This document shows, one piece after another, positions 1-64,000 of a stretch of DNA of 64,000 nucleotides (position 1 is its first letter; the number at the start of each line of letters is the position of its first letter). Under the pieces are notes generated by a model, which was not told where the DNA came from, made no database searches, and was given only the letters and a program-made list of their open reading frames with translations. Location: contig DULJ01000048.1 of assembly GCA_012840465.1 (NCBI GenBank), positions 124,001-188,000 on the forward strand, written 5' to 3'. The translations under genes were made by a program, and so were the position numbers. Source of the DNA: Caryophanales bacterium (GTDB lineage Bacteria > Bacillota > Bacilli > Bacillales > Bacillaceae_J).

Positions 1-212
1 TTACCAACGTCATATAGATGTTGTAAATTTCCAGCAATGTTTTCAACCTTTTCGTACATTTCTTTGTATGTTAAACGAACTCCACCCATGACTAGCGCTT
101 CATTTTCCGGAAATTTATCAATGGTTGCACTCAATAGTTCAGTAAGATTTTTCGGACGATTTTTAAAAACATTTAATTCTCTTCCAAAGTGGGTTTCCTT
201 AACAATATTCAT
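1..212 (-). CDS. Acyl-CoA synthetase (AMP-binding), N-terminal fragment
   Basis: Only the first 70 codons are in the window; the gene runs off the left edge. The start ATG at 212 has a good AGGTGG ribosome binding site about 8 bases upstream. The peptide begins MNIVKETHFGRELNVF and contains FPENEALVMGG and RLTYKEMYEKV. This is the usual N-terminal opening of acyl-CoA ligases that adenylate a carboxylic acid and transfer it to CoA. It is the last visible gene of the sigma-54-driven liv/beta-oxidation operon, 36 bases after the SDR gene, so it probably activates the acid imported or produced by that operon. The AMP-binding core (P-loop and A-motifs) lies outside the window, so the family call rests on the N-terminus and context. 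Confidence 0.7.
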   Translation of the reverse strand, partial: MNIVKETHFGRELNVFKNRPKNLTELLSATIDKFPENEALVMGGVRLTYKEMYEKVENIAGNLQHLYDVG

Positions 213-248
213 TAACTTTTCCACCTCACATTCTGAAATTACTTTATA

Positions 249-1013
249 CTACTTTGCTGTCCACCCCCCATCAATATTAAGAATTTGCCCTGTCACGAAA
301 GCGGATGTGTCTGAGGCTAGAAATACAACAGGACCAATTAAATCAGTAACTTCTCCCATCCGCTTAATCATCTTTGATTGAAGAATATTGCGATGTCTTT
401 TAGGATCCGCAAGCCATTCTTCTGTCATTGGCGTCTTAATATAAGCTGGTCCAATCGCGTTTACAGTAATATTGTATACGGCTAATTCATCGGCCCATAT
501 TTTTGTCATCTGATTGATTCCGCCCTTACTGGCTGCATAGCAAGTTTGCATAGGCATTGCAATTGATCCCAAAATAGAAGAAACGTTAATGATCCTCCCA
601 TACTTTTGTTTAATCATTTGTTTTGCAACTGTTTGACCAACAAGAAAAACACCTTTTAAATTTACACCAAGTACTGTATCCCAATCGCTTTCATCGATAT
701 CAATTAATTGTTTTCTTATGTTCATTCCAGCATTATTAATTAAAATATCAAGTGATCCATATTCATTTACAATTTGTTCAACAAGACTTTCAATTTGCGC
801 TTTTTTCATAACATCACATTGGATATAACAAGCATTGATATTTTGCTCATTAAGCTTTTGTGCGGCTAATTCACCTTCTTCTTTACCACGGCTTGAAATG
901 ACAACCTTAGCACCATATAAACCTAAAGCTTCCGCCATTGCGTATCCAATACCTTTACTACCTCCGGTTACAAGTGCAACCTTCCCAGTTAAATCAAATG
1001 TAGGTGTTTTCAT
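249..1013 (-). CDS. SDR-family oxidoreductase
   Basis: A classical short-chain dehydrogenase of 254 residues. The NAD(P)-binding TGGSKGIG motif is at residues 16-23, NNAG at about 93-96, a catalytic Ser near 145, and the YAASK Tyr/Lys pair at about 159/163. The C-terminus has the usual NIDGGWTAK ending. The ATG at 1013 is chosen over an upstream TTG because GGGGAGG sits just before it. The family oxidises or reduces hydroxy/keto groups; by context the likely substrate is a hydroxyacyl- or ketoacyl-CoA or a free hydroxy acid. It lies between the 3-hydroxyacyl-CoA dehydrogenase and acyl-CoA ligase genes in the same operon. The exact substrate cannot be read from the sequence. Confidence 0.85.
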   Translation of the reverse strand: MKTPTFDLTGKVALVTGGSKGIGYAMAEALGLYGAKVVISSRGKEEGELAAQKLNEQNINACYIQCDVMKKAQIESLVEQIVNEYGSLDILINNAGMNIRKQLIDIDESDWDTVLGVNLKGVFLVGQTVAKQMIKQKYGRIINVSSILGSIAMPMQTCYAASKGGINQMTKIWADELAVYNITVNAIGPAYIKTPMTEEWLADPKRHRNILQSKMIKRMGEVTDLIGPVVFLASDTSAFVTGQILNIDGGWTAK

Positions 1014-1089
1014 CCTTCCCTCCCCTTTCTCTTTCAATAAATCTAACGAATAAACATTCGAAATTCCGATGTACTATCACATTTATTTG

Positions 1090-1962
1090 CTATACTTGTG
1101 ACACTGTTCTTTCAACTTGTGTATATTCATAAAATCCTTTACCAGATTTTTTTCCCAACAAACCAGCACGGACCATTTGCTTAAGTAATGAAGCCGGTCG
1201 ATACTTAGGATCACCAGTTTCGGCAAAGATTGTATCCATCACATGAAGAAGTGTATCTAAGCCAATAAGATCTGCTAATGTCAAAGGGCCGACGGGATGA
1301 CCGCCTGCAATCATTAAGGCATCGTCTATTTCTTCTTTTTCACAAATCCCTTCTTCAAGTACGAGAATAGCCTCATTTATCATAGGCACTACAATTCTAT
1401 TAAATACAAATAATGGAGCTTCTTTTTTGATGAAAATTGCTTTTTTTCCCAATGAGTTTACAAACTCTTTGGCAATATTTTCAGTAGTCTCACTTGTATG
1501 AAAACCGCGAATAATTTCTATAAGTTGATTTTTGGGAGGTGGATAAAAATAATGGGTCCCTATTAATCTTGCTGGATTTTTTAATACGGATGACATTTCC
1601 GTTATATTTAGTCCAGATGTATTTGTGGCAAAAACTACTTCTTCCATACAAACTTCCTCTAATTTTTTTAAAACTTCTTTTTTTATTTCCATTTTTTCCG
1701 TGACCGCTTCTATTACATATTCCACCTTGGCCAAGTCATTGTAGTCTGATGTAATGCCGATATTATCCAAAATAGTTTTAATTTCTTCTTCAGACTTTTT
1801 TGGTCTTGTTGAACGCTGCAAAAACATAGAAATCTTTTGTACTGCTTTTTCACAGGCTTTTATGTCTATATCAAACAGCAAAACGTCATATCCATGCTCT
1901 GCGCATAATTGTACAATCCCGCTCCCCATTGTACCGGCACCTAAAACAGCTATTTTTCTCAT
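1090..1962 (-). CDS. 3-hydroxyacyl-CoA (3-hydroxybutyryl-CoA) dehydrogenase
   Basis: A 290-residue single-function 3-hydroxyacyl-CoA dehydrogenase of the Hbd/PaaH type. The N-terminal Rossmann motif GAGTMGSG is at residues 8-15, and the conserved catalytic His is at about 137 in GTHYFYPPPKNQLIEI. The C-terminal helical domain carries GGHPVGPLTLADLIGLD. It oxidises (S)-3-hydroxyacyl-CoA to 3-oxoacyl-CoA with NAD+. The start ATG at 1962 has AAGGGGAG upstream. It sits 56 bases after the substrate-binding protein gene in the sigma-54 liv operon, consistent with beta-oxidation of the imported compound. The family signature HFFNP is replaced by HYFYP, a variant that may indicate a non-standard acyl chain. 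Confidence 0.85.
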   Translation of the reverse strand: MRKIAVLGAGTMGSGIVQLCAEHGYDVLLFDIDIKACEKAVQKISMFLQRSTRPKKSEEEIKTILDNIGITSDYNDLAKVEYVIEAVTEKMEIKKEVLKKLEEVCMEEVVFATNTSGLNITEMSSVLKNPARLIGTHYFYPPPKNQLIEIIRGFHTSETTENIAKEFVNSLGKKAIFIKKEAPLFVFNRIVVPMINEAILVLEEGICEKEEIDDALMIAGGHPVGPLTLADLIGLDTLLHVMDTIFAETGDPKYRPASLLKQMVRAGLLGKKSGKGFYEYTQVERTVSQV

Positions 1963-2018
1963 GAATAACTCCCCTTAATTTTAGGATAAGAAAGGGAATA
2001 GAATTCCCTTCCTGTTCA

Positions 2019-3284
2019 TTATTTTTCAACCTCATAGGTTAAAATGTCGGATTGTTTAACCATTTGTCCATCTTGATCTTTAATAATAAATACGGAAGTT
2101 GATCCATAGTGATTATCAGGACCATAAGTGACATTAAAGGCCATCCCCTCATTCCATTTATCCATTGATTCTAATTGCTTTATAACATTTCCCCAAGTTA
2201 AATCGTCTCCAGCTCTTTTAATCCCTTCAACTAATACCTCAGCCTCGGCCCAACCCCATTGTGCTGGTCCACTTGGATTTACGTTCGGATAATATTTATT
2301 AAGTGTTTCTACATAGGCATTTACTTTATCATCATCACTGCCAATAAGGTTTAACCAGCTTGAGCTATAAACATTTGTCCACGCATTTCCAGCTAACTCA
2401 AATAAACTATTATCGGAACCTGTTACACCAGTTACGATAAATGGAACATTAACCCCTATATCATGTAATTCTTTTTTAATTGAAGCCGTTGGTTTAGTGA
2501 TTGAGAATGATAATACTATATCCGGCTTTGCTTCCTTCATTTTTATTGCACCCGATTTGTAATCAACATCAGTAGAATTATAGGGGATTTCCTCCACCAA
2601 TTTCGCCCCTATTTTAGCTAATTCGTCTTTGGCAGCTAAATAACCACTTTTACCAAAATCATCATTTTGATAAAAAATCCCAACCTTTTTAGCTCCAAGC
2701 TCATCAACTGCATATCTTGCAAAAATACGGCCTTCGACCGCATAATTCGTTAATAGGCCAAAAACATTTTGGGTTACAGGATTAACAAATAGATCAGAAC
2801 CACTTGAAACTCCGACAACTAAAACTCCTGAATCCTTAAATAACGGTAAAGCAGCCTTATTACAAGAAGTACAATCGTTCCCAACAATCGCAAAAACCTT
2901 ATCCTCTTGAATTAACTTTCTAGCAATAGCAACAGCTCGTGAAGGTTGATATTCCTCATCATAAGTAACAAACTCGAAATTCCGACCATTTACTCCCCCT
3001 TGGTTATTCACATATTTTAAGTATGCATCAATTCCTTTAGCTATTGGTCCGTACATTGCGGCAGCTCCCGATTGTGTTGCCCAGTTTCCAATCTTAATTG
3101 TTTGATCAGTGACCCCTTGGGAATATTGTTTAACGGTGGTTTCACTATTTGAATTAGAACTATTCCCGGATGTTTCTGACTGTTGTGAAGTCGAAGCTTT
3201 ATTATCACCTCCACCGCAACCAGTTAAGATGGTACCGATGAGCAATAACAAACTAAACAACATTAACAAGCTTTTTCTTTTCAT
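2019..3284 (-). CDS. livJ: Branched-chain amino acid-type ABC transporter, substrate-binding lipoprotein
   Basis: A secreted lipoprotein of 421 residues with a lipobox ILTGC (Cys23) after a hydrophobic signal. It has a Ser/Asn/Gly-rich linker and then a Peripla_BP_6 (LivJ/LivK-type) domain, as in IKIGNWATQSGAAAMYGPIA and FAIVGNDCTSCNKAALPLF. It would capture the substrate outside the membrane and pass it to LivHMGF. The start at 3284 is preferred over the in-frame ATG five codons upstream because GGGGGAG is correctly spaced only from the former. It is the fifth gene of the liv operon. Members of this family often bind aromatic or short organic acids rather than amino acids, and the surrounding CoA-ester genes favour an organic acid. 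Confidence 0.88.
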   Translation of the reverse strand: MKRKSLLMLFSLLLLIGTILTGCGGGDNKASTSQQSETSGNSSNSNSETTVKQYSQGVTDQTIKIGNWATQSGAAAMYGPIAKGIDAYLKYVNNQGGVNGRNFEFVTYDEEYQPSRAVAIARKLIQEDKVFAIVGNDCTSCNKAALPLFKDSGVLVVGVSSGSDLFVNPVTQNVFGLLTNYAVEGRIFARYAVDELGAKKVGIFYQNDDFGKSGYLAAKDELAKIGAKLVEEIPYNSTDVDYKSGAIKMKEAKPDIVLSFSITKPTASIKKELHDIGVNVPFIVTGVTGSDNSLFELAGNAWTNVYSSSWLNLIGSDDDKVNAYVETLNKYYPNVNPSGPAQWGWAEAEVLVEGIKRAGDDLTWGNVIKQLESMDKWNEGMAFNVTYGPDNHYGSTSVFIIKDQDGQMVKQSDILTYEVEK

Positions 3285-3322
3285 TTCTTTCTCCCCCATA
3301 GTTATTATTGGTATATAGTTAA

Positions 3323-4033
3323 CTAGGCTTTAACACCTAAATATAACTCGCTAACTTTTTCATTGTTTTTTAGTTCCTTTGCTTTACCGGATAAAGCCAC
3401 TTTTCCATTTTCGAGAATATAGGCGTAATCCGAAATGGAAAGTGCAAGGTTAGCATTTTGTTCAACTAATAAGATTGATGTTCCTTCCTTGTTTATATTT
3501 TTTATTATTTTGAATATTTCATCAATAATGAGCGGAGCTAAACCTAAGGATGGTTCGTCTAGTAAAAGCAATTTAGGTTTTCCCATTAATGCTCTCCCAA
3601 TAGCAAGCATTTGCTGCTCACCACCACTTAACGTTCCACCACTTTGAGTAAGTCGTTCCTTTAACCTCGGAAACAGCTCTAATACATGGTCTAAATCTTT
3701 CTTAATTTGTCCACGATCTTTGCGACAATAAGAACCAAGTCGTAAATTATCTAAAACTGTTAACTGTGAAAATACTTGTCGACCTTCCGGACAATGAATA
3801 ATCTGTTTTTTAACAATTTGATTTGGTTTAAGATTTTGAATGTTTTCATTATCAAATATTACTTTTCCGCTTATCAGCTTCGTTAAACCCGAAATCGTTT
3901 TCAAAGTCGTTGACTTTCCAGCTCCATTTGATCCCAACAATGCAACAATAGATCCTTTTGAAACCTCCAAGCTAACATCCCTTAAGGCTTCAATACTCCC
4001 GTAGTTCACATAGATATTTTGAAGTTTAAGCAC
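3323..4033 (-). CDS. livF: LivF-type ABC transporter ATP-binding protein
   Basis: An ATPase of 236 residues. Walker A GSNGAGKST is at 34-42, the signature LSGGEQQ at about 135-141 and Walker B LLLLDEP ends near 161. The start is taken as GTG at 4033, not a longer in-frame version, because family members begin with the equivalent of MLKLQNIYVNYG and the GTG has GGGGGAGAGGG upstream. It overlaps the end of livG by 8 bases, so translation is probably coupled. It pairs with LivG to power the LivHM permease. Confidence 0.9.
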   Translation of the reverse strand: MLKLQNIYVNYGSIEALRDVSLEVSKGSIVALLGSNGAGKSTTLKTISGLTKLISGKVIFDNENIQNLKPNQIVKKQIIHCPEGRQVFSQLTVLDNLRLGSYCRKDRGQIKKDLDHVLELFPRLKERLTQSGGTLSGGEQQMLAIGRALMGKPKLLLLDEPSLGLAPLIIDEIFKIIKNINKEGTSILLVEQNANLALSISDYAYILENGKVALSGKAKELKNNEKVSELYLGVKA

Positions 4034-4796
4034 CTTCAACCCTCTCCCCCAAATAAGCTGCAATCACATTCGGATCTTTTTGAACCTCACTGGGGATCCC
4101 TTCAGCGATTTTCCGGCCAAATTCTAGAACAGCGATTCGGTCTGATATATCCATCACTAACGACATATCGTGTTCAATCATTAATATGGTGATTCCCCAG
4201 TCATCCCGAAGTCGTTGAAATACCCTTCCTAATCGTTCCGTTTCTGTTGGATTCATTCCTGCTACCGGTTCATCAAGAAGCAGTAGTTTAGGATTAACCA
4301 TAAGTGCACGCGCAATATCAACTTGCTTTTGCAAACCATATGGTAAATTTTTAACAGTTTCATTTGCGATATGATCTATATTAAAGGCTACCAGGATCTC
4401 TAAAGCCTTATCATGCAGTTTTTTTTCCTCCTTTCTAACATTCGGAAGCCTGAAACTACTTGAAAACACACCACTTTTTAGGTAGGTATGATAGCCTGTT
4501 TTTAAATTATCAATTACAGACATGTTTGAGAATAATTCAACATTCTGAAAACTCCTTGCTATCCCTTTCTTTATTACTTGATGTGGTTTCATTTTCAACA
4601 TGTCTGTACCTTCAAATTGGATTTGCCCTAAAGCAGGTTGATAAAATCTCGAAATTATATTTAAAACTGTGGACTTCCCAGCTCCATTGGGTCCAATTAA
4701 ACTAAAAATTTGATTTTGCTCAATGGACAAATCGAGATCATTGATCGCAACCAATCCGCCAAAAGTCATTGAAATATTTTTTAACTCTAAAAACAT
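4026..4796 (-). CDS. livG: LivG-type ABC transporter ATP-binding protein
   Basis: An ATPase of 256 residues with Walker A GPNGAGKST (35-43), then the family hallmark PYGLQKQVDIARAL in place of a strict LSGGQ and Walker B LLLLDEPVAGMNP. The C-terminal VQKDPNVIAAYLG is typical of LivG. The ATG at 4796 lies 4 bases after the livM stop and has AGGTGA upstream; an upstream GTG at 4814 would lie inside livM and is less likely. It forms the ATPase pair with LivF. Confidence 0.9.
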   Translation of the reverse strand: MFLELKNISMTFGGLVAINDLDLSIEQNQIFSLIGPNGAGKSTVLNIISRFYQPALGQIQFEGTDMLKMKPHQVIKKGIARSFQNVELFSNMSVIDNLKTGYHTYLKSGVFSSSFRLPNVRKEEKKLHDKALEILVAFNIDHIANETVKNLPYGLQKQVDIARALMVNPKLLLLDEPVAGMNPTETERLGRVFQRLRDDWGITILMIEHDMSLVMDISDRIAVLEFGRKIAEGIPSEVQKDPNVIAAYLGERVEGA

Positions 4797-4800
4797 ATCT

Positions 4801-5808
4801 TCACCTACCTTCACTTTTTACTTCTGCTGTAACCTTAATTAATGCAGAGTTTTTTCGGTTAACCTTTTTTGCTTTTAATTGTATTAGTTTAGCTTGAATG
4901 GAAGCCAATCCATCAGGCAAAAACAAAATAATCAAAATCAGTGCTGCACCTGTTACAACTAGAGAAAGCCCAGGTACATGGTCGGTAAACTGAGGAATTA
5001 ACGTCAAAACAATAGCTCCAATATACGGTCCAATTTTTGAGGCTAATCCGCCCACTACTACCATTGCTAACACCGAAAATGAAATGTTTATATTGAAATC
5101 ATGAGGGCTTATAAAACCTATAAAGTGAGCATATAAGCTTCCCGCTATCCCGGCATAGAAAGCACTAATCGTAAACATTAACGTTTTGTATAAAGAAACA
5201 TTAATTCCAACTGATGTGGCAGCAACTTCACTCTCGCGAATTGCCACAAATGATCTACCAATTCGACCTTCTATTAAATTATGAACGAGCCAAGTTACAA
5301 TCAATCCTATAGCTAAAACTAGGTAATATATCCGTAAATCTGTTGTAAAAGAGAATCCAAATATTGATGGTCTTTCGGGGAATAAACCAGAAAAACCACC
5401 AGTTAAAGCATCCCATTTAAGTAGAATTTCTGGAATGGCAACACCAAAACCCAAAGTTGCTACACCGAGAAAATGTCCACTTAATTTCACTGCCGGCATC
5501 CCTACGATAAAACCGATGAAAGCCGTGATAAAACCTGATAATGGAAGGACAACTAAAAATGGAAGACTTAACTTTAATGTCAAAATAGCTGAAGTATAGG
5601 CACCAATTGCTAAAAACGAGGCATGCCCTATAGAAATTTGCCCACCATAACCAATAAGGATATTTAAACCAGTCACGATAATGACATAAATAATGATTAG
5701 GCTCCCGAGGTAAACCATAGAAGATGATTGCCCCACTAGGAATGGATAGAGCAAACTGACCAAAATTAATAGAGATATAAGTTTATAGTTTGAAAGTATA
5801 TTTTTCAC
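4801..5808 (-). CDS. livM: LivM-type ABC transporter permease
   Basis: A polytopic membrane protein of 335 residues with about 8-9 hydrophobic segments and the LivM signature GLNILIGYGGQISIGHASFLA-like region at roughly residues 45-65. It starts with GTG at 5808 preceded by AGGTG, 4 bases after the livH stop. It forms the heterodimeric membrane channel with LivH. The C-terminus carries a short basic tail (KLIQLKAKKVNRK) likely facing the cytoplasm. Confidence 0.9.
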   Translation of the reverse strand: MKNILSNYKLISLLILVSLLYPFLVGQSSSMVYLGSLIIIYVIIVTGLNILIGYGGQISIGHASFLAIGAYTSAILTLKLSLPFLVVLPLSGFITAFIGFIVGMPAVKLSGHFLGVATLGFGVAIPEILLKWDALTGGFSGLFPERPSIFGFSFTTDLRIYYLVLAIGLIVTWLVHNLIEGRIGRSFVAIRESEVAATSVGINVSLYKTLMFTISAFYAGIAGSLYAHFIGFISPHDFNINISFSVLAMVVVGGLASKIGPYIGAIVLTLIPQFTDHVPGLSLVVTGAALILIILFLPDGLASIQAKLIQLKAKKVNRKNSALIKVTAEVKSEGR

Positions 5809-5812
5809 TTCA

Positions 5813-6685
5813 TCACACCTTCTTTATCTGTTGTTTTGCTCCTAATAGCCCAGTTGGCTTTACATAAAGAATAAGAATTATTAGTAAAAACACAAAAGCA
5901 TTTTTCAACTCTGCTGAGACATAACCACCCATTAAATTTTCAAATAAGCCAATTAAGATGCCGCCAATTACGGCACCAGGTAAACTTGAGAAACCACCGA
6001 GAACAGCTGCCGCAAATGCCTTTATGGCAACTTCCCCCATCATATTTGGATCTAGAAAAGTAGTTGGAGCTATTAATATTCCTGCCACTCCTCCTAACAC
6101 TGAGCTGATTGCCCAAGTAATAGAAAAAATAATACTTACGTTAATACCCATTAGCATCGATGTTTGTTTATTTAAGGAAGCCGCCCGCATCGCAAGACCT
6201 ATTGTCGTATATCTAAAAATAAAGAAAAAGATTAACATTAATACTAGAGTTACCGCAAAGATGAAAATTTCATTTGCTGTTACTAAAAAGCTTCCCATCG
6301 AAATAGGTTTTCCCTCGATCGCTGCAGGGTAATTATAAGGATCATAACCCCAAATCATTCCTGCAATACCTCTTAGGAACATATATAAGCCAAGTGTGAG
6401 GATAATCTGACTAATGATTGGAGCATTTTGAACCTTTCTCATGAAAACCCTTTCAACAAATACTCCAAAAAAGATTGCAAAGACCAGCGCTAGTAAAAAT
6501 GCACTCCAATATCCGAAACCTAAGCCGTTAATGACCGTGAAACTAACAAAGGTTGTTACCATTGCCATTTCACCTTGTGCGAAATTAACAAGATCGGAGG
6601 TCTTATAAATAAGAACTAGCCCAATAGCTGCAAGCGCATATAAACTTCCAACTGTAAGACCGGATAGAATTTGTTGTGCTAACAT
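5813..6685 (-). CDS. livH: LivH-type ABC transporter permease
   Basis: A polytopic membrane protein of 290 residues beginning MLAQQILSGLTVGSLYALAA, the usual LivH opening. It has the internal motif LMGINVSIIFSITWAISSVLGGVAGI and AAAVLGGFSSLPGAVIGG near the end. The ATG at 6685 has GAAGGGG upstream. It is the first gene of the operon livH-livM-livG-livF-livJ-hbd-SDR-acyl-CoA ligase. The sigma-54 promoter at 6782-6797 points directly at it. Confidence 0.9.
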   Translation of the reverse strand: MLAQQILSGLTVGSLYALAAIGLVLIYKTSDLVNFAQGEMAMVTTFVSFTVINGLGFGYWSAFLLALVFAIFFGVFVERVFMRKVQNAPIISQIILTLGLYMFLRGIAGMIWGYDPYNYPAAIEGKPISMGSFLVTANEIFIFAVTLVLMLIFFFIFRYTTIGLAMRAASLNKQTSMLMGINVSIIFSITWAISSVLGGVAGILIAPTTFLDPNMMGEVAIKAFAAAVLGGFSSLPGAVIGGILIGLFENLMGGYVSAELKNAFVFLLIILILYVKPTGLLGAKQQIKKV

Positions 6686-6781
6686 ATTATCACCCCTTCA
6701 GATATTCTCCTATCAAACAAATAAAACGCTTTCAAAGAATTTAATCAATGACCCCCTTCTTTGTTTTTAACTATTTAATAA

Positions 6782-6797
6782 TGCAATAACCGTGCCA
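6782..6797 (-). promoter_or_regulatory. Sigma-54 (-24/-12) promoter of the liv operon
   Basis: The minus strand reads TGGCACGGTTATTGCA, a near-perfect match to the consensus TGGCAC-N5-TTGCA with GG and GC exactly 10 bases apart. Transcription should start about 12 bases after the GC, near 6771, leaving an 85-base leader to livH. The GAFTGA-type activator is encoded immediately upstream at 6978-8378. Confidence 0.88.
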
Positions 6798-6818
6798 AAT
6801 TAATTTTCCGGGTCAAAA

Positions 6819-6866
6819 AAATATAATTTTCAAGTTTTTATTTAGAACTACCTGAAAATTATATTT
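6819..6866. promoter_or_regulatory. 14-bp inverted repeat, candidate enhancer site of the sigma-54 activator
   Basis: The arms at 6819-6832 (AAATATAATTTTCA) and 6853-6866 (TGAAAATTATATTT) are perfect reverse complements with a 20-base loop. The centre lies about 70 bases upstream of the predicted sigma-54 start, within the range used by bacterial enhancer-binding proteins. There is no GC-rich stem or clean U-tract, so a terminator for the upstream regulator gene is less likely but not excluded. The remaining intergenic DNA to 6977 is AT-rich and shows nothing else clear. Confidence 0.4.
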
Positions 6867-6977
6867 CTCTATTAGATTATTTTTAATTTTATAAAGTTTA
6901 AACCCTTAATTATTTGTACCTTTATTATAATTTTGAACACTTATGGAATCATGTGATGAAAATATGAATCAAATTCT

Positions 6978-8378
6978 CTAAATTCCTAGCCTTTTCATTT
7001 TTTTAACTAATGTTGACTGGCTCATCCCAAGAATTTCAGCAACTTTTCTAGTTGTCTTGTACTCTTCTAAGTTTTCTTTTATAATACGTCTTTCCAGATT
7101 TTCCGTAATTTCTTTTAATGATAGTTTCTCTGGCTTTTTACTGACACCGCTATCAAGAACAGAAAGAGGCAAATCATCTATTCTAATTTCATCATGGTCA
7201 GAAGTTACTACAAGTCTTTCAATGAGATTCTCCATTTCTCGGATATTTCCCGGCCACATATATTGTTCAAAATAATGAATGACATCAGGCTGAAACCTCT
7301 TTGTAAATTGATAGCGGTTATTAGTTTTATTCAAGAAAAAGTATGCCAAAGGGGCAACATCAGCTCTCCTGTTTCTTAATGGAGGGATTTTGATTGGGAC
7401 AATATTTAATCGATAATATAAATCTTCTCTAAACTTACCTTCTTTTACTATTTGTTCAAGATTCATATTTGTTGCAGATACAACTCGCACATCTATTTTA
7501 ACTGGCTTTCGTCCTCCAACTCTCGTAATTTCAAATTCTTGTAAAACTCTTAATAATTTGGCTTGAAGATCAAGCTGCATATCGCCAATTTCATCTAGAA
7601 AAATCGTTCCTCCATTCGCTTGTTCAAATAACCCGGGTTTCCCCCGATTATCCGCTCCTGTAAACGCCCCCTTTTCGTAGCCAAATAGTTCAGATTCTAA
7701 TAGATGTTCCGGAATAGCCGCACAATTCACTTTGATCAGCGGATTATTCGCACGATGACTAGTATTATGTAATAATTTCACGATTACTTCCTTTCCGACC
7801 CCGGATTCACCGAGTAATAAAACAGTTGAATCAACTTTTGCAACCTTTTGAGCAAGCTTTAAAACTTTAATAATTTCTTTGTCATGAGCTACGATACCAT
7901 CCAAATGCATTTGATAGATTTCTTTATTTTTGAAATCCTCAATTTCATCTAAATATTTTTGGGTGAGCTGTCTTGATTTTCTTAATTCAAACTTCAATTG
8001 ATTTAATTCCGTAATGTCTCTCATATTGGTAACAACATAAGCAATAACACCGGTCTTTTGATCAAATACTGGGTTTCCTGTAACTAATACCTCTTTCCCT
8101 TTTACTATTTGAGTAATTGTAATCGGTTTCCTTTCTTCCAAAACTTTAAATGTAACTGATTCTGAGACAAGCCCTTTTTCAACGACTTCTTTCATGTTTT
8201 TTCCTATAAGATCATCTGGAGAAATTCCAGTTATTCTAGAATAGGCTTGATTTACGAGAACCCCATTCCCTTTTCCGTCCGCTACATAAATCCCATCATA
8301 GCTGGATTGAATGATTGGATAAAAGGTATCATTCGAAACCAAGTTATATTTAGTATCATCTATAAAATTCATCTCCAT
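6978..8378 (-). CDS. Sigma-54-dependent transcriptional activator (PAS-AAA-Fis)
   Basis: A regulator of 466 residues. An N-terminal PAS domain (about 15-125; QSSYDGIYVADGKG, NQAYSRITG) is followed by a short helical linker. The AAA+ ATPase domain has Walker A GESGVGKE at about 190-197, the sigma-54-contacting GAFTGA at about 237-242 and Walker B GGTIFLDEIG at about 256-265. A C-terminal Fis-type helix-turn-helix (TRKVAEILGMSQSTLVKKM) ends the protein. It hydrolyses ATP to open sigma-54 holoenzyme promoters. The start ATG at 8378 has AAGGGGG upstream. Four sigma-54 promoters lie within 7 kb, so it very likely controls the liv operon, the ACAD/kinase operon and the SDR at 13148-13909. The PAS domain may sense the pathway substrate or its CoA ester; this is inference. 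Confidence 0.93.
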   Translation of the reverse strand: MEMNFIDDTKYNLVSNDTFYPIIQSSYDGIYVADGKGNGVLVNQAYSRITGISPDDLIGKNMKEVVEKGLVSESVTFKVLEERKPITITQIVKGKEVLVTGNPVFDQKTGVIAYVVTNMRDITELNQLKFELRKSRQLTQKYLDEIEDFKNKEIYQMHLDGIVAHDKEIIKVLKLAQKVAKVDSTVLLLGESGVGKEVIVKLLHNTSHRANNPLIKVNCAAIPEHLLESELFGYEKGAFTGADNRGKPGLFEQANGGTIFLDEIGDMQLDLQAKLLRVLQEFEITRVGGRKPVKIDVRVVSATNMNLEQIVKEGKFREDLYYRLNIVPIKIPPLRNRRADVAPLAYFFLNKTNNRYQFTKRFQPDVIHYFEQYMWPGNIREMENLIERLVVTSDHDEIRIDDLPLSVLDSGVSKKPEKLSLKEITENLERRIIKENLEEYKTTRKVAEILGMSQSTLVKKMKRLGI

Positions 8379-8450
8379 ATATCCCCCTTCCATAAATGAT
8401 ATATTTACTGACTTCCACCTTTTTAAAAAGTACTGCCATAATATACCTTT

Positions 8451-8479
8451 ATATTAATGCCTTTATGTGAATCTTTCAA
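8451..8479 (-). promoter_or_regulatory. Sigma-A promoter of the sigma-54 activator gene
   Basis: The minus strand has TTGAAA at 8479-8474, a 17-base spacer and TAATAT at 8456-8451, followed by the activator gene starting at 8378. This suggests housekeeping transcription of the regulator itself, independent of sigma-54. Confidence 0.55.
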
Positions 8480-8483
8480 ATTT

Positions 8484-8524
8484 TCTTTAAAATAAAAAAC
8501 CTATGATAATTTTGTATCATAGGT
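8484..8524 (-). terminator. Rho-independent terminator of the ACAD/kinase operon
   Basis: A perfect 10-bp stem (8499-8508 with 8515-8524, ACCTATGATA and its complement) with a 6-base loop. On the minus strand it is followed by TTTTTTATTTT. It lies just after the stop of the acyl-CoA dehydrogenase at 8535 and separates that operon from the regulator gene. Confidence 0.9.
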
Positions 8525-8534
8525 CTAATATTTT

Positions 8535-9668
8535 TTATTCAAAATAATGTAAAGCTATTTGTTCAATCAAGGTTTCTGAACCAATATAATTTAGACGTAA
8601 AATCCTTAATTCTTTATACCAACGTTCCAACGGTGCATCACCCGAAAAACCCATACCTCCATGAATTTGAAAGATATTATCAATAATTTTAGAGGCAACT
8701 TCAGTGGCATGCAACTTAGCCATTGCTACTAATGTAAAAGCATTCCTATCATGTTCATCAAGTTTCTTTGCTGCGCTTCCTACTAATTGTCTTGCGGATT
8801 CCAGTTCTGTAGCTGATCGGGCAATCATTGTGCGGATTGTAGGAAATTCAGCCAATGGTTTTCCCCTTGTAATTCTTAGTTTGGCGTAGTCAATTCCTAA
8901 ATTCAATGCTTTCTTTCCAATTCCAATACATTTTGCTGCAATTTCTAATTGTGATTCAGTAAGCCACTGATTAATTAAAGATACTCCCTCACCTACATCT
9001 CCGATTCTTTGACTGTCATGAAGTTTATAGGAATTAAAAGTTAGTTGACTTACTTTTTGCACATCAATCAACATTGTATCTTTAACAATAATAGATTCAT
9101 CTTTATTAATAATAAATAATGTTGGTTTTACTTCGTTTTCATGGATACAGTGAGCAAGTACCACACCAAAATTGGCTTTATCAACATTTGCAACATATGA
9201 TTTTTCCCCATTAATAACCCAGTAATCCCCTTCTTTTGTTGCTGTAGTTACTAATTGCCCAATATTATTATTTTCAATTTCTTCCCAAACACCGACAAAA
9301 CAACCGTTGCCGGACTGTACAGCAGGTTTAATAAATTTGTCAACTTGCTCCGATGTACATTTTTCCAGAAATGATGGCAAGTCATTTCCAAATGCCAGCC
9401 CGGCAGGCTTACTCAGGCCAAAACGATGTTGTACCTGCTCTTCAAATAGTACTGAGCGGTCGTAAAATGATAAGCCAGCACCGCCTAATTCTTTTTTTGT
9501 ACCCATAAGCCATAGACCAGACTGTTTCCCTTTTTGTTGCAATTCTTTAGTAATTTCATCAGAGAATTGAACACCATTACGATCAACAGGATATACATGA
9601 TCTTTTACAAGTGATCTTACAGTCCGTTTTAATGTCGATAAATTACTTTCCGTTACAATTCCTTCCAT
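8535..9668 (-). CDS. Acyl-CoA dehydrogenase family protein
   Basis: A FAD-dependent acyl-CoA dehydrogenase fold of 377 residues. The C-terminal signature FQIHGGMGFSGDAPLERWYKE and the helical segment RITRGKPLAEFPTIRTMIA are diagnostic. The middle beta domain (YWVINGEKSYVANVDKA) is weaker than in typical family members. The start ATG at 9668 has GGAGG upstream and overlaps the ComB-like gene by 16 bases. It is the last gene of the sigma-54 operon and has a close paralogue at 60847-61992 (shared FAEDT-type N-terminus, KPAVKQGKGCF-like loop, RITRGKPLAEFPTIRTM). A role in oxidising or eliminating from a CoA thioester is expected; the substrate is unknown. Confidence 0.82.
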   Translation of the reverse strand: MEGIVTESNLSTLKRTVRSLVKDHVYPVDRNGVQFSDEITKELQQKGKQSGLWLMGTKKELGGAGLSFYDRSVLFEEQVQHRFGLSKPAGLAFGNDLPSFLEKCTSEQVDKFIKPAVQSGNGCFVGVWEEIENNNIGQLVTTATKEGDYWVINGEKSYVANVDKANFGVVLAHCIHENEVKPTLFIINKDESIIVKDTMLIDVQKVSQLTFNSYKLHDSQRIGDVGEGVSLINQWLTESQLEIAAKCIGIGKKALNLGIDYAKLRITRGKPLAEFPTIRTMIARSATELESARQLVGSAAKKLDEHDRNAFTLVAMAKLHATEVASKIIDNIFQIHGGMGFSGDAPLERWYKELRILRLNYIGSETLIEQIALHYFE

Positions 9669-10396
9669 TCCAATTCCTCCAAATTCCCATCTTTTTTTCT
9701 TACTCCATCCTCAAGTGTCATAAACCCTTTCGAATGCGCCTTCAGAGTGGGGACAACTTCAATACTATTTGTTTTTGAAACAAATTCACTTGCCTTTAGG
9801 CTTCCTAGAGAAAATAACAATTTTCCAGTTTCAGAATTTTGAAGTAAAGGACCTAGATTATTTTTTTGAGCATTGTATAAATGTAAGGCAATTGTAGCAG
9901 CGTCACTCAAATGCCAAGGCCCATCCTTTTGCAATTCATGGACTAAATGCCCTGAGCAAATAATTAAAACCGTTTTGTTACTATGATCTTCAGCAATTTT
10001 TTTTGCTACTGCAGCACCGTTTAATAATGATGAGGTATAAATGGCAGCTGCTCCTGCGGATTTTTTTATAGCAACAGTACCATTTGTTGTCGATAAAATT
10101 AATGTTTTTTTCATTAAGTCTAAATTTAATAACTTTTCAGGATCCGGGTTTTCAAAACCCTTCAGAGGGGAACCTCCCAATTCACCTGCTAAAATAAATG
10201 AACCTTGCACTAATAATTGACTTACAAAATAAGCTTCTTTTCCATCAAGTACGGGAATGACCCTTTTTACCCCTGCATTTACCATGGTAGCAATTGTAGA
10301 TGTTGCCAGTAAAACATCGATAATTACGGCTACACAATTTACAATTTTGCTTTCATCAATTTCCTCTTTTTTAAACAGTACGTGGATTTTTCTCAT
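9653..10396 (-). CDS. ComB-like 2-phosphosulfolactate phosphatase family protein
   Basis: About 247 residues with the ComB-family pattern: IIDVLLATSTIATMVNAG near the N-terminus, ELGGSPLKGFENPDPEKL, LSTTNGTVAIKK and ICSGH. Characterised ComB enzymes are Mg2+-dependent acid phosphatases that make sulfolactate in coenzyme M synthesis or in Bacillus spores. No ComA-type phosphosulfolactate synthase is nearby. The gene is sandwiched between an APH-type kinase (7 bases upstream) and an acyl-CoA dehydrogenase (16-base overlap). A phosphatase acting on a phosphorylated acyl intermediate is therefore an attractive inference. The start ATG at 10396 is chosen because AAGGTG precedes it and it clears the upstream stop; a start at 10432 has no ribosome binding site. 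Confidence 0.75.
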   Translation of the reverse strand: MRKIHVLFKKEEIDESKIVNCVAVIIDVLLATSTIATMVNAGVKRVIPVLDGKEAYFVSQLLVQGSFILAGELGGSPLKGFENPDPEKLLNLDLMKKTLILSTTNGTVAIKKSAGAAAIYTSSLLNGAAVAKKIAEDHSNKTVLIICSGHLVHELQKDGPWHLSDAATIALHLYNAQKNNLGPLLQNSETGKLLFSLGSLKASEFVSKTNSIEVVPTLKAHSKGFMTLEDGVRKKDGNLEELEWKEL

Positions 10397-10403
10397 AGGC
10401 ACC

Positions 10404-11459
10404 TTATCGTAATAACGTTCTATTCTTCGCATTAACCGATTGATAAATCAAATTATTAATGCCAATATTAAGGCTTTTAAATCTCTCATCCTGAATTTCT
10501 CCCATTTTATAACGATAGTAAATCTGTTGAAGTATAACGGCAATTTTATAGAATGCAAAGGTTATATAGTAATCAATATTTGATAAATCGCGATTACTTT
10601 TCTTTGCATATAGTTCAACAAGATCTTTTCGTCTTAGAAATCCGGGTTGATCCGTAACAGATGTTAAACCTGTCTCTGCTTCATCCTGCTCAGTCCAATA
10701 AGCTAATGTAGATCCTAAATCTGTTAATGGGTCCCCAACCGTACATAATTCCCAGTCAAAGACACCAACGACTTTACCGGGATCATTTCGATCAAACATC
10801 ATATTATTTAATTTAAAATCGTTATGGACAATCGTTGCTTTAGGTGACGCAGGTATATTAGCTGTTAAATAGTTTTCAATTTCCTCAGTGCCGAGAATTT
10901 CGTCGGTTTTTGATTGATGATATCTTTTTATCCAGCCCTTTACTTGTCTTTCCAAATATCCATCGGACTTACCAATATCCATCAGGTTAGCTTTTTCAAT
11001 GTCAATTTCATGCAAATTAACAAGAGTATCAATCACTACTTCAGAAATAGTTTTTCCAACTTGTTCAGATGAACCATACTCAGCAGGTAGCTCTTCATCC
11101 AAAACATGCCCATCTTTTTTCTCCATAACATAGAAATGCTTTTCCATGATTGATGGGTTTTCACAATACAAATACGGCTTTGGTGCTAATGGAAAAACGG
11201 GATACAGCTTTGAAAGAATTCGGTATTCCCTTTCCATATCGTGCGCTTTCGGGGGAATCATCCCAAATGGTGGTCGTCTTAATACTGCCTCCCATTCCCC
11301 AATTTTAATAAGATAAGTCAGGTTGGAATAACCGGCAGGAAATTTTTGAACTTCGATTGGACAATTGCTTAAACCTTCAATGTTTGCCTGTAAGAACTTT
11401 GCAATAACATCCCAATTAAGCCCGTCTATATCGACACTTTGCACCCTTTGTTTTTCCAT
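10404..11459 (-). CDS. APH-type phosphotransferase (ACAD10/11 kinase-like, LvaA-like)
   Basis: A kinase-fold protein of 351 residues of the phosphotransferase/aminoglycoside phosphotransferase family. It has the catalytic loop IVHNDFKLNNMMFD (Asp as base, Asn for Mg2+) and the metal-binding FDWELCTVGDPLTDLG. The N-lobe contains YSNLTYLIKIGEWEAVLRRPP, a hallmark of the ACAD10/11 N-terminal kinase domain rather than of antibiotic kinases. In levulinate catabolism the homologous LvaA phosphorylates 4-hydroxyacyl-CoA, and an ACAD then removes the phosphate. Its start overlaps the ACAD11-like gene stop by one base (TAATG), implying coupled expression. A close paralogue is at 62024-63085. Confidence 0.88.
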   Translation of the reverse strand: MEKQRVQSVDIDGLNWDVIAKFLQANIEGLSNCPIEVQKFPAGYSNLTYLIKIGEWEAVLRRPPFGMIPPKAHDMEREYRILSKLYPVFPLAPKPYLYCENPSIMEKHFYVMEKKDGHVLDEELPAEYGSSEQVGKTISEVVIDTLVNLHEIDIEKANLMDIGKSDGYLERQVKGWIKRYHQSKTDEILGTEEIENYLTANIPASPKATIVHNDFKLNNMMFDRNDPGKVVGVFDWELCTVGDPLTDLGSTLAYWTEQDEAETGLTSVTDQPGFLRRKDLVELYAKKSNRDLSNIDYYITFAFYKIAVILQQIYYRYKMGEIQDERFKSLNIGINNLIYQSVNAKNRTLLR

Positions 11460-12664
11460 TAAACTGTAACCCCCCTACCAAGTCTATTTTGTTTATTCTC
11501 TTTTAATATTTGTCTTGCCACAACCATTCTGTGCACTTCATCCGCTCCATCATATATACGGGCAGCCCTTGCTTCCCGGTAAAAACCTTCCAGTACCTTA
11601 TTTGGTGTTAAGCCATACATTCCATGAACTTGGATCGAACGGTCAATCACATCATTTAACACCTTTGCCCCAAAGAATTTTATAATGGATACTTCAGATC
11701 TCGCTTCGTCCCCTTGGTCCATCCTCCAAGCTGCTTGAAGTGTTAATAACCGTGCTGCTTGAATTTCAGCTTCTGAATCAGCAATAAAGTTTTGAATAAT
11801 TTGAGATTCTGCTAGAGTTTTATCACCTGCTTTTCGTTCTTGTGCAAAATCAACTGATTCCTGAAGACAGCGGTGGGCCACACCGATCCATCTCATTGCA
11901 TGAGTGATTCTTCCGGGGCCCAGACGAAGTTGGGCTAACTTAAAGCCTTCTCCACGCTTTCCAAGCATATCCTCTTCACGCACTCTGCAGTTTGTAAAAC
12001 GAACTTCACAATGTCCGCCTGGATAATGGTCACCCATAACAGGTACTTCACGTACAACTTCGAAGCCGGGGTTATTTGTATCAACAATGAACAAACTTGT
12101 TCTATGATGGGGATCATTATCCGGGTCTGTTACTACCATTGCAATAGCAAAAGCTGCACCAACAGCCCCAGTAGTATACCATTTATTAGCATTAATGACC
12201 CATTCGTTCCCATCCTTCTCAGCCTTCCCTTGTAGCATGCGAGGGTCAGATCCAGATACTTCAGGTTCCGTCATTGCAAAGCATGAGCGAATATCACCGT
12301 TTGCCAAAGGTATTAAGTATTTTTCCTTTTGTTCTTTTGTTGCAGCATGCCAGAGTATTTCGCCATTACCAGCATCAGGGGCCATCGATCCAAAGACATA
12401 GGGACCAATTGGACTTCTTGCAATAACTTCAGATAATAAGCCTAAAGAAAGGAAGCCAATACCCATTCCACCAACTTCCTTTTGTAAATGTCCAGCCCAT
12501 AGTCCTTCCTTCTTTACAATCTCCTGCAAAGGCTTTAATATTTCATTTGGTAGACCACGGTGCGGAACCATATACTTTTCATTTGGGTAAACGTATTTTT
12601 CCATAATTTCTGTTGCTTTTTCTAGCATCAACTTTTGTTCTTCGTTAGGGCAAAAATCAAACAT
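11459..12664 (-). CDS. ACAD11-like acyl-CoA dehydrogenase
   Basis: A full-length acyl-CoA dehydrogenase of 401 residues. It has the ACAD11-type landmarks SMAPDAGNGEIL, CFAMTEPEVSGSDP, RLGPGRITHAMRWIGVA and RIYDGADEVHRMVVA. These resemble the C-terminal domain of human ACAD10/11, which process 4-hydroxyacyl-CoA after phosphorylation. It is the first gene of the operon; the ATG at 12664 has AAGGAG 9 bases upstream, and a sigma-54 promoter lies at 12708-12723. It is followed directly by the kinase gene, so the two-domain animal enzyme is here two adjacent genes. A near-identical paralogue occupies 63060 to the right edge. Confidence 0.9.
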   Translation of the reverse strand: MFDFCPNEEQKLMLEKATEIMEKYVYPNEKYMVPHRGLPNEILKPLQEIVKKEGLWAGHLQKEVGGMGIGFLSLGLLSEVIARSPIGPYVFGSMAPDAGNGEILWHAATKEQKEKYLIPLANGDIRSCFAMTEPEVSGSDPRMLQGKAEKDGNEWVINANKWYTTGAVGAAFAIAMVVTDPDNDPHHRTSLFIVDTNNPGFEVVREVPVMGDHYPGGHCEVRFTNCRVREEDMLGKRGEGFKLAQLRLGPGRITHAMRWIGVAHRCLQESVDFAQERKAGDKTLAESQIIQNFIADSEAEIQAARLLTLQAAWRMDQGDEARSEVSIIKFFGAKVLNDVIDRSIQVHGMYGLTPNKVLEGFYREARAARIYDGADEVHRMVVARQILKENKQNRLGRGVTV

Positions 12665-12707
12665 AAGTTCAACTCCTTTTTCTTTTCTAGTTCACAACAT
12701 TCAAATA

Positions 12708-12723
12708 TGCAATTTTCATGCCA
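12708..12723 (-). promoter_or_regulatory. Sigma-54 promoter proximal to the ACAD11-like operon
   Basis: The minus strand reads TGGCATGAAAATTGCA, with GG and GC 10 bases apart. The predicted start near 12697 is about 33 bases before the ACAD11-like ATG, leaving room for the AAGGAG site. Confidence 0.85.
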
Positions 12724-12783
12724 ATAAATCAAGTGAGTAAAACGTTAATTTTTATAATTTTCTTAAAATAAAAGCTGCAATTT

Positions 12784-12827
12784 GATGAAAATATTCATCA
12801 CACAAAACTTTCTGATGAATATATTCC
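12784..12827. promoter_or_regulatory. Paired GATGAA palindromes, candidate activator-binding sites
   Basis: GATGAAAATATTCATC at 12784-12799 is an inverted repeat with 6-bp arms. GATGAATATATTCC at 12814-12827 is a related imperfect copy 30 bases away. Both lie about 90-130 bases upstream of the predicted start of the proximal sigma-54 promoter, the normal place for enhancer sites. A similar GATGAAAATATGAATC occurs at about 6955-6970 upstream of the liv promoter. Confidence 0.4.
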
Positions 12828-12830
12828 AAA

Positions 12831-12870
12831 GAAAATCCGCAAACCGATTAATTACTGGCAGCGGATTTTC
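12831..12870. terminator. Hairpin between the two sigma-54 promoters, possible terminator
   Basis: The perfect 10-bp arms GAAAATCCGC (12831-12840) and GCGGATTTTC (12861-12870) enclose a 20-base loop. The plus strand continues with TTTTTT and the minus strand with a weaker TTTC-TTT, so it could end minus-strand transcripts from the SDR at 13148 or from the distal promoter. The rest of the 12665-13147 gap holds the two promoters, the palindromes and a 9-bp inverted repeat at 13063-13085, with no gene. Confidence 0.4.
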
Positions 12871-12984
12871 TTTTTTCCACAAAAGGAACAGATCTTCTAT
12901 ATTTTTTGAATATTTTAAGTAGAACAATGTAACATATTAACATTCATCAATCAGAAAACTATATTCTGTTCTAGTTGATTATAT

Positions 12985-13000
12985 TGCAATTTTGATGCCA
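12985..13000 (-). promoter_or_regulatory. Second, distal sigma-54 promoter
   Basis: The minus strand reads TGGCATCAAAATTGCA with correct GG-N10-GC spacing. It lies 277 bases upstream of the proximal promoter and points the same way, towards the ACAD11-like operon. A transcript from it would cross the GATGAA palindromes and the hairpin at 12831-12870. No open reading frame fills the interval, so it may make a short leader RNA or be a spare promoter. Confidence 0.7.
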
Positions 13001-13147
13001 AACTAAAGTTTAAATTTTGTCTTTCCCTAACAGAACTAATGGTTCTCTGGTGTACTATTTTTAGGAAAAAGATTTACTTTTTCCTTATTTTTGCGAAATT
13101 TTTATAGAGTATAATATTACATTTTTCATATTGATTGGCTCCACTTT

Positions 13148-13909
13148 TTACTGAGCTAACCAACCACCATCTACATAAATAGTTTGACCAGTAATAAAAC
13201 TGCTTGCATCAGAGGCTAACAATAAAATCGTGCCTTCCAATTCTTCAGGAATACCTAGCCTTTTTAATGGTGTTTTGTTAATAATTTTTCCTCGTACTTT
13301 CTCATTACTTAACTCCGATTTATTCATTTCCGTTTCAATATAAGCTGGACCAATTGCATTTACATGAATACCGAACCTTGACCACTCCAAGGCAAGTGAT
13401 CTAGTTAAATTAATGACCGCCGCTTTACTTGCAGTATAGGCGCTGATTCCAACATCTCCTACTGCACCAACAACAGAAGATATGTTGATAATTTTTCCAT
13501 GCCCTTGAGCTTTCATCACCTTTGCAACAGCTTGTGAACAAAAGAAAAGTGATTTTACATTTAAAGCCATTACCTGATCCCATTCTTCTTCTGTCACATC
13601 AAAAGCAAACTTTGTATGAGATATTCCAGCATTATTAACAAGAATATCTACTTTTCCAAATATTCGCAGGACATTCTCTACCATTTCGTCTATTTCCTTG
13701 ATGTTAGTGATGTCATTTGAAAAACCAACTCCCTTACTACCTAGTTTTTCAATTTCATCAACAACTTCTTGGTTTCTCTCCGAATTACGACCGACAATGA
13801 CAATGTTAGCACCACTTTTTGCTAATGCTAAAGCAATTGTTCTTCCTAGTCCACGATTTCCACCTGTCACAATTGCAGTTTTTTTATTTAAATTAAAAAT
13901 GTCTGTCAT
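13148..13909 (-). CDS. SDR-family oxidoreductase
   Basis: A classical SDR of 253 residues. It has TGGNRGLG near residues 15-22, NNAG, a catalytic Ser in NISSVVGAVG, the YTASK motif and a C-terminal YVDGGWLAQ. It is related to, but clearly distinct from, the SDR at 249-1013. The ATG at 13909 is preceded by AGGAG. It appears monocistronic with its own sigma-54 promoter, which ties it to the same regulon. A role as 3-keto/4-keto acid or hydroxyacyl-CoA reductase/dehydrogenase (the position filled by LvaD in levulinate clusters) is possible but inferred only from context. Confidence 0.85.
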   Translation of the reverse strand: MTDIFNLNKKTAIVTGGNRGLGRTIALALAKSGANIVIVGRNSERNQEVVDEIEKLGSKGVGFSNDITNIKEIDEMVENVLRIFGKVDILVNNAGISHTKFAFDVTEEEWDQVMALNVKSLFFCSQAVAKVMKAQGHGKIINISSVVGAVGDVGISAYTASKAAVINLTRSLALEWSRFGIHVNAIGPAYIETEMNKSELSNEKVRGKIINKTPLKRLGIPEELEGTILLLASDASSFITGQTIYVDGGWLAQ

Positions 13910-13950
13910 GACTCACTCACTCCTATTTCATTTTTTCACATTTATAAACT

Positions 13951-13966
13951 TGCAATTTTTATGCCA
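13951..13966 (-). promoter_or_regulatory. Sigma-54 promoter of the SDR gene
   Basis: The minus strand reads TGGCATAAAAATTGCA with GG-N10-GC spacing, about 42 bases upstream of the SDR start. It is nearly identical to the promoters at 12708 and 12985. Confidence 0.85.
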
Positions 13967-14036
13967 ACTATACAGGCTGGCAATGTAATAGCTTATAAAG
14001 AGATTTAGTCCATTTAATTATTGAAAATAAGAAAAG

Positions 14037-14073
14037 TTTCATGTTTTTCCTTTCCATTAAGATAAACATGAAA
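14037..14073. promoter_or_regulatory. 10-bp inverted repeat upstream of the SDR sigma-54 promoter
   Basis: The arms TTTCATGTTT (14037-14046) and AAACATGAAA (14064-14073) are perfect complements. The centre lies about 115 bases upstream of the predicted transcription start, a suitable enhancer position. It partly abuts the T-tract of the rmuC terminator, so it could also be a distal part of that terminator. Confidence 0.3.
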
Positions 14074-14101
14074 AAAACAAGGTACCAAGACCGGTCCCTT
14101 G
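14071..14101 (-). terminator. Terminator after rmuC
   Basis: The stem CAAGGGACC/GGTACCTTG (14078-14101, one mismatch) is followed on the minus strand by seven T residues. The plus strand also ends in CTTTTTT, so it can act in both directions. Confidence 0.75.
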
Positions 14102-14152
14102 CTTTTTTCTAACTTAAGTATCTTTCGCTGTTTATTAATTTAGCTAATAACC

Positions 14153-15484
14153 TTACTCCATCCCCACCAACTCTGACTCTCCTAACAGTTCATACGTTTC
14201 CGGTTGCGGCAATTCTTGGACATTTTTTAGCTTTCTTTCGATAACTCTGCTTCGTGTAGCTGCACTATCGATTGTATTGCTTGCTTCTTGGAGTTTTTTC
14301 TTTGTTTTATCGAGAATGTCTCCAAATTTAGTAAACTCCGTTTTTACAGCTCCAAGTAACCCCCAGACTTCACTGGATCGTTTTTGGATGGCTAATGTTC
14401 TGAAGCCCATTTGCAAGCTGTTCAGGAAGGCCGCTAATGTTGTTGGTCCGGCGATAATTATCCTTTGTTCCCTTTGCAGAGTGTCCCAAAGCCCTGGGCG
14501 CCGTAGAACTTCCGCAAATAGGCCTTCAAAAGGAAGAAACATTACGGCAAAGTCTGTTGTGTGAGGTGGGTTGATGTATTTATCGCGAATACTTTTTGCT
14601 TCCTGCTTAATACGATTTTCCAGCTGTTTAGCCGCATTTGCCGCAGCCTGGGCATCCCCTAATTCCTGTGCATCCAACAAACGATTGTAGTCCTCTAGAG
14701 GAAACTTTGAATCGATCGGAATATAGACTACTCCGCCGCTTTCATCTTTTGATGGCAGTTTAACTGCAAATTCAACTCTTTCAGCTGAACCTTTTTTCAT
14801 TGCGACATTGGATTCATATTGTTCTGGTGAAAGGATCTGTTCCAATAAATTACCTAATTGAATTTCGCCCATTATTCCTCTCGCTTTTACATTCGATAAT
14901 ACTTTTTTTAGATCGCCAACACCAGAAGCTAATGTTTGCATTTCCCCTAACCCCTTATGTACTTGCTCTAACCGTTCACTTACTTGTTTAAAAGAATCGC
15001 CAAGCCGTTGTTCTAACGTAGCATGTAATTTTTCATCTACAGTTAACCGCATTTGCTCTAATTTCTTACTATTATCTTCCTGTAAAAATGTTAACTTTTG
15101 TTCAACTGTATGGCGAACACCTTCAAGCTTGCGTTCATTCATGTTCGTTAGTTCTGTTAATTGTTTATTAAAACTGTCAAGCTGGTTTTTATTTTGAATC
15201 GCCATTTGATTGATCGTCGTCATAACATTTTGACTGAGAGAATTTAAAAGTGTCGTTAATTCCTCCCGGGTTTGCTTCGTTGACTGGCCCATTTCCTGTC
15301 TAATTTGCCCAATATCCTCTCGAACTGTTCTCTCAAGCCTTTCCTGCGCTTTTTCTATTAAAGAAAAGGAAGCTTGAAATTTATTAGATTTTTGTTTAGA
15401 TACCATGTTCAATACGATTAATAGTAGAATTAGCATAATAACATTTATTGCCATCGATGCTACAACCATTAGTGTAAGGTCCAT
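14153..15484 (-). CDS. rmuC: DNA recombination protein RmuC
   Basis: 443 residues. One N-terminal membrane segment (about 5-28, MVVASMAINVIMLILLLIVL) is followed by a long coiled-coil stretch (about 35-175). The conserved RmuC core comes next: KARGIMGEIQLGNLLEQIL, YIPIDSKFPLEDYNRLLDA and FLPFEGLFAEVLRR. The core resembles a PD-(D/E)xK nuclease fold, and the family limits DNA inversions and short-repeat rearrangements. The ATG at 15484 has GGAGGGG upstream. It is flanked by terminators on both sides, so it is probably a single-gene unit and an ordinary housekeeping gene separating the two catabolic regions. Confidence 0.93.
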   Translation of the reverse strand: MDLTLMVVASMAINVIMLILLLIVLNMVSKQKSNKFQASFSLIEKAQERLERTVREDIGQIRQEMGQSTKQTREELTTLLNSLSQNVMTTINQMAIQNKNQLDSFNKQLTELTNMNERKLEGVRHTVEQKLTFLQEDNSKKLEQMRLTVDEKLHATLEQRLGDSFKQVSERLEQVHKGLGEMQTLASGVGDLKKVLSNVKARGIMGEIQLGNLLEQILSPEQYESNVAMKKGSAERVEFAVKLPSKDESGGVVYIPIDSKFPLEDYNRLLDAQELGDAQAAANAAKQLENRIKQEAKSIRDKYINPPHTTDFAVMFLPFEGLFAEVLRRPGLWDTLQREQRIIIAGPTTLAAFLNSLQMGFRTLAIQKRSSEVWGLLGAVKTEFTKFGDILDKTKKKLQEASNTIDSAATRSRVIERKLKNVQELPQPETYELLGESELVGME

Positions 15485-15563
15485 CCATATCCCCTCCTAT
15501 TATCTATTTCTTTATTGTTACAAGTACTTCATTTATTTACTTTTAATAAAAGTAAACAAAATG

Positions 15564-15596
15564 AACTAGACCGCTACACAAGGCAACGGTCTAGTT
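15564..15596 (-). terminator. Terminator after the PPOX-family gene
   Basis: A perfect 10-bp stem AACTAGACCG/CGGTCTAGTT (15564-15573 with 15587-15596). It is followed on the minus strand by a T-rich stretch (TCATTTTGTTTACTTTT). It closes the flavin monooxygenase/PPOX unit and lies just upstream of rmuC. Confidence 0.75.
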
Positions 15597-15658
15597 TATT
15601 ATATCACTATATTTGACACGACAAGGGCTTTTTCGAACTTGCCCGAAAAGCTACCTTC

Positions 15659-16105
15659 TTACTTTCTTAATTGAGTATAAATCTCATGATCTATTTTATT
15701 AGCAAGTTCAACATCATATGTTTTTTCATATCCTGGTACCGCATTAATTTTCCCACCATAAAAAATGATATCTTCCACACTATCGATCTCTACTGTTACT
15801 ACTCTAAACTTCATTGTTCCTTGCATTATTGCTGAAACATTTCCAGTACCTTTTATTTCATAACAACTTTCAGGACCAACTACATTAAGAACTATATATG
15901 GATCATTTTCAATATTTTCAATACTTGAGGATTTATGACCTAATGCAAACTTAATTTTCTCACCACTTTCATGCGCAAATAACCAAGAAATCGTACTGAC
16001 TGTAGGTTTTTTTGTTTCTTTATCTACAGTAATGAGAGATATAATTCTTTCACCTTGTAAAAAGTCTATTAACTCTTTAGTTAATTTTTCTTTAATTTTT
16101 GACAT
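15659..16105 (-). CDS. Pyridoxamine 5'-phosphate oxidase-family (split-barrel FMN-binding) protein
   Basis: A small protein of 148 residues with a PPOX-like split barrel. IISLITVDKETKKPTVSTISWLF is the first strand pair, HKSSSIENIENDPYIVLNVV the FMN phosphate-contact region, and CYEIKGTGNV the next. Such proteins bind FMN or related cofactors, and some act as reductases or haem- or stress-related proteins. It follows the LLM flavin monooxygenase by 30 bases, and the two probably form one unit ending at the terminator. A role in supplying reduced flavin to the monooxygenase is possible, but nothing in the sequence proves it. Confidence 0.72.
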   Translation of the reverse strand: MSKIKEKLTKELIDFLQGERIISLITVDKETKKPTVSTISWLFAHESGEKIKFALGHKSSSIENIENDPYIVLNVVGPESCYEIKGTGNVSAIMQGTMKFRVVTVEIDSVEDIIFYGGKINAVPGYEKTYDVELANKIDHEIYTQLRK

Positions 16106-16135
16106 ACTGAAAACACTCCTTTTTACTCTTCGTTA

Positions 16136-17260
16136 TTACTTTGATATGTTCAAATTCGAGCTATTCACATTCCCACGTAACCCCCGCTCAGCAAGGATTG
16201 GTAATACATGATCACGGAAATAAGGGAATTCAGCATTATAATCAACAAACGATAAGGTGGTTCCTTTAAATCCTGCTTCAGCAAGTGCAGTGATTCCGTC
16301 GGCGACTTGTTGTGGTGTTCCCACTAACGGAAATCCACCATGTCCTAGGGCAAACCGTTCACGCAATAAATTTAAAACTTCATGTGGGAAAGAATAGCAA
16401 TTAGCGAATTGCATTTTAATAACATTTTCAACAGCTGTCCAATCCGCGTTCGTTCTGGCAGCATAATCCCAATATCGAAGCGCCTCCTCCTCGGTTGGAC
16501 GGCAAATGACATGGGAAAACGTTAGAACATCAACATCCCGACCGTTTTCAGCCGCTTGATCCTTTATTGCTTGTATTTCAGCTTTTGAATTTTCCAATTC
16601 GATCGCTGGTGTGAATAAGAAATTGGCATTACGAGTTGCGAAATCGCGTCCCTCCTTTGATCCGGCGGCATTGATAATCGGAATATCACTTTCTGGGCGA
16701 GGGTCACCTTTTACACGTTTAAGGTTGAAATAGTTTCCTTCCCAATCAAAATAGTCTTCTTTCTGCCATAGCTTTTGAATGATATCAAACCACTCTTGCG
16801 CATATCCGTAACGCTCATCGTGACTATCAGATAAAGCAAGCCCTAAAGCCTCGTATTCTGGTCGGTGCCAGCCTGCAACAATATTCAAACCAGCACGACC
16901 GTTTCCAATTTGATTCATCGTTACTAGCTGTTTCGCAACAACGACCGGATGATTGATAGCAGTATGAATCGTCGAGATGACACTAATATTTTTTGTTGAT
17001 GCCAAAAGTCCTGCTGCCCAAGTGGTCGTCTCAAGAACGGAACCATGAAAATCAATTTCTTCGCCCGGAGTACCTACCCATCGTGCTACCGGCAGCATAA
17101 AATCTATGTCTGCTTCATCTAACATCTGCGCAAGTTTAAGATTGTTTTCCCATGAATTTAACCATCTTTCAGGAGCCTTTGTAATCGTCATTCCTCCAAC
17201 ACAATTTGTACAAAACGTACCTAGTAAAAAACGATCCTTTCTAAACATAGAATTCACCAT
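16136..17260 (-). CDS. LLM-class flavin-dependent monooxygenase (RutA/SfnG-like)
   Basis: A luciferase-like TIM-barrel flavoenzyme of 374 residues. The segment LNIVAGWHRPEYEALGL matches the RutA pyrimidine monooxygenase pattern (VTGWQKPEYEQMG), and the C-terminal GHGGFPLVGTPQQVADGI is the flavin-binding end typical of the class. RutA-like members use a flavin-N5-oxide or peroxide to break amide, C-S or C-halogen bonds and need FMNH2 from a partner reductase. The start ATG at 17260 has a perfect AGGAGG; a longer in-frame version would extend into a palindromic repeat and is rejected. It lies downstream of the amine-oxidation cluster, after a 237-base gap. Substrate unknown. Confidence 0.85.
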   Translation of the reverse strand: MVNSMFRKDRFLLGTFCTNCVGGMTITKAPERWLNSWENNLKLAQMLDEADIDFMLPVARWVGTPGEEIDFHGSVLETTTWAAGLLASTKNISVISTIHTAINHPVVVAKQLVTMNQIGNGRAGLNIVAGWHRPEYEALGLALSDSHDERYGYAQEWFDIIQKLWQKEDYFDWEGNYFNLKRVKGDPRPESDIPIINAAGSKEGRDFATRNANFLFTPAIELENSKAEIQAIKDQAAENGRDVDVLTFSHVICRPTEEEALRYWDYAARTNADWTAVENVIKMQFANCYSFPHEVLNLLRERFALGHGGFPLVGTPQQVADGITALAEAGFKGTTLSFVDYNAEFPYFRDHVLPILAERGLRGNVNSSNLNISK

Positions 17261-17281
17261 TATTTTTCCTCCTATCAAATT

Positions 17282-17468
17282 CGCCTTGGCGTATTTGCGC
17301 CCAGATTTTATCGAGCTCGCTCGATAATTACCTTTTAAAATCTGTGGCATCCGCCGGAGGCTTTAACTTTATTCAGCAGGGGTTGGTACCCTCACTGAAT
17401 TTAAAATACTAATTTGCATTCATCTCACCACTTATGGAAGTGGGAGACTTCTGCTAAATGAAGTTAAA
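17282..17468. repeat. Palindrome-rich element, possible IS200/IS605-type end or structured RNA relic
   Basis: The arms at 17362-17378 (TTTAACTTTATTCAGCA) and 17452-17468 (TGCTAAATGAAGTTAAA) are inverted repeats with two mismatches. They enclose two smaller hairpins, GGGT/ACCC at about 17380-17392 and CTCACCACTT/AAGTGGGAG at about 17424-17446. Between 17282 and 17340 there are further palindromes (CGCCTTGGCG, TATCGAGC-TC-GCTCGATA). The density of hairpins and the lack of a reading frame suggest an element end, a MITE or a structured leader. It sits between the amidotransferase and monooxygenase genes. The IS605 link is from memory of similar Bacillus repeats and is uncertain. Confidence 0.45.
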
Positions 17469-17497
17469 ATTGTGTCTTTGAAACTACCTTATTGAAC

Positions 17498-18214
17498 CTA
17501 TTTGCAACTTTTATGTTTTAGCCTGCCTGTAGTCAGTTCACACCCAGAAAATAATGGGATTTGTTTAACATTAGTAGCTGTCGGAAAAATTGCTTGGAAT
17601 AAAAAATCATCTTGACTATGGAGTGAGGTTGATGCGCATCTAACATCATCAAGATCGAATACATACATCCGGTTATCGTCATTACCGGCATATAAAAGAG
17701 TATCTTGATCTTTTTGGAAGACAACTAAATTGGCTTTGCCCTCTAATTTCTGATGTGTTAATTCTAGTGAAATGACAGGATCCTTTTGCTCTTTTGTTTT
17801 CGTTAAATAATATTGGTATCCTATTTCACTATCAGAAGTACCTTGCAATTCATTGATAAATAAAGGACGAAACTGATCATGGTTGGTAAAATATCCATTA
17901 TGTGCAAAAGCTAAAGACTCTTCTTCATTTAAGTACGGCTGAGAATTGTTAAAGGCCATGGATTTCATTAAACTTGGTCTGCGCAAATGGACGAGATATT
18001 CTTTTGCTTCAAGCCCCTTTAGAGTTTGCGGGGCAAGAACATCATTTCTCACACCTTCGATCGCACGGTATCTTCGAATCTGTCCATTGTCACATTTCCA
18101 AGCAACACCCCATCCAAAACCGGCAATTCCATATTTATCCAGTAGACTTGCATAATGAAAAATCCATTCAATTGGAATCGATTCTTCAGATTTAACTGTA
18201 AGTAATTCACACAT
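17498..18214 (-). CDS. Class II glutamine amidotransferase-like protein (AtdA2/TdnT-like)
   Basis: 238 residues beginning MCELL, so Cys2 becomes the N-terminal nucleophile after Met removal, as in class II (Ntn) amidotransferases. Other landmarks are GIAGFGWGVAWKCDNG, VHLRRPS (substrate Arg loop) and AFAHNGYFTN (conserved NG). In proteobacterial aniline operons (tdnT, atdA2) a protein of this type sits next to the GS-like gamma-glutamylanilide synthase, where it is thought to act on gamma-glutamyl amides. Here it lies 82 bases after an 88-residue gene and near the GS-like gene, giving the same pairing. There is no synthase domain, so it is a stand-alone glutaminase or amidohydrolase module. 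The start has GGAG about 10 bases upstream. Confidence 0.82.
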   Translation of the reverse strand: MCELLTVKSEESIPIEWIFHYASLLDKYGIAGFGWGVAWKCDNGQIRRYRAIEGVRNDVLAPQTLKGLEAKEYLVHLRRPSLMKSMAFNNSQPYLNEEESLAFAHNGYFTNHDQFRPLFINELQGTSDSEIGYQYYLTKTKEQKDPVISLELTHQKLEGKANLVVFQKDQDTLLYAGNDDNRMYVFDLDDVRCASTSLHSQDDFLFQAIFPTATNVKQIPLFSGCELTTGRLKHKSCK

Positions 18215-18296
18215 CCATTCCCACTCCTAAATTAATAATCTTACTATATTCAAATAAAATCCCCATCAGGGTCATCCCCTGACAGGAATCTTATTA

Positions 18297-18563
18297 CTAG
18301 GTGATCCGTTGTTGGATCGTGTGATTCCAAGGTTTCCAGATATCGAGTGTGGAAACAACTTCCATCACTCTAGCATAATCATCACGATCAATTGAAAGCC
18401 AATCTTCTTCCTCTTCCGTATAAATACTTCTATTAATAACAGTAGCGGTTCTGACCGCCTCAGCCAACCCTTCGTAGATTCCAATTGTTTTGCGGAGGCG
18501 ATCAATTTGTTTTAGTAATTCTATGTTCAAAATCTCTACGTTTTTTTGATCCATTTCTGTCAT
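18297..18563 (-). CDS. Small uncharacterised protein (88 aa) in the amine-oxidation cluster
   Basis: 88 residues, soluble and acidic, mostly predicted helical. The first half is KNVEILNIELLKQIDRLRKT; the middle has an acidic stretch (TEEEEDWLSIDRDDYA). No catalytic motif or family was recognised. The ATG at 18563 has GAGGTGG about 7 bases upstream, and the gene is 39 bases after the GS-like gene, so it is probably really translated as part of the operon. Downstream is a small hairpin (TCAGGG/CCCTGA at about 18267-18284) before the amidotransferase gene. It could be an accessory or adaptor subunit; function unknown. Confidence 0.7.
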   Translation of the reverse strand: MTEMDQKNVEILNIELLKQIDRLRKTIGIYEGLAEAVRTATVINRSIYTEEEEDWLSIDRDDYARVMEVVSTLDIWKPWNHTIQQRIT

Positions 18564-18602
18564 TAACCTACCACCTCAGCTTTCTATCGTAGACTAATAA
18601 AA

Positions 18603-20111
18603 CTAGAAGATTTCAAAATACTCCTTATGCTCCCATTGGGTTACAATATTTTGATAGTCTGCTACCTTCTCATTCTCTACATAAGCCATGTAGCGGGAGA
18701 TTTCACTTTCTTTCATTCTAATAATATAGTCAACAAACAACTTACCCATTCTATTCTGATATAATTCATTTTCACGTAGGGAGTCGATTGCCTCCTGAAG
18801 GCTCTTCGGTATAAACTCGCGCTCATCCGTATATGCCTCACTGCTCGCTGGTCCTGGGTCTAAGCGGTTTTCTACTCCATCTAAACCTGCGAAAATCTGT
18901 GATGCAAAATACAGATAAGGATTCGCTGCCGGTTCACCAGCTCTATTTTCAAAGTGGGTCGCTTTATCTCCGTAACCTCCTAAAACACGAATCATCGTTC
19001 CACGGTTGTCAACACCCCATCCCGCACGGTCGGGTGCTAATGAATTCGGCTTGAAACGTTTATAGCCATTGATCGTCGGTGTTGTAAATACTGTTGCGGC
19101 TCTGGTATGCTTCAGGATCCCTGCAGTATATTGCTTTCCTAGTACAGATAAGGACTCCGTTTCAACTTCTGGCATAAACAGATTCTCCCCTGTATTTACA
19201 TCGACTAATGATTGATGCAAATGCCAACCACTTGAGAAAAAACCAGGGATGGAAGGGCGGCACATAAACGTTGCTAAATAACCATGTCTTTTACAAATTT
19301 GTTTAACAGCTGTTCTGAATAACAGCATTGCATCTGCCGCTTCGATTCCACGCATCGGCGCAAATGTTACCTCAATTTGGCTAGGTCCCCACTCATCTTC
19401 AATCGTGCGTAATGGTAGCCCAAGCGCCTCAATGTTTTCGACGATAAGTTGAATGACCTCATCGATTTCATCATTATGTGCTTCCAACTGATACTGGTAT
19501 CCTCTTGCAACCGGTCTTACCTTCGGCGGCTCTCCAGGTGAACCGGGTGCTCCTAAAAACTCCGGATTTATTTCATCACTTACAATCTTTGTTAATGAGA
19601 ATTCCACTTCAAGGCCTGCTATTAAATCAAAGCCTTTTCCATTTAATTCTTTTAAAGCTTTGCGACAAATTTGCCGACTGTCAAAAGGAAGTATTTCACC
19701 TGTTTTTAAGTAAGCATCCGATAAGATCCAACCGGTATTTGGAGCCCAAGGAAGAACCTTGAACGTAAGTGGGTCTGGTACAAGTGAATAGTTCGGACAG
19801 CCCGTCAATTCCTCAAGATCGAATCCGCCACCTTTAATAAACGGGTTAAACACAATCGCATTGGCTGTATCAAAAAAGAGAGGACCCGTATTAAAATCAA
19901 TGCCATCCTTAAGAGCACTCATAAAAGCTGGTATTGTTAATGTTTTCGCTCTTGAGATACCATGTTGATCAGCCCAAGCTACACGTATGACGCGAAGATT
20001 GTTCTCTTCAATTGTTTCAAAAATTTGTTCCGCCGCCTTCATTTGGTCTTCATTCCATAAATTATGGCGAGCAATAAACCCTTCATTTGTCACTTTTAGC
20101 ATTTCACTCAT
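18603..20111 (-). CDS. Glutamine synthetase-like gamma-glutamyl ligase (gamma-glutamylanilide synthase-like)
   Basis: 502 residues with both GS domains: N-terminal beta-grasp (VAWADQHGISRAKTLTIPAF) and the catalytic barrel. The barrel has LEVEFSL (Glu metal ligand), GWHLHQSL (His), NGYKRFKPNSLAPDRAGWG (glutamate/ATP Arg region) and ENRAGEPAANPYLYFA. It diverges from true GlnA and groups by motif with GSIII-like PuuA/IpuC/AtdA1 enzymes, which ligate glutamate to an amine using ATP. It lies directly after the Rieske oxygenase genes and before the amidotransferase-like gene, as in aniline clusters. The ATG at 20111 has GGAGAGG upstream. The amine substrate cannot be deduced. Confidence 0.87.
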   Translation of the reverse strand: MSEMLKVTNEGFIARHNLWNEDQMKAAEQIFETIEENNLRVIRVAWADQHGISRAKTLTIPAFMSALKDGIDFNTGPLFFDTANAIVFNPFIKGGGFDLEELTGCPNYSLVPDPLTFKVLPWAPNTGWILSDAYLKTGEILPFDSRQICRKALKELNGKGFDLIAGLEVEFSLTKIVSDEINPEFLGAPGSPGEPPKVRPVARGYQYQLEAHNDEIDEVIQLIVENIEALGLPLRTIEDEWGPSQIEVTFAPMRGIEAADAMLLFRTAVKQICKRHGYLATFMCRPSIPGFFSSGWHLHQSLVDVNTGENLFMPEVETESLSVLGKQYTAGILKHTRAATVFTTPTINGYKRFKPNSLAPDRAGWGVDNRGTMIRVLGGYGDKATHFENRAGEPAANPYLYFASQIFAGLDGVENRLDPGPASSEAYTDEREFIPKSLQEAIDSLRENELYQNRMGKLFVDYIIRMKESEISRYMAYVENEKVADYQNIVTQWEHKEYFEIF

Positions 20112-20154
20112 TATTATCCTCTCCTTATAATTGAATTTTAAATATTCAGATATA

Positions 20155-20733
20155 TCAAAGTATAAAAGTCATATTTTCATGGCCCTGGTCACTGTCAATC
20201 AAATTCACTTGTTTAACAACTATCTTCCATTCTCCATCTTCTTTTTTAAGGCGGTAGCCGTTCCAGCCTGAATATAATTTTTGTTTACCTGTTCTAAGTT
20301 CAGTTAGCACAAAATTAGCTCTTACACGGAGTTGGTCTTCACTGGCCTCCTGCCAGACTTCAATATTACTCAACATCCGCAGCGTACGAGAAGCTGGAAT
20401 TTGTGAATAGGCATAACCAGTACGAAGTCGATAAATACGATCTTCAAGACGTCTTCGGTCATCAAAGGCATGGGAAACTTCCTTCAGCGGGTTTCCCCCG
20501 CCAGGTGTAATCGGAACCCAATAGAGACATTCTGAACTAAATAAATCAAGCCAATCTTCCATTCTACCTTCATCAACCAGGCGCGACTCCCGAAACAAAA
20601 ACTGTTCTATTTCGCGACAAGTCTCAGGACTGACTTTGCCTACTTCCAAACTCCAATCCTTCAACCCATCCAGAATTTCTGAGTAGTATTTGTTATTGAT
20701 ATAATAGGAAACCTTTGAACTATCTTTTATCAT
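20155..20733 (-). CDS. Rieske aromatic ring-hydroxylating oxygenase, beta subunit
   Basis: 192 residues of the small-subunit (NTF2-like/SnoaL fold) family. It has the hallmark ESRLVDEGRMEDWLDLFSSE near residues 48-67, YWVPITPGGGNP and the central HAFDDRRRLEDRIYRLRTG. The beta subunit is structural in the alpha3beta3 oxygenase. The start overlaps the alpha-subunit stop by 4 bases (ATGA), so the two are translated together in equal amounts. The C-terminal VVKQVNLIDSDQG is typical. Confidence 0.92.
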   Translation of the reverse strand: MIKDSSKVSYYINNKYYSEILDGLKDWSLEVGKVSPETCREIEQFLFRESRLVDEGRMEDWLDLFSSECLYWVPITPGGGNPLKEVSHAFDDRRRLEDRIYRLRTGYAYSQIPASRTLRMLSNIEVWQEASEDQLRVRANFVLTELRTGKQKLYSGWNGYRLKKEDGEWKIVVKQVNLIDSDQGHENMTFIL

Positions 20734-22064
20734 ACCGGTGACACACCTCCTTTAACATTTTCACAAAGCGTTTTCATTGTTGGCTGACACATCAATCGTT
20801 TCCATTCTTGGTAATAGTTACGGATGTGCAATTCGTCCGTTACGGGACCTGTCACAACCCCATGTTCGTCCACTGTTTGGCGGCCCGGTATTCCCAGCCC
20901 GCGGCCAGTATGAATCCATTCCACTTCAGGTATTGTTAAGCCAAGATGACATTCTTCAAAATTGGTCATATCATCAGGCTCACCAAATGCCGGAAAATCT
21001 TCTTGGGTGCGCATTCTTAGTAAATTAATCTCTTCAGGTAAACCTTCTACCATTGTTGAATACCAAATCAACTCAGTTTTATCGACAGCATAGGGTTGAA
21101 TCACTTGAATTTGATTTCCAATCAAACAAAGGTTTGGAAATATATTAAGATTCATTTGGGCACCGATAGCTTGATCCAATAAGGCATCAGCTTGTTCTTG
21201 GTACCGCTCCCTAATCATTTCTTCATATACTTCTCTTCCAGGCTGCGGGCGCTGTTGTTTCCAGAAATCTCCGGTGTTTTTATAGTTGGGACGTTGGTCA
21301 ATAAACGTATGCCCATTGCCAAGATATTGAACTACCATTGGACCATAATCAGGACTTTCAGCAAAATAAGCCATATCCTTTTCTTCACCCATCCGCTCTG
21401 CTGTTTCAAATAATGAACGATGTGAGAACGATACATGGTATCCATCAGCTGCATTATCGTATGTTAATTTCCAATTGCCTTTATAAACCATGCGGTGTGC
21501 ATTGCCGACTAAAATGTTCTTCCCATCGTAACGATCAAGCCATTGATCCAATAATTCCCTTGCAGCACCTAAGTAATCAATGAGGGCAGGAGCATTTAGA
21601 TTTAACGTTCCAAAAATAAAGCCCCGGTAGCTTTCTACTCTTGCTTGCTTTAACCCCCATTCGTTCGTATCAAAATCCTCTCCATATGCTTTAGGCCAAG
21701 GTACACCAGCTAACTCCCCGTTGTTTTTGAAGTTCCAGCCATGATAGGGACACGTAAACACCTTGGCAGAACCCCGTTCACTCCGGCAAACCGTAGCCCC
21801 TCGGTGTGTACAGCGATTGAACAATGCCCGAAATTCATCATGGCGATCTCTAACCACAATGATTGGACGGCTGCCCAGGTAACCGGTTTTATAGTCATTA
21901 ACATTCGGAACTTCACTTTCATGTGCCAAGTAAACCCACGTCTGTCCAAAGATCTTAGTCATTTCCTCGGCAAAAATTGCAGAATCAGTGTAAAGCTTTT
22001 GATGAACCCGATCATGTTTAATAAAGTTATCCCAATTATGTTCGTTTTTATTTGTTCCATTCAT
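20730..22064 (-). CDS. Rieske aromatic ring-hydroxylating oxygenase, alpha subunit (aniline dioxygenase-like)
   Basis: 444 residues. The Rieske 2Fe-2S motif C-x-H-x17-C-x2-H lies at about 85-108 (NRCTHRGA ... FTCPYHGW). The mononuclear iron site shows YDNAADGYHVSFSH, with His near 210 and 215. The later stretch FPAFGEPDDMTNFEECHLG is in the region where the third ligand or partner residues sit. It activates O2 to hydroxylate an aromatic or amide substrate. Start ATG 22064 is preferred over GTG 22073 because AGGTGG is correctly spaced only to the former. The association with a GS-like and an amidotransferase-like gene points to an aniline-type amine substrate. No reductase or ferredoxin gene is in the window. 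Confidence 0.93.
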   Translation of the reverse strand: MNGTNKNEHNWDNFIKHDRVHQKLYTDSAIFAEEMTKIFGQTWVYLAHESEVPNVNDYKTGYLGSRPIIVVRDRHDEFRALFNRCTHRGATVCRSERGSAKVFTCPYHGWNFKNNGELAGVPWPKAYGEDFDTNEWGLKQARVESYRGFIFGTLNLNAPALIDYLGAARELLDQWLDRYDGKNILVGNAHRMVYKGNWKLTYDNAADGYHVSFSHRSLFETAERMGEEKDMAYFAESPDYGPMVVQYLGNGHTFIDQRPNYKNTGDFWKQQRPQPGREVYEEMIRERYQEQADALLDQAIGAQMNLNIFPNLCLIGNQIQVIQPYAVDKTELIWYSTMVEGLPEEINLLRMRTQEDFPAFGEPDDMTNFEECHLGLTIPEVEWIHTGRGLGIPGRQTVDEHGVVTGPVTDELHIRNYYQEWKRLMCQPTMKTLCENVKGGVSPV

Positions 22065-22085
22065 TCGTTCCACCTACCTCATTTT

Positions 22086-22862
22086 TTATAGTGCCAGGTA
22101 GCCGCCATCAACTACCAAGGAAGAACCCGTTACAAAGGACGCTTCATCACAGGCTAAAAAAACAATGCAATTCGCAATTTCTCTTGGATCTGCATATCTT
22201 CCAAGCGGCTGTACGCCTTCAACCGCCTGCCAAAATCCATCTAAATCTGGCGTATGCTCAGTTGTAATCTGATTTGTCTTTGTCACCCCAGGTGCCACAC
22301 ATGTTACACGGATTCCACTTTTTGCATATCGTGTTGCTAATGACCTGGTCATCTGTAAAATTGCAGCCTTTGTCATGTTATAAAGGAACGTACTTTTGCC
22401 CATCATTTCTTGACCAACATAGCCTGAAACCGAACTTAAATTTACGATTACTCCTCCGTTTTGTTTCATCATCTCTGGAATAACACTTTTGCAGTTTAAA
22501 AACATGCTTTTCAAATTAACATTGATAACATGGTCAAAATCTTCAACCGATGTTTCCGTTATATCTTGAATCCAATGGATCCCAGCATTATTGACTAAAA
22601 TATCAATCTTACCAAAGCGTTCAAGCGCTGTTTCTTTTAATAATTGTGCCGTTGTTTCCAAAGAAACATCTCCACTAACGGTCGTGCATCGATCAGGACA
22701 ATCCAACTCCGCAGCAATTTCTTCTAAACTAGCTTGACTAATATCATTTAAAACTAATTTTGCCCCTTCTTCCGCAAATCTTTTGGCTGTTGCTCTTCCA
22801 ATCCCACTTCCTGCTCCAGTGATGATTGCTACTTTATTAGTTAACCTTTGCTGGTTCTGCAT
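22086..22862 (-). CDS. SDR-family dehydrogenase
   Basis: 258 residues with TGAGSGIG near the N-terminus, NNAG, Ser in NLSSVSGYVG, the YNMTK active-site pair and C-terminal VVDGGYLAL. The start ATG at 22862 has AAAGGAGG and overlaps the upstream flavoprotein gene by 26 bases; only 21 bases separate it from the Rieske alpha gene. In dioxygenase operons an SDR commonly rearomatises the cis-diol, so that role fits here. Other alcohol or keto substrates are equally compatible with the motifs. Confidence 0.87.
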   Translation of the reverse strand: MQNQQRLTNKVAIITGAGSGIGRATAKRFAEEGAKLVLNDISQASLEEIAAELDCPDRCTTVSGDVSLETTAQLLKETALERFGKIDILVNNAGIHWIQDITETSVEDFDHVINVNLKSMFLNCKSVIPEMMKQNGGVIVNLSSVSGYVGQEMMGKSTFLYNMTKAAILQMTRSLATRYAKSGIRVTCVAPGVTKTNQITTEHTPDLDGFWQAVEGVQPLGRYADPREIANCIVFLACDEASFVTGSSLVVDGGYLAL

Positions 22863-24078
22863 TGCGAATTTCCTCCTTTAAGAATGCTGGTAGATCTTCA
22901 GGATTAAGTCCTAAATCGATAACAGCGATTTGATCAAGAACCGCATCCTCATTTGGCGGCATGATTGGCGCAGTAAACGCATCACGAACCATTCTTTCAA
23001 ATGGCAGACCTTTTACTAATCCGTGAGCACCGCAAGCGATTGATGCTGATCGAACGGTTTTGCTTACCGCTTGCATCATGATATATTTTGCACGTAAGCA
23101 AGCGGCATACGTTTCAGGTCCAGGTCCTTTCGTATCATGTAGCCAGGCTGCATGATACACCATTAGTCTTGCTGCTTCCATTTCCGAGAAAATTTCACCA
23201 GCACGTAGGCGCATTGCAGGATGATAGCCCATAGGCTGTGAGTATCCTTTTGGTTTACGCGTTGTTAACGTTTCTTTTACCCAGTTCGCAATACCGCGAC
23301 CAATGCCGTAGTACATCGAGGCAAATGTACCAAATGCCCAAGCTGCATTTTTAAAAATAAAGGATTGTAAGAAAGCTTCTGTTTTATGAAGAACAGCACT
23401 TTCCGGTACAAAAACATCATTATATTCAACTGTGTTACTGCGAGTGGCGCGCATTCCCAATGTATCCCAAACATCAATAACGTTAATGCCTTCCGATTTA
23501 GTTGAGATAAAGAAGCCAATGCTGCTTTGCGGATTGTCGTTTTCTTCCGGATGGGCAAACAGATAAACATAGTCACTGGCTTCAAACATAGATGCAAACG
23601 CTTTCCTTCCATTTAATATATAACCGCTATCGACTTTTCTGGCAATCAACGAAGGTGTGTAAGATTGCCCGATTAAACTGGACGATGTAGGTTCTGAAAC
23701 AGATTGGCAAATTAATTTCCCTTCTTTGATGACAAGGTCAGCTATTTCTTGCTTCTTTTCTTCCGCGATATCCGGATTTTCCATGATAGCAGCAGTTCCT
23801 GCTGCATGCATATTCCATGACATCGCTGTTGCTGCGCAGCCTTGTGCTAATTCCTCAACAGCAATTGTGTATCCCAAGAAACCAGACCCTAATCCGCCAT
23901 ATTTTTTTGGAATGGTTAAACCAAATAAACCAGCTTCAAAGAGCTTTTGATAGTTTTCAACTGGTGATGTACGATTGCGGTCATGCTCGTCGGCACGTAA
24001 AGCAAAATCCTGTGCCAGCTCCTTACAAATTTCCTTCCATTTCTTTTGCTCCGCTGTTAATTCAAAATTAATTGACAT
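22837..24078 (-). CDS. Acyl-CoA dehydrogenase-like flavoprotein
   Basis: 413 residues with the ACAD fold: N-terminal helical domain (LFGLTIPKKYGGLGSGF), a beta domain (SGYILNGRKAFASMFEASDY) and a C-terminal helical domain (SIACGAHGLVKGLPFERMVRDA). The C-terminus ends with IMPPNEDAVLDQIAV, unusual for fatty-acid ACADs. Within this fold there are both CoA-ester dehydrogenases and FMN-dependent monooxygenases (DszC-like, nitroalkane-type), and the cluster context makes the latter plausible. It is the first gene of the tight flavoprotein-SDR-Rieske set. The ATG at 24078 has AGGAGAG upstream. Substrate unknown. Confidence 0.8.
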   Translation of the reverse strand: MSINFELTAEQKKWKEICKELAQDFALRADEHDRNRTSPVENYQKLFEAGLFGLTIPKKYGGLGSGFLGYTIAVEELAQGCAATAMSWNMHAAGTAAIMENPDIAEEKKQEIADLVIKEGKLICQSVSEPTSSSLIGQSYTPSLIARKVDSGYILNGRKAFASMFEASDYVYLFAHPEENDNPQSSIGFFISTKSEGINVIDVWDTLGMRATRSNTVEYNDVFVPESAVLHKTEAFLQSFIFKNAAWAFGTFASMYYGIGRGIANWVKETLTTRKPKGYSQPMGYHPAMRLRAGEIFSEMEAARLMVYHAAWLHDTKGPGPETYAACLRAKYIMMQAVSKTVRSASIACGAHGLVKGLPFERMVRDAFTAPIMPPNEDAVLDQIAVIDLGLNPEDLPAFLKEEIRNAEPAKVN

Positions 24079-24146
24079 CCATCATCTCTCCTAATTTATT
24101 AAATTTTTTATGTTAAAAAACATAGTTGTTAAATTTGTTTAGAAAA

Positions 24147-25559
24147 TCAACCTGAAATATTATTCACATTATTTTTCTCAGAAGAAGTAAACTGGCTCTT
24201 TAAATAATTCAATCCAAGATATAGGACAAAGGCACATACCGTTGAGATTATAAATGGTACTTGGAACCAATTTTGTTGGTATAAGCCCATACCAGTAACG
24301 GTACTTATAACTAGTGTGATTAACCCATTCCAATTAATAGAGGGAATGTCTTCAAGCTTTCCTATACCTTTTTGCCCGATATTTAATTTTCCTCTAACCA
24401 CATAGTAATCTGTTAAGACAATCGTGACCCAAACACATAGAAGTACACTACCGATTGTTAAGAATGCTTCAATATAATGAAGGATGTTTCCAAAGATAAA
24501 GATAAGAGAAATAATGTTGGCAAGTACAACCATCACCGCTCTTCCTGGTCTCCAGTTGAAGGCGGTATCAAACAGATTTACAAGTGCAAGCGCTCCTTCA
24601 TAGGAATTCCCAACCTGTACTTTTGACTGCGAGAAAATGATCGTTAACAGCCCCCAAAAGCCTCCTGCCAATACCAGCGTAATCCCCGGATTCGTAATGG
24701 CAGCCATTCCAGCTGCAGCGGGGTCCATTCCTTGTTTCAAGAAATAGTTATTTGTTAATTGATAGCCGAAATAGGTAATGATTGCTCCAAAAAACATCGT
24801 CACACCAAATAACGAGAAATTCGAAGCAACGCTTATTTTGACGACATCCCGAGGAGATTTTGAAAATCTGGTAAAATCCGAGACAACAATAGCCAGTAAA
24901 CCAGCCAGTACTACAGTAGCATTCAGGGCGATTGAAAAACCTTGGCCAATAGTCATATTAGGTACAAGAATACCGTGGCTAACTGCTTTTACTAATGAAC
25001 CCTCCTTCATTAATAAAAACACCATAAAGAGCAACATTAGGAATAACAATGGAATCATAATTTGTGCAACCCGGGCAACTAATTTATTGCCGAAAAGGGA
25101 AAGGACGACCCATATACCTGTCAATATCAGATAAAAGATCAGTTTAATCGTTAAATTGGGTTCTATACCAAAATAAAAGAATATCGAGTTTCCTATTAAT
25201 ACACTTTCCATTCCAAGAAAACCGATAATCATAAAAGCCCAAATCAAGGAACCGATGGCGGAACCTCTTGTTCCGAAAGCATAGGCTCTAGAAATGATAT
25301 TGCTTGAAAAACCGTCACGAAATGAGATTACGCCTAATGATATGGTGAAAAAAGTACTGACAAGAAAGGCTATAAAGGCTGCGAGCATTCCCATCCAAAA
25401 TCCAGCCATAAATGTGACCAACCCACCGGTAAGTAAAACAGCTAAACTGGAACCAATTCCGACCCCAACTGCGGCAAGATCCTTCCACGGTCTCCTCATT
25501 TCAGCTGGAACAGCCTCAAGCGAGTAGTCCTCCATCATGTTTTCTAATTTTTGTGACAT
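24147..25559 (-). CDS. NCS1-family permease (cytosine/hydantoin/allantoin-type)
   Basis: A polytopic membrane protein of 470 residues, with about 12 hydrophobic segments, of the nucleobase-cation symporter-1 family. It has GVGIGSSLAVLLTGGLVTF at the first helices, FGTRGSAIGSLIWAFMIIGFLG, and TDYYVVRGKLN near the C-terminus. Family members import cytosine, hydantoins, allantoin, uracil or vitamins with Na+ or H+. Start ATG 25559 is chosen because GAGAGGAG precedes it. It lies between the hydantoinase/oxoprolinase genes and the Rieske cluster, so it is a good candidate for uptake of the cyclic amide or amine used by the neighbours. Confidence 0.88.
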   Translation of the reverse strand: MSQKLENMMEDYSLEAVPAEMRRPWKDLAAVGVGIGSSLAVLLTGGLVTFMAGFWMGMLAAFIAFLVSTFFTISLGVISFRDGFSSNIISRAYAFGTRGSAIGSLIWAFMIIGFLGMESVLIGNSIFFYFGIEPNLTIKLIFYLILTGIWVVLSLFGNKLVARVAQIMIPLLFLMLLFMVFLLMKEGSLVKAVSHGILVPNMTIGQGFSIALNATVVLAGLLAIVVSDFTRFSKSPRDVVKISVASNFSLFGVTMFFGAIITYFGYQLTNNYFLKQGMDPAAAGMAAITNPGITLVLAGGFWGLLTIIFSQSKVQVGNSYEGALALVNLFDTAFNWRPGRAVMVVLANIISLIFIFGNILHYIEAFLTIGSVLLCVWVTIVLTDYYVVRGKLNIGQKGIGKLEDIPSINWNGLITLVISTVTGMGLYQQNWFQVPFIISTVCAFVLYLGLNYLKSQFTSSEKNNVNNISG

Positions 25560-25599
25560 CTGAAATCTCCTCTCTACCAATGAATCTGATTTCTCCTAA

Positions 25600-25637
25600 G
25601 TGACAGACTCCTACAATTTGTTTGTAAAGCCTGTCAC
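25600..25637 (-). other. Stem-loop between the B-subunit gene and the permease gene
   Basis: An outer stem GTGACAG/CTGTCAC (25600-25606 with 25631-25637) encloses an inner stem TACAA/TTGTA (25612-25616 with 25622-25626). There is no following T-tract, so it is more likely an mRNA processing or stability element, or an operator, than a terminator. Confidence 0.35.
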
Positions 25638-25671
25638 ATTACTAGGAAAACTTACAAAAACAACCACTTTG

Positions 25672-27441
25672 TTATAATAACAATTGCTTTCTTAATAGAT
25701 TAGTAGCTTCGAGATTTACTTTTCCTGTCTGCGGGTCCACTTCTACCCCATACTCACTTTTCGCTTTCTCGATCGATAAAAGTCCGTCTGATATTTCCTC
25801 TTGAACCTTATCGATATCACGCAATACCGGTAAACCGTAGCCACCGCCACCTCCACAATACATTTCAAGCCAGGTCCCTTTTGGCACTTGGAATACCATA
25901 TCTTTGGAACCTACCTTTTGTGTAGTTCCATCAGGAAGATAGAGGAGATAATTATTGCTCGTGCCTTCCCGGCCGCCAAATAATCCATGTGGTAATTTAG
26001 CTCCCTCATATTCCATTCCATCACCAAGTGTTCCAACGGCATTGTTGTCACCATCGATGCGGATTTTCACATAAGTTCCATACCCACCACGGTACTTACC
26101 TGCACCGGCAGAGTCTGTCAAATACTCATACGCTTCCATGAAAAAAGGATCTTTTATTTCCAACATTTCAGGATCCTGTGATCTCATGCAACCTGCCGCC
26201 CCGGCAAATCCGATGCCATTGAAACCATCAAATCCTTCCAAACCACCTTGACCACCTTTTGCCATAAACCCAAAATCAAAGTAGGGTTCATTTTTACGGG
26301 GATCCGTTCCTGTAAATACCGGTGGGCAAGCTTTACACCAGCCAGCTGTCACTTGATCCGGAACTGCATCCTTTAAGGCATTCATAATGGCTTCTAATAA
26401 AACATCAGCTATTTGATTTCCTACAATAGTAGCTGCCGGGAAGTAAGGATTCAAGATACTTCCTTTTGGAAAATAACAATCTAATGATGAGAATAATCCT
26501 TCATTTTGAGCGATCTCTGTTCCAGGATTAATTAGCATTAAGTAAGCGATTGCACAGGCCGCTTTTGCCCCTGCGGGTGGCATATTTGTAAATCCGGGCG
26601 CTTGATTATCTGTACCAGTAAAATCCATTTTTACTTTTCCACCGTCAATTGTGATTTTGACTGCAATTTTATATTTTCGTAATGGGTCAACACCATCAGA
26701 CACCATATAGCTGACACCATAATACGTTCCAGGTTTCCATTTCCGAATAATTTCTTTCGTTTGTCTTTCAGTCGCTTCAATTATATAGTTCAAGTGACTA
26801 CGGAATGTTTCCAATCCGTATTTCTCGACCACCTTAAGAAGTCCCCGTTCACCAATATTACAAGCGCCGATCATTGCTTTTACATCTTCTTCCACAATTT
26901 TCACGCGGGTATTAGCAAACAACATTTTCCATACATCACGTCTAATCTTCCCTTTTTCAACTATTTTCACGCCGGGGATTCGAATCGCTTCCTGCCATAC
27001 CTCTGTGTGCTGCGGATTATAACCTCCCGGTGTTGCACCGCCTAAATCGGTTAAATGGCCTTTACTAACCGTCCAACCTACTAATTCATCTTCATAGAAG
27101 ACCGGTTTATAGATTCCAACATCGTGAGTTTGATTGCCACCCTCATACACATCATTGTGAACAATGACGTCCCCCGGATAAAGATCATCTTTAAAGAATT
27201 CCATAATATAAGGTAGTGCCGGCTGAGCTCCAAACCCTATAATCGGGATATTAGCGCTTTGTTCCATCATTCTCGTCTGATGATCAAATAATCCGGTAAC
27301 AAAATCCCCAGCCTCATTGAAAACAGGTGAACGGGATGTTTGTTGCAGTACCTTTGCCATATCATGGGTTACAGCATTTAACCTGCGTTGAATGACTGAT
27401 GCTAGAATTGGGTTGATTACGGCTTTCTGGTTTTTATTCAT
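25672..27441 (-). CDS. Hydantoinase/oxoprolinase family, B subunit
   Basis: 589 residues of the HyuB/oxoprolinase-B type. It has NPILASVIQRRLNAVTHDMA, VIVHNDVYEGGNQTHDVG and the Gly-rich GGQGGLEGFDGFNGIGFAGA. In the C-terminal part, SAGAGKYRGGYG and YCGGGGGYGLPV are diagnostic. With the A subunit it forms an ATP-dependent hydrolase for cyclic amides (hydantoins, N-methylhydantoin, 5-oxoproline) or a related carboxylase. The ATG at 27441 has GAGGTG upstream and overlaps the A-subunit stop by 8 bases; an in-frame extension upstream overlaps the A gene and lacks a ribosome binding site. It reads towards the permease and Rieske genes. Confidence 0.9.
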   Translation of the reverse strand: MNKNQKAVINPILASVIQRRLNAVTHDMAKVLQQTSRSPVFNEAGDFVTGLFDHQTRMMEQSANIPIIGFGAQPALPYIMEFFKDDLYPGDVIVHNDVYEGGNQTHDVGIYKPVFYEDELVGWTVSKGHLTDLGGATPGGYNPQHTEVWQEAIRIPGVKIVEKGKIRRDVWKMLFANTRVKIVEEDVKAMIGACNIGERGLLKVVEKYGLETFRSHLNYIIEATERQTKEIIRKWKPGTYYGVSYMVSDGVDPLRKYKIAVKITIDGGKVKMDFTGTDNQAPGFTNMPPAGAKAACAIAYLMLINPGTEIAQNEGLFSSLDCYFPKGSILNPYFPAATIVGNQIADVLLEAIMNALKDAVPDQVTAGWCKACPPVFTGTDPRKNEPYFDFGFMAKGGQGGLEGFDGFNGIGFAGAAGCMRSQDPEMLEIKDPFFMEAYEYLTDSAGAGKYRGGYGTYVKIRIDGDNNAVGTLGDGMEYEGAKLPHGLFGGREGTSNNYLLYLPDGTTQKVGSKDMVFQVPKGTWLEMYCGGGGGYGLPVLRDIDKVQEEISDGLLSIEKAKSEYGVEVDPQTGKVNLEATNLLRKQLLL

Positions 27442-29557
27442 AAATGACACCTCGGTTCTCTTCAATAAAATGTTTAACAGATTTAGCATCCATCGTTTTT
27501 CTATACATAATGTAATTGTCATTTTTGTCACAAATCACATTAAAATAATCAGAGACGATAATTGTTGTTACTTTTTGTTCGATAATAGCCGGTCCACTAA
27601 GATGATTCCCATGAACAAGAACCTCACCATCATATACTGGTGTTTCTACTAACTTGCCGCTGTCGCCATGTGACATTGGGCGGTTTCCTTTACAAGCATG
27701 CGTTGCCGAATCACCGCGGTAATCTGTATTCTTCATATTCGGCTTTTTCGTAATACCTAATGCTGATAGATTGAAATTAACGATTTCCACCTCCATCTCC
27801 GGTGTACTGTAGCCAAATAATTGATCATGCCATTTATGAAACTTTTCTTCAATATAGTCAGTTGTAACCGTTTTCATTTCGTTGGCAGTAAAAGGAACAT
27901 TAACTTGGAAATATTGACCAGCATACATCATATCCAAGCTATACTGGAACTGCATTTCCTCTTCCTTTACACTATCACCGCTAAGCACCTTGGCGCCTTG
28001 ATCCTCAAGCTGTTGGAAGATATCACTAATTTGGGCTAATTCTATTTCTCTAGTAGATGCACGATTTACTTTTACAAAATCATGTCTTAAATCTGACATG
28101 AGCATCCCGGCTGCACAGAATATCGAAGATTCTTTTGGAATAACAACAAGTGTGCTGTCAAGTTCTTCAGCTATCGCGGCAGCGTGAAGCGGACCGGCAC
28201 CACCAGCACAAACTAGCGGGAATTCCCTAGGGTCATAGCCCCTTTTCGTACTGATTTCACGAATACCATTTGCCATATTAACATTGACCATATCAATGAT
28301 ACCTTGGGCAGCTTCTTCAACGGTTAATCCCAATTTATCCGCTATTTGTTTTTTAATAGCTTGCTTGGCACTCTCCACATCAAGCTTCATTTTTCCGCCT
28401 AGAAAATAGTCTGGATTAAGATAACCAAGTACTAAATTGGCATCCGTTACTGTTGGTAACTCTGCTCCAAAGCCATAACAGACAGGTCCTGGATGTGCAC
28501 CAGCACTTTGAGGACCAACATGGAGCAGACCGCCATCGTCAACCCAAGCAATAGAACCGCCACCCGAACCGATTGTATGGATATCGACCGTTGGCAGACT
28601 GATCGGCCAATCAGCTATTTCACCCTCCGTACGAATTAATGGATAACCATCTTTAATAAGGGCTACATCAAAACTAGTTCCACCCATATCCATCGTTAAT
28701 GCATCCATTATTCCATGTGGCTTCAAATACCAGCTTCCGGCAACTGGAGCTGAAGCAGGTCCTGATAATAAGGTGTTGGCTGCTTTTAGGATCGTTGCTG
28801 CCGGAGTAGCGACGCCACCATTGGATTGCATAATAAGTAAGGTGCCACCAAAGCAGTAATCTTCTAATTTTCTTGTTAAATTAGTTAAGTACTTTTGAAT
28901 AATAGGTCCGATGTATGAATTTAGAACCGTTGTACTAGTTCTGTCATATAAACGAGAACGCGGTACAAGTTGACTTGACAAAGTTACATAATGATTAGGC
29001 AGTTTTTCTTTAACTATTTCACCAGCTCTTAACTCATGCTCTGCGTTAGCATATGAGTGCATGAAACTGATGGCAATCGCTTCAACACCTTGCTCACGGA
29101 TATAATCGATGGCGTCATGAATATCTTGTTCTGATAAAGGTGTTACCTCCTGACCTTTATAATCCATCCTCTCATCAATACCGATCCGCAAATGACGTGG
29201 TACGAATGCTTTTGGAGAAACATATTGATTATTATAAGCATCTGGTCTAAGGCCTTGTCGCATCTCTAGCGTATCGCGAAAACCCTTTGTCGTTAGCAAG
29301 GCCGTTTTGGCACCATTATACGTAAGCGTTGAATTCGTACCAACAGTTGTTCCGTGTACAATCAATTCTATCTTATGAATGAACTCGTCAAGATTCATCC
29401 CATGATCCTGTGCCATCTCAGACAAACCATTAAAAAATCCGATAGTTGGATCACTTGGAGTAGACAATGTTTTATAAACTTGAGAGTTTCCTTCCTGATC
29501 TGTTAGTAAAAAATCGGTAAAGGTACCTCCCACATCAATGCCAATACGGTATCTCAT
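27434..29557 (-). CDS. Hydantoinase/oxoprolinase family, A subunit
   Basis: 707 residues with the ASKHA-type ATP-binding start IGIDVGGTFTDFLLTD. Further landmarks are ELIVHGTTVGTNSTLT, MDMGGTSFDVALIKDG, GSGGGSIAWVD and CAGGAGPLHAAAIAEEL. This subunit phosphorylates the cyclic amide with ATP before hydrolysis by the B subunit. Length and motifs are complete. It begins 5 bases after the M24-fold gene and overlaps the B gene. Which ring is opened cannot be decided: 5-oxoproline already has its own pxpABC genes nearby, which argues for a different substrate such as a hydantoin. Confidence 0.91.
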   Translation of the reverse strand: MRYRIGIDVGGTFTDFLLTDQEGNSQVYKTLSTPSDPTIGFFNGLSEMAQDHGMNLDEFIHKIELIVHGTTVGTNSTLTYNGAKTALLTTKGFRDTLEMRQGLRPDAYNNQYVSPKAFVPRHLRIGIDERMDYKGQEVTPLSEQDIHDAIDYIREQGVEAIAISFMHSYANAEHELRAGEIVKEKLPNHYVTLSSQLVPRSRLYDRTSTTVLNSYIGPIIQKYLTNLTRKLEDYCFGGTLLIMQSNGGVATPAATILKAANTLLSGPASAPVAGSWYLKPHGIMDALTMDMGGTSFDVALIKDGYPLIRTEGEIADWPISLPTVDIHTIGSGGGSIAWVDDGGLLHVGPQSAGAHPGPVCYGFGAELPTVTDANLVLGYLNPDYFLGGKMKLDVESAKQAIKKQIADKLGLTVEEAAQGIIDMVNVNMANGIREISTKRGYDPREFPLVCAGGAGPLHAAAIAEELDSTLVVIPKESSIFCAAGMLMSDLRHDFVKVNRASTREIELAQISDIFQQLEDQGAKVLSGDSVKEEEMQFQYSLDMMYAGQYFQVNVPFTANEMKTVTTDYIEEKFHKWHDQLFGYSTPEMEVEIVNFNLSALGITKKPNMKNTDYRGDSATHACKGNRPMSHGDSGKLVETPVYDGEVLVHGNHLSGPAIIEQKVTTIIVSDYFNVICDKNDNYIMYRKTMDAKSVKHFIEENRGVIYE

Positions 29558-29562
29558 TTACA

Positions 29563-30747
29563 TCACCTATCCTTTATTAAAATTATCTCATGGTTACGCT
29601 TAGACAAGCGTTCTGCACCATTTTTTGTAATAACAAATACATCTGACATATAGGCTGATTTGTTCATTTGTTGATTCATGATTTGCGGGTGAAAACTTAT
29701 AACCATCCCTTCTTGTAAATACAACAATTGTTCATCTTCCTCAGTTGGGACCTCCACTCCTATAAAGGAAAGTCCAGCTGGTCTAGCCACAAATGGACGC
29801 TCTATTACATCCATACCAATGGCGTGACCAGTCAAGTGACCACATATAGCACCCTCTCTTGTCGCAATCTTTTCTACCTCTGATTGAATATCTGTTACTT
29901 TCACACCCGGTTTCATCGCTTGTTCAGCGTACTCGATTCCTTTGGCAACGAGGCTTGCCATTTTCTCCATCTCCACATCGCGTTCTCCAAAACAAAACAT
30001 CCGTGAATGTTCCACCCAGTGTCCAGATGGTCCTGTAATTTCTAAAGAGACGATTAGATAATCATTTTCTTTAATAACTCGAGGTCTTGGATTTAAGAAG
30101 TACGGTTCAACCTCGCCCGGATTCTCACTTGAAAGTGTAAGGAAAAGTGTATCCTTTGCTCCTAACGCATGGACAGTTGAGTAGGCTACTGATACTGCTT
30201 CCTCCTCTGTCATACCAGGACGAATAGTTTCAATAATTTTGTCAAAGCCTGCTTCGATGATTCGATTGGCCTCTTTTATTCCGTTTATTTCGGACTCACT
30301 TTTGATGCAGCGCACTTCTTCAAAAGCAATACTGGCATCTTGCCATTGAATGTCAGGCAGCTCCTGTTGTAAACATTTAAAATCCTCTAACTTCATCGTA
30401 TTATTCAATCCAACAACTCCAACTTTTCCATTTTGCACGTTATGTTGTTTTAACATTCTAACAACCTCAAGGGCTTCATGGTCCTTTGGAAATAATGTAT
30501 CGGGTACGCGTCTGTCTGTACACCAATGCAATCCGGAAGGGAGAATTTGATACTGGGCATCCTCTAAAATTAAGCCATAGCCATAACGATGTATTAAATG
30601 ATTATCAAATAAGTATCGCAATGAACCTTTTTTACCTAAATAGGAGTCAGCTACAAATAGTAAGGCCTTATACTCCTTTTTCTCCAAAAGAGATCTTACT
30701 CGCTGTATTCGATGCTCCCTTTCGGATTTTTCAACTGTGATGATCAC
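29563..30747 (-). CDS. Peptidase M24-fold (creatinase/prolidase-like) protein with altered metal ligands
   Basis: 394 residues with an N-terminal creatinase/prolidase domain and a C-terminal pita-bread domain. Where prolidases carry five metal ligands (D, D, H, E, E), this protein shows Glu in VSLEITG, Glu in WVEHSR, His in TGHAIGMDV, His instead of Glu in VISFHPQ, and Ser instead of Glu in AYMSDVF. The dinuclear metal site is therefore probably lost. Metal-free relatives include creatinase and the ectoine hydrolase DoeA, which cleave C-N bonds of small compounds. GTG at 30747 is chosen because AGAGG is 8 bases upstream. It is the first gene of the hyu-type operon and faces the GntR regulator. 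Confidence 0.8.
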   Translation of the reverse strand: MIITVEKSEREHRIQRVRSLLEKKEYKALLFVADSYLGKKGSLRYLFDNHLIHRYGYGLILEDAQYQILPSGLHWCTDRRVPDTLFPKDHEALEVVRMLKQHNVQNGKVGVVGLNNTMKLEDFKCLQQELPDIQWQDASIAFEEVRCIKSESEINGIKEANRIIEAGFDKIIETIRPGMTEEEAVSVAYSTVHALGAKDTLFLTLSSENPGEVEPYFLNPRPRVIKENDYLIVSLEITGPSGHWVEHSRMFCFGERDVEMEKMASLVAKGIEYAEQAMKPGVKVTDIQSEVEKIATREGAICGHLTGHAIGMDVIERPFVARPAGLSFIGVEVPTEEDEQLLYLQEGMVISFHPQIMNQQMNKSAYMSDVFVITKNGAERLSKRNHEIILIKDR

Positions 30748-30806
30748 TTTTAACACCTCTTTTTAATATTTTTAATTTTCAAAATTATTTAAAACCGAAT
30801 AATTGA

Positions 30807-30836
30807 ATAATAGTCTATCACTGTATTAATTGTAAA
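30807..30836 (-). promoter_or_regulatory. Possible sigma-A promoter for the M24/hydantoinase operon
   Basis: The minus strand has TTTACA (30836-30831), an 18-base spacer and TATTAT (30812-30807), about 60 bases before the GTG at 30747. The match is fair in a very AT-rich region, so some of the similarity may be chance. Confidence 0.4.
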
Positions 30837-30966
30837 TAGCTTTAAATGTTCATTATTTTTACATTTAGTTATAATTTTATATCCATATATTAATAACTTT
30901 TATCAATTGAATTTTTCTAGGATTGCATCCCATTTTTTATTAGGTATTTTTAAAGATGAGGGCAGG

Positions 30967-30995
30967 AAAATAATTAACCTTAGGTTAATTATTTT
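30967..30995. promoter_or_regulatory. 13-bp palindrome, candidate GntR/FadR operator
   Basis: AAAATAATTAACC (30967-30979) and GGTTAATTATTTT (30983-30995) are perfect complements around TTA. It is in the divergent region between the M24-fold gene and the GntR regulator, about 100 bases upstream of the regulator start. The rest of the 340-base gap is AT-rich with no reading frame. Confidence 0.5.
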
Positions 30996-31097
30996 GATTT
31001 TTATTTTTTGGAATATTATAATTATTGTAATTAACTTAATTGTATAAATAATTTACTTTTAGTGGAATTCAAAAAAACAAAGATTGAGAGGATTGAC

Positions 31098-31814
31098 ATG
31101 ACATTAAAACATAAAAAATTATTGACCTTATCTGAACAAATTGCAGTTCAAATCAGAACGGCTGTTATTAACAGAGACTTGAATCCTGGCAACAAGCTTC
31201 CGTCGGAACAAGATTTAGCCGATCAATTCCAAGTAAGCAGACCGACCATTCGTGATGCTATCAAAATTTTAAGTGCATCTAAATTAATTGTGACGAAATC
31301 TGGAGCAAAAGGCGGGCATTTCGTTGCAGAAATTAATCTTAATGATTTAATAAGTGATATCAGTGATTATATTACACTTTCACTTAGTCTTGAAGGGATG
31401 ACGATTGATGAAGTTATCGAGGTTAGAGAGACTGTTGAAATGAAAGCATGTTCTTTGGCGGCTTTGCGGAGGACAGAAGAAGATTTAAAGGTATTAAAGG
31501 AATGCCTTCCTAGTAAAGAAATCACTTTATCGGATCAACTATTCTATGAACAAGACTTTAAATTTCACGAAGCCATTGCCGAAGCAACTCATAATCGTAT
31601 GATTATTATTACGATAAAAGCGATTACACTGTCTTTAACACCTTACTTTACAAATATGGATTGCCCTGCAGAATTAAAGAAAGAGTTGATTGGCGATCTT
31701 TATGAAATTTACGAGGCGATTGAGCAGAAAAACTCAAATTTAGTGGTTGATAGAATGAAACATCATATCCATCGTTTTAGTAACTTCATAAATGATTTCA
31801 CAGCAATTACATAA
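31098..31814 (+). CDS. GntR-family (FadR/FCD) transcriptional regulator
   Basis: 238 residues. The N-terminal winged helix-turn-helix (NKLPSEQDLADQFQVSRPTI, about 35-55, then RDAIKILSASKLI) is followed by an all-helical FCD effector domain with metal-binding-type residues (EVRETVEMKAC, FHEAIAEATHN, MKHHIHRF). Such proteins repress neighbouring catabolic operons until a carboxylate ligand binds. ATG 31098 is preferred over the upstream in-frame start because AGAGG is 6 bases before it. It is divergent from the M24/hydantoinase operon, with a 13-bp palindrome between, so it most likely controls that operon and perhaps the amine cluster downstream. Confidence 0.9.
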   Translation: MTLKHKKLLTLSEQIAVQIRTAVINRDLNPGNKLPSEQDLADQFQVSRPTIRDAIKILSASKLIVTKSGAKGGHFVAEINLNDLISDISDYITLSLSLEGMTIDEVIEVRETVEMKACSLAALRRTEEDLKVLKECLPSKEITLSDQLFYEQDFKFHEAIAEATHNRMIIITIKAITLSLTPYFTNMDCPAELKKELIGDLYEIYEAIEQKNSNLVVDRMKHHIHRFSNFINDFTAIT

Positions 31815-31845
31815 TGGGAATGCTAGCGGGCGAGATAGGTTGGGA

Positions 31846-31867
31846 GAAGCAGAGAACCCCCTGCTTC
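31846..31867. terminator. Hairpin between convergent GntR and DUF1445 genes
   Basis: The stem GAAGCAG/CTGCTTC (31846-31852 with 31861-31867) has an 8-base loop and no clear T-tract on either side. It may be a weak bidirectional terminator for the two converging genes. Confidence 0.3.
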
Positions 31868-32659
31868 CTATAACACACTATATTTTTCATCTTTTACATC
31901 AGTAATGAACATACAGCCTGGCGCGTGCGTAATCATGATGGAAGGCTTACTTTGCATTGCCACAGCTTGAGGGGTAACACCGCAAGCCCAAAATACGGGA
32001 ATCTCTTCTTCTTTTAAAGTAACCGCGTCGCCAAAATCAGGTTTTGAAATATCTTTGATACCAATTAAGCTTGGATCGCCAATATGGATTGGTGCCCCAT
32101 GAACAGACGGAAAACGCGATGTAATCTGAACAGCTCGGATGGCATCAGCTGGTGTCATCGGCCGCATACTAACAACTGTTGGTCCCGAAAACTTACCGGC
32201 TTTGTTGCAGGCAATATTTGTTTTGTACATTGGTACGTTGCAGTTTTCTTCAATATGGCGAACCGGGATTCCGCTTTCTAGAAGTGGTGTTTCAAAGGTA
32301 AAACTACATCCTATTAAAAAAGCGACCATATCATCTTCCCAATATTCCGTAATATCAGCGACTTCTTCCGTAAATACACCGTCTTGATAAATTCGATATT
32401 TCGGTATGTCTTTACGAATATCTGCATCTTTCGCAATCAATGAAGGTGTAAACGAGCCAGGCTCAGTCACATCCAAAAGCGGGCAAGGCTTCGGGTTTCT
32501 TTGACAAAATAGTAAAAAGTCAAAAGCATGCTCTTTTTTTAATATAGCTAAATTCGCTTGTGTATAACCCTTTGACATGCCTGCTGTCGGCCCTGTAATC
32601 ACTTGTTTACGGATTAATTCCCTTATATCTTTTGGATCCATTAATTCATAGTTTCCCAT
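31868..32659 (-). CDS. ycsI: DUF1445 protein (YcsI-like putative hydro-lyase)
   Basis: 263 residues of the DUF1445/UPF0317 family. Motifs include TGPTAGMSKGYTQANLAIL near the N-terminus, DVTEPGSFTPSLIA, AFLIGCSFTFETPL, VSMRPMTPADAIRAVQITSR and the C-terminal WACGVTPQAV with ITHAPGCMFITD. In Bacillus subtilis ycsI lies in the ycsF-ycsG-ycsI-kip operon. A related domain in the animal protein DGLUCY has D-glutamate cyclase activity, giving 5-oxo-D-proline, which would fit a 5-oxoproline locus. Annotation as hydro-lyase is only nominal. It follows the transporter gene by 41 bases and has GGAGGG upstream of its ATG. Confidence 0.88.
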   Translation of the reverse strand: MGNYELMDPKDIRELIRKQVITGPTAGMSKGYTQANLAILKKEHAFDFLLFCQRNPKPCPLLDVTEPGSFTPSLIAKDADIRKDIPKYRIYQDGVFTEEVADITEYWEDDMVAFLIGCSFTFETPLLESGIPVRHIEENCNVPMYKTNIACNKAGKFSGPTVVSMRPMTPADAIRAVQITSRFPSVHGAPIHIGDPSLIGIKDISKPDFGDAVTLKEEEIPVFWACGVTPQAVAMQSKPSIMITHAPGCMFITDVKDEKYSVL

Positions 32660-32700
32660 TCTATCTTCCCTCCAAAGTATCCTTCTTCACTAACATTATA

Positions 32701-33960
32701 CTAGAAAAGTAGTGGCAATTGTTCGATTAACGTTTTTACACCTAAAATCCCCATCACAACTACAACGAACACGCCTGGAATTGTTAACCATAGAGGATGT
32801 TTATACGTACCAACAATACTTTTCTTATGTGCAGCAACTAGTAATGTTCCCAACGCGATTGGTAAAATCAGCGCGTTTAAGGCACCAACAAGAATCAAAA
32901 TATTAACTGGTTTTCCAACAAAAGCAAATGTTACTGTAGAAACAATAATGAAAGCAATGATGATCCATTTATGATATTTTTCAATTTTTGGGTGGAAGGA
33001 GCGGATAAATGAAACAGATGTATAAGCTGCCCCTACAACGGAAGTAATCGCCGCTGCCCACATAATTACACCAAAAATACGATAACCAATGTTTCCAGCT
33101 GCTAATTGGAAAACGGAAGCAGGCGGATTCGCTGCATCAATCGTTAAACCCTGTGCAACCACACCAAGAACGGCTAAGAATAATGCCACACGCATAATAC
33201 CCGTTGCAACAATTCCCGTAACGGAGCTCTTCGTAACTTCTGGTAAAGATTCAATTCCTTTTACACCAGCATCTAATAAACGGTGTCCACCAGCAAAGGT
33301 GATATAACCACCAACCGTTCCTCCAACAAGTGTAATAATAGCAAACCAGCTAATTTGCTCCGGTTTAACTGTATTCACAATAGCTTCCCCTATAGGAGGT
33401 GATGTCTTAAAAGCAACGAACAGCATGAGCAGGATCATGACAAACCCTGCTAATTGAGCGAACTTGTCCATCGCCTCCCCTGCTTCTTTCACAACAAATA
33501 TAAAGATGGCAACCACAGCACTAATAATCGCACCAGTAATTGGATCTAAACCAATCATCGCATTCAAACCTAACCCAGCTCCAGCAACGTTCCCAATATT
33601 AAAGGCCAAACCACCGATAACAATAAGAACGGCCAATACAACACCAAGTCCAGGTAACACTTTATTAGCAATCTCTTGCCCGCGAAGCCCGGAAATACAA
33701 ATGATACGCCAAACGTTCATTTGTGCAAAAACGTCCAATAATAATGATATAAAAATAACGAAAGCAAAGCTAGCAGCTAATTGTTGTGTAAATACAGTCG
33801 TTTGCGTCAAAAAGCCCGGCCCAATCGAAGACGTTGCCATTAAAAATGCTGCACCTAATAACACACTTCTACTAGCCTTCTTTTTTCCTGAAGCGCTATC
33901 ATTTTTGTGAACAACTTTTAAATCAGAACTATTTTCTACTCTTGCATTAGCATTTTCCAT
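32701..33960 (-). CDS. ycsG: NRAMP-related transporter (YcsG-like) lacking canonical metal motifs
   Basis: 419 residues with about 11 membrane segments after a hydrophilic N-terminus of about 30 residues. The first helix carries [10 protein letters not shown] where Mn/Fe transporters have the metal-binding DPGN, and the sixth-helix region reads [12 protein letters not shown] instead of the MPH motif. Both metal-coordinating elements are therefore missing. The gene overlaps the pxpA stop by 14 bases and is followed by ycsI, as in the B. subtilis ycs operon. Uptake of 5-oxoproline or a related acid is an inference from this context rather than from the fold. The start has AGGGGG upstream. Confidence 0.87.
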
Positions 33961-34735
33961 ATGAAGCCCCCTCCCAGTTGCTGATTGCAGAAATGGTAAT
34001 ATTATTTTTTTCTAATGTTCCATTAAGATATTTTGCAAATAATAACGCATGCTCACCATCACCATGAAGACAGACTGTATCCGCTCGTAATGAAACCGCT
34101 GTCTTTTGTTGGGATATTACTTTTCCTTCCTTTACCATTTTAACTACCTGTGCGGCAGATTGTTCTTGATCTGTTATTAGTGCGTCCTTTTGCTTGCGTG
34201 ATGTCAATGACCCATCCGCTTGGTAAGTGCGATCGGCAAAGACCTCATGGGCAGTTCGTAGACCAAGCCTCTCCCCTGCTTTCGTCAATGCGCTACCGGA
34301 AAGTCCAAATAAAATCAAGGATGGTGAAACATCATAAACTGCTTGCGCAATAGCCTCAGCAAGTTTCGGATCCTTTGCTGCCATATTATACAAGGCACCA
34401 TGGGGTTTTACATGTTGCATTTTCTCATTGAAGGTTGCTAAAAATCCTTGCAATGCTCCCATTTGGTATACTACCATATCATATCCCTCTTGCGGTGTAA
34501 TCGCCATTTCCCGTCGTCCAAAACCGTTCAAATCTGGTAAGCCGGGATGGGCTCCGATTTTAACACTATGGGAAATTGCCAATTTCACAGTTTCTCTCAT
34601 TACACTCGGATCACCACTATGAAAACCGCAAGCAATATTAGCAGACGTAACATATTTTAATATTTCTTCCTGCTCCCCAAGCTTAAAGCGGCCAAAACTT
34701 TCCCCCAAATCACAATTCAAATCAACTTGAAACAA
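33947..34735 (-). CDS. pxpA: 5-oxoprolinase subunit PxpA (LamB/YcsF family)
   Basis: 262 residues starting [14 protein letters not shown], the conserved LamB/YcsF opening. It has [37 protein letters not shown] and [14 protein letters not shown]. With PxpB and PxpC it hydrolyses 5-oxo-L-proline to glutamate using ATP. The start is taken as TTG at 34735, because AGGAGGGGG is 5 bases upstream and it gives the usual family N-terminus; an ATG at 34786 would add 17 atypical residues. It is divergent from pxpBC, unlike the single operon of B. subtilis, and overlaps the transporter gene. Confidence 0.9.
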
Positions 34736-34787
34736 CAGAACCCCCTCCTCTCTATCATCTTCAACACCAATATTCAAAGCTTTCATT

Positions 34788-34804
34788 GTTTCAATATTCG
34801 GAAC
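34788..34804. promoter_or_regulatory. Imperfect palindrome near pxpA, candidate IclR (KipR-like) site
   Basis: The minus strand reads GTTCCGAATATTGAAAC, very similar to GTTTCCGAATTTCGAAAC at 34973-34990 near pxpB. Two such sites flank the divergent region, suggesting one regulator acts on both operons; the linked IclR protein is the natural candidate. Confidence 0.4.
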
Positions 34805-34916
34805 CTAAGTTTTGAATTATAGACCTATTTTAGCATAATTGTTTTTACTTGAAAAGAGGAAATTTTTGAATTGTGGGAAAAGTGAAATGGATCATAATAC
34901 TCACCAATATTGTGAC

Positions 34917-34944
34917 TTGTTTTTCTGTTCAAATCATCTATAAT
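34917..34944 (+). promoter_or_regulatory. Possible sigma-A promoter for pxpB-pxpC
   Basis: TTGTTT (34917-34922), a 16-base spacer and a perfect TATAAT (34939-34944), about 64 bases before the pxpB ATG. The candidate operator at 34973-34990 lies just downstream of the expected start. Confidence 0.5.
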
Positions 34945-34972
34945 TAAAATATAATCCGTATTATAGAACATT

Positions 34973-34990
34973 GTTTCCGAATTTCGAAAC
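34973..34990. promoter_or_regulatory. Imperfect palindrome before pxpB, candidate IclR (KipR-like) site
   Basis: GTTTCCGAATTTCGAAAC is close to a palindrome and shares the core TTCCGAAT...GAAAC with the site near pxpA. It ends 17 bases before the pxpB start and overlaps the position expected for the +1 to +40 region. Confidence 0.4.
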
Positions 34991-35007
34991 TAAAGGAGTT
35001 GGCTTCT

Positions 35008-35742
35008 ATGACGCAGTACAACAATAGTGAATTCATACGGCCTTTAGGGGATTCCGCGCTCGTCGTCCATTTAGGAGATGGGATTAACCCCACTATCCAT
35101 GAAAAAGTTAAAAACTTATCCTATTTAATAGAAAAAGAACCGTTTCCGGGATTTATTGAATCTGTTCCGTCTTATAACAACTTAACTATTTATTACAACC
35201 CTGTAACGGTTTATTTTTCTATCGTTGGTAAAAAGGAAAAGAGTCCTTATAAAATTGTCAGCGCTTTAATTGGAGATCTTCTCAGACAATTTAGCGGTGA
35301 CGAGCAAACCGAAGAAAGACTTGTTAAGATTCCGGTCGTATACGGCGGAGAGTTTGGACCAGATTTGGAGTATGTAGCGAATTATCATCGACTTTCAGTT
35401 GATGAGGTCATTGAAATTCACAGTTCAAATGATTGTTTAGTTTATATGATCGGCTTTGCGCCAGGCTTCCCGTTCCTGGGGGGAATGAACGAAAGAATTG
35501 CCACACCGCGGAAAGAGTCACCGCGTTTAGCGATTGCACCTGGTTCCGTCGGCATCGCCGGCAAACAGACAGGAATCTACCCGCTCGAAACGCCGGGGGG
35601 ATGGCAAATTATCGGACGAACGCCGCTCGATTTATTTCTACCGAATGAAACGCCACCATCATTTTTACAATCGGGAGATATCATCCGCTTTGTTCCTATT
35701 TCACATCAAGAATTCGCTGCCTACAAGGAGGAAAAACAATGA
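35008..35742 (+). CDS. pxpB: 5-oxoprolinase subunit PxpB (KipI family)
   Basis: 244 residues. Characteristic motifs are IRPLGDSALVVHLG at the N-terminus, VYMIGFAPGFPFLGGM (about 145-160), the SVGIAGKQTGIYPLETPGGWQIIG run and TPLDLF. It forms the PxpBC complex with the following gene and phosphorylates or hydrolyses 5-oxoproline together with PxpA. Start ATG 35008 has AAAGGAG 8 bases upstream; a TTG three codons earlier is not needed. It overlaps pxpC by 4 bases (ATGA). The homologue KipI was first described as an inhibitor of sporulation kinase A; the oxoprolinase role is the better supported one. Confidence 0.92.
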   Translation: MTQYNNSEFIRPLGDSALVVHLGDGINPTIHEKVKNLSYLIEKEPFPGFIESVPSYNNLTIYYNPVTVYFSIVGKKEKSPYKIVSALIGDLLRQFSGDEQTEERLVKIPVVYGGEFGPDLEYVANYHRLSVDEVIEIHSSNDCLVYMIGFAPGFPFLGGMNERIATPRKESPRLAIAPGSVGIAGKQTGIYPLETPGGWQIIGRTPLDLFLPNETPPSFLQSGDIIRFVPISHQEFAAYKEEKQ

Positions 35743-36734
35743 GTGTGAAAGTCATTCATCCAGGATTATTAACAACTATTCAAGATTTAGGAAGAGTTGG
35801 TTCACAAAAGTTTGGGGTTATTGTAAGCGGTGCGATGGATCCATTTTCACTACGAATGGCTAACTTGCTTGTTGGAAATGCAGAAGGCGAGGGAGCACTT
35901 GAAATTACATTGTTCGGTACAACGCTTCAATTTGAAAGCGACCAACTTGTTGCCATTACTGGCGGTGATTTACAGCCAACAATTGATGGAGAAAAAGCAC
36001 CAATGTGGCGGCCAATTCTAATTCGTAAAGGAACTATTTTAAAATTCAAATCGGCCATTACCGGTTGCCGTGCTTACGTCGCCTTTGCTGGTGGGATTGA
36101 CATTCCTGACGTGATGGGAAGTAAAAGCACATATCTCCGTGCAGCTATTGGAGGGCTCCAAGGCAGAGCGTTACAAAAAGGCGATGAATTGACATGTGGT
36201 CATTATAGTAAAATTGCGATGTCTTTCGTTCAACAACTTGAAAGGTTGAATAGTCATTTTTCATGGTCAGTCAACTATACAGAATTTATTTCATTTGAGC
36301 AAACGCAAACCATTCGCGTTTTACGTGGATCTGAGTTTGAAAGATTTGATCAAAGTAGTCAACAAGCATTTTTTTCGTTACCATATACATTAACAACCCA
36401 AGCTGACCGGATGGGCTATCGTTTGGAAGGAAAGCCCATACAGTTATCTGAAAAATTCGAGCTATTATCAGAAGGGGTCACCTACGGTACAATCCAGGTC
36501 CCCTCTAACGGGCAACCAATTATTTTAATGGCAGACCGACAAACAACAGGCGGATATCCAAAAATCGGGCAAGTCATTTCGGTTGATTTACCTCGACTAG
36601 CCCAATTGCAGCCGAAAGCTGCAATCTTGTTTAAAGAAGTCCCACTTAAACAAGCAGAAACGGAATTAATAAAAAAAGAGATTAACCTTAATGAACTGGC
36701 GATGGGGATTCACATGAAAGCACTTCATCACTAA
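35739..36734 (+). CDS. pxpC: 5-oxoprolinase subunit PxpC (KipA family)
   Basis: 331 residues of the carboxyltransferase C/D-like (AHS2) family. It begins with VIHPGLLTTIQDLGRVG, then the SGAMDPFSLRMANLLVGN segment, GCRAYVAFAGGIDIPDVMGS with SKSTYLRA, RVLRGSEFERF and MADRQTTGGYPKIGQV. It is the partner of PxpB. The gene ends 20 bases before a terminator-like hairpin and converges with the IclR gene. Complete and in frame. Confidence 0.93.
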   Translation: MSVKVIHPGLLTTIQDLGRVGSQKFGVIVSGAMDPFSLRMANLLVGNAEGEGALEITLFGTTLQFESDQLVAITGGDLQPTIDGEKAPMWRPILIRKGTILKFKSAITGCRAYVAFAGGIDIPDVMGSKSTYLRAAIGGLQGRALQKGDELTCGHYSKIAMSFVQQLERLNSHFSWSVNYTEFISFEQTQTIRVLRGSEFERFDQSSQQAFFSLPYTLTTQADRMGYRLEGKPIQLSEKFELLSEGVTYGTIQVPSNGQPIILMADRQTTGGYPKIGQVISVDLPRLAQLQPKAAILFKEVPLKQAETELIKKEINLNELAMGIHMKALHH

Positions 36735-36754
36735 TGATTGACAAAACAAGGAAC

Positions 36755-36795
36755 GGGTGCCCCTTTATTTTTATTAAAGTGGTCACCCTTTTTTA
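36755..36795 (+). terminator. Terminator of pxpB-pxpC
   Basis: The stem GGGTG...CACCC (36755-36759 with 36784-36788) extends with imperfect pairing through CCCTTTA/TAAAGTGG. On the plus strand it is followed by TTTTTTTT-rich sequence that overlaps the stop codon of the converging IclR gene. It may also slow the very long B12 transcript arriving from the other side. Confidence 0.65.
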
Positions 36796-37548
36796 TTCCG
36801 TATACCCTAGTTGTCTGGATATTTCCGCTGCAGCCTTTTTTACTTTCTCCTTAAGAATCTCGGCATTTTCACCTTGATAATTTGCCTCTAAACCTGCAAT
36901 ACTAATTCCTGCCACCACTTCACCATGGTGATTATATATTGGCGCTGCAACGGCAGAGGTATAGTTTTCCAATTCTGAATGACTAATTGTATATCCATCT
37001 ATTCGTGCCTGTTGGATCGTTTCATACAGGATTTCTTTATCCGTAATCGTACCCTGAGCAAACGGTTTGAGTTCCACAGACTCAATATAGGCTTTTATTT
37101 CCGAATCAGGTAAAAAAGACAAGATTGAACGTGAACACGCTCCCGCATAAAGAGGACTTCTTCTGCCAATCGCTGTATAAAGACGCACTTTCTGTTTGGT
37201 GTCGATTTTTTCAATATAGATAGCCTCATTGCCTTCTCGAATGATTAGGTTAATAGCCTCTTTCACATCATTATGTAAATCCATCATATATGGATAAGCA
37301 ATCTTCCGTATATCTAGCCTAGTAGAAACAAGATGACCGAATTTCAGAAACAAAAGCCCAAGCCTGTATTTAGAATCAGCGCCTTTTTCCAAAAGGCCCA
37401 TATCTTCAAATGACATTAGCATTCGATAGACTGAAGTTTTCGGCATCCCTGACAGAGTAATAATTTCTTGAAATGTTAATTCCGCATGCTCAATAAATAA
37501 ATTTAATACATCCATCGATCGGACAACTGTTTTGTTTTTGTTATTCAT
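36793..37548 (-). CDS. IclR-family transcriptional regulator (KipR-like)
   Basis: 251 residues: a winged helix-turn-helix (LTFQEIITLSGMPKTSVYRM, about 19-38) and a C-terminal effector-binding domain (SPLYAGACSRSILSFLPD, YTISHSELENYTSAVAAPIYN, GISIAGLEANY). In B. subtilis the equivalent KipR represses the ycs/kip operon. Here the ATG overlaps the stop of the PduX-like gene by 4 bases (ATGA), and the upstream AGGAGG-like GGAGGGG lies inside that gene. Its translation is thus tied to the cobalamin operon, although its likely targets are the pxp genes next door. No separate promoter was recognised. Confidence 0.88.
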   Translation of the reverse strand: MNNKNKTVVRSMDVLNLFIEHAELTFQEIITLSGMPKTSVYRMLMSFEDMGLLEKGADSKYRLGLLFLKFGHLVSTRLDIRKIAYPYMMDLHNDVKEAINLIIREGNEAIYIEKIDTKQKVRLYTAIGRRSPLYAGACSRSILSFLPDSEIKAYIESVELKPFAQGTITDKEILYETIQQARIDGYTISHSELENYTSAVAAPIYNHHGEVVAGISIAGLEANYQGENAEILKEKVKKAAAEISRQLGYTE

Positions 37549-38441
37549 TGTACTGCACCCCTCCTCTCTTCATTGTATTCGCCGTCTTCCTCAATTCCAA
37601 CCCAATAAACATTTACTTTTTTTCCTGTTGTTTCTTTAATCTTTGTTATAATAAAACGGAGCTCCTGCTCAGATTTATCGGGGGAAAGCAAAATCCCGAT
37701 AACCGTTCCACTATGCGCTATCACGACTCCACCGTTATTTTCTTCAGCGATTTTCAGCATCTCCTCGAAAAAAGGTTTGGCTAACCGTTTTTCGTTAATT
37801 TTTGCGCTTATTGTCGTTGCCTTAAATATGAATGAAAGGTCTTTTTTCTGCACACCTTCCTTTAATAAATAAAGGGTCTGTAAAAATAATTGTTTTTCCT
37901 CTGAATTATAGTTTTTCGGGAATTGATTAAAAATAGTACTCTCTACTGTTCCACCTGTATCGATTCCTAGTAAAATCATTGTTGGCAGCTGTCCAATTAC
38001 TTCAATTAAACGTCCGTTAATATAATCATAGGCAACCAGTTCCCGATACATAATTCCATCTGAGGGCTCGATGGTACTGGTGATTTCTGAAATAACATTT
38101 TCGTCGATCATCAAGGCATGGCAAGCTGCTACTGCTCGAAGACTTGCAATTAAATCAGCTGAAGAGCTTGCCATTCCCTTACCTTCAGGAAGATCCGAGG
38201 TTATTAACAGTTTCCCCCCAGTCTGAATATTATACTTTTGTAATAATAGCTGACAGGCCCGTTCTGATTTTGGCTTTGCGCTTAGGGACAAGCTTGATAT
38301 TTTTTCTGATTTTGAGTTTGGAAGAAATAAGGCCGTACTTTTCACCTTGATCGGCAAAGAAACTAAGAAAGGAGAATCTCCAAAGACCCCTTGGATAAGC
38401 TCTCCGAATGTACCATTGCATGTTCCTACTCCAAGCTTCAT
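37545..38441 (-). CDS. pduX: L-threonine kinase (PduX-like GHMP kinase)
   Basis: 298 residues of the GHMP kinase family with the ATP-binding loop PEGKGMASSSADLIAS (about 87-102) and an N-terminal TCNGTFGELIQG typical of PduX. It phosphorylates L-threonine to O-phospho-threonine, the substrate of CobD, to make the aminopropanol arm of B12. The gene overlaps cbiB by 4 bases. The C-terminal GGVVIAHSGTVIGILLSP is the conserved motif 3 of GHMP kinases. It is the last B12-specific gene of the operon. Confidence 0.87.
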   Translation of the reverse strand: MKLGVGTCNGTFGELIQGVFGDSPFLVSLPIKVKSTALFLPNSKSEKISSLSLSAKPKSERACQLLLQKYNIQTGGKLLITSDLPEGKGMASSSADLIASLRAVAACHALMIDENVISEITSTIEPSDGIMYRELVAYDYINGRLIEVIGQLPTMILLGIDTGGTVESTIFNQFPKNYNSEEKQLFLQTLYLLKEGVQKKDLSFIFKATTISAKINEKRLAKPFFEEMLKIAEENNGGVVIAHSGTVIGILLSPDKSEQELRFIITKIKETTGKKVNVYWVGIEEDGEYNEERRGAVQ

Positions 38442-39391
38442 AGCAGAACACTCACCACTACTCCTAAGAGAATAATTCCAATAAAAACATTGACAGATGC
38501 CTTCATCATCTTAACGGTTTTTAGGATATCATCTGCCTGCAATGGTTTATACCGATCTCCCATAACCGCCCGATGGGAAGGAATCCCTTTATAATAGTTT
38601 GTTCCCCCAAGTTGAACTTGAAGGGCACCTGCAACTGCGCACTCCGGTATACCACTGTTGGGGCTTGGATGTAGCTTCGCATCTCTCATTATAATCGTAA
38701 ATGCTTTTTTTGCATCTAATCGTAACAACAAACTTGCCACAATCAATAATAATCCTGTAATTCTAGCAGGAATAAAATTCAATATATCATCAAGCCTTGC
38801 GGAAGCCCAGCCAAGGTCTTTGTATTTTTCATTTTTATAACCAATCATCGAATCTAACGTATTCGTTGCTCGGTAAGCCATAGCCAGTGGTGCACCACCA
38901 ATTAACGCAAAAAACAAAGGTGAGATAATCGCATCTACTATATTTTCAGCGACTGTTTCAACTGTGCCTCTTGTGATTTCAGCTTCATCCAGATTCTTTG
39001 TGTCTCTTCCTACAATCATCGATAACGAGAAACGAGCTTGTTCCATGTCCTTTTTCACAAGTAAACGATATATACCTAGACCGGCATCAGCTAATCCTTT
39101 TGTAGCAACAGTAGAGGATATAAGGATAATTTGGATAAATATAAATAAGATCGGATCAACTAACTTACTTAGCTCTAAAAGTAAAGAAACGATCAAGTAG
39201 GTTCCCCCTACTATCAATAAGGGAAATAGTAGACCAGCCGCCTTCAAATTTTTAAAATCGCTCTTTCGAATGATCTTTTCCAGTTTAGATATACAATTTC
39301 CAATTAGCACAACTGGATGAGGTATCGCTTTTGGGTCTCCAATGAGACGATCAAGAATATAGGCAATTATGATAGAGATTGATAATAACAT
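38438..39391 (-). CDS. cbiB: Adenosylcobinamide-phosphate synthase CbiB
   Basis: 317 residues, membrane protein of the CbiB/CobD family. It has AYILDRLIGDPKAIPHPVVLIG at the N-terminus, GRDTKNLDEAEITRGTVET, VAENIVDAIISPLFFALIGG and HPSPNSGIPECAVAGALQVQLGG. It attaches aminopropanol phosphate to adenosylcobyric acid. It directly abuts cobC with no spacer and overlaps pduX by 4 bases. Confidence 0.94.
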   Translation of the reverse strand: MLLSISIIIAYILDRLIGDPKAIPHPVVLIGNCISKLEKIIRKSDFKNLKAAGLLFPLLIVGGTYLIVSLLLELSKLVDPILFIFIQIILISSTVATKGLADAGLGIYRLLVKKDMEQARFSLSMIVGRDTKNLDEAEITRGTVETVAENIVDAIISPLFFALIGGAPLAMAYRATNTLDSMIGYKNEKYKDLGWASARLDDILNFIPARITGLLLIVASLLLRLDAKKAFTIIMRDAKLHPSPNSGIPECAVAGALQVQLGGTNYYKGIPSHRAVMGDRYKPLQADDILKTVKMMKASVNVFIGIILLGVVVSVLL

Positions 39392-39988
39392 TTAGATATT
39401 CCCCTTAACCTTCCAAATATTCCGTGCCACATCGACATCAAGAATGAGCCCTTCCCCATGGCGAATATTTTCAACATTCCAGAACTGCTCTTCATCATGG
39501 AGAAGCCATTTACTTAAAATCCAGCGTATTGGACCGCCATGACTCACAACCAAACAATCCTCTCCACTATTTGAAAAAATGATCTGCTTAACCCAGCGGT
39601 CAACTCGACTTCCTAATTCGGCAAGGGTTTCTCCATTGGGAGGAGAATACAAAAACGGATTTGAAATCCATTGATTAAGACTATAAGAATGTTTCTCATT
39701 TAATTCATCATATGTATGACAGTCCCAATCACCGAAATGCAACTCCCTAAGATCCGGATATACCTTTAATTCCAGTGAAAAAGCATTACAGATGATTTGA
39801 CTTGTTTCAACCGACCGCAACAGATCGCTGCTATAACAAACTCCACGTGTTTCCAGTTCTTCCAAGCCTTTTACTAAGCCTTCCACCTGCTGTCTGCCCG
39901 TATTATTTAATGGAGAATCGAAGTGCCCTAAATAGCATTTTTGTTTATTTTCATCAGTTTGTCCGTGCCTGATCAAGAGGATGCGCAT
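39392..39988 (-). CDS. cobC: Histidine phosphatase, alpha-ribazole phosphatase type (CobC)
   Basis: 198 residues of the phosphoglycerate-mutase-like family with the catalytic RHGQTDEN (His at about residue 9), LRELHFGDWDCHTYDEL and SHGGPIRWILSKWLL. It removes the phosphate from alpha-ribazole phosphate or adenosylcobalamin phosphate at the end of nucleotide loop assembly. ATG 39988 has GGAAGG upstream and lies 1 base after the cobS stop. Position between cobS and cbiB supports CobC over a general phosphatase. Confidence 0.85.
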   Translation of the reverse strand: MRILLIRHGQTDENKQKCYLGHFDSPLNNTGRQQVEGLVKGLEELETRGVCYSSDLLRSVETSQIICNAFSLELKVYPDLRELHFGDWDCHTYDELNEKHSYSLNQWISNPFLYSPPNGETLAELGSRVDRWVKQIIFSNSGEDCLVVSHGGPIRWILSKWLLHDEEQFWNVENIRHGEGLILDVDVARNIWKVKGNI

Positions 39989-39989
39989 A

Positions 39990-40730
39990 CTATAAAATCC
40001 TTCCAATTAATAGATATAAAAACAAAAAGTTAACCTCAGCCCATTCAATGATCGCACCATAACAGTCTCCTGTTAATACATTTAGTTTTTTATAAATATT
40101 AACTAAAAATAGAAAGTTTAATAAAGCGGATACTAAAATAGCAACGACTCCCATCAAATCAACTAAATAATAGGTCAGAAGCAAAATCCAAAGTGAATGA
40201 AATAATATCGTTAAATGGGCAATATATTTCCCTAATCCGTCAGCAATACCATTTTGACGATACGGCCAATATTTAATAGCTGGTAAAATGGTAAATCTTC
40301 CTAATAACGGTGCAAGGAAAAGTGGTATAAATATCCCCTGCATTATTAATTCATAGGTAACAATCATTTTTCCGCCAATCAATAAAATCGCCGCAATGAC
40401 ACCCATGGCCCCGACTCGGCTATCTTTCATAATCTCAAGCATTTGCTCACGCGTCCGACTACTTCCTAACCCATCTGCCAAATCCATCCAGCCATCAAGA
40501 TGAAGTCCCCCTGTAATGAAAATCCAGAACATTACGATACAAAAGGCTGTAATTGTTTCCGGTAAGATAAAGTGAAGCCCTTTAGCGATAAGTAACAGGA
40601 AAACACCGATAATAGCACCAACAATCGGATAATAGAAGGGACTTTTTTCCCAATCTTCTTTTGTAAAAGAAATATTTGGAATCGGAATTCTAGATAAAAA
40701 AGCGATGGCACTAAACAATGACTTCATCAT
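39990..40730 (-). CDS. cobS: Adenosylcobinamide-GDP ribazoletransferase CobS
   Basis: 246 residues, about 6 membrane segments. Signature motifs are AIAFLSRIPIP near the N-terminus, TGGLHLDGWMDLADGLGSS (metal-binding DGLAD-type) and MKDSRVGAMGVIAAIL. It joins adenosylcobinamide-GDP and alpha-ribazole to form B12. ATG 40730 overlaps the cobU stop (ATGA); a second ATG follows at once. A longer in-frame opening back to 40895 is only the antisense-frame continuation inside cobU and is rejected. The C-terminal LTGDCYGAIIEWAE is typical. Confidence 0.92.
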   Translation of the reverse strand: MMKSLFSAIAFLSRIPIPNISFTKEDWEKSPFYYPIVGAIIGVFLLLIAKGLHFILPETITAFCIVMFWIFITGGLHLDGWMDLADGLGSSRTREQMLEIMKDSRVGAMGVIAAILLIGGKMIVTYELIMQGIFIPLFLAPLLGRFTILPAIKYWPYRQNGIADGLGKYIAHLTILFHSLWILLLTYYLVDLMGVVAILVSALLNFLFLVNIYKKLNVLTGDCYGAIIEWAEVNFLFLYLLIGRIL

Positions 40731-41266
40731 GGCTTGATCCTCACAGGTATCCCAGAGATAACCGCATACACCTCGTCCGCTTGTTCGGCAATAAGTTGGT
40801 TGACCTCTCCCAACACATCCTGGAAGAAGCGTCCAAGCGGGGACATGGCTACTCCTCCTAACCCCGTTTCGCTCGTCACAATAATAATGGAACATTTGAG
40901 CTCAGATATATGGGCTAACCATTCTTTTGTTTCTTGCAAAATCGCAGCCGGATACTCAGGGTTTTTTAGCTGCTCCTTGGGAATTCGAATACATTGATTG
41001 GATACCCATGTTTCTATACTATCTACTAGAATACAATCATAAGATTGATAGATATGAATTCCGTTAAGCAACCCATACGGTTCCTCTAGTAATCCCCATT
41101 CCTTGGGCCTTCTTATTTGATGTTTATTAATTCTTTGTTCCATTTCATGGTCAATACTTACCCCAAAGGCAACATATAAAACAGAGGGGCTTACCTCCTT
41201 GGCCCGCGCTTCAGCAAATCTACTTTTACCTGAGCGCACCCCTCCGGTAACTAGAGTTATTGTCAT
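40727..41266 (-). CDS. cobU: Adenosylcobinamide kinase / guanylyltransferase CobU
   Basis: 179 residues with the P-loop GGVRSGKSRFAE (about 8-19), the His-containing loop DHEMEQRINKHQIRRPKEW and SETGLGGVAMSPLGRFFQDV near the end. It phosphorylates adenosylcobinamide and then transfers GMP to it. It overlaps cobD and cobS by 4 bases each. Confidence 0.94.
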   Translation of the reverse strand: MTITLVTGGVRSGKSRFAEARAKEVSPSVLYVAFGVSIDHEMEQRINKHQIRRPKEWGLLEEPYGLLNGIHIYQSYDCILVDSIETWVSNQCIRIPKEQLKNPEYPAAILQETKEWLAHISELKCSIIIVTSETGLGGVAMSPLGRFFQDVLGEVNQLIAEQADEVYAVISGIPVRIKP

Positions 41267-42369
41267 TCAACTTCGCTCCAATTCATAACTACTTTCTTAA
41301 GGACATCGAGAAATTTGTTGTTTTCCTTCCTTGCGCGAACAGCGATACGGAAATCTTGTTCTGACAGACCAGGGTACATCGAGCAAGAACGAATCATAAT
41401 TCCCTGTTGCCCCATTTTGGATTGTAATTCATTAGCCGTCATTGGAACAGGAAGTCTTACCAATAGAAAATTAGCGGTCCCGGGTAATACTGTAAAGCTG
41501 AACTCTTTTTCAAATTTTTCTTTTAAATAAGCTCTTTCGCTTTCAATAAAATCGATTGTTTTTTCCTCATATTCACTTTCTTGAAGACAAGCTTCCCCTG
41601 CAATAAGCGCAAGACTATTTACACTCCAAGTTACTTGCTTCCTCTTAAGCAGGAGCGCCACTTCCTCCGAACAAATCGAATACCCCAAGCGCAGACCCGG
41701 AATGGCATAAAATTTAGTCATCGATCTTATGATAATAACATTCGGAAAATGATGTAATTTATCTAAAATCGTATATTTTTCCTGAGTAGAAACAAAATCG
41801 ATGAACGCTTCGTCGATAACAAGATACGTATTCGTATTCCTAGCGTGAATGGCTAAGCTTTTTAGCTCTTCTTTTGTATATAAAATACCGGTTGGATTAT
41901 TCGGTTGACCGATAAAAACTAAATTCACTTTATCTATTAACTGATATAGATCAGACATTACCGGTTTAAAATTATTTTCTATAGGGCCAAAACACGGCTC
42001 AATCTTTGCACCAAACGTCCTAGATAAGGTTGTATATTCTGAAAAAGATGGGTAGACAATACCAACTACTTTTGGCTGAAGTGCAAGAAGAACGAGTGCC
42101 ATACACTCAGCAGCCCCATTCCCGATCACAAGTTTCTCTTCTAAAATACCTAGTTTTTCGGCAAGCCTAGTACACAAGCTACGATGAACCGGATCCGGAT
42201 AATGAACAATAGTATGTATATTATCCATGATTGCGTTCATTGCGCTTTCAGGTGGACCAAGGGGATTAATATTAGCGCTAAAATCCAGGAACTGTTCTTG
42301 AGGTATACCAAAAAGATTTTGCGCTGTTAGCACATCCCCGCCATGTCCATGTTTTTCAATGATTGACAT
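41263..42369 (-). CDS. cobD: Threonine-phosphate decarboxylase CobD
   Basis: 368 residues of the PLP-dependent aminotransferase fold-I family. It has the GHGGDVLTAQNLFGIP opening typical of CobD, DFSANINPLGPP, GQPNNPTGILYTKEEL, VIDEAFIDF and the PLP lysine in RSMTKFYAIPGLRLGY. It makes aminopropanol phosphate from phospho-threonine supplied by PduX, so both arm-forming enzymes are in the operon. It overlaps btuR by one base and cobU by 4. Confidence 0.92.
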   Translation of the reverse strand: MSIIEKHGHGGDVLTAQNLFGIPQEQFLDFSANINPLGPPESAMNAIMDNIHTIVHYPDPVHRSLCTRLAEKLGILEEKLVIGNGAAECMALVLLALQPKVVGIVYPSFSEYTTLSRTFGAKIEPCFGPIENNFKPVMSDLYQLIDKVNLVFIGQPNNPTGILYTKEELKSLAIHARNTNTYLVIDEAFIDFVSTQEKYTILDKLHHFPNVIIIRSMTKFYAIPGLRLGYSICSEEVALLLKRKQVTWSVNSLALIAGEACLQESEYEEKTIDFIESERAYLKEKFEKEFSFTVLPGTANFLLVRLPVPMTANELQSKMGQQGIMIRSCSMYPGLSEQDFRIAVRARKENNKFLDVLKKVVMNWSEVE

Positions 42370-42908
42370 TAAAATTCAATTCCCTTCACAGCCGGAATTC
42401 CTTCATCATAATAATGTTTAATTGGTTTCATCTCTGTGACTAAATCTGCCGCTTCAATAATTTCATTGTTTGCAGCTCTTCCTGTTAAAACGATATGCAT
42501 CGATTCGCGGTACTTCTCAATAAAATCAAGGACTTCCTTTAATGGAAGAACATCGTCAATAGGGAATGTATCGATTGCTAGAGCATTATTGATCTCATCT
42601 AATATTAACACATCATAGGACCCACTTGAGACTTTTTCCTTCACAAATGCCCACGCATTTTTCAGCGCTTGACGATGTTCCTCAGGAGTCTTTGTCCATG
42701 TAAAACCAGAACCTTTTTGATGAATTTCAATCCCAATTTTCTCTAGCGCAAGCTGTTCTCCATATACTCGCTCCGGGGATTTAATGAATTGGACCATAAG
42801 AACTTTTTTCCCTCTTCCCGTTGCACGAGCAGCCAAGCCAAGGGCCGCAGTCGTTTTCCCTTTCCCGTCACCTGTATATACTAGAACTAATCCCTTAGAT
42901 TTACTCAT
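42369..42908 (-). CDS. btuR: Cob(I)yrinic acid a,c-diamide adenosyltransferase (BtuR/CobO type)
   Basis: 179 residues with the P-loop YTGDGKGKTTAALGLAARA (about 9-27), SGFTWTKTPEEH and VLILDEINNALAID. It adds the upper adenosyl ligand using ATP. ATG 42908 has GAGAGG upstream and overlaps the SUMT stop by 4 bases; a longer in-frame form would begin inside SUMT. Order SUMT-btuR matches the Bacillus megaterium cobI operon. Confidence 0.93.
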   Translation of the reverse strand: MSKSKGLVLVYTGDGKGKTTAALGLAARATGRGKKVLMVQFIKSPERVYGEQLALEKIGIEIHQKGSGFTWTKTPEEHRQALKNAWAFVKEKVSSGSYDVLILDEINNALAIDTFPIDDVLPLKEVLDFIEKYRESMHIVLTGRAANNEIIEAADLVTEMKPIKHYYDEGIPAVKGIEF

Positions 42909-43678
42909 TTTACAACCTCTCTTTCTTCTTGTTCCTGGAACCATCTTATTTTTTCTCTTAACCTAACAACTTCGCCAACGACAATGATCGCAGGATGGCT
43001 AATGTCGGCTTTATGTACGATTTCCTCAATTGTTGATAACTCACCGGTCACTGTATGCTGTAATTCTGTTGTCCCCCACTGGATCACAGCAACAGGTGTG
43101 GTTTGGCTTTTACCATGCTGAATTAGTTTAGCACAAATTTGTGATAGGTTGGCAACTCCCATATAAAAAGCAATGGTATCGCTCCCTTGTGCTAACGCTG
43201 ACCAGTTGATTCCTGCCATTCCTTGATCATCTTTAGCGTGCCCGGTAACAATCGTAAAGGAAGTTGCATAGTCACGATGGGTCACCGGAATTCCCGCATA
43301 GGCAGGGGCAGCTATTCCAGATGTGACCCCTGGGACGATTTCAAACGGGATGCCGTGCTTGGTCAACACCTCAGCCTCTTCCCCAACTCGTCCAAACACA
43401 CAAGGGTCTCCACCTTTTAATCTTGTTACAATTTTCCCGCTTTTCGCTTTTTCAATTAATAACTCATGAATTTCTTCTTGTATTAATGCATGTTTGCCAG
43501 GCAACTTACCAACATATATCAGCTCCGCACCCTCTTTTGCGAAGGATAACAGCTCTTTATTTATTAAACGATCATAGGCAATTACATCAGCCTTTTTGAT
43601 ACATTCCATACCATATAAGGTCATTAGTTTGATATCCCCCGGACCTGCACCCACAAGAAAGACTGGACCTTTTTTCAC
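42905..43678 (-). CDS. cobA: Uroporphyrinogen-III C-methyltransferase (SUMT)
   Basis: 257 residues with the tetrapyrrole methylase motifs VGAGPGDIKLMT, LKGGDPCVFGRVGEEAEVL and PGVTSGIAAPAYAGIPVTHRDYATS. It methylates uroporphyrinogen III twice to precorrin-2, the entry to sirohaem and B12. It starts with GTG overlapping the sirC stop (GTGA). It is the only SUMT in the window, and adjacent sirC takes the product on. Confidence 0.94.
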   Translation of the reverse strand: MKKGPVFLVGAGPGDIKLMTLYGMECIKKADVIAYDRLINKELLSFAKEGAELIYVGKLPGKHALIQEEIHELLIEKAKSGKIVTRLKGGDPCVFGRVGEEAEVLTKHGIPFEIVPGVTSGIAAPAYAGIPVTHRDYATSFTIVTGHAKDDQGMAGINWSALAQGSDTIAFYMGVANLSQICAKLIQHGKSQTTPVAVIQWGTTELQHTVTGELSTIEEIVHKADISHPAIIVVGEVVRLREKIRWFQEQEEREVVK

Positions 43679-44316
43679 TCTAAATCCCTCCTTTGCATCA
43701 TTAACTTATTCATTAGTTGTTCCCTGCGCTCGTATTGCTGCTCTTTTGATAAAGATGGGAATGGCTCGTCAAGGAGCTGTGAGAGCAGCTCCCTTCTTAC
43801 ATCTGGGTTTGTGATGGTTTTTTGAATATATTTACGAGTTTCAAAAAGAAAATCAAGATACTCCTCATAATACTCCTCATATTTACTGGCCAATTCTGTC
43901 ACAATCTTTTTTGATAGACCTGGACTTGCTCCTAAGGTTGAAACTGATATAGACAGTTTTCCCCGATGCAATGTAGATGGTACGAAAAAATTACTTCCCT
44001 CTGGGTTATCAACAACGTTTATTAATTGATGCGGTCCACTAGCCTCCAAAACTTGCTGATTAACAGTTCTATCATCTGTTGCAGCTATGATTAGAAAGGC
44101 ATCCTTACTATCATCATCTTCGTAGTATTTCTTTTTCCAGTTTATTTTCGTGGATACTAGCCATGATTGGATGGTAGCCGTAATAGCTGGACTTACAACG
44201 GTGATAATTGCCCCGGCATTCAGTAAATTAAGAATTTTTCTTTCAGCTACTGCTCCCCCACCAATCACGACAACTTGTTTACCTGCTAACCTTAAAGAAA
44301 TCGGATAACTTTTCAG
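43675..44316 (-). CDS. sirC: Precorrin-2 dehydrogenase (SirC/CysG-B/Met8 N-terminal type), CTG start
   Basis: About 213 residues. The NAD-binding site is VVVIGGGAVAERKI near the N-terminus, followed by IIAATDDRTVNQQV and VDNPEGSNFFVPST. The enzyme oxidises precorrin-2 to sirohydrochlorin, which CbiX then metallates. No ATG/GTG/TTG gives a full N-terminus: the only standard option is GTG at 44268, which would cut off the first NAD-binding strand. An in-frame CTG at 44316 has AAGGGAG 8 bases upstream and gives the expected opening KSYPISLRLAGKQVVVIGGG. It lies 13 bases after cobT, so CTG is the likely start. Confidence 0.85.
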   Translation of the reverse strand: MKSYPISLRLAGKQVVVIGGGAVAERKILNLLNAGAIITVVSPAITATIQSWLVSTKINWKKKYYEDDDSKDAFLIIAATDDRTVNQQVLEASGPHQLINVVDNPEGSNFFVPSTLHRGKLSISVSTLGASPGLSKKIVTELASKYEEYYEEYLDFLFETRKYIQKTITNPDVRRELLSQLLDEPFPSLSKEQQYERREQLMNKLMMQRRDLE

Positions 44317-44329
44317 ATAACTCGCTCCC

Positions 44330-45382
44330 TTACTCTTTACCTGAAATTTCTGCTGATTCGAAAGTAGCCATTTCTTTTACCATTAATGATGCAGATTGAA
44401 GAATTGGAAAGGCAACAGCGGCACCGGTTCCTTCTCCTAAGCGCATCCCTAAATCTATTAATGGTTGTTTTCCCAAAAGTTGTAGTGCCAGCAAGTGGCC
44501 CGGTTCTGCAGAGCGGTGGCCTACAATCATATAGCCTTCGGCGATCGGATTTATTGCTTTTGCGACCAAGGCTGAAACCGTTGAAATAAACCCATCAACA
44601 AGAATGGGCACTCTATTTTGGGCTGCTGCCAGCATCGCCCCAGCCATTCCAGCAATTTCAAGTCCACCTACCTTTGAAAGAACATCAATTGGATCCGATG
44701 AATTTGGCTTTCTTTCTGATAATGTTTTTTCAATTACCTGTTGCTTCATGAGTAACTTTTCGTCAGATATCCCTGTTCCTCTGCCGATAAGATCACCAAC
44801 AGAAGCTGTCCCGGTAAGGGCTGCTAACATTGCACTGCTAGTTGTTGTATTGCCAATTCCAAGTTCACCTAGAATAATACATTTGGCACCCTGTTGGATG
44901 ACCTCTTCACATTGACTAAAACCGATTTCAAGTGCTTGTTCTGCCTCGTTTCTTGTCATCGCCTCTTCAATTAAAAAGTTCCCTGTTCCGTATCGGACTT
45001 TTTTTTGAATGACTCCTGGTTCTTCGATATCACTTGCAACACCAATATCGATTACTCTTTGGATTGCACCAATTTGTCTGCCAAACACATTGATTCCTGC
45101 TCCGCCCCCAAGGAAATTGAGGACCATTTGAGCTGTTACTTCTTTTGGATAGGCTGAAACTCCTTCAACTGCAACACCGTGGTCAGCAGCAAATACTAAT
45201 ATTCCCGGGGGAGTTACTGTCGGAAATGGGGTGCCTGTGATTTCTCCTAGCTGCACTGCCAATTCCTCTAATCTGCCGAGGCTTCCAACCGGCTTTGTTA
45301 AAGTTTGAATATAGTTAAATACGGTTTTCCCCATCTCAGCATCTATGTTAGGAATGTTTGAATACTTTGTTTCTATTGTCAT
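44330..45382 (-). CDS. cobT: Nicotinate-nucleotide-dimethylbenzimidazole phosphoribosyltransferase CobT
   Basis: 350 residues. Motifs include TKPVGSLGRLEELAVQLGEI, VFAADHGVAVEGVSAYP, FLGGGAGINVF, LGELGIGNTTTSSAMLAAL and SAEPGHLLALQLLGKQPL. The catalytic Glu region lies in LRLGEGTGAA. It transfers ribose phosphate to the lower-ligand base. It overlaps cbiP by 4 bases. No base-synthesis gene (bluB or bza) is in the window. Confidence 0.95.
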   Translation of the reverse strand: MTIETKYSNIPNIDAEMGKTVFNYIQTLTKPVGSLGRLEELAVQLGEITGTPFPTVTPPGILVFAADHGVAVEGVSAYPKEVTAQMVLNFLGGGAGINVFGRQIGAIQRVIDIGVASDIEEPGVIQKKVRYGTGNFLIEEAMTRNEAEQALEIGFSQCEEVIQQGAKCIILGELGIGNTTTSSAMLAALTGTASVGDLIGRGTGISDEKLLMKQQVIEKTLSERKPNSSDPIDVLSKVGGLEIAGMAGAMLAAAQNRVPILVDGFISTVSALVAKAINPIAEGYMIVGHRSAEPGHLLALQLLGKQPLIDLGMRLGEGTGAAVAFPILQSASLMVKEMATFESAEISGKE

Positions 45383-46896
45383 TTCGATACACCTCTCGCT
45401 TGAAATTCTTCCATTTTTTTATAAATAAAGTCTAACTTCACAGACCTGCGTATATGACTTGCAAGATGGTCAAAGGCATCTTCTCTAAGTTGATTAAAAG
45501 AAATTCGCCCAGACAAGTCTTCAAGTCCTTTCATTTTTCGCACTTCATTAATAAATTTCTCTCTAAATAAATCATTATGGAAAATCCCATGGAAATACGT
45601 TCCCATGATCATCCCATCGGTACTGATACAACCATCAGATCTCTCCGTCATTATAATCAAGGGAGTATACGAATCCCCGTATGTGGACTGCCCCATATGT
45701 ATTTCATAGCCTTTTACTGGAATATCAAAGCCAGCAAAACTTATAAGACCCTCTGATAATGTCGTCATTTTCTCTTTTGTAATGGTTGTTACGATCGGTA
45801 ATAACTGCAAGCCTGTTTCGAAAGAAATACTGGATTCGATATGATTCGGATCCGTAATGCATTCTCCCAACATTTGAAATCCACCACAAATGCCAACTAC
45901 TTTTGTTTTTCCGCTCTTATATAGGGCAATAATTTGATCGATTAACCCTGATTCTTTTAAAAATCTCAAATCTTCAATCGTATTCTTACTTCCAGGTAAA
46001 ATAATAATATCCGGTTGCTTTAATTGCTCCGACTTTGTTATAAAGCGAACATGACAGTCCGGCTCGTAGGAAAACGGATCAATATCTGTAAAATTTGAAA
46101 TCATCGGATAGCGAATGACCGCAATATTGATTGGCTTTGTACGATCCTCCACGTGGGAGTATTGATTTAATGCGACTGAATCCTCAGCATCAATAGTAAG
46201 ATTATGAATATAAGGAATCACCCCTAAAACAGGAACTCCCGTATATTCTTCAAACCAATCGAGACCTGGGGTTAATAAAGATATGTCACCACGGAATTTG
46301 TTGATGATTACTCCGATTATCCTTTTACGGTCTTCCTCTGAAAGAAGCTGCAATGTACCTACTAAACTGGCAAAAACGCCACCTTTTTCAATATCTCCAA
46401 CTAAAATAACCGGAGCATTGGCCATGTTCGCAATCCGCATATTAACAAGTTCTCGATCATTTAAATTGATTTCCGCAGGACTTCCTGCCCCCTCAATGAC
46501 AATTCGGTCATAGTTTTCTGAAAGCTTTGTAAAGGAATTTTTAATCAATTGCAGTCCTTTTTCAAAGAAATCTTTCCGATAGCTGCCTGCTTCCATATTT
46601 TGATATGGTTTTCCATGAACAACAATTTGTGACTCTTGCTCACGAGTCGGTTTAATTAAAATCGGATTCATATCAGTTGTGGCGATTATATTTGCCGCTT
46701 CTGCCTGAACACCTTGGGCTCTGCCGATTTCTTTTCCATCCAATGTTATATACGAGTTAAGCGCCATATTTTGTGATTTAAATGGTGCCGTTTTATAGCC
46801 ATCTTGATAAAAAATTCTACAAAGCCCCGTCGTTATTATGCTTTTTCCGGCATCAGAATGGGTTCCTTGAATCATGATTGGAAGTGCTTTTGTCAT
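45379..46896 (-). CDS. cbiP: Cobyric acid synthase CbiP
   Basis: 505 residues. An N-terminal dethiobiotin-synthetase-like domain (MIQGTHSDAGKSIITTGLCR, FKSQNMALNS) is followed by a class I glutamine amidotransferase domain with the nucleophile in VVGICGGFQMLGE and a catalytic His in GTYFHGIFHND. It amidates four side chains of the corrin ring using glutamine and ATP. ATG 46896 overlaps the cbiA stop (ATGA). Confidence 0.95.
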   Translation of the reverse strand: MTKALPIMIQGTHSDAGKSIITTGLCRIFYQDGYKTAPFKSQNMALNSYITLDGKEIGRAQGVQAEAANIIATTDMNPILIKPTREQESQIVVHGKPYQNMEAGSYRKDFFEKGLQLIKNSFTKLSENYDRIVIEGAGSPAEINLNDRELVNMRIANMANAPVILVGDIEKGGVFASLVGTLQLLSEEDRKRIIGVIINKFRGDISLLTPGLDWFEEYTGVPVLGVIPYIHNLTIDAEDSVALNQYSHVEDRTKPINIAVIRYPMISNFTDIDPFSYEPDCHVRFITKSEQLKQPDIIILPGSKNTIEDLRFLKESGLIDQIIALYKSGKTKVVGICGGFQMLGECITDPNHIESSISFETGLQLLPIVTTITKEKMTTLSEGLISFAGFDIPVKGYEIHMGQSTYGDSYTPLIIMTERSDGCISTDGMIMGTYFHGIFHNDLFREKFINEVRKMKGLEDLSGRISFNQLREDAFDHLASHIRRSVKLDFIYKKMEEFQARGVSK

Positions 46897-48263
46897 TTTC
46901 CTTTCCACTCCTCACATTTTCGAATCCAATTTCCAACCATCTCCGGACAAGATGCAAAATGAAAATGAGTATAGCCTGAGACAAGATTATGTTTCATATA
47001 GCCTTCCTCTTTTAACCCTCTCATCCCTTTTGTTTCGTAGGCATAATTGATTGGTTCAGTTGCCTCAAAAGTAGAATAATGAAATTCATGACCCTTTGCT
47101 TCCAAGTTAGGATCCAGTAAAAAGTTATTCACTACGCCCTTTATTTGTCGATAACCTAAAGCAGCCAATCGTTTTTGCATTTTAACTTTTCCAGGAATAA
47201 GACCGACCATTGGAAAAACATCACCTGAATTCGTTTCAATCGACTCTGTTAAAAACATAAACCCGCCACACTCTGCCAGTGTAGGAAGCCCTTTTTCAAT
47301 CCCATCTTTAATAGACTTTCTAACCTCTTCCAAACTACTAAGTTTGTCAGCAAACTCTTCTGGAAAGCCACCTCCCAGATATAAGCCGTGAATATTCTCA
47401 GGCAAAACCTCACCTTTTAACGGGGAAAAATAAACGAGCTCAGCTCCTTCGGCTTCAAGGAGTTCAAGATTTTCTTGATAATAAAAATTAAAAGCTGCGT
47501 CTTTAGCAATGGCAATCCGAATCCCTTTTTCGATTTTTTTATCAAAAAGGTTCGTAGAGCATTCCCCAAGCTCCTTTGTTTTTGCCAATTGATATAAAAG
47601 ATCTAGATCCACTGTTGCTTCAATTAATTCTCCGAGTTTATCAAAAAAAGAGTCTAGTTCTCCTCTTTCAATCGATGGAATTAACCCTAAGTGACGTTCA
47701 GGTATTTCAATCATTTCATTCTTTAATAAATAGCCGGCTACCGGTACTTTACACTCTTGTTCAATCGCTGTTTTCACAAGCTTATAATGACCTTCACTCC
47801 CAACCCGATTGGCGATAACGGCAACGATATTGACATTTGGTTCTAATAGTTGAAATCCTTTTACAATCGCTGCGGCACTGCGAGCCATACTGGCACAGTT
47901 TACAATCAAAACTACCGGTGACTCGATAATAATGCTAATCTCGGCTGTACTTCCACTATTGTTTGTTGGGTCTTTGCCATCATAAAAACCCATTACGCCT
48001 TCAATAATAGAAATATCTGCACCTCGGGATCCACGGACAAATATATCTTTAAGTAAATCATGCGAAATCATCCAGCTATCAATGTTACGGGAAACTCTGC
48101 CAGTAACAGCACTATGATAGGAAGGATCGATATAGTCAGGCCCACATTTGAAGCCCTGAACAGTTAGTCCCCGCTTTTTGAAAGCTGCCATCAGTCCAAT
48201 TGTTAAGGTTGTTTTTCCGACACCGCTGCCTGTACCGCCGATTACGAGTCTACGATCTGACAT
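46893..48263 (-). CDS. cbiA: Cobyrinic acid a,c-diamide synthase CbiA
   Basis: 456 residues with P-loop IGGTGSGVGKTTLTIGLM near the N-terminus, FKCGPDYIDPSYHSAVTGR, GVMGFYDG and a GATase domain with Cys in PTLAECGGFMFLTE. It amidates the a and c side chains in the anaerobic pathway. The C-terminal YTHFHFASCPEM holds the GATase His. It is 14 bases after cbiG. Confidence 0.95.
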   Translation of the reverse strand: MSDRRLVIGGTGSGVGKTTLTIGLMAAFKKRGLTVQGFKCGPDYIDPSYHSAVTGRVSRNIDSWMISHDLLKDIFVRGSRGADISIIEGVMGFYDGKDPTNNSGSTAEISIIIESPVVLIVNCASMARSAAAIVKGFQLLEPNVNIVAVIANRVGSEGHYKLVKTAIEQECKVPVAGYLLKNEMIEIPERHLGLIPSIERGELDSFFDKLGELIEATVDLDLLYQLAKTKELGECSTNLFDKKIEKGIRIAIAKDAAFNFYYQENLELLEAEGAELVYFSPLKGEVLPENIHGLYLGGGFPEEFADKLSSLEEVRKSIKDGIEKGLPTLAECGGFMFLTESIETNSGDVFPMVGLIPGKVKMQKRLAALGYRQIKGVVNNFLLDPNLEAKGHEFHYSTFEATEPINYAYETKGMRGLKEEGYMKHNLVSGYTHFHFASCPEMVGNWIRKCEEWKGK

Positions 48264-48277
48264 CTTACCCTCTCCCT

Positions 48278-49372
48278 TTATTCATTTGCCAGTATCCCTA
48301 CTGAAATCGTAACATTTCCCGACTTTTTCTTCACTAAATCGAGCATTTTCGTTTTACTGTATAATAGTGCCGCAGGTTCACTTACCCCATAGGCCCCTGT
48401 GTACTTATAGACCGTATCGGATGGATCACTAATGGCAACTTGATTTAACACTTCAGGAGTATATGTAACAAAATCCCACCCATATTTTTTGATAATATCC
48501 AGAAAACCCTGCTCATCCTTTTTAAGGTCAATCGTACAAATGGCCTTAACACTCTTTATGGAAAATTGAAGCTCCGCCAATGTTTCATGAATGACTCCGT
48601 CAATTTCTTCTGCACTTGTCCCTCTGTTACAACCCATTCCAAGTACAATCACCTTTGGCCTGTAGAGAATGCCGTTCTCAAGGATGTCTTTTTCCCCCTC
48701 CGCTAATAAACGGTGTGTGACAACTAGTACTGCATTCGGATTGTCTCTTTTGGCAAGCTTCACAGAGTCGTAAACTTTAATATTAGAAGGGAGTGATTTC
48801 GAATATTTCCACCAATTTAATTCTCCGGATTCCTGGATGACGCCAACCTTTTCTTCATTAACAACCGCCGCACTTACAGGGGTTAACTTCTTATCAGACT
48901 CATATTGCCATCCGAACTCGCGTCCGAAAATATCAACAGCAATGGTTTGCCCGACATCTGAGGCCGTTGTGATAATTGGTCTTGCATGGATCATCTCGGC
49001 AATTTCCGTCGTTAATTGATTAGCACCGCCTAAATGACCTGAAAGAACACTAATTACATTTTCCCCTTTATCATCTATCACTACAATAGCGGGATCCGTT
49101 TTTTTATCCTTTAAAAGAGGGGCTATCATTCTTATAACTGCACCCAATGAAACTATTAAAACAAGACCTTTATAGCTTTCGAACAAGGAAGGTAACTGCA
49201 AACGAACACTGCCAGTAAACATTCCAATCGAACGTTCTTTTTCATCACCTTGTTCAAACTTGCTCATATAGAACAAATCAGCCTCAGGCCACTTTTCATG
49301 TAAATCGCGGGCAAGTTGTACCCCATGCTTTGTAATCGCAATAATACAAAAGTCCTTTTTGGTATTCTTCAT
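48278..49372 (-). CDS. cbiG: Cobalt-precorrin-5A hydrolase CbiG
   Basis: 364 residues. The N-terminal domain (IAITKHGVQLARDLHEKWPE), central SLGAVIRMIAPLLKDKKTDPAIVV and VISVLSGHLGGANQLTTEIA, and C-terminal VLGMGCNRGTSAEEID are all CbiG features. It opens the delta-lactone of cobalt-precorrin-5A and releases acetaldehyde. Overlaps cbiF by 4 bases. Confidence 0.94.
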   Translation of the reverse strand: MKNTKKDFCIIAITKHGVQLARDLHEKWPEADLFYMSKFEQGDEKERSIGMFTGSVRLQLPSLFESYKGLVLIVSLGAVIRMIAPLLKDKKTDPAIVVIDDKGENVISVLSGHLGGANQLTTEIAEMIHARPIITTASDVGQTIAVDIFGREFGWQYESDKKLTPVSAAVVNEEKVGVIQESGELNWWKYSKSLPSNIKVYDSVKLAKRDNPNAVLVVTHRLLAEGEKDILENGILYRPKVIVLGMGCNRGTSAEEIDGVIHETLAELQFSIKSVKAICTIDLKKDEQGFLDIIKKYGWDFVTYTPEVLNQVAISDPSDTVYKYTGAYGVSEPAALLYSKTKMLDLVKKKSGNVTISVGILANE

Positions 49373-50145
49373 TTTTCTAGTACACCTTTTCTAAAACCAT
49401 GTGTAAATGTTTTATCATATAGTTTTGAGCGGTATTCTTGATTATGAATATCTTCGCTTAGAGCCCAGCCCGCTAAAATCATCGCTTGCTTTCTAATTCC
49501 ATTTTTTTGCATATCTGAATCAAGGTTCTCAAGCGTTGTTCGAACAATTTTTTCATCTGGCCAAGTTGCTTTATATACAACGGCAACGGGGGTCTTTTCA
49601 CTCCAGCCCGCTTCGATAAATTCACGAACCATTTTCTTCGTTAGGGTTGCACTTAAAAATAACGCAATTGTACATTGGTGGCTGGCAAGATCCTTTAGTT
49701 TTTCATACTCAGGGACAGGTGTTCTACCTTCCGCTCTAGTAAGAATAACAGTCTGCGTTAAATCTGGGATCGTTAATTCCGTACCTACTCTAGCAGCTGA
49801 AGCAAACACAGAGCTGACGCCGGGAATGATTTCTACTTCTATACTTTGTTTTTTCAATAGGGCGATTTGCTCCATAATCGCACCATAAACAGCAGGATCT
49901 CCCGTATGGACACGAACAACCTTTTTGCCTTCTCGGACACGTAAAGCCATTAAGTCTACCATTTCCTCCAAATGCATGCCGGCCGTTTTTACGATTTCTG
50001 CTCCAGGCTTTGACCTTTGAACTAATTCCTCATTTACTAAGGAGTCGGCATACATAACAATATCAGCCTCTTCCAATAGCTTACGTCCTTTAACCGTTAT
50101 TAAATCAGGGTCCCCAGGGCCTGCTCCGATAATATATATCTTCAC
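49369..50145 (-). CDS. cbiF: Cobalt-precorrin-4 C11-methyltransferase CbiF
   Basis: 258 residues of the tetrapyrrole methylase family: IIGAGPGDPDLITVKGRKLL, VRVHTGDPAVYGAIMEQ and IPGVSSVFASAARVGTELT. The ADSLVNEELV element is typical of CbiF/CobM. It methylates C-11 with SAM. Overlaps cbiL and cbiG by 4 bases each. Confidence 0.93.
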   Translation of the reverse strand: MKIYIIGAGPGDPDLITVKGRKLLEEADIVMYADSLVNEELVQRSKPGAEIVKTAGMHLEEMVDLMALRVREGKKVVRVHTGDPAVYGAIMEQIALLKKQSIEVEIIPGVSSVFASAARVGTELTIPDLTQTVILTRAEGRTPVPEYEKLKDLASHQCTIALFLSATLTKKMVREFIEAGWSEKTPVAVVYKATWPDEKIVRTTLENLDSDMQKNGIRKQAMILAGWALSEDIHNQEYRSKLYDKTFTHGFRKGVLEK

Positions 50146-50843
50146 TTTCTCACCACCATTAACGATAAGTATTCTAAATCAACATTGTCTAACTCATTCA
50201 GATCCCATATAACTTCCTCTTCCGATGTTACCTTCGTAACAACTGCTGCATTATGATACAAGTCTAATTCTTTTAATAATTTTAGCATTGGCTTAATCAC
50301 TTTAGCCACCTTAATAAAAACGACACAGTCATGCTCTAGAATGGCTTTTTTCATTTCCTCATATTGGTCTGTCGCAGGAACAATCGCGAATTTATCATCT
50401 CCATCTGCCAGTGGCAAACCAAGTCTTGCAGCTGCACCATTGACCGATGATATTCCAGGAATGATTTTCATTTGAACTTCTGGATAGCGTTTTTTCATAA
50501 GCTTCATCATATGGATAAACGTACTATACAACAATGGATCTCCCTCTGTTACAAAAGCTACGTTTTTTCCTGCAGAAAGCTTTTCCCATACTAACTGGGC
50601 AGTGTTCGCCCATTCTTTATCTAGAATCGCTTGATCTTTTGTCATTGGAAAAATAAGTCCAAGCATTTCTTTTTCATTTGGATTAATATATATATCAATA
50701 ATCTTGTGGGCATAGCTTTTGCTCCCCATTCTGCTTTTCGGATAAGCAACTACAGGCGATTCCTTTAATATCCTAAAGGCTTTTACCGTAATGAGCTCCG
50801 GATCCCCGGGACCCACCCCCACACCATATAATGTTCCGATCAT
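50142..50843 (-). CDS. cbiL: Cobalt-factor-II C20-methyltransferase CbiL
   Basis: 233 residues with LYGVGVGPGDPELITVKAFRIL, FVTEGDPLLYSTFIHMMKLM and IPGISSVNGAAARLGLPL. The longer linker and GSKSYAHKIIDIYI are typical of CbiL/CobI. It adds the methyl group at C-20. It is 13 bases after cbiET. Confidence 0.93.
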   Translation of the reverse strand: MIGTLYGVGVGPGDPELITVKAFRILKESPVVAYPKSRMGSKSYAHKIIDIYINPNEKEMLGLIFPMTKDQAILDKEWANTAQLVWEKLSAGKNVAFVTEGDPLLYSTFIHMMKLMKKRYPEVQMKIIPGISSVNGAAARLGLPLADGDDKFAIVPATDQYEEMKKAILEHDCVVFIKVAKVIKPMLKLLKELDLYHNAAVVTKVTSEEEVIWDLNELDNVDLEYLSLMVVRK

Positions 50844-50856
50844 CGCTTTTCCCCTC

Positions 50857-52056
50857 TCAATCTTTCGAAGCTGTAATGATATAAATCGGATTTAAAGCCT
50901 CAAATCGTGTTAAATCCAATATCGGCTTACTTTTTGAAACCTGGGCAAGTGTAATCTCTACTTGAAATTGATTTTTCTTAAAGGCTTGAACGGCCTGCAT
51001 TAAGTTTTCTATCGTTGCCGCATTTAAGACAATCCGTCCGTTTGGTTTTAATTGGCTACAACAAATATCCAAAATCTTATCGATATTCCCAGCCGTACCA
51101 CCTATAAAAATAGCATCCGGGTTTGGAAACTCAGCTAAACCTTCTGGTGCCTTTTTATGAACGACGGTAAAATCCGTGCGGAACTTTTTCATATTTTCAT
51201 AGCAGTTGACGATATCATGTTCATTTTTCTCAATGGCGTAAACTTCTCCTTCATTAGCAATTCGGGCAGCTTCGATTGCTACTGAACCTGTACATGTCCC
51301 GATATCCCACATGACGGAGGTTTTCTTAAGCTTTAAGGCACTTAACGAAAGTGTCCGTATTTCCTTTTTGGTGATAAGTCCTTTGTCCGGCTTTCGTTGA
51401 TAAAACTCATGATCATCAATTCCGAAAGACCACCTAGGACCTTCAGACATTCTTTTTAAAATAACGACATTTAAAGGTAGAAACTGTTCATTTGCCATTT
51501 CTTCTAACGTAAGATGTCTGCACCGCTCTTTTTCTCCACCAAGATGCTCGGCAACGAAAGCGGAATATTCAGTCATCCCATAATGTAAAAGATATTCGGC
51601 AATCTTGGCCGGACTATTTTCTTCATCCGTAAGTAGGGCTACTTTTTCTTCTCCATCTATTTTTTGGGCCAACCCTTTCATTGATCTGCCATGAATACTA
51701 ATGAACTTTGCGTCCTGCCAGCGTTCACCCATTTTAGCAAATGCTAATTGAATTGAACTTAAATAGGGGTATATTTCCACATTCATTTTGCTAGCTAAAT
51801 AGCTGCCAATCCCATAAAATAATGGATCCCCCGAAGCCAAAATAACCGTTTTTCTTGTTTCTTCTTTTAACTGGTTTACCAGCTTTGTTAACCCATTTTT
51901 TATGATTGATTTTTCACCGTAATAATCCGAGAAAAAAGCTAACTGCCTTTCGCCTCCAATTAGAAGCTCACTATCATAGATTATTTCTTCATATATGGGA
52001 AGAAGACTGTCTTTTCCGTTATCTCCAATCCCAATTATTTTAATTAAACTAGTCAT
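50857..52056 (-). CDS. cbiET: Fused cobalt-precorrin C5,C15-methyltransferase/decarboxylase CbiET
   Basis: 399 residues. The N-terminal CbiE domain (about 1-195: [32 protein letters not shown]) is a tetrapyrrole methylase. The C-terminal CbiT domain (about 215-399: [50 protein letters not shown]) is a Rossmann methyltransferase with decarboxylase activity. The fusion is like CobL and B. megaterium CbiET. It overlaps cbiD by 8 bases. Confidence 0.94.
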
Positions 52057-53152
52057 GTAAAATCGCCCTTCCCAAGAACTCTCCGTTTAATGTGAAGAGT
52101 GCTGTTTCTATATCCATTCCGCCTTTACATTCCTTATGAGCTGATTGATTACATAAACGACAAAGTGTTTCAAAAAAGCTCGTAATCCCAAGGGTTACCA
52201 TTAAGTCTCCAACCTGTGATGCCGTGTTAGCTTCCCTTATTTCCTTGATAACAGATTCCGGTGCACCTGAAGTCTTGGCAACTCCGGCTAAAAACTCAAA
52301 GTCTACCTTAGATCCCTTAGCATGGACCATCATATTGCCATTGGCAATCTTTGAATATTTTCCCATCATCCCTACCATCGACACTTTTTTGACTCCTTGC
52401 TTCTTACATTGCTTTAGCGTAAAACCGACAAAATCACCCATTTCGATAAAAGCCTCTTCTGGCAAATGAGGAAATAATTTCATCGCATATTTTTCACTAC
52501 GCCCACCAGTTGTAATGACAACATGATCCGATTGATTGGCGCGTGCTACTTTAATATATTGAACAATACTTGCCATATAAGCCGAGGATGAAAATGGAAC
52601 GACAATTCCTCTAGTTCCTAAAATGGAAATGCCACCTATTACTCCGAGACGGCCGTTTAACGTTTTCTTGGCTATTTCTTCGCCATCCGGAACGGAAATC
52701 GTAACCAAAATCCCACGGTTTATTTCGAATTCTTCAACGATTTCCCTGATGGTTTCCTTTATCATCTTTCTCGGAATGGGATTAATAGCTGCTTCTCCAA
52801 TCGGAATTTGCAGCCCTGGCTTCGTGATTCTACCTACCCCGATTCCACCGTCCAGTTGGTAATCCTTTTCGTCATTCCATTGAACCGTAGATAGGATGAG
52901 GGCCCCATGTGTTGCATCAGGATCATCGCCGCCATCTTTTATCACCCCAGCTGTGACCTTATCTCTTGAAAGATTACACTGAACAATGTTAAATGCAACG
53001 ATTTCTCCTGCTGGAATTAATATTTTAACCTTTTCAACGGGTTTGCCCGTTATTAAAGCTAATAGGGCAGCCTTTGTAGCTGCTGTGGCACAAGCACCCG
53101 TTGTATATCCATGCCGTAATGGTTTCTTTTCTTGTTGATCTGTCGATGCCAT
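52049..53152 (-). CDS. cbiD: Cobalt-precorrin-5B C1-methyltransferase CbiD
   Basis: 367 residues beginning with the family motif [22 protein letters not shown]. It has [38 protein letters not shown], and a central [18 protein letters not shown]. It methylates C-1 in the anaerobic pathway. It is 6 bases after cbiC. Confidence 0.95.
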
Positions 53153-53158
53153 TGAGAT

Positions 53159-53815
53159 CTACCCTTTTGAGACCCGATCAGCAATGATTGAAATTGCATT
53201 TAAAGCTGCCACGACAGCTGTGCTACCGCCTTTTCTGCCTATATTGGTAATAAACGGAAGATCAAGCTTAGCTAGCTCTTCTTTTGATTCAGCAGCAGAT
53301 ACGAACCCAACCGGCATCCCAATAATAAGGCTTGGCTTAGCCTGGCCCGCTTTCACTAAACGAATTAATTCTAATAGAGCTGTTGGTGCATTTCCGATTG
53401 CATAGATTCCACCCTTTACTTCCCTTGCCCCTTTTCTCATTGAGATGATGGCTCTAGTTGTATTCAGGCTCTTTGCTTCGTCGACTACATCGGAGTCGGA
53501 AATATAAACGTGAACATCACTTCCATATTTTTTTAATCTTGGCTTACTGATTCCCGCCTGCACCATTTGTACATCGGCAACGATTTGCTCCCCATTTAAG
53601 ATCGCTGTTATTCCTGCTTGCACCGCATCGGGATGAAAAACCATGCTTTTGCCAAATTCAAAATCTGCGGAAGAATGGATCACTCGTTGAACAACGGGCC
53701 ATTGTTCCTCTGTAAACGAATGCTCTCCGATCTCTTCATCAATCATTTCAAAGCTTTTCCCCTCAATTTCCTGCGGCTGCACCGTCAGCGGCTTAAACTC
53801 AGTATTAAAATCCAT
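53159..53815 (-). CDS. cbiC: Cobalt-precorrin-8 methylmutase CbiC
   Basis: 218 residues with the catalytic His at about residue 47 in VVQRVIHSSADFEF. It also has AIIMRKG-like SMRKGAREVKGGIYAIGNAPTAL and IIGMPVGFVSAAESKEEL. It moves the methyl from C-11 to C-12 giving cobyrinic acid. The ATG overlaps cbiJ by 11 bases and has AGGAGAAG upstream. Confidence 0.94.
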   Translation of the reverse strand: MDFNTEFKPLTVQPQEIEGKSFEMIDEEIGEHSFTEEQWPVVQRVIHSSADFEFGKSMVFHPDAVQAGITAILNGEQIVADVQMVQAGISKPRLKKYGSDVHVYISDSDVVDEAKSLNTTRAIISMRKGAREVKGGIYAIGNAPTALLELIRLVKAGQAKPSLIIGMPVGFVSAAESKEELAKLDLPFITNIGRKGGSTAVVAALNAISIIADRVSKG

Positions 53816-54581
53816 TGCTATCTTCTCCTTTTATATGATTTATTACGTCCTGTGCAGTTGAATAGGAAATTCCATATTGGATCCTTGGTCTTTTTATCAA
53901 AATCGTTTCAATCCCTAGTTCCATGGCAGCCTCCACTTTTTCATCAACTGCCCCTTCCTTCCCGCTTTCCTTTGTTACCATCAATGTCACTTCAAATTGT
54001 TTAAAAAGCGCTATATTAAAGTCCTTTGTAAACGGCCCTTGGATGGCTATAATGTTTTTTTGTGGCAATCCGAGCCCTTCACATTTTTCCATATTATCTT
54101 TTCTAGGCAACATTCTCGCTATTACTCTTGTATTAGGTAGTGGCAGCAATTTATCAGTAAATGTCTGTAATGTTTTACTTCCTGTTGTTAACATGATATT
54201 TCCTTGTTTTTTTGCTGCAAGTTGGGCTGCTTCTTCATAGGAATCGACTTTGATAATCAGTTCACCACCGAATTGTTGTGATGGTCTTTCAAAGCGGATA
54301 TAAGGAATTCCAGCCATTTCAGCTGCCTTAATGGCATTTTTGGAAGCCTCCTCCGCATAGGGATGACTAGCATCTACTACAATATTGATCTGTCTTTCCT
54401 TGATTAACTGAAACAGATCGGAGTCTGTTAATCTTCCAACTAATACTTGGAGTCCTGAAGCTTGAAGCTCGATTGCGGCATTTGAAGTTACCACTGTCGT
54501 TAGAACTTCAAAATTATGTTTTTTTAGTTCAATGGCAAGCTGCCTTGCATCGCTAGTTCCTGCTAATTGTAAAATTTTCAC
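53805..54581 (-). CDS. cbiJ: Cobalt-precorrin-6A reductase CbiJ
   Basis: 258 residues: LAGTSDARQLAIELKKHNFE at the start, VVDASHPYAEEASKNAIKAA, YIRFERPS, MLTTGSKTL and VTKESGKEGAVDEKVEAA. It reduces the macrocycle using NAD(P)H. It is 12 bases after cbiX. Confidence 0.93.
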   Translation of the reverse strand: MKILQLAGTSDARQLAIELKKHNFEVLTTVVTSNAAIELQASGLQVLVGRLTDSDLFQLIKERQINIVVDASHPYAEEASKNAIKAAEMAGIPYIRFERPSQQFGGELIIKVDSYEEAAQLAAKKQGNIMLTTGSKTLQTFTDKLLPLPNTRVIARMLPRKDNMEKCEGLGLPQKNIIAIQGPFTKDFNIALFKQFEVTLMVTKESGKEGAVDEKVEAAMELGIETILIKRPRIQYGISYSTAQDVINHIKGEDSNGF

Positions 54582-54593
54582 AGCCTAGTTCCT

Positions 54594-55454
54594 CTATTTC
54601 TTTATTTTATCCGCATGATCATCATGGTCGTGATGGTGATGATGACCAATGATCTCCGCAGCCTCGATTCGATACTGACATGTGTCACAATTCATTTTCA
54701 CATCATCAGCTAACGCCTCTTGAACACGGTCCATTAAAATAACCTGAAGCGTTTCGTGAAAACCAAAATATTCTGCCAAGGCAAACTGGTGATCTTTAAA
54801 TCGCTCTTCGTAGCCTTGAACGATTTTCTCTAATCTTTTAATCAAAATTCCTGTAAATAAGAAATAGGGTAAAATAACAATCTTCTTGGCACCCAGCAAT
54901 AAACAACGATGAATGACTTCATCGATTAAGGGAGCGGTTACCCCCATAAAGGCCGGTTCAACAATTCGGTAATTTAATTTCTCCCATAGTAATCTAGTAA
55001 TCTTATAAAGGTCACTATTGGCATCTGGGTCACTGCCGCCACGTCCAAGTAAAATGATCGCTGTATCCGGATCTCCTAATTCGATTTCAAGCCCTATTTG
55101 TGCTAGTCGGCTTATACATATTTCTAAGGCTGAATCATGGATGCCAATCGGCCGCCCATATGTAAACTCCACATTCGGGTACTTCTTTTTCGCTTCATCG
55201 ATACAGACTGGAATATGAATTTTCGAATGACCTGCTTGCAATAACATCATCGGGATAAGGTAGACATGGCTTGCACCCTTTATCACACACGTATCTATTC
55301 CTTGATTAACATTCGGACTCTCAAATTCTAAAAAGCATGTTTCTACCAGAAGGCTTGGGTCGATAGCCGGCTTCATTTCATTAATAAACTCTCGAACTTG
55401 ATCATTTCCTTCTTGATCCTTACTTCCATGACCTACAAACAAAATTGCTTTCAT
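54594..55454 (-). CDS. cbiX: Sirohydrochlorin cobaltochelatase CbiX, long form with metal-rich tail
   Basis: 286 residues with two chelatase-like halves. The first catalytic His is in FVGHGSKDQEG and the second His region in MMLLQAGHSKIHIP; LLGRGGSDPDANSD is also typical. It inserts cobalt into sirohydrochlorin. The C-terminal tail has MNCDTC (an MxCxxC motif known to bind a 4Fe-4S cluster in B. megaterium CbiX) and then GHHHHHDHDDH, likely a cobalt store or delivery site. ATG 55454 has AAAGGAG upstream; a start at 55478 lies within the preceding gene. Confidence 0.95.
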   Translation of the reverse strand: MKAILFVGHGSKDQEGNDQVREFINEMKPAIDPSLLVETCFLEFESPNVNQGIDTCVIKGASHVYLIPMMLLQAGHSKIHIPVCIDEAKKKYPNVEFTYGRPIGIHDSALEICISRLAQIGLEIELGDPDTAIILLGRGGSDPDANSDLYKITRLLWEKLNYRIVEPAFMGVTAPLIDEVIHRCLLLGAKKIVILPYFLFTGILIKRLEKIVQGYEERFKDHQFALAEYFGFHETLQVILMDRVQEALADDVKMNCDTCQYRIEAAEIIGHHHHHDHDDHADKIKK

Positions 55455-55465
55455 CCTATTCTCCT

Positions 55466-57022
55466 TTAATCCCCACATGGTGCTGCTGCAATTTCCATTT
55501 TTGGGGTAATGTCTCTATATTCATAGCCTTTTACAGCCTTTACTCGTTTGAAGAACTTGAAAAACCTTTCACCTGGATGTCCTTTTTCTTCATATTCATT
55601 GATAATTTCTTCGATGATCTTTACGATCTTTGAAGGTTCAATTTCCTCTTCGACGATTTGTCCGGCATGGGCCGTTCGACCAACCGGTTTAGCACCAATA
55701 AACAAATCAAATTTTCCTTGGCGGTAAACCAGTCCGATGTCTTCTTTAACCGCCCCATAGCAAGCCATTCCACAACCATTAATGCCAAGCTTTAATTCTT
55801 TGGGCAGATCCATACCTCCTAATCTTTTATGCAGCTCTTCAGCAATAGGGATCGCATCCTTCTTTTCTCCATCGCAAAAATCACAAGCTTTGACAGTTAA
55901 AACATCACCAACTGGAGAAAGAGATAAACCACTAGGCCTTAATTTCTCAATGATTTCACCAGGGTCTGATGTTGGGATCGTTAGATGGATTTGATGGTCC
56001 GTTGAATATTGAATCGTCCCATTATCACCAACCACTTCAGCTAATGTCATCATTTGCAGTGGAGTAAAATTTTTGTTTGCTACGCCCGGACTCACAGCAA
56101 CTTCGAAAATATTTTCAAAACTAGTGGAAACTCGCTTGGTCAGTTTATTTAACGCTTCCTCTGCAATAGCCAATGTGGTCTCCGTATTCTTGCCGCCATG
56201 CAATGCCCACGGTTCATTTTCTTTTTTTAATCTCTCATGTAGTTTTAAACGCTGCTCTTCCGTATCTAATGAATATTTTCGCTGATATCCTCTCGGTGTA
56301 ATTATTTTCCCTGCATATTTAAACGTACTTGAATTACCAATGATGACTGTAGACAGCATCCCGATTTCGTGATCGAGCATTTCTCCAAGTGTTGTTACAA
56401 TGACACTTTCACGTTCACGATAAGCACTTTTCACTATACCTACAGGTGTATTAGAATCCCGATGCTTCAAGATAATTTTTTGGGCTTCTTCAATTTGTCT
56501 TGTTCGTCGACCACTTTTCGGATTATATAAAGCAATCACAAAATCAGCGACAGCCGCTGCCTCCACACGCTTGGCAATCACCTCCCAAGGGGTCAAATGG
56601 TCGCTTAAGCTGATTGTGCAGGAATCATGCATCACCGGCGCCCCTAATAATGATGCACAGGAATTTATGGCGGATATTCCCGGAATCACTTCCACCTCTA
56701 CACCATTTTCGGCCTTCCACCCTTTTTCAGCTAATACCTCATATATGAGACCGGCCATTCCGTATACGCCTGCATCCCCACTGGAAATAACCGCAACCTT
56801 TCTACCCCCTTCGGCAAGGCAGACAGCAGCTTGGGCTCGTGCAACCTCCTCAGACATCCCCGTACTGATAATTTCCTGATCCGTTATTAAATCTTCGATC
56901 AAGTCAACATACGTCTTATAACCCAAAATACAATCAGATTCGGCAATTCCTTCTTTTGCCCTTTCTGTAAAATGCTTGACGCTACCCGGCCCAAAACCAA
57001 TGATGATTAATTTACCTGACAT
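55466..57022 (-). CDS. cbiH60: Cobalt-factor III methyltransferase CbiH60 (CbiH fused to a 4Fe-4S nitrite/sulfite-reductase-like domain)
   Basis: 518 residues. The N-terminal C17-methyltransferase domain (about 1-245) has IIGFGPGSVKHFTERA, ISSGDAGVYGMAGL and IPGISAINSCASLLGAP. It is followed by a ferredoxin-like half-domain (NKNFTPLQMMTLAEVVGD) and a 4Fe-4S segment with CDFCDG and NGCGMACYGAV, as in sulfite reductases. It carries out C-17 methylation and ring contraction. B. megaterium has the same long form. It begins directly after cbiO. Confidence 0.95.
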   Translation of the reverse strand: MSGKLIIIGFGPGSVKHFTERAKEGIAESDCILGYKTYVDLIEDLITDQEIISTGMSEEVARAQAAVCLAEGGRKVAVISSGDAGVYGMAGLIYEVLAEKGWKAENGVEVEVIPGISAINSCASLLGAPVMHDSCTISLSDHLTPWEVIAKRVEAAAVADFVIALYNPKSGRRTRQIEEAQKIILKHRDSNTPVGIVKSAYRERESVIVTTLGEMLDHEIGMLSTVIIGNSSTFKYAGKIITPRGYQRKYSLDTEEQRLKLHERLKKENEPWALHGGKNTETTLAIAEEALNKLTKRVSTSFENIFEVAVSPGVANKNFTPLQMMTLAEVVGDNGTIQYSTDHQIHLTIPTSDPGEIIEKLRPSGLSLSPVGDVLTVKACDFCDGEKKDAIPIAEELHKRLGGMDLPKELKLGINGCGMACYGAVKEDIGLVYRQGKFDLFIGAKPVGRTAHAGQIVEEEIEPSKIVKIIEEIINEYEEKGHPGERFFKFFKRVKAVKGYEYRDITPKMEIAAAPCGD

Positions 57023-57853
57023 CTATGAATCCCCCTTTTTTTCAAGCAAACCTTTTAATAAAAGTAAAACCTCTTCTTTAGATGCATTTTTAGCTCCAAA
57101 CAATTGTTTTAATTGAAAAAGCAATGGTATCGATAAGCCTTTTTCGAGAACAAATCGTTCATTCACAAACAATTCATCAGGAGTACCCTCAAAGATGAGC
57201 TGTCCATTTTCGATTACAAAAATCCAATCGGCCCATTCATAGGCTAGGTCAAGGTCATGGGTCGACATCACAACAGTTGCCCCTGATTGGTGGATCCGGT
57301 CCATTTCCCTAAGAAATACTTCTGTTTGAGATGGATCAAGGTAGGTGGTGGGTTCATCCAATAGCAATAGCTCAGGTTCCAGCCCCATTATTCCTGCTAA
57401 GGCGACTCTTCTTTTTTCTCCTAAACTTAAATGATGGATCGGTCTATCCTGTAAATGTTCAAGCTGATAGCGTTTAATTATTTGCTCAAGCTTATTCTGA
57501 AGCGCTTCTCCCACAAGCCCCGCATTAATTAGCCCATAGGATAGATCTTCTAAAACTGTTGGTGAAATTAACATTTCATCCGCATTTTGAAAAAAGAGAC
57601 CTGTTTTTTTGCGAAGTTCCTTCAAGTTCTTCCTTTTAAAATGAATCGGCTCTCCCTTCCAAAACAGCTTCCCTTCATTTGGTTTTAACAACCCATTTGC
57701 TAATAGTAGAACCGTTGATTTTCCGGAACCGTTTTGCCCTAATAAAGCACATCTTTTTCCGATTGGTATTTTTACAGAAAAATTTTGTAATGCAGGTTGG
57801 ACATTCCCACCATAAGCGAATGTAATATTCTTAAATTCAAGTAAACTAGTCAT
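57023..57853 (-). CDS. cbiO: Cobalt ECF transporter ATPase CbiO
   Basis: 276 residues with Walker A GQNGSGKSTVLLLANGLL (about 39-56), the signature HLSLGEKRRVALAGIM and Walker B LLLLDEPTTYLDP. GLFFQNADEMLISPTVLEDL is typical of ECF ATPases. With CbiQ, CbiN and CbiM it imports Co2+ for the pathway. Confidence 0.94.
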   Translation of the reverse strand: MTSLLEFKNITFAYGGNVQPALQNFSVKIPIGKRCALLGQNGSGKSTVLLLANGLLKPNEGKLFWKGEPIHFKRKNLKELRKKTGLFFQNADEMLISPTVLEDLSYGLINAGLVGEALQNKLEQIIKRYQLEHLQDRPIHHLSLGEKRRVALAGIMGLEPELLLLDEPTTYLDPSQTEVFLREMDRIHQSGATVVMSTHDLDLAYEWADWIFVIENGQLIFEGTPDELFVNERFVLEKGLSIPLLFQLKQLFGAKNASKEEVLLLLKGLLEKKGDS

Positions 57854-57854
57854 T

Positions 57855-58646
57855 TCAGTTACTTCTCCACCACCACTCTAATCCAATTAAAAATACCAAG
57901 ATAAAGAGAGCCCCCCCTACAAATTTCCTTGAGACTGTTTTACTTTTTTCATCCGCATAATAGAGTTGATCTTGAAATCCTCTAGATTCCATCACCAGCA
58001 ACATTCTTTTATATTTTTCAAAGGTCTTACTAAACAATTGGACGATAACTAGCCCGACACTATGAATTGTCCGTTTCCACGTTGCATTTCCACCACGTGA
58101 ATGAAACACCCTATGGAGTTCCCCAGCATAATGCAAAAATATAAAGATAAATCGGTACATACCGACAAGTATGTCTAACAATACTTGCGGGGTGCGCAGT
58201 TTATGTAAAGCATGCAAAATTTCATTAAACGGGGTCGTCAATACTAGCGCAAATACACAAATAAATAAACTAAGCGACCTATAAATAATTGACTTTGCAA
58301 GCTCCAATCCACTAACGGAAATATAAACCTGCCAGTTATCAACTTGTATGATTGATAACCATATGTCACTGTCCATTTCGATTAACCGTGATACATGAAT
58401 GATTACAGCTGGCATACTTGCGAATAAAAATAGACTTGGCACGAATAGCCATTTGAATAACATGACGACTGGAAGTTTTTCATAGCAACTTAGAAAAACA
58501 AATACCCCTATAAAAATCGTCATTTGAATTGGAATATGTGATAAAAAAATCAGCACACACAGTAAAAACGTAAAAGTAATTTTATAAATTGTGGGTATTT
58601 TTCGAAATCTACTTCGATAGCTAATCGTATCAATCTGGATATTCAT
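57855..58646 (-). CDS. cbiQ: Cobalt ECF transporter transmembrane protein CbiQ
   Basis: 263 residues with about 5-6 membrane segments and the ECF-T coupling region ALHKLRTPQVLLDILVGMYRF and VMESRGFQDQL (Ala-Arg-Gly type motif). It overlaps the cbiN stop by one base and is followed by cbiO after 1 base. Confidence 0.92.
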   Translation of the reverse strand: MNIQIDTISYRSRFRKIPTIYKITFTFLLCVLIFLSHIPIQMTIFIGVFVFLSCYEKLPVVMLFKWLFVPSLFLFASMPAVIIHVSRLIEMDSDIWLSIIQVDNWQVYISVSGLELAKSIIYRSLSLFICVFALVLTTPFNEILHALHKLRTPQVLLDILVGMYRFIFIFLHYAGELHRVFHSRGGNATWKRTIHSVGLVIVQLFSKTFEKYKRMLLVMESRGFQDQLYYADEKSKTVSRKFVGGALFILVFLIGLEWWWRSN

Positions 58647-58921
58647 TACTTGGCACTGCTTTCTTTCCTGCCTTTAAATAGGCCAATTACATAACCTATA
58701 AAACCAGCACCAAGTGCAGCCTGTAAGGCAAATAATAGACTTTCAACTTCGCCGCTCTTTGGTTCAAATATAGATGAAAACCATGGAACATAATGAGGAG
58801 CCAGTACTCCAATTTGTACTTCCGCAAGGTTATCTGCCCCTAAAAACTCAGCATCACCTAAAAATAACAATGGGCTGAAAGTGATCACGATCGCTAAAAT
58901 AATTAACCACTTATTTTTCAC
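58646..58921 (-). CDS. cbiN: Cobalt transport protein CbiN
   Basis: 91 residues with two membrane segments (about 5-25 and 66-86) joined by the extracytoplasmic [20 protein letters not shown] loop. This loop is characteristic: CbiN uses it to help load CbiM. Start GTG 58921 is chosen since GGGGTGG is 6 bases upstream and it gives the usual MKNKWL opening; a GTG at 58936 overlaps further into cbiM. Confidence 0.9.
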
Positions 58922-59660
58922 TATTAACCACCCCACTCTTTAATTTCTGTAAAAACAAAATATCTTTTGAATTATAGGCCACCAGCCAATTCCACACTAA
59001 TACCGTTAACAGCCCTTCTACGATGGCTAAGGGCAGTTGAGTAACGGCAAAGATAGAAATAAATTTAATAAAGGCTACACCGACCCCTCCAGTTGGAAAC
59101 GCCAACGCCAATTGGAAGGAAGTGAATAGATAAGTCGTTAAATTTGATAAAAATGCTGCAGAAAAGATTGCCATAGATTGTTTGTTTCCTAGTTTTAACA
59201 ATAGTTTGTATGAATAATAACCAACAAACGGTCCCACAACAGCCATGGAAAAAGCATTTGCCCCTAATGTCGTAATGCCGCCGTGTGCAAGTAGTAATGC
59301 TTGGAAAAATAAAACCAGTGTGCCCAACACCGCCATTACTTGGGGACCAAAAAGGACAGAGCCAAGACCAACTCCCGTCGGATGGGAACTACTTCCCGTT
59401 ACAGACGGTATTTTTAAAGCTGAAAGAACAAATACAAACGCCCCCGCCATTCCAAGCATTAGTTTTAAATGTGGATTTTCATTCGTAACTTTTTTTATTT
59501 GAATTAGACCCCATACAAAAAATGGTATAAACAAACACCACCAAAATAATGTCCAACCTAAAGGCAAAAAGCCCTCCATAATATGCATCGCAGAAGTATC
59601 AGTTGGTGAATTCAAGGCAAAGTAAACAAAAAATAGACCGATAAAAAACAGTTTCTTCAT
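58911..59660 (-). CDS. cbiM: Cobalt ECF transporter S component CbiM
   Basis: 249 residues. A signal peptide ([17 protein letters not shown]) is followed by [14 protein letters not shown]; cleavage after SA would expose the N-terminal Met-His that coordinates cobalt in this family. The rest has 6-7 membrane segments, with [18 protein letters not shown] and [18 protein letters not shown]. It is the first gene of the B12 operon, about 25 bases after a terminator hairpin controlled by the riboswitch. AGGAGG precedes the ATG. Confidence 0.95.
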
Positions 59661-59683
59661 AATTTCCTCCTTATTTCGAAAAA

Positions 59684-59717
59684 CAAAAAAACCTTATCCC
59701 GATAAAGAGATAAGGTT
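59684..59717 (-). terminator. Riboswitch-controlled intrinsic terminator before cbiM
   Basis: A perfect 9-bp stem AACCTTATC/GATAAGGTT (59690-59698 with 59709-59717) with a 10-base loop. On the minus strand it is followed by a run of T residues. It lies about 85 bases after the B12-binding domain, so it is the likely expression platform that stops the operon when cobalamin is plentiful. Confidence 0.9.
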
Positions 59718-59802
59718 CCGAAATTAATGTAACAGACGATCAATAAAAATCATGACGTACAGCTAGAAACCACATCCTTCCCTCCGAAGAATAAGAATTC
59801 GA

Positions 59803-59970
59803 CAATTAAAGCAGGTCTCCTGGCTTGTACTTCACCTTACTCTTGTCCCTTCCCGGATTCCTCCAGTGGTTCATGACAATTTCATCCATACTTACAGTAG
59901 CGGGGGCTGCATCGGATTTTCACCGATTTCCCTTTTAACTCAGGAAAAATCTCCTGAGCACTTTAAATTG
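59803..59970 (-). promoter_or_regulatory. Cobalamin riboswitch
   Basis: The minus strand shows the B12-box AGCCAGGAGACCTGC (59825-59811). Upstream of it are the core segments GGGAAATCGGTGAAAATCCG, GCAGCCCCCGCTACTGTAA, and CCACTGGAGGAATCCGGGAAGG. The outer P1 helix pairs CAATTTAAAG (59970-59961) with CTTTAATTG (59811-59803). Binding of adenosylcobalamin should favour the downstream terminator and shut off all genes from cbiM towards the IclR gene. Confidence 0.96.
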
Positions 59971-60010
59971 CTATCATTATTTAATTTTTGATTCATTTAC
60001 CATATTTTTT

Positions 60011-60039
60011 ATTTAACACCAATTTTTATCAAATGACAA
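60011..60039 (-). promoter_or_regulatory. Sigma-A promoter of the cobalamin operon
   Basis: The minus strand has TTGTCA (60039-60034), a 17-base spacer and TTAAAT (60016-60011), about 40 bases before the riboswitch. It is the only reasonable promoter seen ahead of the 23-kb operon. Confidence 0.5.
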
Positions 60040-60141
60040 CCTTATTTTTAAAAAGGGTGTATATTTAAAGAAAATATGCAAAATTTTATCAACTAATGGA
60101 TAAGGTCGGCGGCTAATAATGATTAAAAGGATGAAAGGAAT

Positions 60142-60340
60142 ATGTTAAAAAAAATAATCTGATACGGTGTGATTATACTTTCTTGGTCTTCATTATTAAA
60201 ACTAGATAAAGATACGTTCAAACGATATCTACCAGCAGGCACTTTTATTTCATTAATCTTTACATTGTTAAGTAAAATTAATGAAAGTCAAAAATGGTGG
60301 AAGGTAACCCAAACGATCTTTCCAAGGCTTCCAATTTATA
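60142..60340 (+). pseudogene. Decayed fragment of a small membrane protein gene
   Basis: ATG at 60142 with AAAGGA upstream reads MLKKII and then an in-frame TGA at 60160. The same frame continues with YGVIILSWSSLL, then KLDKDTFKRYLPAGTFISLI and WWKVTQTIFPRLP. The FKRYLPAGTF-type stretch is reminiscent of a family of short Bacillus membrane proteins (CBO0543-like). The frame then runs into the antisense of the MaoC gene, so the 3' part is missing. It is interpreted as a remnant cut off by rearrangement. The gap between riboswitch promoter and MaoC gene holds nothing else. Confidence 0.4.
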
Positions 60341-60794
60341 TTGTTTCTTTATTTCTTTTCATCATAATGATTTTTGTTCCCTCTTGTGTGATTGTACCGT
60401 TCTCATTTAATAACTGGACAAAGAAATGTATAATACCACGGTCTTTTTTTGTTTTACTTTCAATCTTCATGGAGATAGTAAACTTGGCATGTATATCATC
60501 TCCGATAAAAATTGGTGCTTTAAAATCCCAGTTCTTTATCCCTAAAAATGCTAAGGCAGAACCGTCAAAAATGCCTACCCTAGTCATCAAACCGTGACAA
60601 ATAGATATCCCTAATAAGCCCTGGGCAATTCTTTGACCAAAAATCGTTTCCTTAGCAAAAGCTTCACTTGTATGTAAGGGATTCATATCCCCTGACATCG
60701 TAGAAAATACAACAATATCTGTTTCCGTTATCGTTCTTGTTGGAGACACAAATTCGTCTCCAACATGTAGATCATCAAAATAGGCCGCACCCAT
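60336..60794 (-). CDS. MaoC-family (hot-dog) enoyl-CoA hydratase
   Basis: 152 residues, a single hot-dog domain with the hydratase motif FSTMSGDMNPLHTSEAFA (Asp and His catalytic pair) and GQRIAQGLLGISICHGLM. It adds water to enoyl-CoA or acts as an (R)-specific hydratase. ATG 60794 has GGAGGGG upstream; an earlier in-frame start at 60875 would overlap the preceding gene and is unlikely. It is the last gene of the second ACAD/kinase operon and has no counterpart in the first, where the ComB-like and liv genes are found instead. Confidence 0.85.
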   Translation of the reverse strand: MGAAYFDDLHVGDEFVSPTRTITETDIVVFSTMSGDMNPLHTSEAFAKETIFGQRIAQGLLGISICHGLMTRVGIFDGSALAFLGIKNWDFKAPIFIGDDIHAKFTISMKIESKTKKDRGIIHFFVQLLNENGTITQEGTKIIMMKRNKETI

Positions 60795-60846
60795 TTTTTC
60801 CCCTCCATTCTTTAAATTGTTTTCACAAAATTGTTTAAAAGTGCAA

Positions 60847-61992
60847 TTAAAGTTTGCTTTTTGCAATATCTTCAATGATTGTTTCTCTCTTTTGCAAATC
60901 TAATCTAGCTAAGCGAATTTCCTTGTACCATCTCTCCATAGGAAAATCACCTGCAAATCCGGCACCACCATAAATTTGCAAAGTATCATCGATAATTTTG
61001 GCTGCTGTATCCGTCGCAAACAATTTGGCCATTTTAACACGATTTGCACTGTCGCTCGCACCTTTATCTACTATTTTAGCAGCATCATAAACCATCAGCC
61101 TTGCAGCTTCTAAATATACAACTCCGTTCACCATCATTGTACGAATGGTAGGAAACTCAGCTAAAGGTTTCCCCCTTGTAATACGAATTGTTGCATAATC
61201 TTTTGCATATTGCAGCGCTCTAGCTGAAATACCTAAACATCTCGCACTGAGAAGAATTTGCGATTCAATTAACCACTGCTTTATCAATTGCTCTCCTTCT
61301 CCCACTGCACCAATTCTTCTACTATCATCAGCTACCAAATTATCAAAAACCAAATCATGGGTTTTTTGTACATCTATTAACACCGTTTCTTTAATTTTCG
61401 TAGCCTCATTCGCTTCCAAAATAAATAACGTTGGCTTTTTTTCTCCATTGTCATCAATACAGTTTACAAGGATTACACCAAAACTTGCTTGTTCCATTTT
61501 TTGAACATAAGCCTTTGTACCATTTATGATCCACCCATTGCCCTTTTTAACAGCCTGGCTATTAACTTTTTCAATATAATTGTCTTCTTGTTCTTCCCAA
61601 AGAGCGATAAAACAGCCCTTCCCTTGTTTTACCGCTGGCTTAACATATTTTTCAATCTGTTCCTCTGTACATTTTTCAAGAAATCTCGGCAATTCTTCAC
61701 CAAAAGCATCCCCTGCCGGATGATACAGTCCCAAGCGATGCTGTGCAGCCTCTTCATAGATTATACTTCTGTCATATAAAGATAGACCAGCACCGCCCCA
61801 CTCTTTCTTTGCTCCTAATGCTTTTAAGCCTATTGACCATGCTTTTTCCTGTAAGGAGGCAACTGTATCTTCGGAAAAAATTTGGACATATTCTTTTTGT
61901 GAATGTTCTAGCGGAGCCACTTGTTCTGTTATAAATGATTGCACTGTCTTTTTCAAAATCTCCAAATCTTTTTCAGCTAACAGCTCTTGCAT
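60847..61992 (-). CDS. Acyl-CoA dehydrogenase family protein (paralogue of 8535-9668)
   Basis: 381 residues, ACAD fold. It shares with the gene at 8535-9668 the segments GAKKEWGGAGLSLYDRS, KPAVKQGKGCFIALWEE, RITRGKPLAEFPTIRTM and GGAGFAGDFPMERWYKE. Because of this level of similarity they probably arose by duplication. ATG 61992 has GGAGG 8 bases upstream. It lies 31 bases after the kinase gene and 52 bases before the MaoC gene. Confidence 0.85.
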   Translation of the reverse strand: MQELLAEKDLEILKKTVQSFITEQVAPLEHSQKEYVQIFSEDTVASLQEKAWSIGLKALGAKKEWGGAGLSLYDRSIIYEEAAQHRLGLYHPAGDAFGEELPRFLEKCTEEQIEKYVKPAVKQGKGCFIALWEEQEDNYIEKVNSQAVKKGNGWIINGTKAYVQKMEQASFGVILVNCIDDNGEKKPTLFILEANEATKIKETVLIDVQKTHDLVFDNLVADDSRRIGAVGEGEQLIKQWLIESQILLSARCLGISARALQYAKDYATIRITRGKPLAEFPTIRTMMVNGVVYLEAARLMVYDAAKIVDKGASDSANRVKMAKLFATDTAAKIIDDTLQIYGGAGFAGDFPMERWYKEIRLARLDLQKRETIIEDIAKSKL

Positions 61993-62023
61993 GACATTTC
62001 CTCCAATCATTTATTATTCCATG

Positions 62024-63085
62024 TTATAAAATCTCATTATTTCGCGATCGCAATGATAGTTCAATTAAATTTACAACACCTTCACCTAATTCACGAAAGC
62101 GTTCATCCTTCGCTTCGCCAATTTTCCAGCGGTAATAGATTTGCTGAAGGATACCGGCGACTTTGTAAAAAGCGAATGCTAAATAAAAATCAATGTTGCT
62201 AACATCCCTGCCGCTCCGTTTGGAATATATTTCTAGCATTTCTCTTCTATTTGAAAATCCAAAATCAGTTTCTTTTGAGACAGATATTAGGCCTGTGTAC
62301 GGGTCACCTTCCTGTTCCCAGTAGGCAAGCATCGCTCCTACATCTGTCAACGGATCACCTATAGTACTTAATTCCCAATCAAATAAGCCGATGACTTGAC
62401 CTGGATTATCATTTGCAAACATCATATTATTCAACTTATAGTCACAGTGGACAATCGTTGGTTCGGGCGAATCAGGAATATGGTCCACGATCCACTTTTC
62501 AAGTTCTGCGACACCGGGAATTTCATCTGTTTTAGCATTGTTATATCGTTTAATCCAACCATGAACTTGACGACTTAAAAAGCCTTCCGGATATCCTAAT
62601 GGTGCAAGCCCTGCTTTTTTATAATCCACTTCATGTAATTTTGTTAGAGTATTTACAACTGCCTTCGAAATCAAATGACCAGATTCCGGAATGGTCTTAA
62701 ACTCCTCTGGCATGACCTTATCGATAACAATTCCATCCTTCTTTTCCATTATATAAAAATGGCGGTCCATAATATTTGGGTCTTCACAATATAGATAAGG
62801 CTTAGGAGCAAGTGGAAAACACTCGTTTAACCTTTGTAAAATTTCGAATTCCCTTTTCATATCATGGGCTTTCGGTGGAATTGGACCGAATGGAGGTCTT
62901 CTTAATACAGCCTTCCACTCTCCCATTCGAATAAAATAAGTTAAATTGGAATATCCAACCGAAAATTGTTCTACTTGAAGTGATGAATTATTTTCGACTA
63001 TATTTTGACTACGGAGAAAATTTTCAATTGCTTTCCAATCTAATTCAGTAACGGCACCTTTATGATTTGATTGTGCTTGGCTCAT
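62024..63085 (-). CDS. APH-type phosphotransferase (paralogue of 10404-11459)
   Basis: 353 residues with the catalytic loop IVHCDYKLNNMMFAND, metal site FDWELSTIGDPLTDVG and the N-lobe GYSNLTYFIRMGEWKAVLRR. Close to the first copy over its whole length. The ACAD10/11-type kinase assignment and possible 4-hydroxyacyl-CoA substrate apply as for that copy. It overlaps the ACAD11-like gene by 26 bases and has AAGGAGAGG upstream of its ATG. Confidence 0.88.
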   Translation of the reverse strand: MSQAQSNHKGAVTELDWKAIENFLRSQNIVENNSSLQVEQFSVGYSNLTYFIRMGEWKAVLRRPPFGPIPPKAHDMKREFEILQRLNECFPLAPKPYLYCEDPNIMDRHFYIMEKKDGIVIDKVMPEEFKTIPESGHLISKAVVNTLTKLHEVDYKKAGLAPLGYPEGFLSRQVHGWIKRYNNAKTDEIPGVAELEKWIVDHIPDSPEPTIVHCDYKLNNMMFANDNPGQVIGLFDWELSTIGDPLTDVGAMLAYWEQEGDPYTGLISVSKETDFGFSNRREMLEIYSKRSGRDVSNIDFYLAFAFYKVAGILQQIYYRWKIGEAKDERFRELGEGVVNLIELSLRSRNNEIL

Positions 63086-64000
63086 TGAACCTCTCCTTCT
63101 CTTTAAATTCTTTCAGCATTCCTCTGGCTACAACCATGCGGTGTACTTCATCCGCCCCATCATATATCCGCGCTGCACGAGCTTCACGATAAAGCCCTTC
63201 TAATGATAGGCTTGGTTTTAAACCATACATGCCAAGAGTTTGGATAGCCCGATCGAGAACGTTATTTAATACATTCGCTCCATAAAGTTTAATTAATGAT
63301 ACTTCTCTTCGAGCTTCATCACCTTGGTCCATTCTCCATGCAGCTTGCAGGGTCAGCAATCGTGATGCCTGAATCTCAGCTTCTGAATCAGCGATGAAAT
63401 TTTGGATAATTTGAGAGTCGGCAAGTGTTTTGTCTCCATCCTTCTTGCTTAACGAATATGAAATCATTTCATTGACAGCACGTCGGGCAACCCCTAACCA
63501 GCGCATTGCGTGGGTGATTCTTCCCGGTCCTAAGCGAAGTTGGGCTAGCTTGAAGCCTTCCCCGCGCATGCCAAGCATGCTTTCCTCAGATACCCGGCAA
63601 TTATTAAAAATTACTTCACAGTGTCCTCCAGGATAGTGGTCTCCTAAGACAGGAACTTCACGCACAACTTCGAATCCGGGATTATCTGTTTCGACGATGA
63701 ACAAACTTGTTCTTTTATGTTTTTCAGCTTCAGGGTCCGTTACAACCATCGCAATACAAAAAGCGGCACCCACCGCTCCCGTTGTATACCACTTATGAGC
63801 ATTAATCACCCATTCCTTTCCTTCTTTAACCGCTTTTCCTTGAAGCGTCGTTGGATCAGAGCCGGACACTTCAGGCTCTGTCATTCCAAAACAAGAGCGA
63901 ACATCTCCGTCTGCTAAAGGCCTTAAATAGCGCTCTTTTTGCTCCGGAGTGGCTGCGTGTAATAAAATCTCGCCATTTCCTGCATCCGGTGCCATGGATC
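63060..64000 (-). CDS. ACAD11-like acyl-CoA dehydrogenase, 5' end outside window
   Basis: About 313 residues of the C-terminal three quarters are visible. Landmarks MAPDAGNGEILLHAAT, CFGMTEPEVSGSDP, RLGPGRITHAMRWLGVA and RIYDGADEVHRMVVA match the copy at 11459-12664 almost residue for residue. The frame continues to the right edge (Ser before the Met at 63995), so the true start lies beyond 64000. It is the first or an early gene of the second ACAD/kinase operon. Confidence 0.9.
   Translation of the reverse strand, partial: SMAPDAGNGEILLHAATPEQKERYLRPLADGDVRSCFGMTEPEVSGSDPTTLQGKAVKEGKEWVINAHKWYTTGAVGAAFCIAMVVTDPEAEKHKRTSLFIVETDNPGFEVVREVPVLGDHYPGGHCEVIFNNCRVSEESMLGMRGEGFKLAQLRLGPGRITHAMRWLGVARRAVNEMISYSLSKKDGDKTLADSQIIQNFIADSEAEIQASRLLTLQAAWRMDQGDEARREVSLIKLYGANVLNNVLDRAIQTLGMYGLKPSLSLEGLYREARAARIYDGADEVHRMVVARGMLKEFKEKERFNEPSTIKS

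Follow-up and report, generated by a model that had tools for sequence, protein, structure and literature searches.

A probable arylamine gamma-glutamylation and Rieske oxygenase operon linked to cyclic-amide hydrolase genes in Schinkia

The stretch of DNA analysed here (the window; 64,000 nucleotides of contig DULJ01000048.1) comes from a soil bacillus, a Schinkia species (Bacillaceae), and contains an operon whose products very probably attach glutamate to an aromatic amine and afterwards oxidise the conjugate. The operon spans positions 17498-30756 and encodes, in order of transcription, an M24 hydrolase, HyuA, HyuB, an NCS1 permease, an acyl-CoA-dehydrogenase (ACAD)-fold flavoprotein, a short-chain dehydrogenase (SDR), Rieske alpha and beta subunits, a glutamine synthetase (GS)-like ligase, an 88-residue protein (p88) and a class II amidotransferase-like protein (GAT2); neighbouring genes overlap or are separated by 5 to 91 bases (Table 1). 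An earlier note on this DNA described seven of these genes as an aniline-dioxygenase-type gamma-glutamylation and Rieske cluster. All seven were located on the minus strand between 17498 and 24078, and Pfam and NCBIfam models supported the class of each named gene except the 88-residue open reading frame. The gene content and the type of cluster were therefore confirmed, the latter by the ligase and alpha comparisons described below, but the boundary had been drawn too narrowly, as the unit reaches upstream to 30756. The cluster is not a chance assembly, because its gene order is shared with Schinkia azotoformans and, without the ACAD and SDR genes, with two Bacillus genomes. With moderate confidence, we interpret it as an inducible operon for the breakdown of an aromatic amine, which probably derives from a cyclic amide, imide or urea. 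Family membership, residues, conserved linkage, the displacement of the amidotransferase, the regulator and the palindrome were all read from sequence.

Table 1. Features of the operon and its control region (positions in the window).
Feature	Position	Strand	Basis
Stand-alone class II (Ntn, Cys2) amidohydrolase (GAT2), probable gamma-glutamyl-arylamide hydrolase	17498..18214	-	GATase_6/GATase_4
p88, conserved small protein (88 aa) of Gram-positive aniline-type clusters	18297..18563	-	Operon-linked relatives
GS-like arylamine gamma-glutamyl ligase (predicted; AtdA1/TdnQ/NpaA1 family), 502 aa	18603..20111	-	PDB match, tree, residues
Rieske oxygenase beta subunit, 192 aa	20155..20733	-	Pfam Ring_hydroxyl_B 2e-29
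Rieske oxygenase alpha subunit, 447 aa	20730..22073	-	Pfam Rieske + Ring_hydroxyl_A
SDR oxidoreductase, Schinkia-specific	22086..22862	-	adh_short_C2 4e-65
ACAD-fold flavoprotein, Schinkia-specific	22837..24078	-	Acyl-CoA_dh domains
NCS1-type permease	24147..25580	-	Transp_cyt_pur 3e-10; TIGR00800 50 bits, under cut-off
HyuB, small subunit, ATP-dependent cyclic-amide hydrolase	25672..27531	-	CapB model 379 bits, under equivalog cut-off
HyuA, large subunit, ATP-dependent cyclic-amide hydrolase	27434..29557	-	CapA model 745 bits; cut-off 1000
M24 metallohydrolase (creatinase/Xaa-Pro fold)	29563..30756	-	Peptidase_M24 3e-30
Palindrome AAATGT-N11-ACATTT, probable operator	30844..30866		Sole match in window
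GntR/FCD-family regulator, divergent from operon	31062..31814	+	FCD + GntR domains

Grouping of the ligase with true glutamine synthetase, an outcome that the earlier note had named as contrary to its reading, was looked for and did not emerge. The top PDB chain was 8wwu (identified as NpaA1) with 537 bits, whereas the runner-up scored 185 bits. In the tree, the fork separating 24 ligases from GlnA and PuuA was supported at 99/98, and the window ligase was placed within the TdnQ/NpaA1 group, apart from E. coli GlnA, PuuA and the GlnA of its own genome. At the positions of D50 and the flap residue E327 of true glutamine synthetase, the window ligase has N and L, respectively, while the metal/ATP residues E129, E131, E212, E220, H269, R321, R339, R344, E357 and R359 are retained. 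The amine-tunnel loop, which is missing from both GlnAs, is present, and all three aromatic tunnel residues located on or near this extra loop (F75, F86 and W235) are retained. These features point with high confidence to an arylamine gamma-glutamyl ligase.

The alpha and beta genes of the Rieske oxygenase share a 4-base overlap, and the alpha subunit carries the Rieske CxH..CxxH motif at residues 88-111 and the conserved DNAADGYHVSFSH iron site. We found 48-65% identity to the alpha subunits of ligase-linked clusters and at most 37% to others (benzoate/anthranilate types); this gap between 48% and 37%, together with the tree, places the protein in the AtdA3/TdnA1 group. A ligase and a Rieske alpha/beta pair of the AtdA3/A4 group stand together in one operon, and it is very likely that the pair oxidises the glutamyl conjugate to a diol. 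No dedicated ferredoxin or reductase gene was found inside the operon; a BenC-like reductase gene is present elsewhere in the genome.

GAT2 contains a glutaminase signature (Cys2 after Met plus LR, NG and D(SE); PurF model, 2e-9), and its motifs MC, HLR, HNG and TSDSE were invariant in three species. The AlphaFold model was too poor for use (pLDDT 33). The earlier note had likened this class II protein to the amidotransferases of the tdn/atd operons, which proved incorrect: the amidotransferases of the atd, tdn and npa operons are type 1 (class I), blastp revealed no relationship of GAT2 to NpaA2 or AtdA2-like proteins, and GAT2 represents a different class at the equivalent place. At loci L015 and L020/L021, the position of GAT2 is occupied by class I PuuD-like hydrolases. 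GAT2 is therefore a likely conjugate hydrolase by its motifs and position; the context of its distant Bacillota relatives (L076, L077) gave no clue to the substrate.

We found no Pfam or NCBIfam match for p88. Relatives in the same operon were present at five other Bacillota loci and on three Actinomycetota plasmids, and a search of 398 Bacillota genomes returned its own genome and otherwise one short, chance-like match only. A sensitive hmmsearch detected none in the proteobacterial and cyanobacterial loci. Sequence comparison shows p88 to be a conserved family that belongs to Gram-positive clusters, although the gene list published for one Rhodococcus aniline cluster does not include it. The predicted structure consists of a long helix and two short helices (pLDDT 72, pTM 0.51), a model too weak to support fold comparison.

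Relatives of the divergent GntR regulator (38-87% identity) were found in all five other genomes and lie at the cluster except in Bacillus sp. MM2020_1, where the relative is the first gene of a separate short contig. The palindrome occurs only once in the window, against 0.03 matches expected by chance. It lies 8 bases upstream of a -35-like hexamer on the minus strand, and the site is also present in S. azotoformans and MM2020_1. It is probably the operator.

The order M24-HyuAB-NCS1-Rieske-ligase-p88 is shared by four Bacillaceae. S. azotoformans has the same gene order with a ligase identity of 92%, and Bacillus sp. MM2020_1 and Bacillus sp. EB106-08-02-XG196 have this order minus ACAD and SDR, with ligase identities of 84% and 62%, respectively. 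The Novosphingobium SA1 locus (L007), which we take to be of the SadABD sulfanilate dioxygenase type, has a GS-like ligase of approximately 50% identity beside a Rieske gene, but this gene belongs to a different Rieske branch and the ligase tunnel has K75 where the window has F. The PuuA/PuuD putrescine cycle shares the logic of a ligase paired with a gamma-glutamyl amide hydrolase, and the class I amidotransferases of L015/L020 match PuuD; however, PuuA is only 22.5% identical to the window ligase, and the cycle has no Rieske step. The atd/tdn operons (Acinetobacter YAA, Delftia; L005) resemble the window in the ligase (49.5%), alpha (51%) and beta (39%), and their sequence of glutamylation followed by dioxygenation is the logic proposed here (PMC4539516). 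They differ in having a class I amidotransferase and a reductase gene after beta, and p88, HyuAB, M24, NCS1, ACAD and SDR are absent. The 1-naphthylamine dioxygenase npaA1-A5 of Pseudomonas JS3066 (ligase 48.6%, alpha 48%) shares the three aromatic tunnel residues, although V201 and M81 of NpaA1 are Y and I in the window ligase; unlike the window, it has a class I amidotransferase and a naphthalene lower pathway (PMC11335346). The Actinomycetota aniline clusters (cad of Rhodococcus AN-22/DH-2, PMC11596033; Corynebacterium, Dietzia and Rhodococcus plasmids) are similar in alpha (59-61%), ligase (approximately 50%) and the p88 relative in the operon, but have their own ferredoxin and reductase, a class I amidotransferase and catA nearby, and lack Hyu, M24 and NCS1.

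HyuA and HyuB are two-subunit members of the caprolactamase/hydantoinase family. The best PDB match of HyuA was caprolactamase (558 bits); assignment as the caprolactamase equivalog was rejected, as the scores of 745 (CapA) and 379 bits (CapB) lie below the required 1000 bits. Caprolactamase CapAB and the ATP-dependent hydantoinases (IaaCE, N-methylhydantoinase) have the same HyuA/HyuB architecture, and all ATP-dependent lactamases of this family act on cyclic amides; IaaCE has been proposed to open the N-heterocyclic ring of 2-oxoindoleacetate (PMC8453981). In contrast to these enzymes, the window HyuAB is tied to an arylamine module. Translation of HyuB probably begins later than at the listed GTG (27531); an ATG at approximately 27441 would leave a short overlap with HyuA. 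Among PDB structures, the M24 enzyme matched generic dipeptidases only (57 bits at best), with no close characterised relative, and the NCS1 permease matched none.

The linkage to hydantoinase-type genes and an NCS1 permease, which had been pointed out before, is conserved: the HyuB and permease genes are kept in four species, and the M24 gene is conserved at L013/L056, L014 and L015. We give an even chance to the prediction that HyuAB, NCS1 and M24 supply the amine to the ligase. These genes could instead belong to a cyclic-amide (hydantoin-like) pathway of their own that happens to share a promoter and neighbourhood with the aniline-type module, the arylamine coming from outside. The linkage is not universal, as the ligase-Rieske core of L020 and L021 has no HyuAB, M24 or NCS1 beside it, the Actinomycetota clusters likewise lack the Hyu genes, and an M24-HyuA-HyuB trio accompanies an ABC transporter elsewhere (L052, MM2020_1) and thus exists as a free-standing module. 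Nevertheless, order and orientation are common to four species, in which ligase identity falls as low as 62%, a single GntR gene and a single palindrome lie upstream of all genes, and HyuA orthologues above 65% identity were found solely with this cluster, the next best among 397 genomes of the order being 42%. We consider a separate pathway unlikely. A Corynebacterium glutamicum plasmid (L078) carries a 45% HyuA relative, whose neighbourhood did not point to a substrate.

The earlier statement that ring-cleavage enzymes are lacking was correct for the cluster, where none was found, but not for the genome, which encodes three catechol 2,3-dioxygenases over the cut-off elsewhere and no intradiol dioxygenase. 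The Bacillus EB106 cluster contains an intradiol dioxygenase and an Fe-ADH 48% identical to a maleylacetate reductase, and its locus also contains a 3-oxoacid CoA-transferase, a thiolase and a PcaR-type regulator. Additionally, catA accompanies related clusters on the Corynebacterium, Dietzia and Rhodococcus plasmids. Such catechol-cleaving genes in the closest relatives with context, the retained aromatic tunnel and the ring-hydroxylating type of the alpha/beta pair make it improbable that the operon serves an aliphatic or alicyclic amine, as in the isopropylamine (Ipu) pathway, where glutamylation would be followed by Rieske hydroxylation of the alkyl group, even though the wider ligase group also takes non-aromatic amines (PMC11335346) and ACAD and SDR could oxidise an aliphatic chain. 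Slightly more improbable still is a role in detoxification or modification, in which a toxic arylamine or natural product would be glutamylated and oxidised: Streptomyces and Nostoc plasmids carry related ligases with no evident ring-cleavage genes, but the operon has a permease of the importer type and a hydrolase that consumes ATP, and the lower pathway at the EB106 locus is of the 3-oxoadipate kind.

The ACAD and SDR genes are Schinkia-specific, lie outside the conserved core and have no place in the proposed scheme; the SDR gene was found in S. azotoformans and was missing at L014 and L015. The top PDB matches of the ACAD-fold protein were 5z8t/5gj7 (147 versus 94 bits), and its C-terminal motif is MPPNED where the other ACAD of the window has YDGADEVH, which suggests that it is probably not a classical acyl-CoA dehydrogenase. 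An indole-3-acetate (iac-like) pathway, with ACAD as IacA, SDR as IacE and the Rieske pair as IacC/D, would account for a superficially similar set of gene kinds, including a small protein, but was rejected as very improbable by direct comparison with an iac-like Acinetobacter plasmid cluster (L068), in which identities were low (IacA 22%, IacE 29%, IacC 36%), p88 had no match and the ligase was absent; the other Bacilli also lack ACAD and SDR. Finally, a true or duplicate glutamine synthetase for nitrogen assimilation has a probability close to nil and was rejected, since the Pfam Gln-synt_C domain that would favour it is outweighed by the loss of D50 and E327, the tunnel loop, the tree and the separate GlnA.

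The presence of an importer and an ATP-driven ring-opening enzyme in the same operon suggests a nitrogen-ring compound as the precursor of the amine. In the catabolic scheme that we favour, whose reaction order, substrate class and GAT2 direction we infer, the NCS1 permease would import a small N-heterocycle, HyuAB would open the cyclic amide bond at the expense of ATP, and the M24 enzyme would cut a further C-N bond to release the free arylamine. The ligase would then use ATP to join the arylamine to the gamma-carboxyl of glutamate, and the Rieske pair, with electrons from a chain encoded elsewhere in the genome, would dioxygenate the gamma-glutamyl-arylamide, releasing glutamine and yielding a catechol. 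Surplus conjugate would be hydrolysed by the class II amidase, a task performed in aniline operons by the class I enzyme AtdA2, and p88 may be an accessory protein of the Gram-positive versions. The catechol would be cleaved by the catechol 2,3-dioxygenases encoded elsewhere in Schinkia and by the in-operon intradiol enzyme in Bacillus EB106. More tentatively, the whole may constitute a complete Bacillota pathway, not described before, that handles cyclic amides or ureas of the benzo-fused or N-aryl kind (e.g. benzimidazolone, benzoxazolinone or oxindole types), running from NCS1 import and HyuAB and M24 ring opening through gamma-glutamylation and Rieske dioxygenation to a catechol, with p88 as a new accessory and a class II amidase in place of the class I enzyme.

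In the literature that we found, glutamylation-dependent arylamine dioxygenases are described for Proteobacteria and Actinomycetota, and no Bacillota cluster of this kind was found in open-access sources. That a class II amidase can stand where a class I enzyme otherwise does argues that such pathways need a means of removing the gamma-glutamyl conjugate, and p88 adds a small uncharacterised protein common to both Gram-positive phyla. The tie of the Bacillaceae version to an ATP-dependent cyclic-amide hydrolase suggests a possible source of natural arylamines and offers a testable upstream step.

Domain-family searches revealed that the seven genes listed in the earlier note as an aniline-dioxygenase-like gamma-glutamylation cluster (17498-24078) were all present on the minus strand with the expected domain families, except that no family match was found for the 88-residue ORF (p88). 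However, the transcription unit was larger than that cluster, as it continued upstream on the same strand. Throughout the unit, genes were spaced by 5 to 91 bases or overlapped, and 147 bases followed the amidotransferase-like ORF (GAT). A luciferase-like monooxygenase and a PNPOx-like protein were encoded directly downstream of the operon; in Schinkia azotoformans (L013:11678-12208), the monooxygenase was matched over roughly its C-terminal half only. At the other end, a palindrome, AAATGT-N11-ACATTT, occurred once in the window versus 0.03 expected. S. azotoformans has it in the corresponding position, and in Bacillus MM2020_1 it precedes the M24 gene, close to where the contig begins. In the window, the palindrome was located 8 bases upstream of a promoter-like site (10/12 match), which is only suggestive because matches in the promoter scan occur at about chance rate. 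The genes adjoining the GntR gene are a 5-oxoproline-type set that may be unrelated to the operon.

Features of the operon, its putative control region and adjoining genes (window positions)
Feature	Position	Strand or orientation	Remark
PNPOx-like protein	15659-16105		directly downstream of operon
Luciferase-like monooxygenase	16136-17350		directly downstream of operon
GAT	17498-18214	minus	amidotransferase-like ORF
Ligase	18603-20111	minus	GS-like arylamine gamma-glutamyl ligase
NCS1 permease	24147-25580	minus	upstream part of unit
HyuB	25672-27531	minus	upstream part of unit
HyuA	27434-29557	minus	upstream part of unit
M24 hydrolase	29563-30756	minus	upstream part of unit
Promoter-like site	30836-30807	minus	promoter scan
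Palindrome	30844-30866		between operon and GntR/FCD gene
GntR/FCD regulator	from 31062	divergent from operon	domain match
D-glutamate cyclase family gene, Nramp-like transporter, LamB/YcsF-like and carboxyltransferase (PxpC-like) genes	31868-36734		adjoining GntR gene

The gene order M24-HyuA-HyuB-NCS1-(ACAD-SDR)-alpha-beta-ligase-p88-GAT, in which alpha and beta are the Rieske oxygenase subunits, was retained in S. azotoformans (L013; M24 and GntR in L056), with genes 69-95% identical, and in Bacillus MM2020_1 (L014) minus ACAD/SDR. In Bacillus EB106 (L015), an intradiol dioxygenase occupied the position of ACAD/SDR. The Hyu part was missing from two genomes in a different family of the order (L020, L021), whose arrangement was alpha-beta-p88-class I GAT-ligase-GntR. 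Just 4 of the 397 sampled genomes of the order, the window's included, contained the ligase at E below 1e-100, and HyuA orthologues above 65% were found only alongside the cluster (next best in this sample, 42%). The second HyuA of MM2020_1 (48%) belongs to a different M24-HyuA-HyuB trio with ABC-transporter-like genes (L052:898-9655), on the same contig as the orthologous GntR gene. In EB106 (L051:2901-7107), a sulfatase-like ORF and an MFS-like transporter, named by sequence reading, lay between two paralogous GntR genes adjoining the operon.

Among solved structures, the ligase best matched 8wwu (537 bits; next, 185 bits). The PDB title says just glutamine synthetase; we identify 8wwu as NpaA1, the Pseudomonas JS3066 ligase for 1-naphthylamine, because its residue pattern, including the V68-M81 loop VAIGPFFFDLVSSM, agrees with the JS3066 protein (PMC11335346). 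The window ligase shared 48.6% identity with NpaA1, 49.5% with the Delftia TdnQ-type protein, 31% with GlnA of its own genome and 22.5% with PuuA. The distinction from true glutamine synthetase held in the tree, where 24 ligases were set apart from GlnA/PuuA (support 99/98), although PuuA and E. coli GlnA had long branches and their exact place is unsure; the six Bacillota ligases formed one clade (100/99). D50 and E327 of true glutamine synthetases were replaced by N and L, with the metal and ATP residues intact. Of the NpaA1 tunnel residues that mutation has shown to be important (PMC11335346), F75, F86 and W235 were unchanged, while M81 was I and V201 was Y. Residue 75 is K in SadB-type ligases and, judging from four sequences, F75 would fit an uncharged ring.

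The Rieske and mononuclear iron sites of alpha were both complete. Among plasmid-borne relatives, alpha was 65-48% identical in Nostoc, Actinomycetota and Proteobacteria records also recovered by the ligase search, whereas benzoate/anthranilate types reached 37% at most. BenA and a further Rieske protein encoded in the same genome fell outside in the tree (97/94), which did not settle the placement of IacC on its long branch. The ligase family was present on Nostoc plasmids (L003, L004); in Nostoc UHCC 0926 the ligase occurred with an alpha 65% identical to the window's, nearer than proteobacterial alphas, and the 19 kb examined in Nostoc HK-01 gave no Rieske match. Marine proteobacterial MAGs (L016:9001-15846 and L019) contained three GS-like paralogues close together, one of them 54% identical to the window ligase, and a luciferase-like monooxygenase, with no Rieske match at these loci.

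In an alignment of eight p88 sequences, Y48, W55, D74, P78, W79 and R86 were invariant, and a further relative was found in Rhodococcus (71 bits). p88 was present in clusters of Bacillota and Actinomycetota and was not found in the proteobacterial or cyanobacterial clusters examined. Across 398 Bacillota genomes, the only match besides the window's genome was a short, partial one within a long ORF. The seven genes listed for aniline in Rhodococcus DH-2 do not include p88 (PMC11596033).

The likeness of the GAT to those of the tdn/atd aniline operons, as proposed earlier, was not borne out: tdn/atd operons encode type 1 (class I) enzymes, whereas the window GAT is class II, with Cys2 and the class II glutaminase motifs HLR, HNG and TSDSE, all unchanged across three species, and no similarity to NpaA2 (the JS3066 GAT) or the Delftia GAT was found. 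PuuD-kind class I enzymes stood in its stead in EB106 and L020/L021. EgtC is a precedent for a class II gamma-glutamyl amidase, and the window GAT matched it weakly in NCBIfam. The two classes look like a non-homologous replacement within one role, which would most simply be hydrolysis of the gamma-glutamyl conjugate, as performed by the GAT of aniline degraders to prevent toxic build-up (PMC4539516).

No intradiol dioxygenase was found in the genome of the host, a Schinkia (Bacillaceae), and three catechol 2,3-dioxygenases were (402-423 bits; cut-off 320), each adjoined by a small ORF whose cysteines, by motif reading alone, form a 2Fe-2S-like pattern. One had a further GntR gene (33% identity) nearby, and another a BenC-like reductase. 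These and other aromatic-catabolism genes are on host contigs C11, C51, C60 and C75 (L057, L053, L054, L055), with the reductase in L057 and another Rieske oxygenase and an extradiol enzyme in L055; the genome is therefore rich in aromatic catabolism. The EB106 operon also contained an Fe-ADH that shares 48% identity with the maleylacetate reductase from Stutzerimonas CSW02, a paracetamol degrader (PMC9865377), with a CoA-transferase, a thiolase and a PcaR-type regulator in the vicinity, and catA was present in the Actinomycetota relatives. Because ring-cleavage genes occur in Schinkia, EB106 and these relatives, the oxygenase very likely yields a catechol-type diol, and an aromatic amine is very likely the substrate.

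No precedent for a ligase-Rieske core joined to a lactamase-type module was found in the papers searched, and we know of no earlier case. Characterised HyuAB-family hydrolases use ATP on cyclic amides, and for one member, IaaCE, opening of the N-heterocycle in 2-oxoindoleacetate has been proposed (PMC8453981). Since the family acts on such substrates, the most economical reading is that an aryl cyclic amide or urea would be opened by HyuAB to yield the arylamine. We give this source about an even chance, because L020 and L021 manage without the Hyu part; the core function of the operon is well supported.
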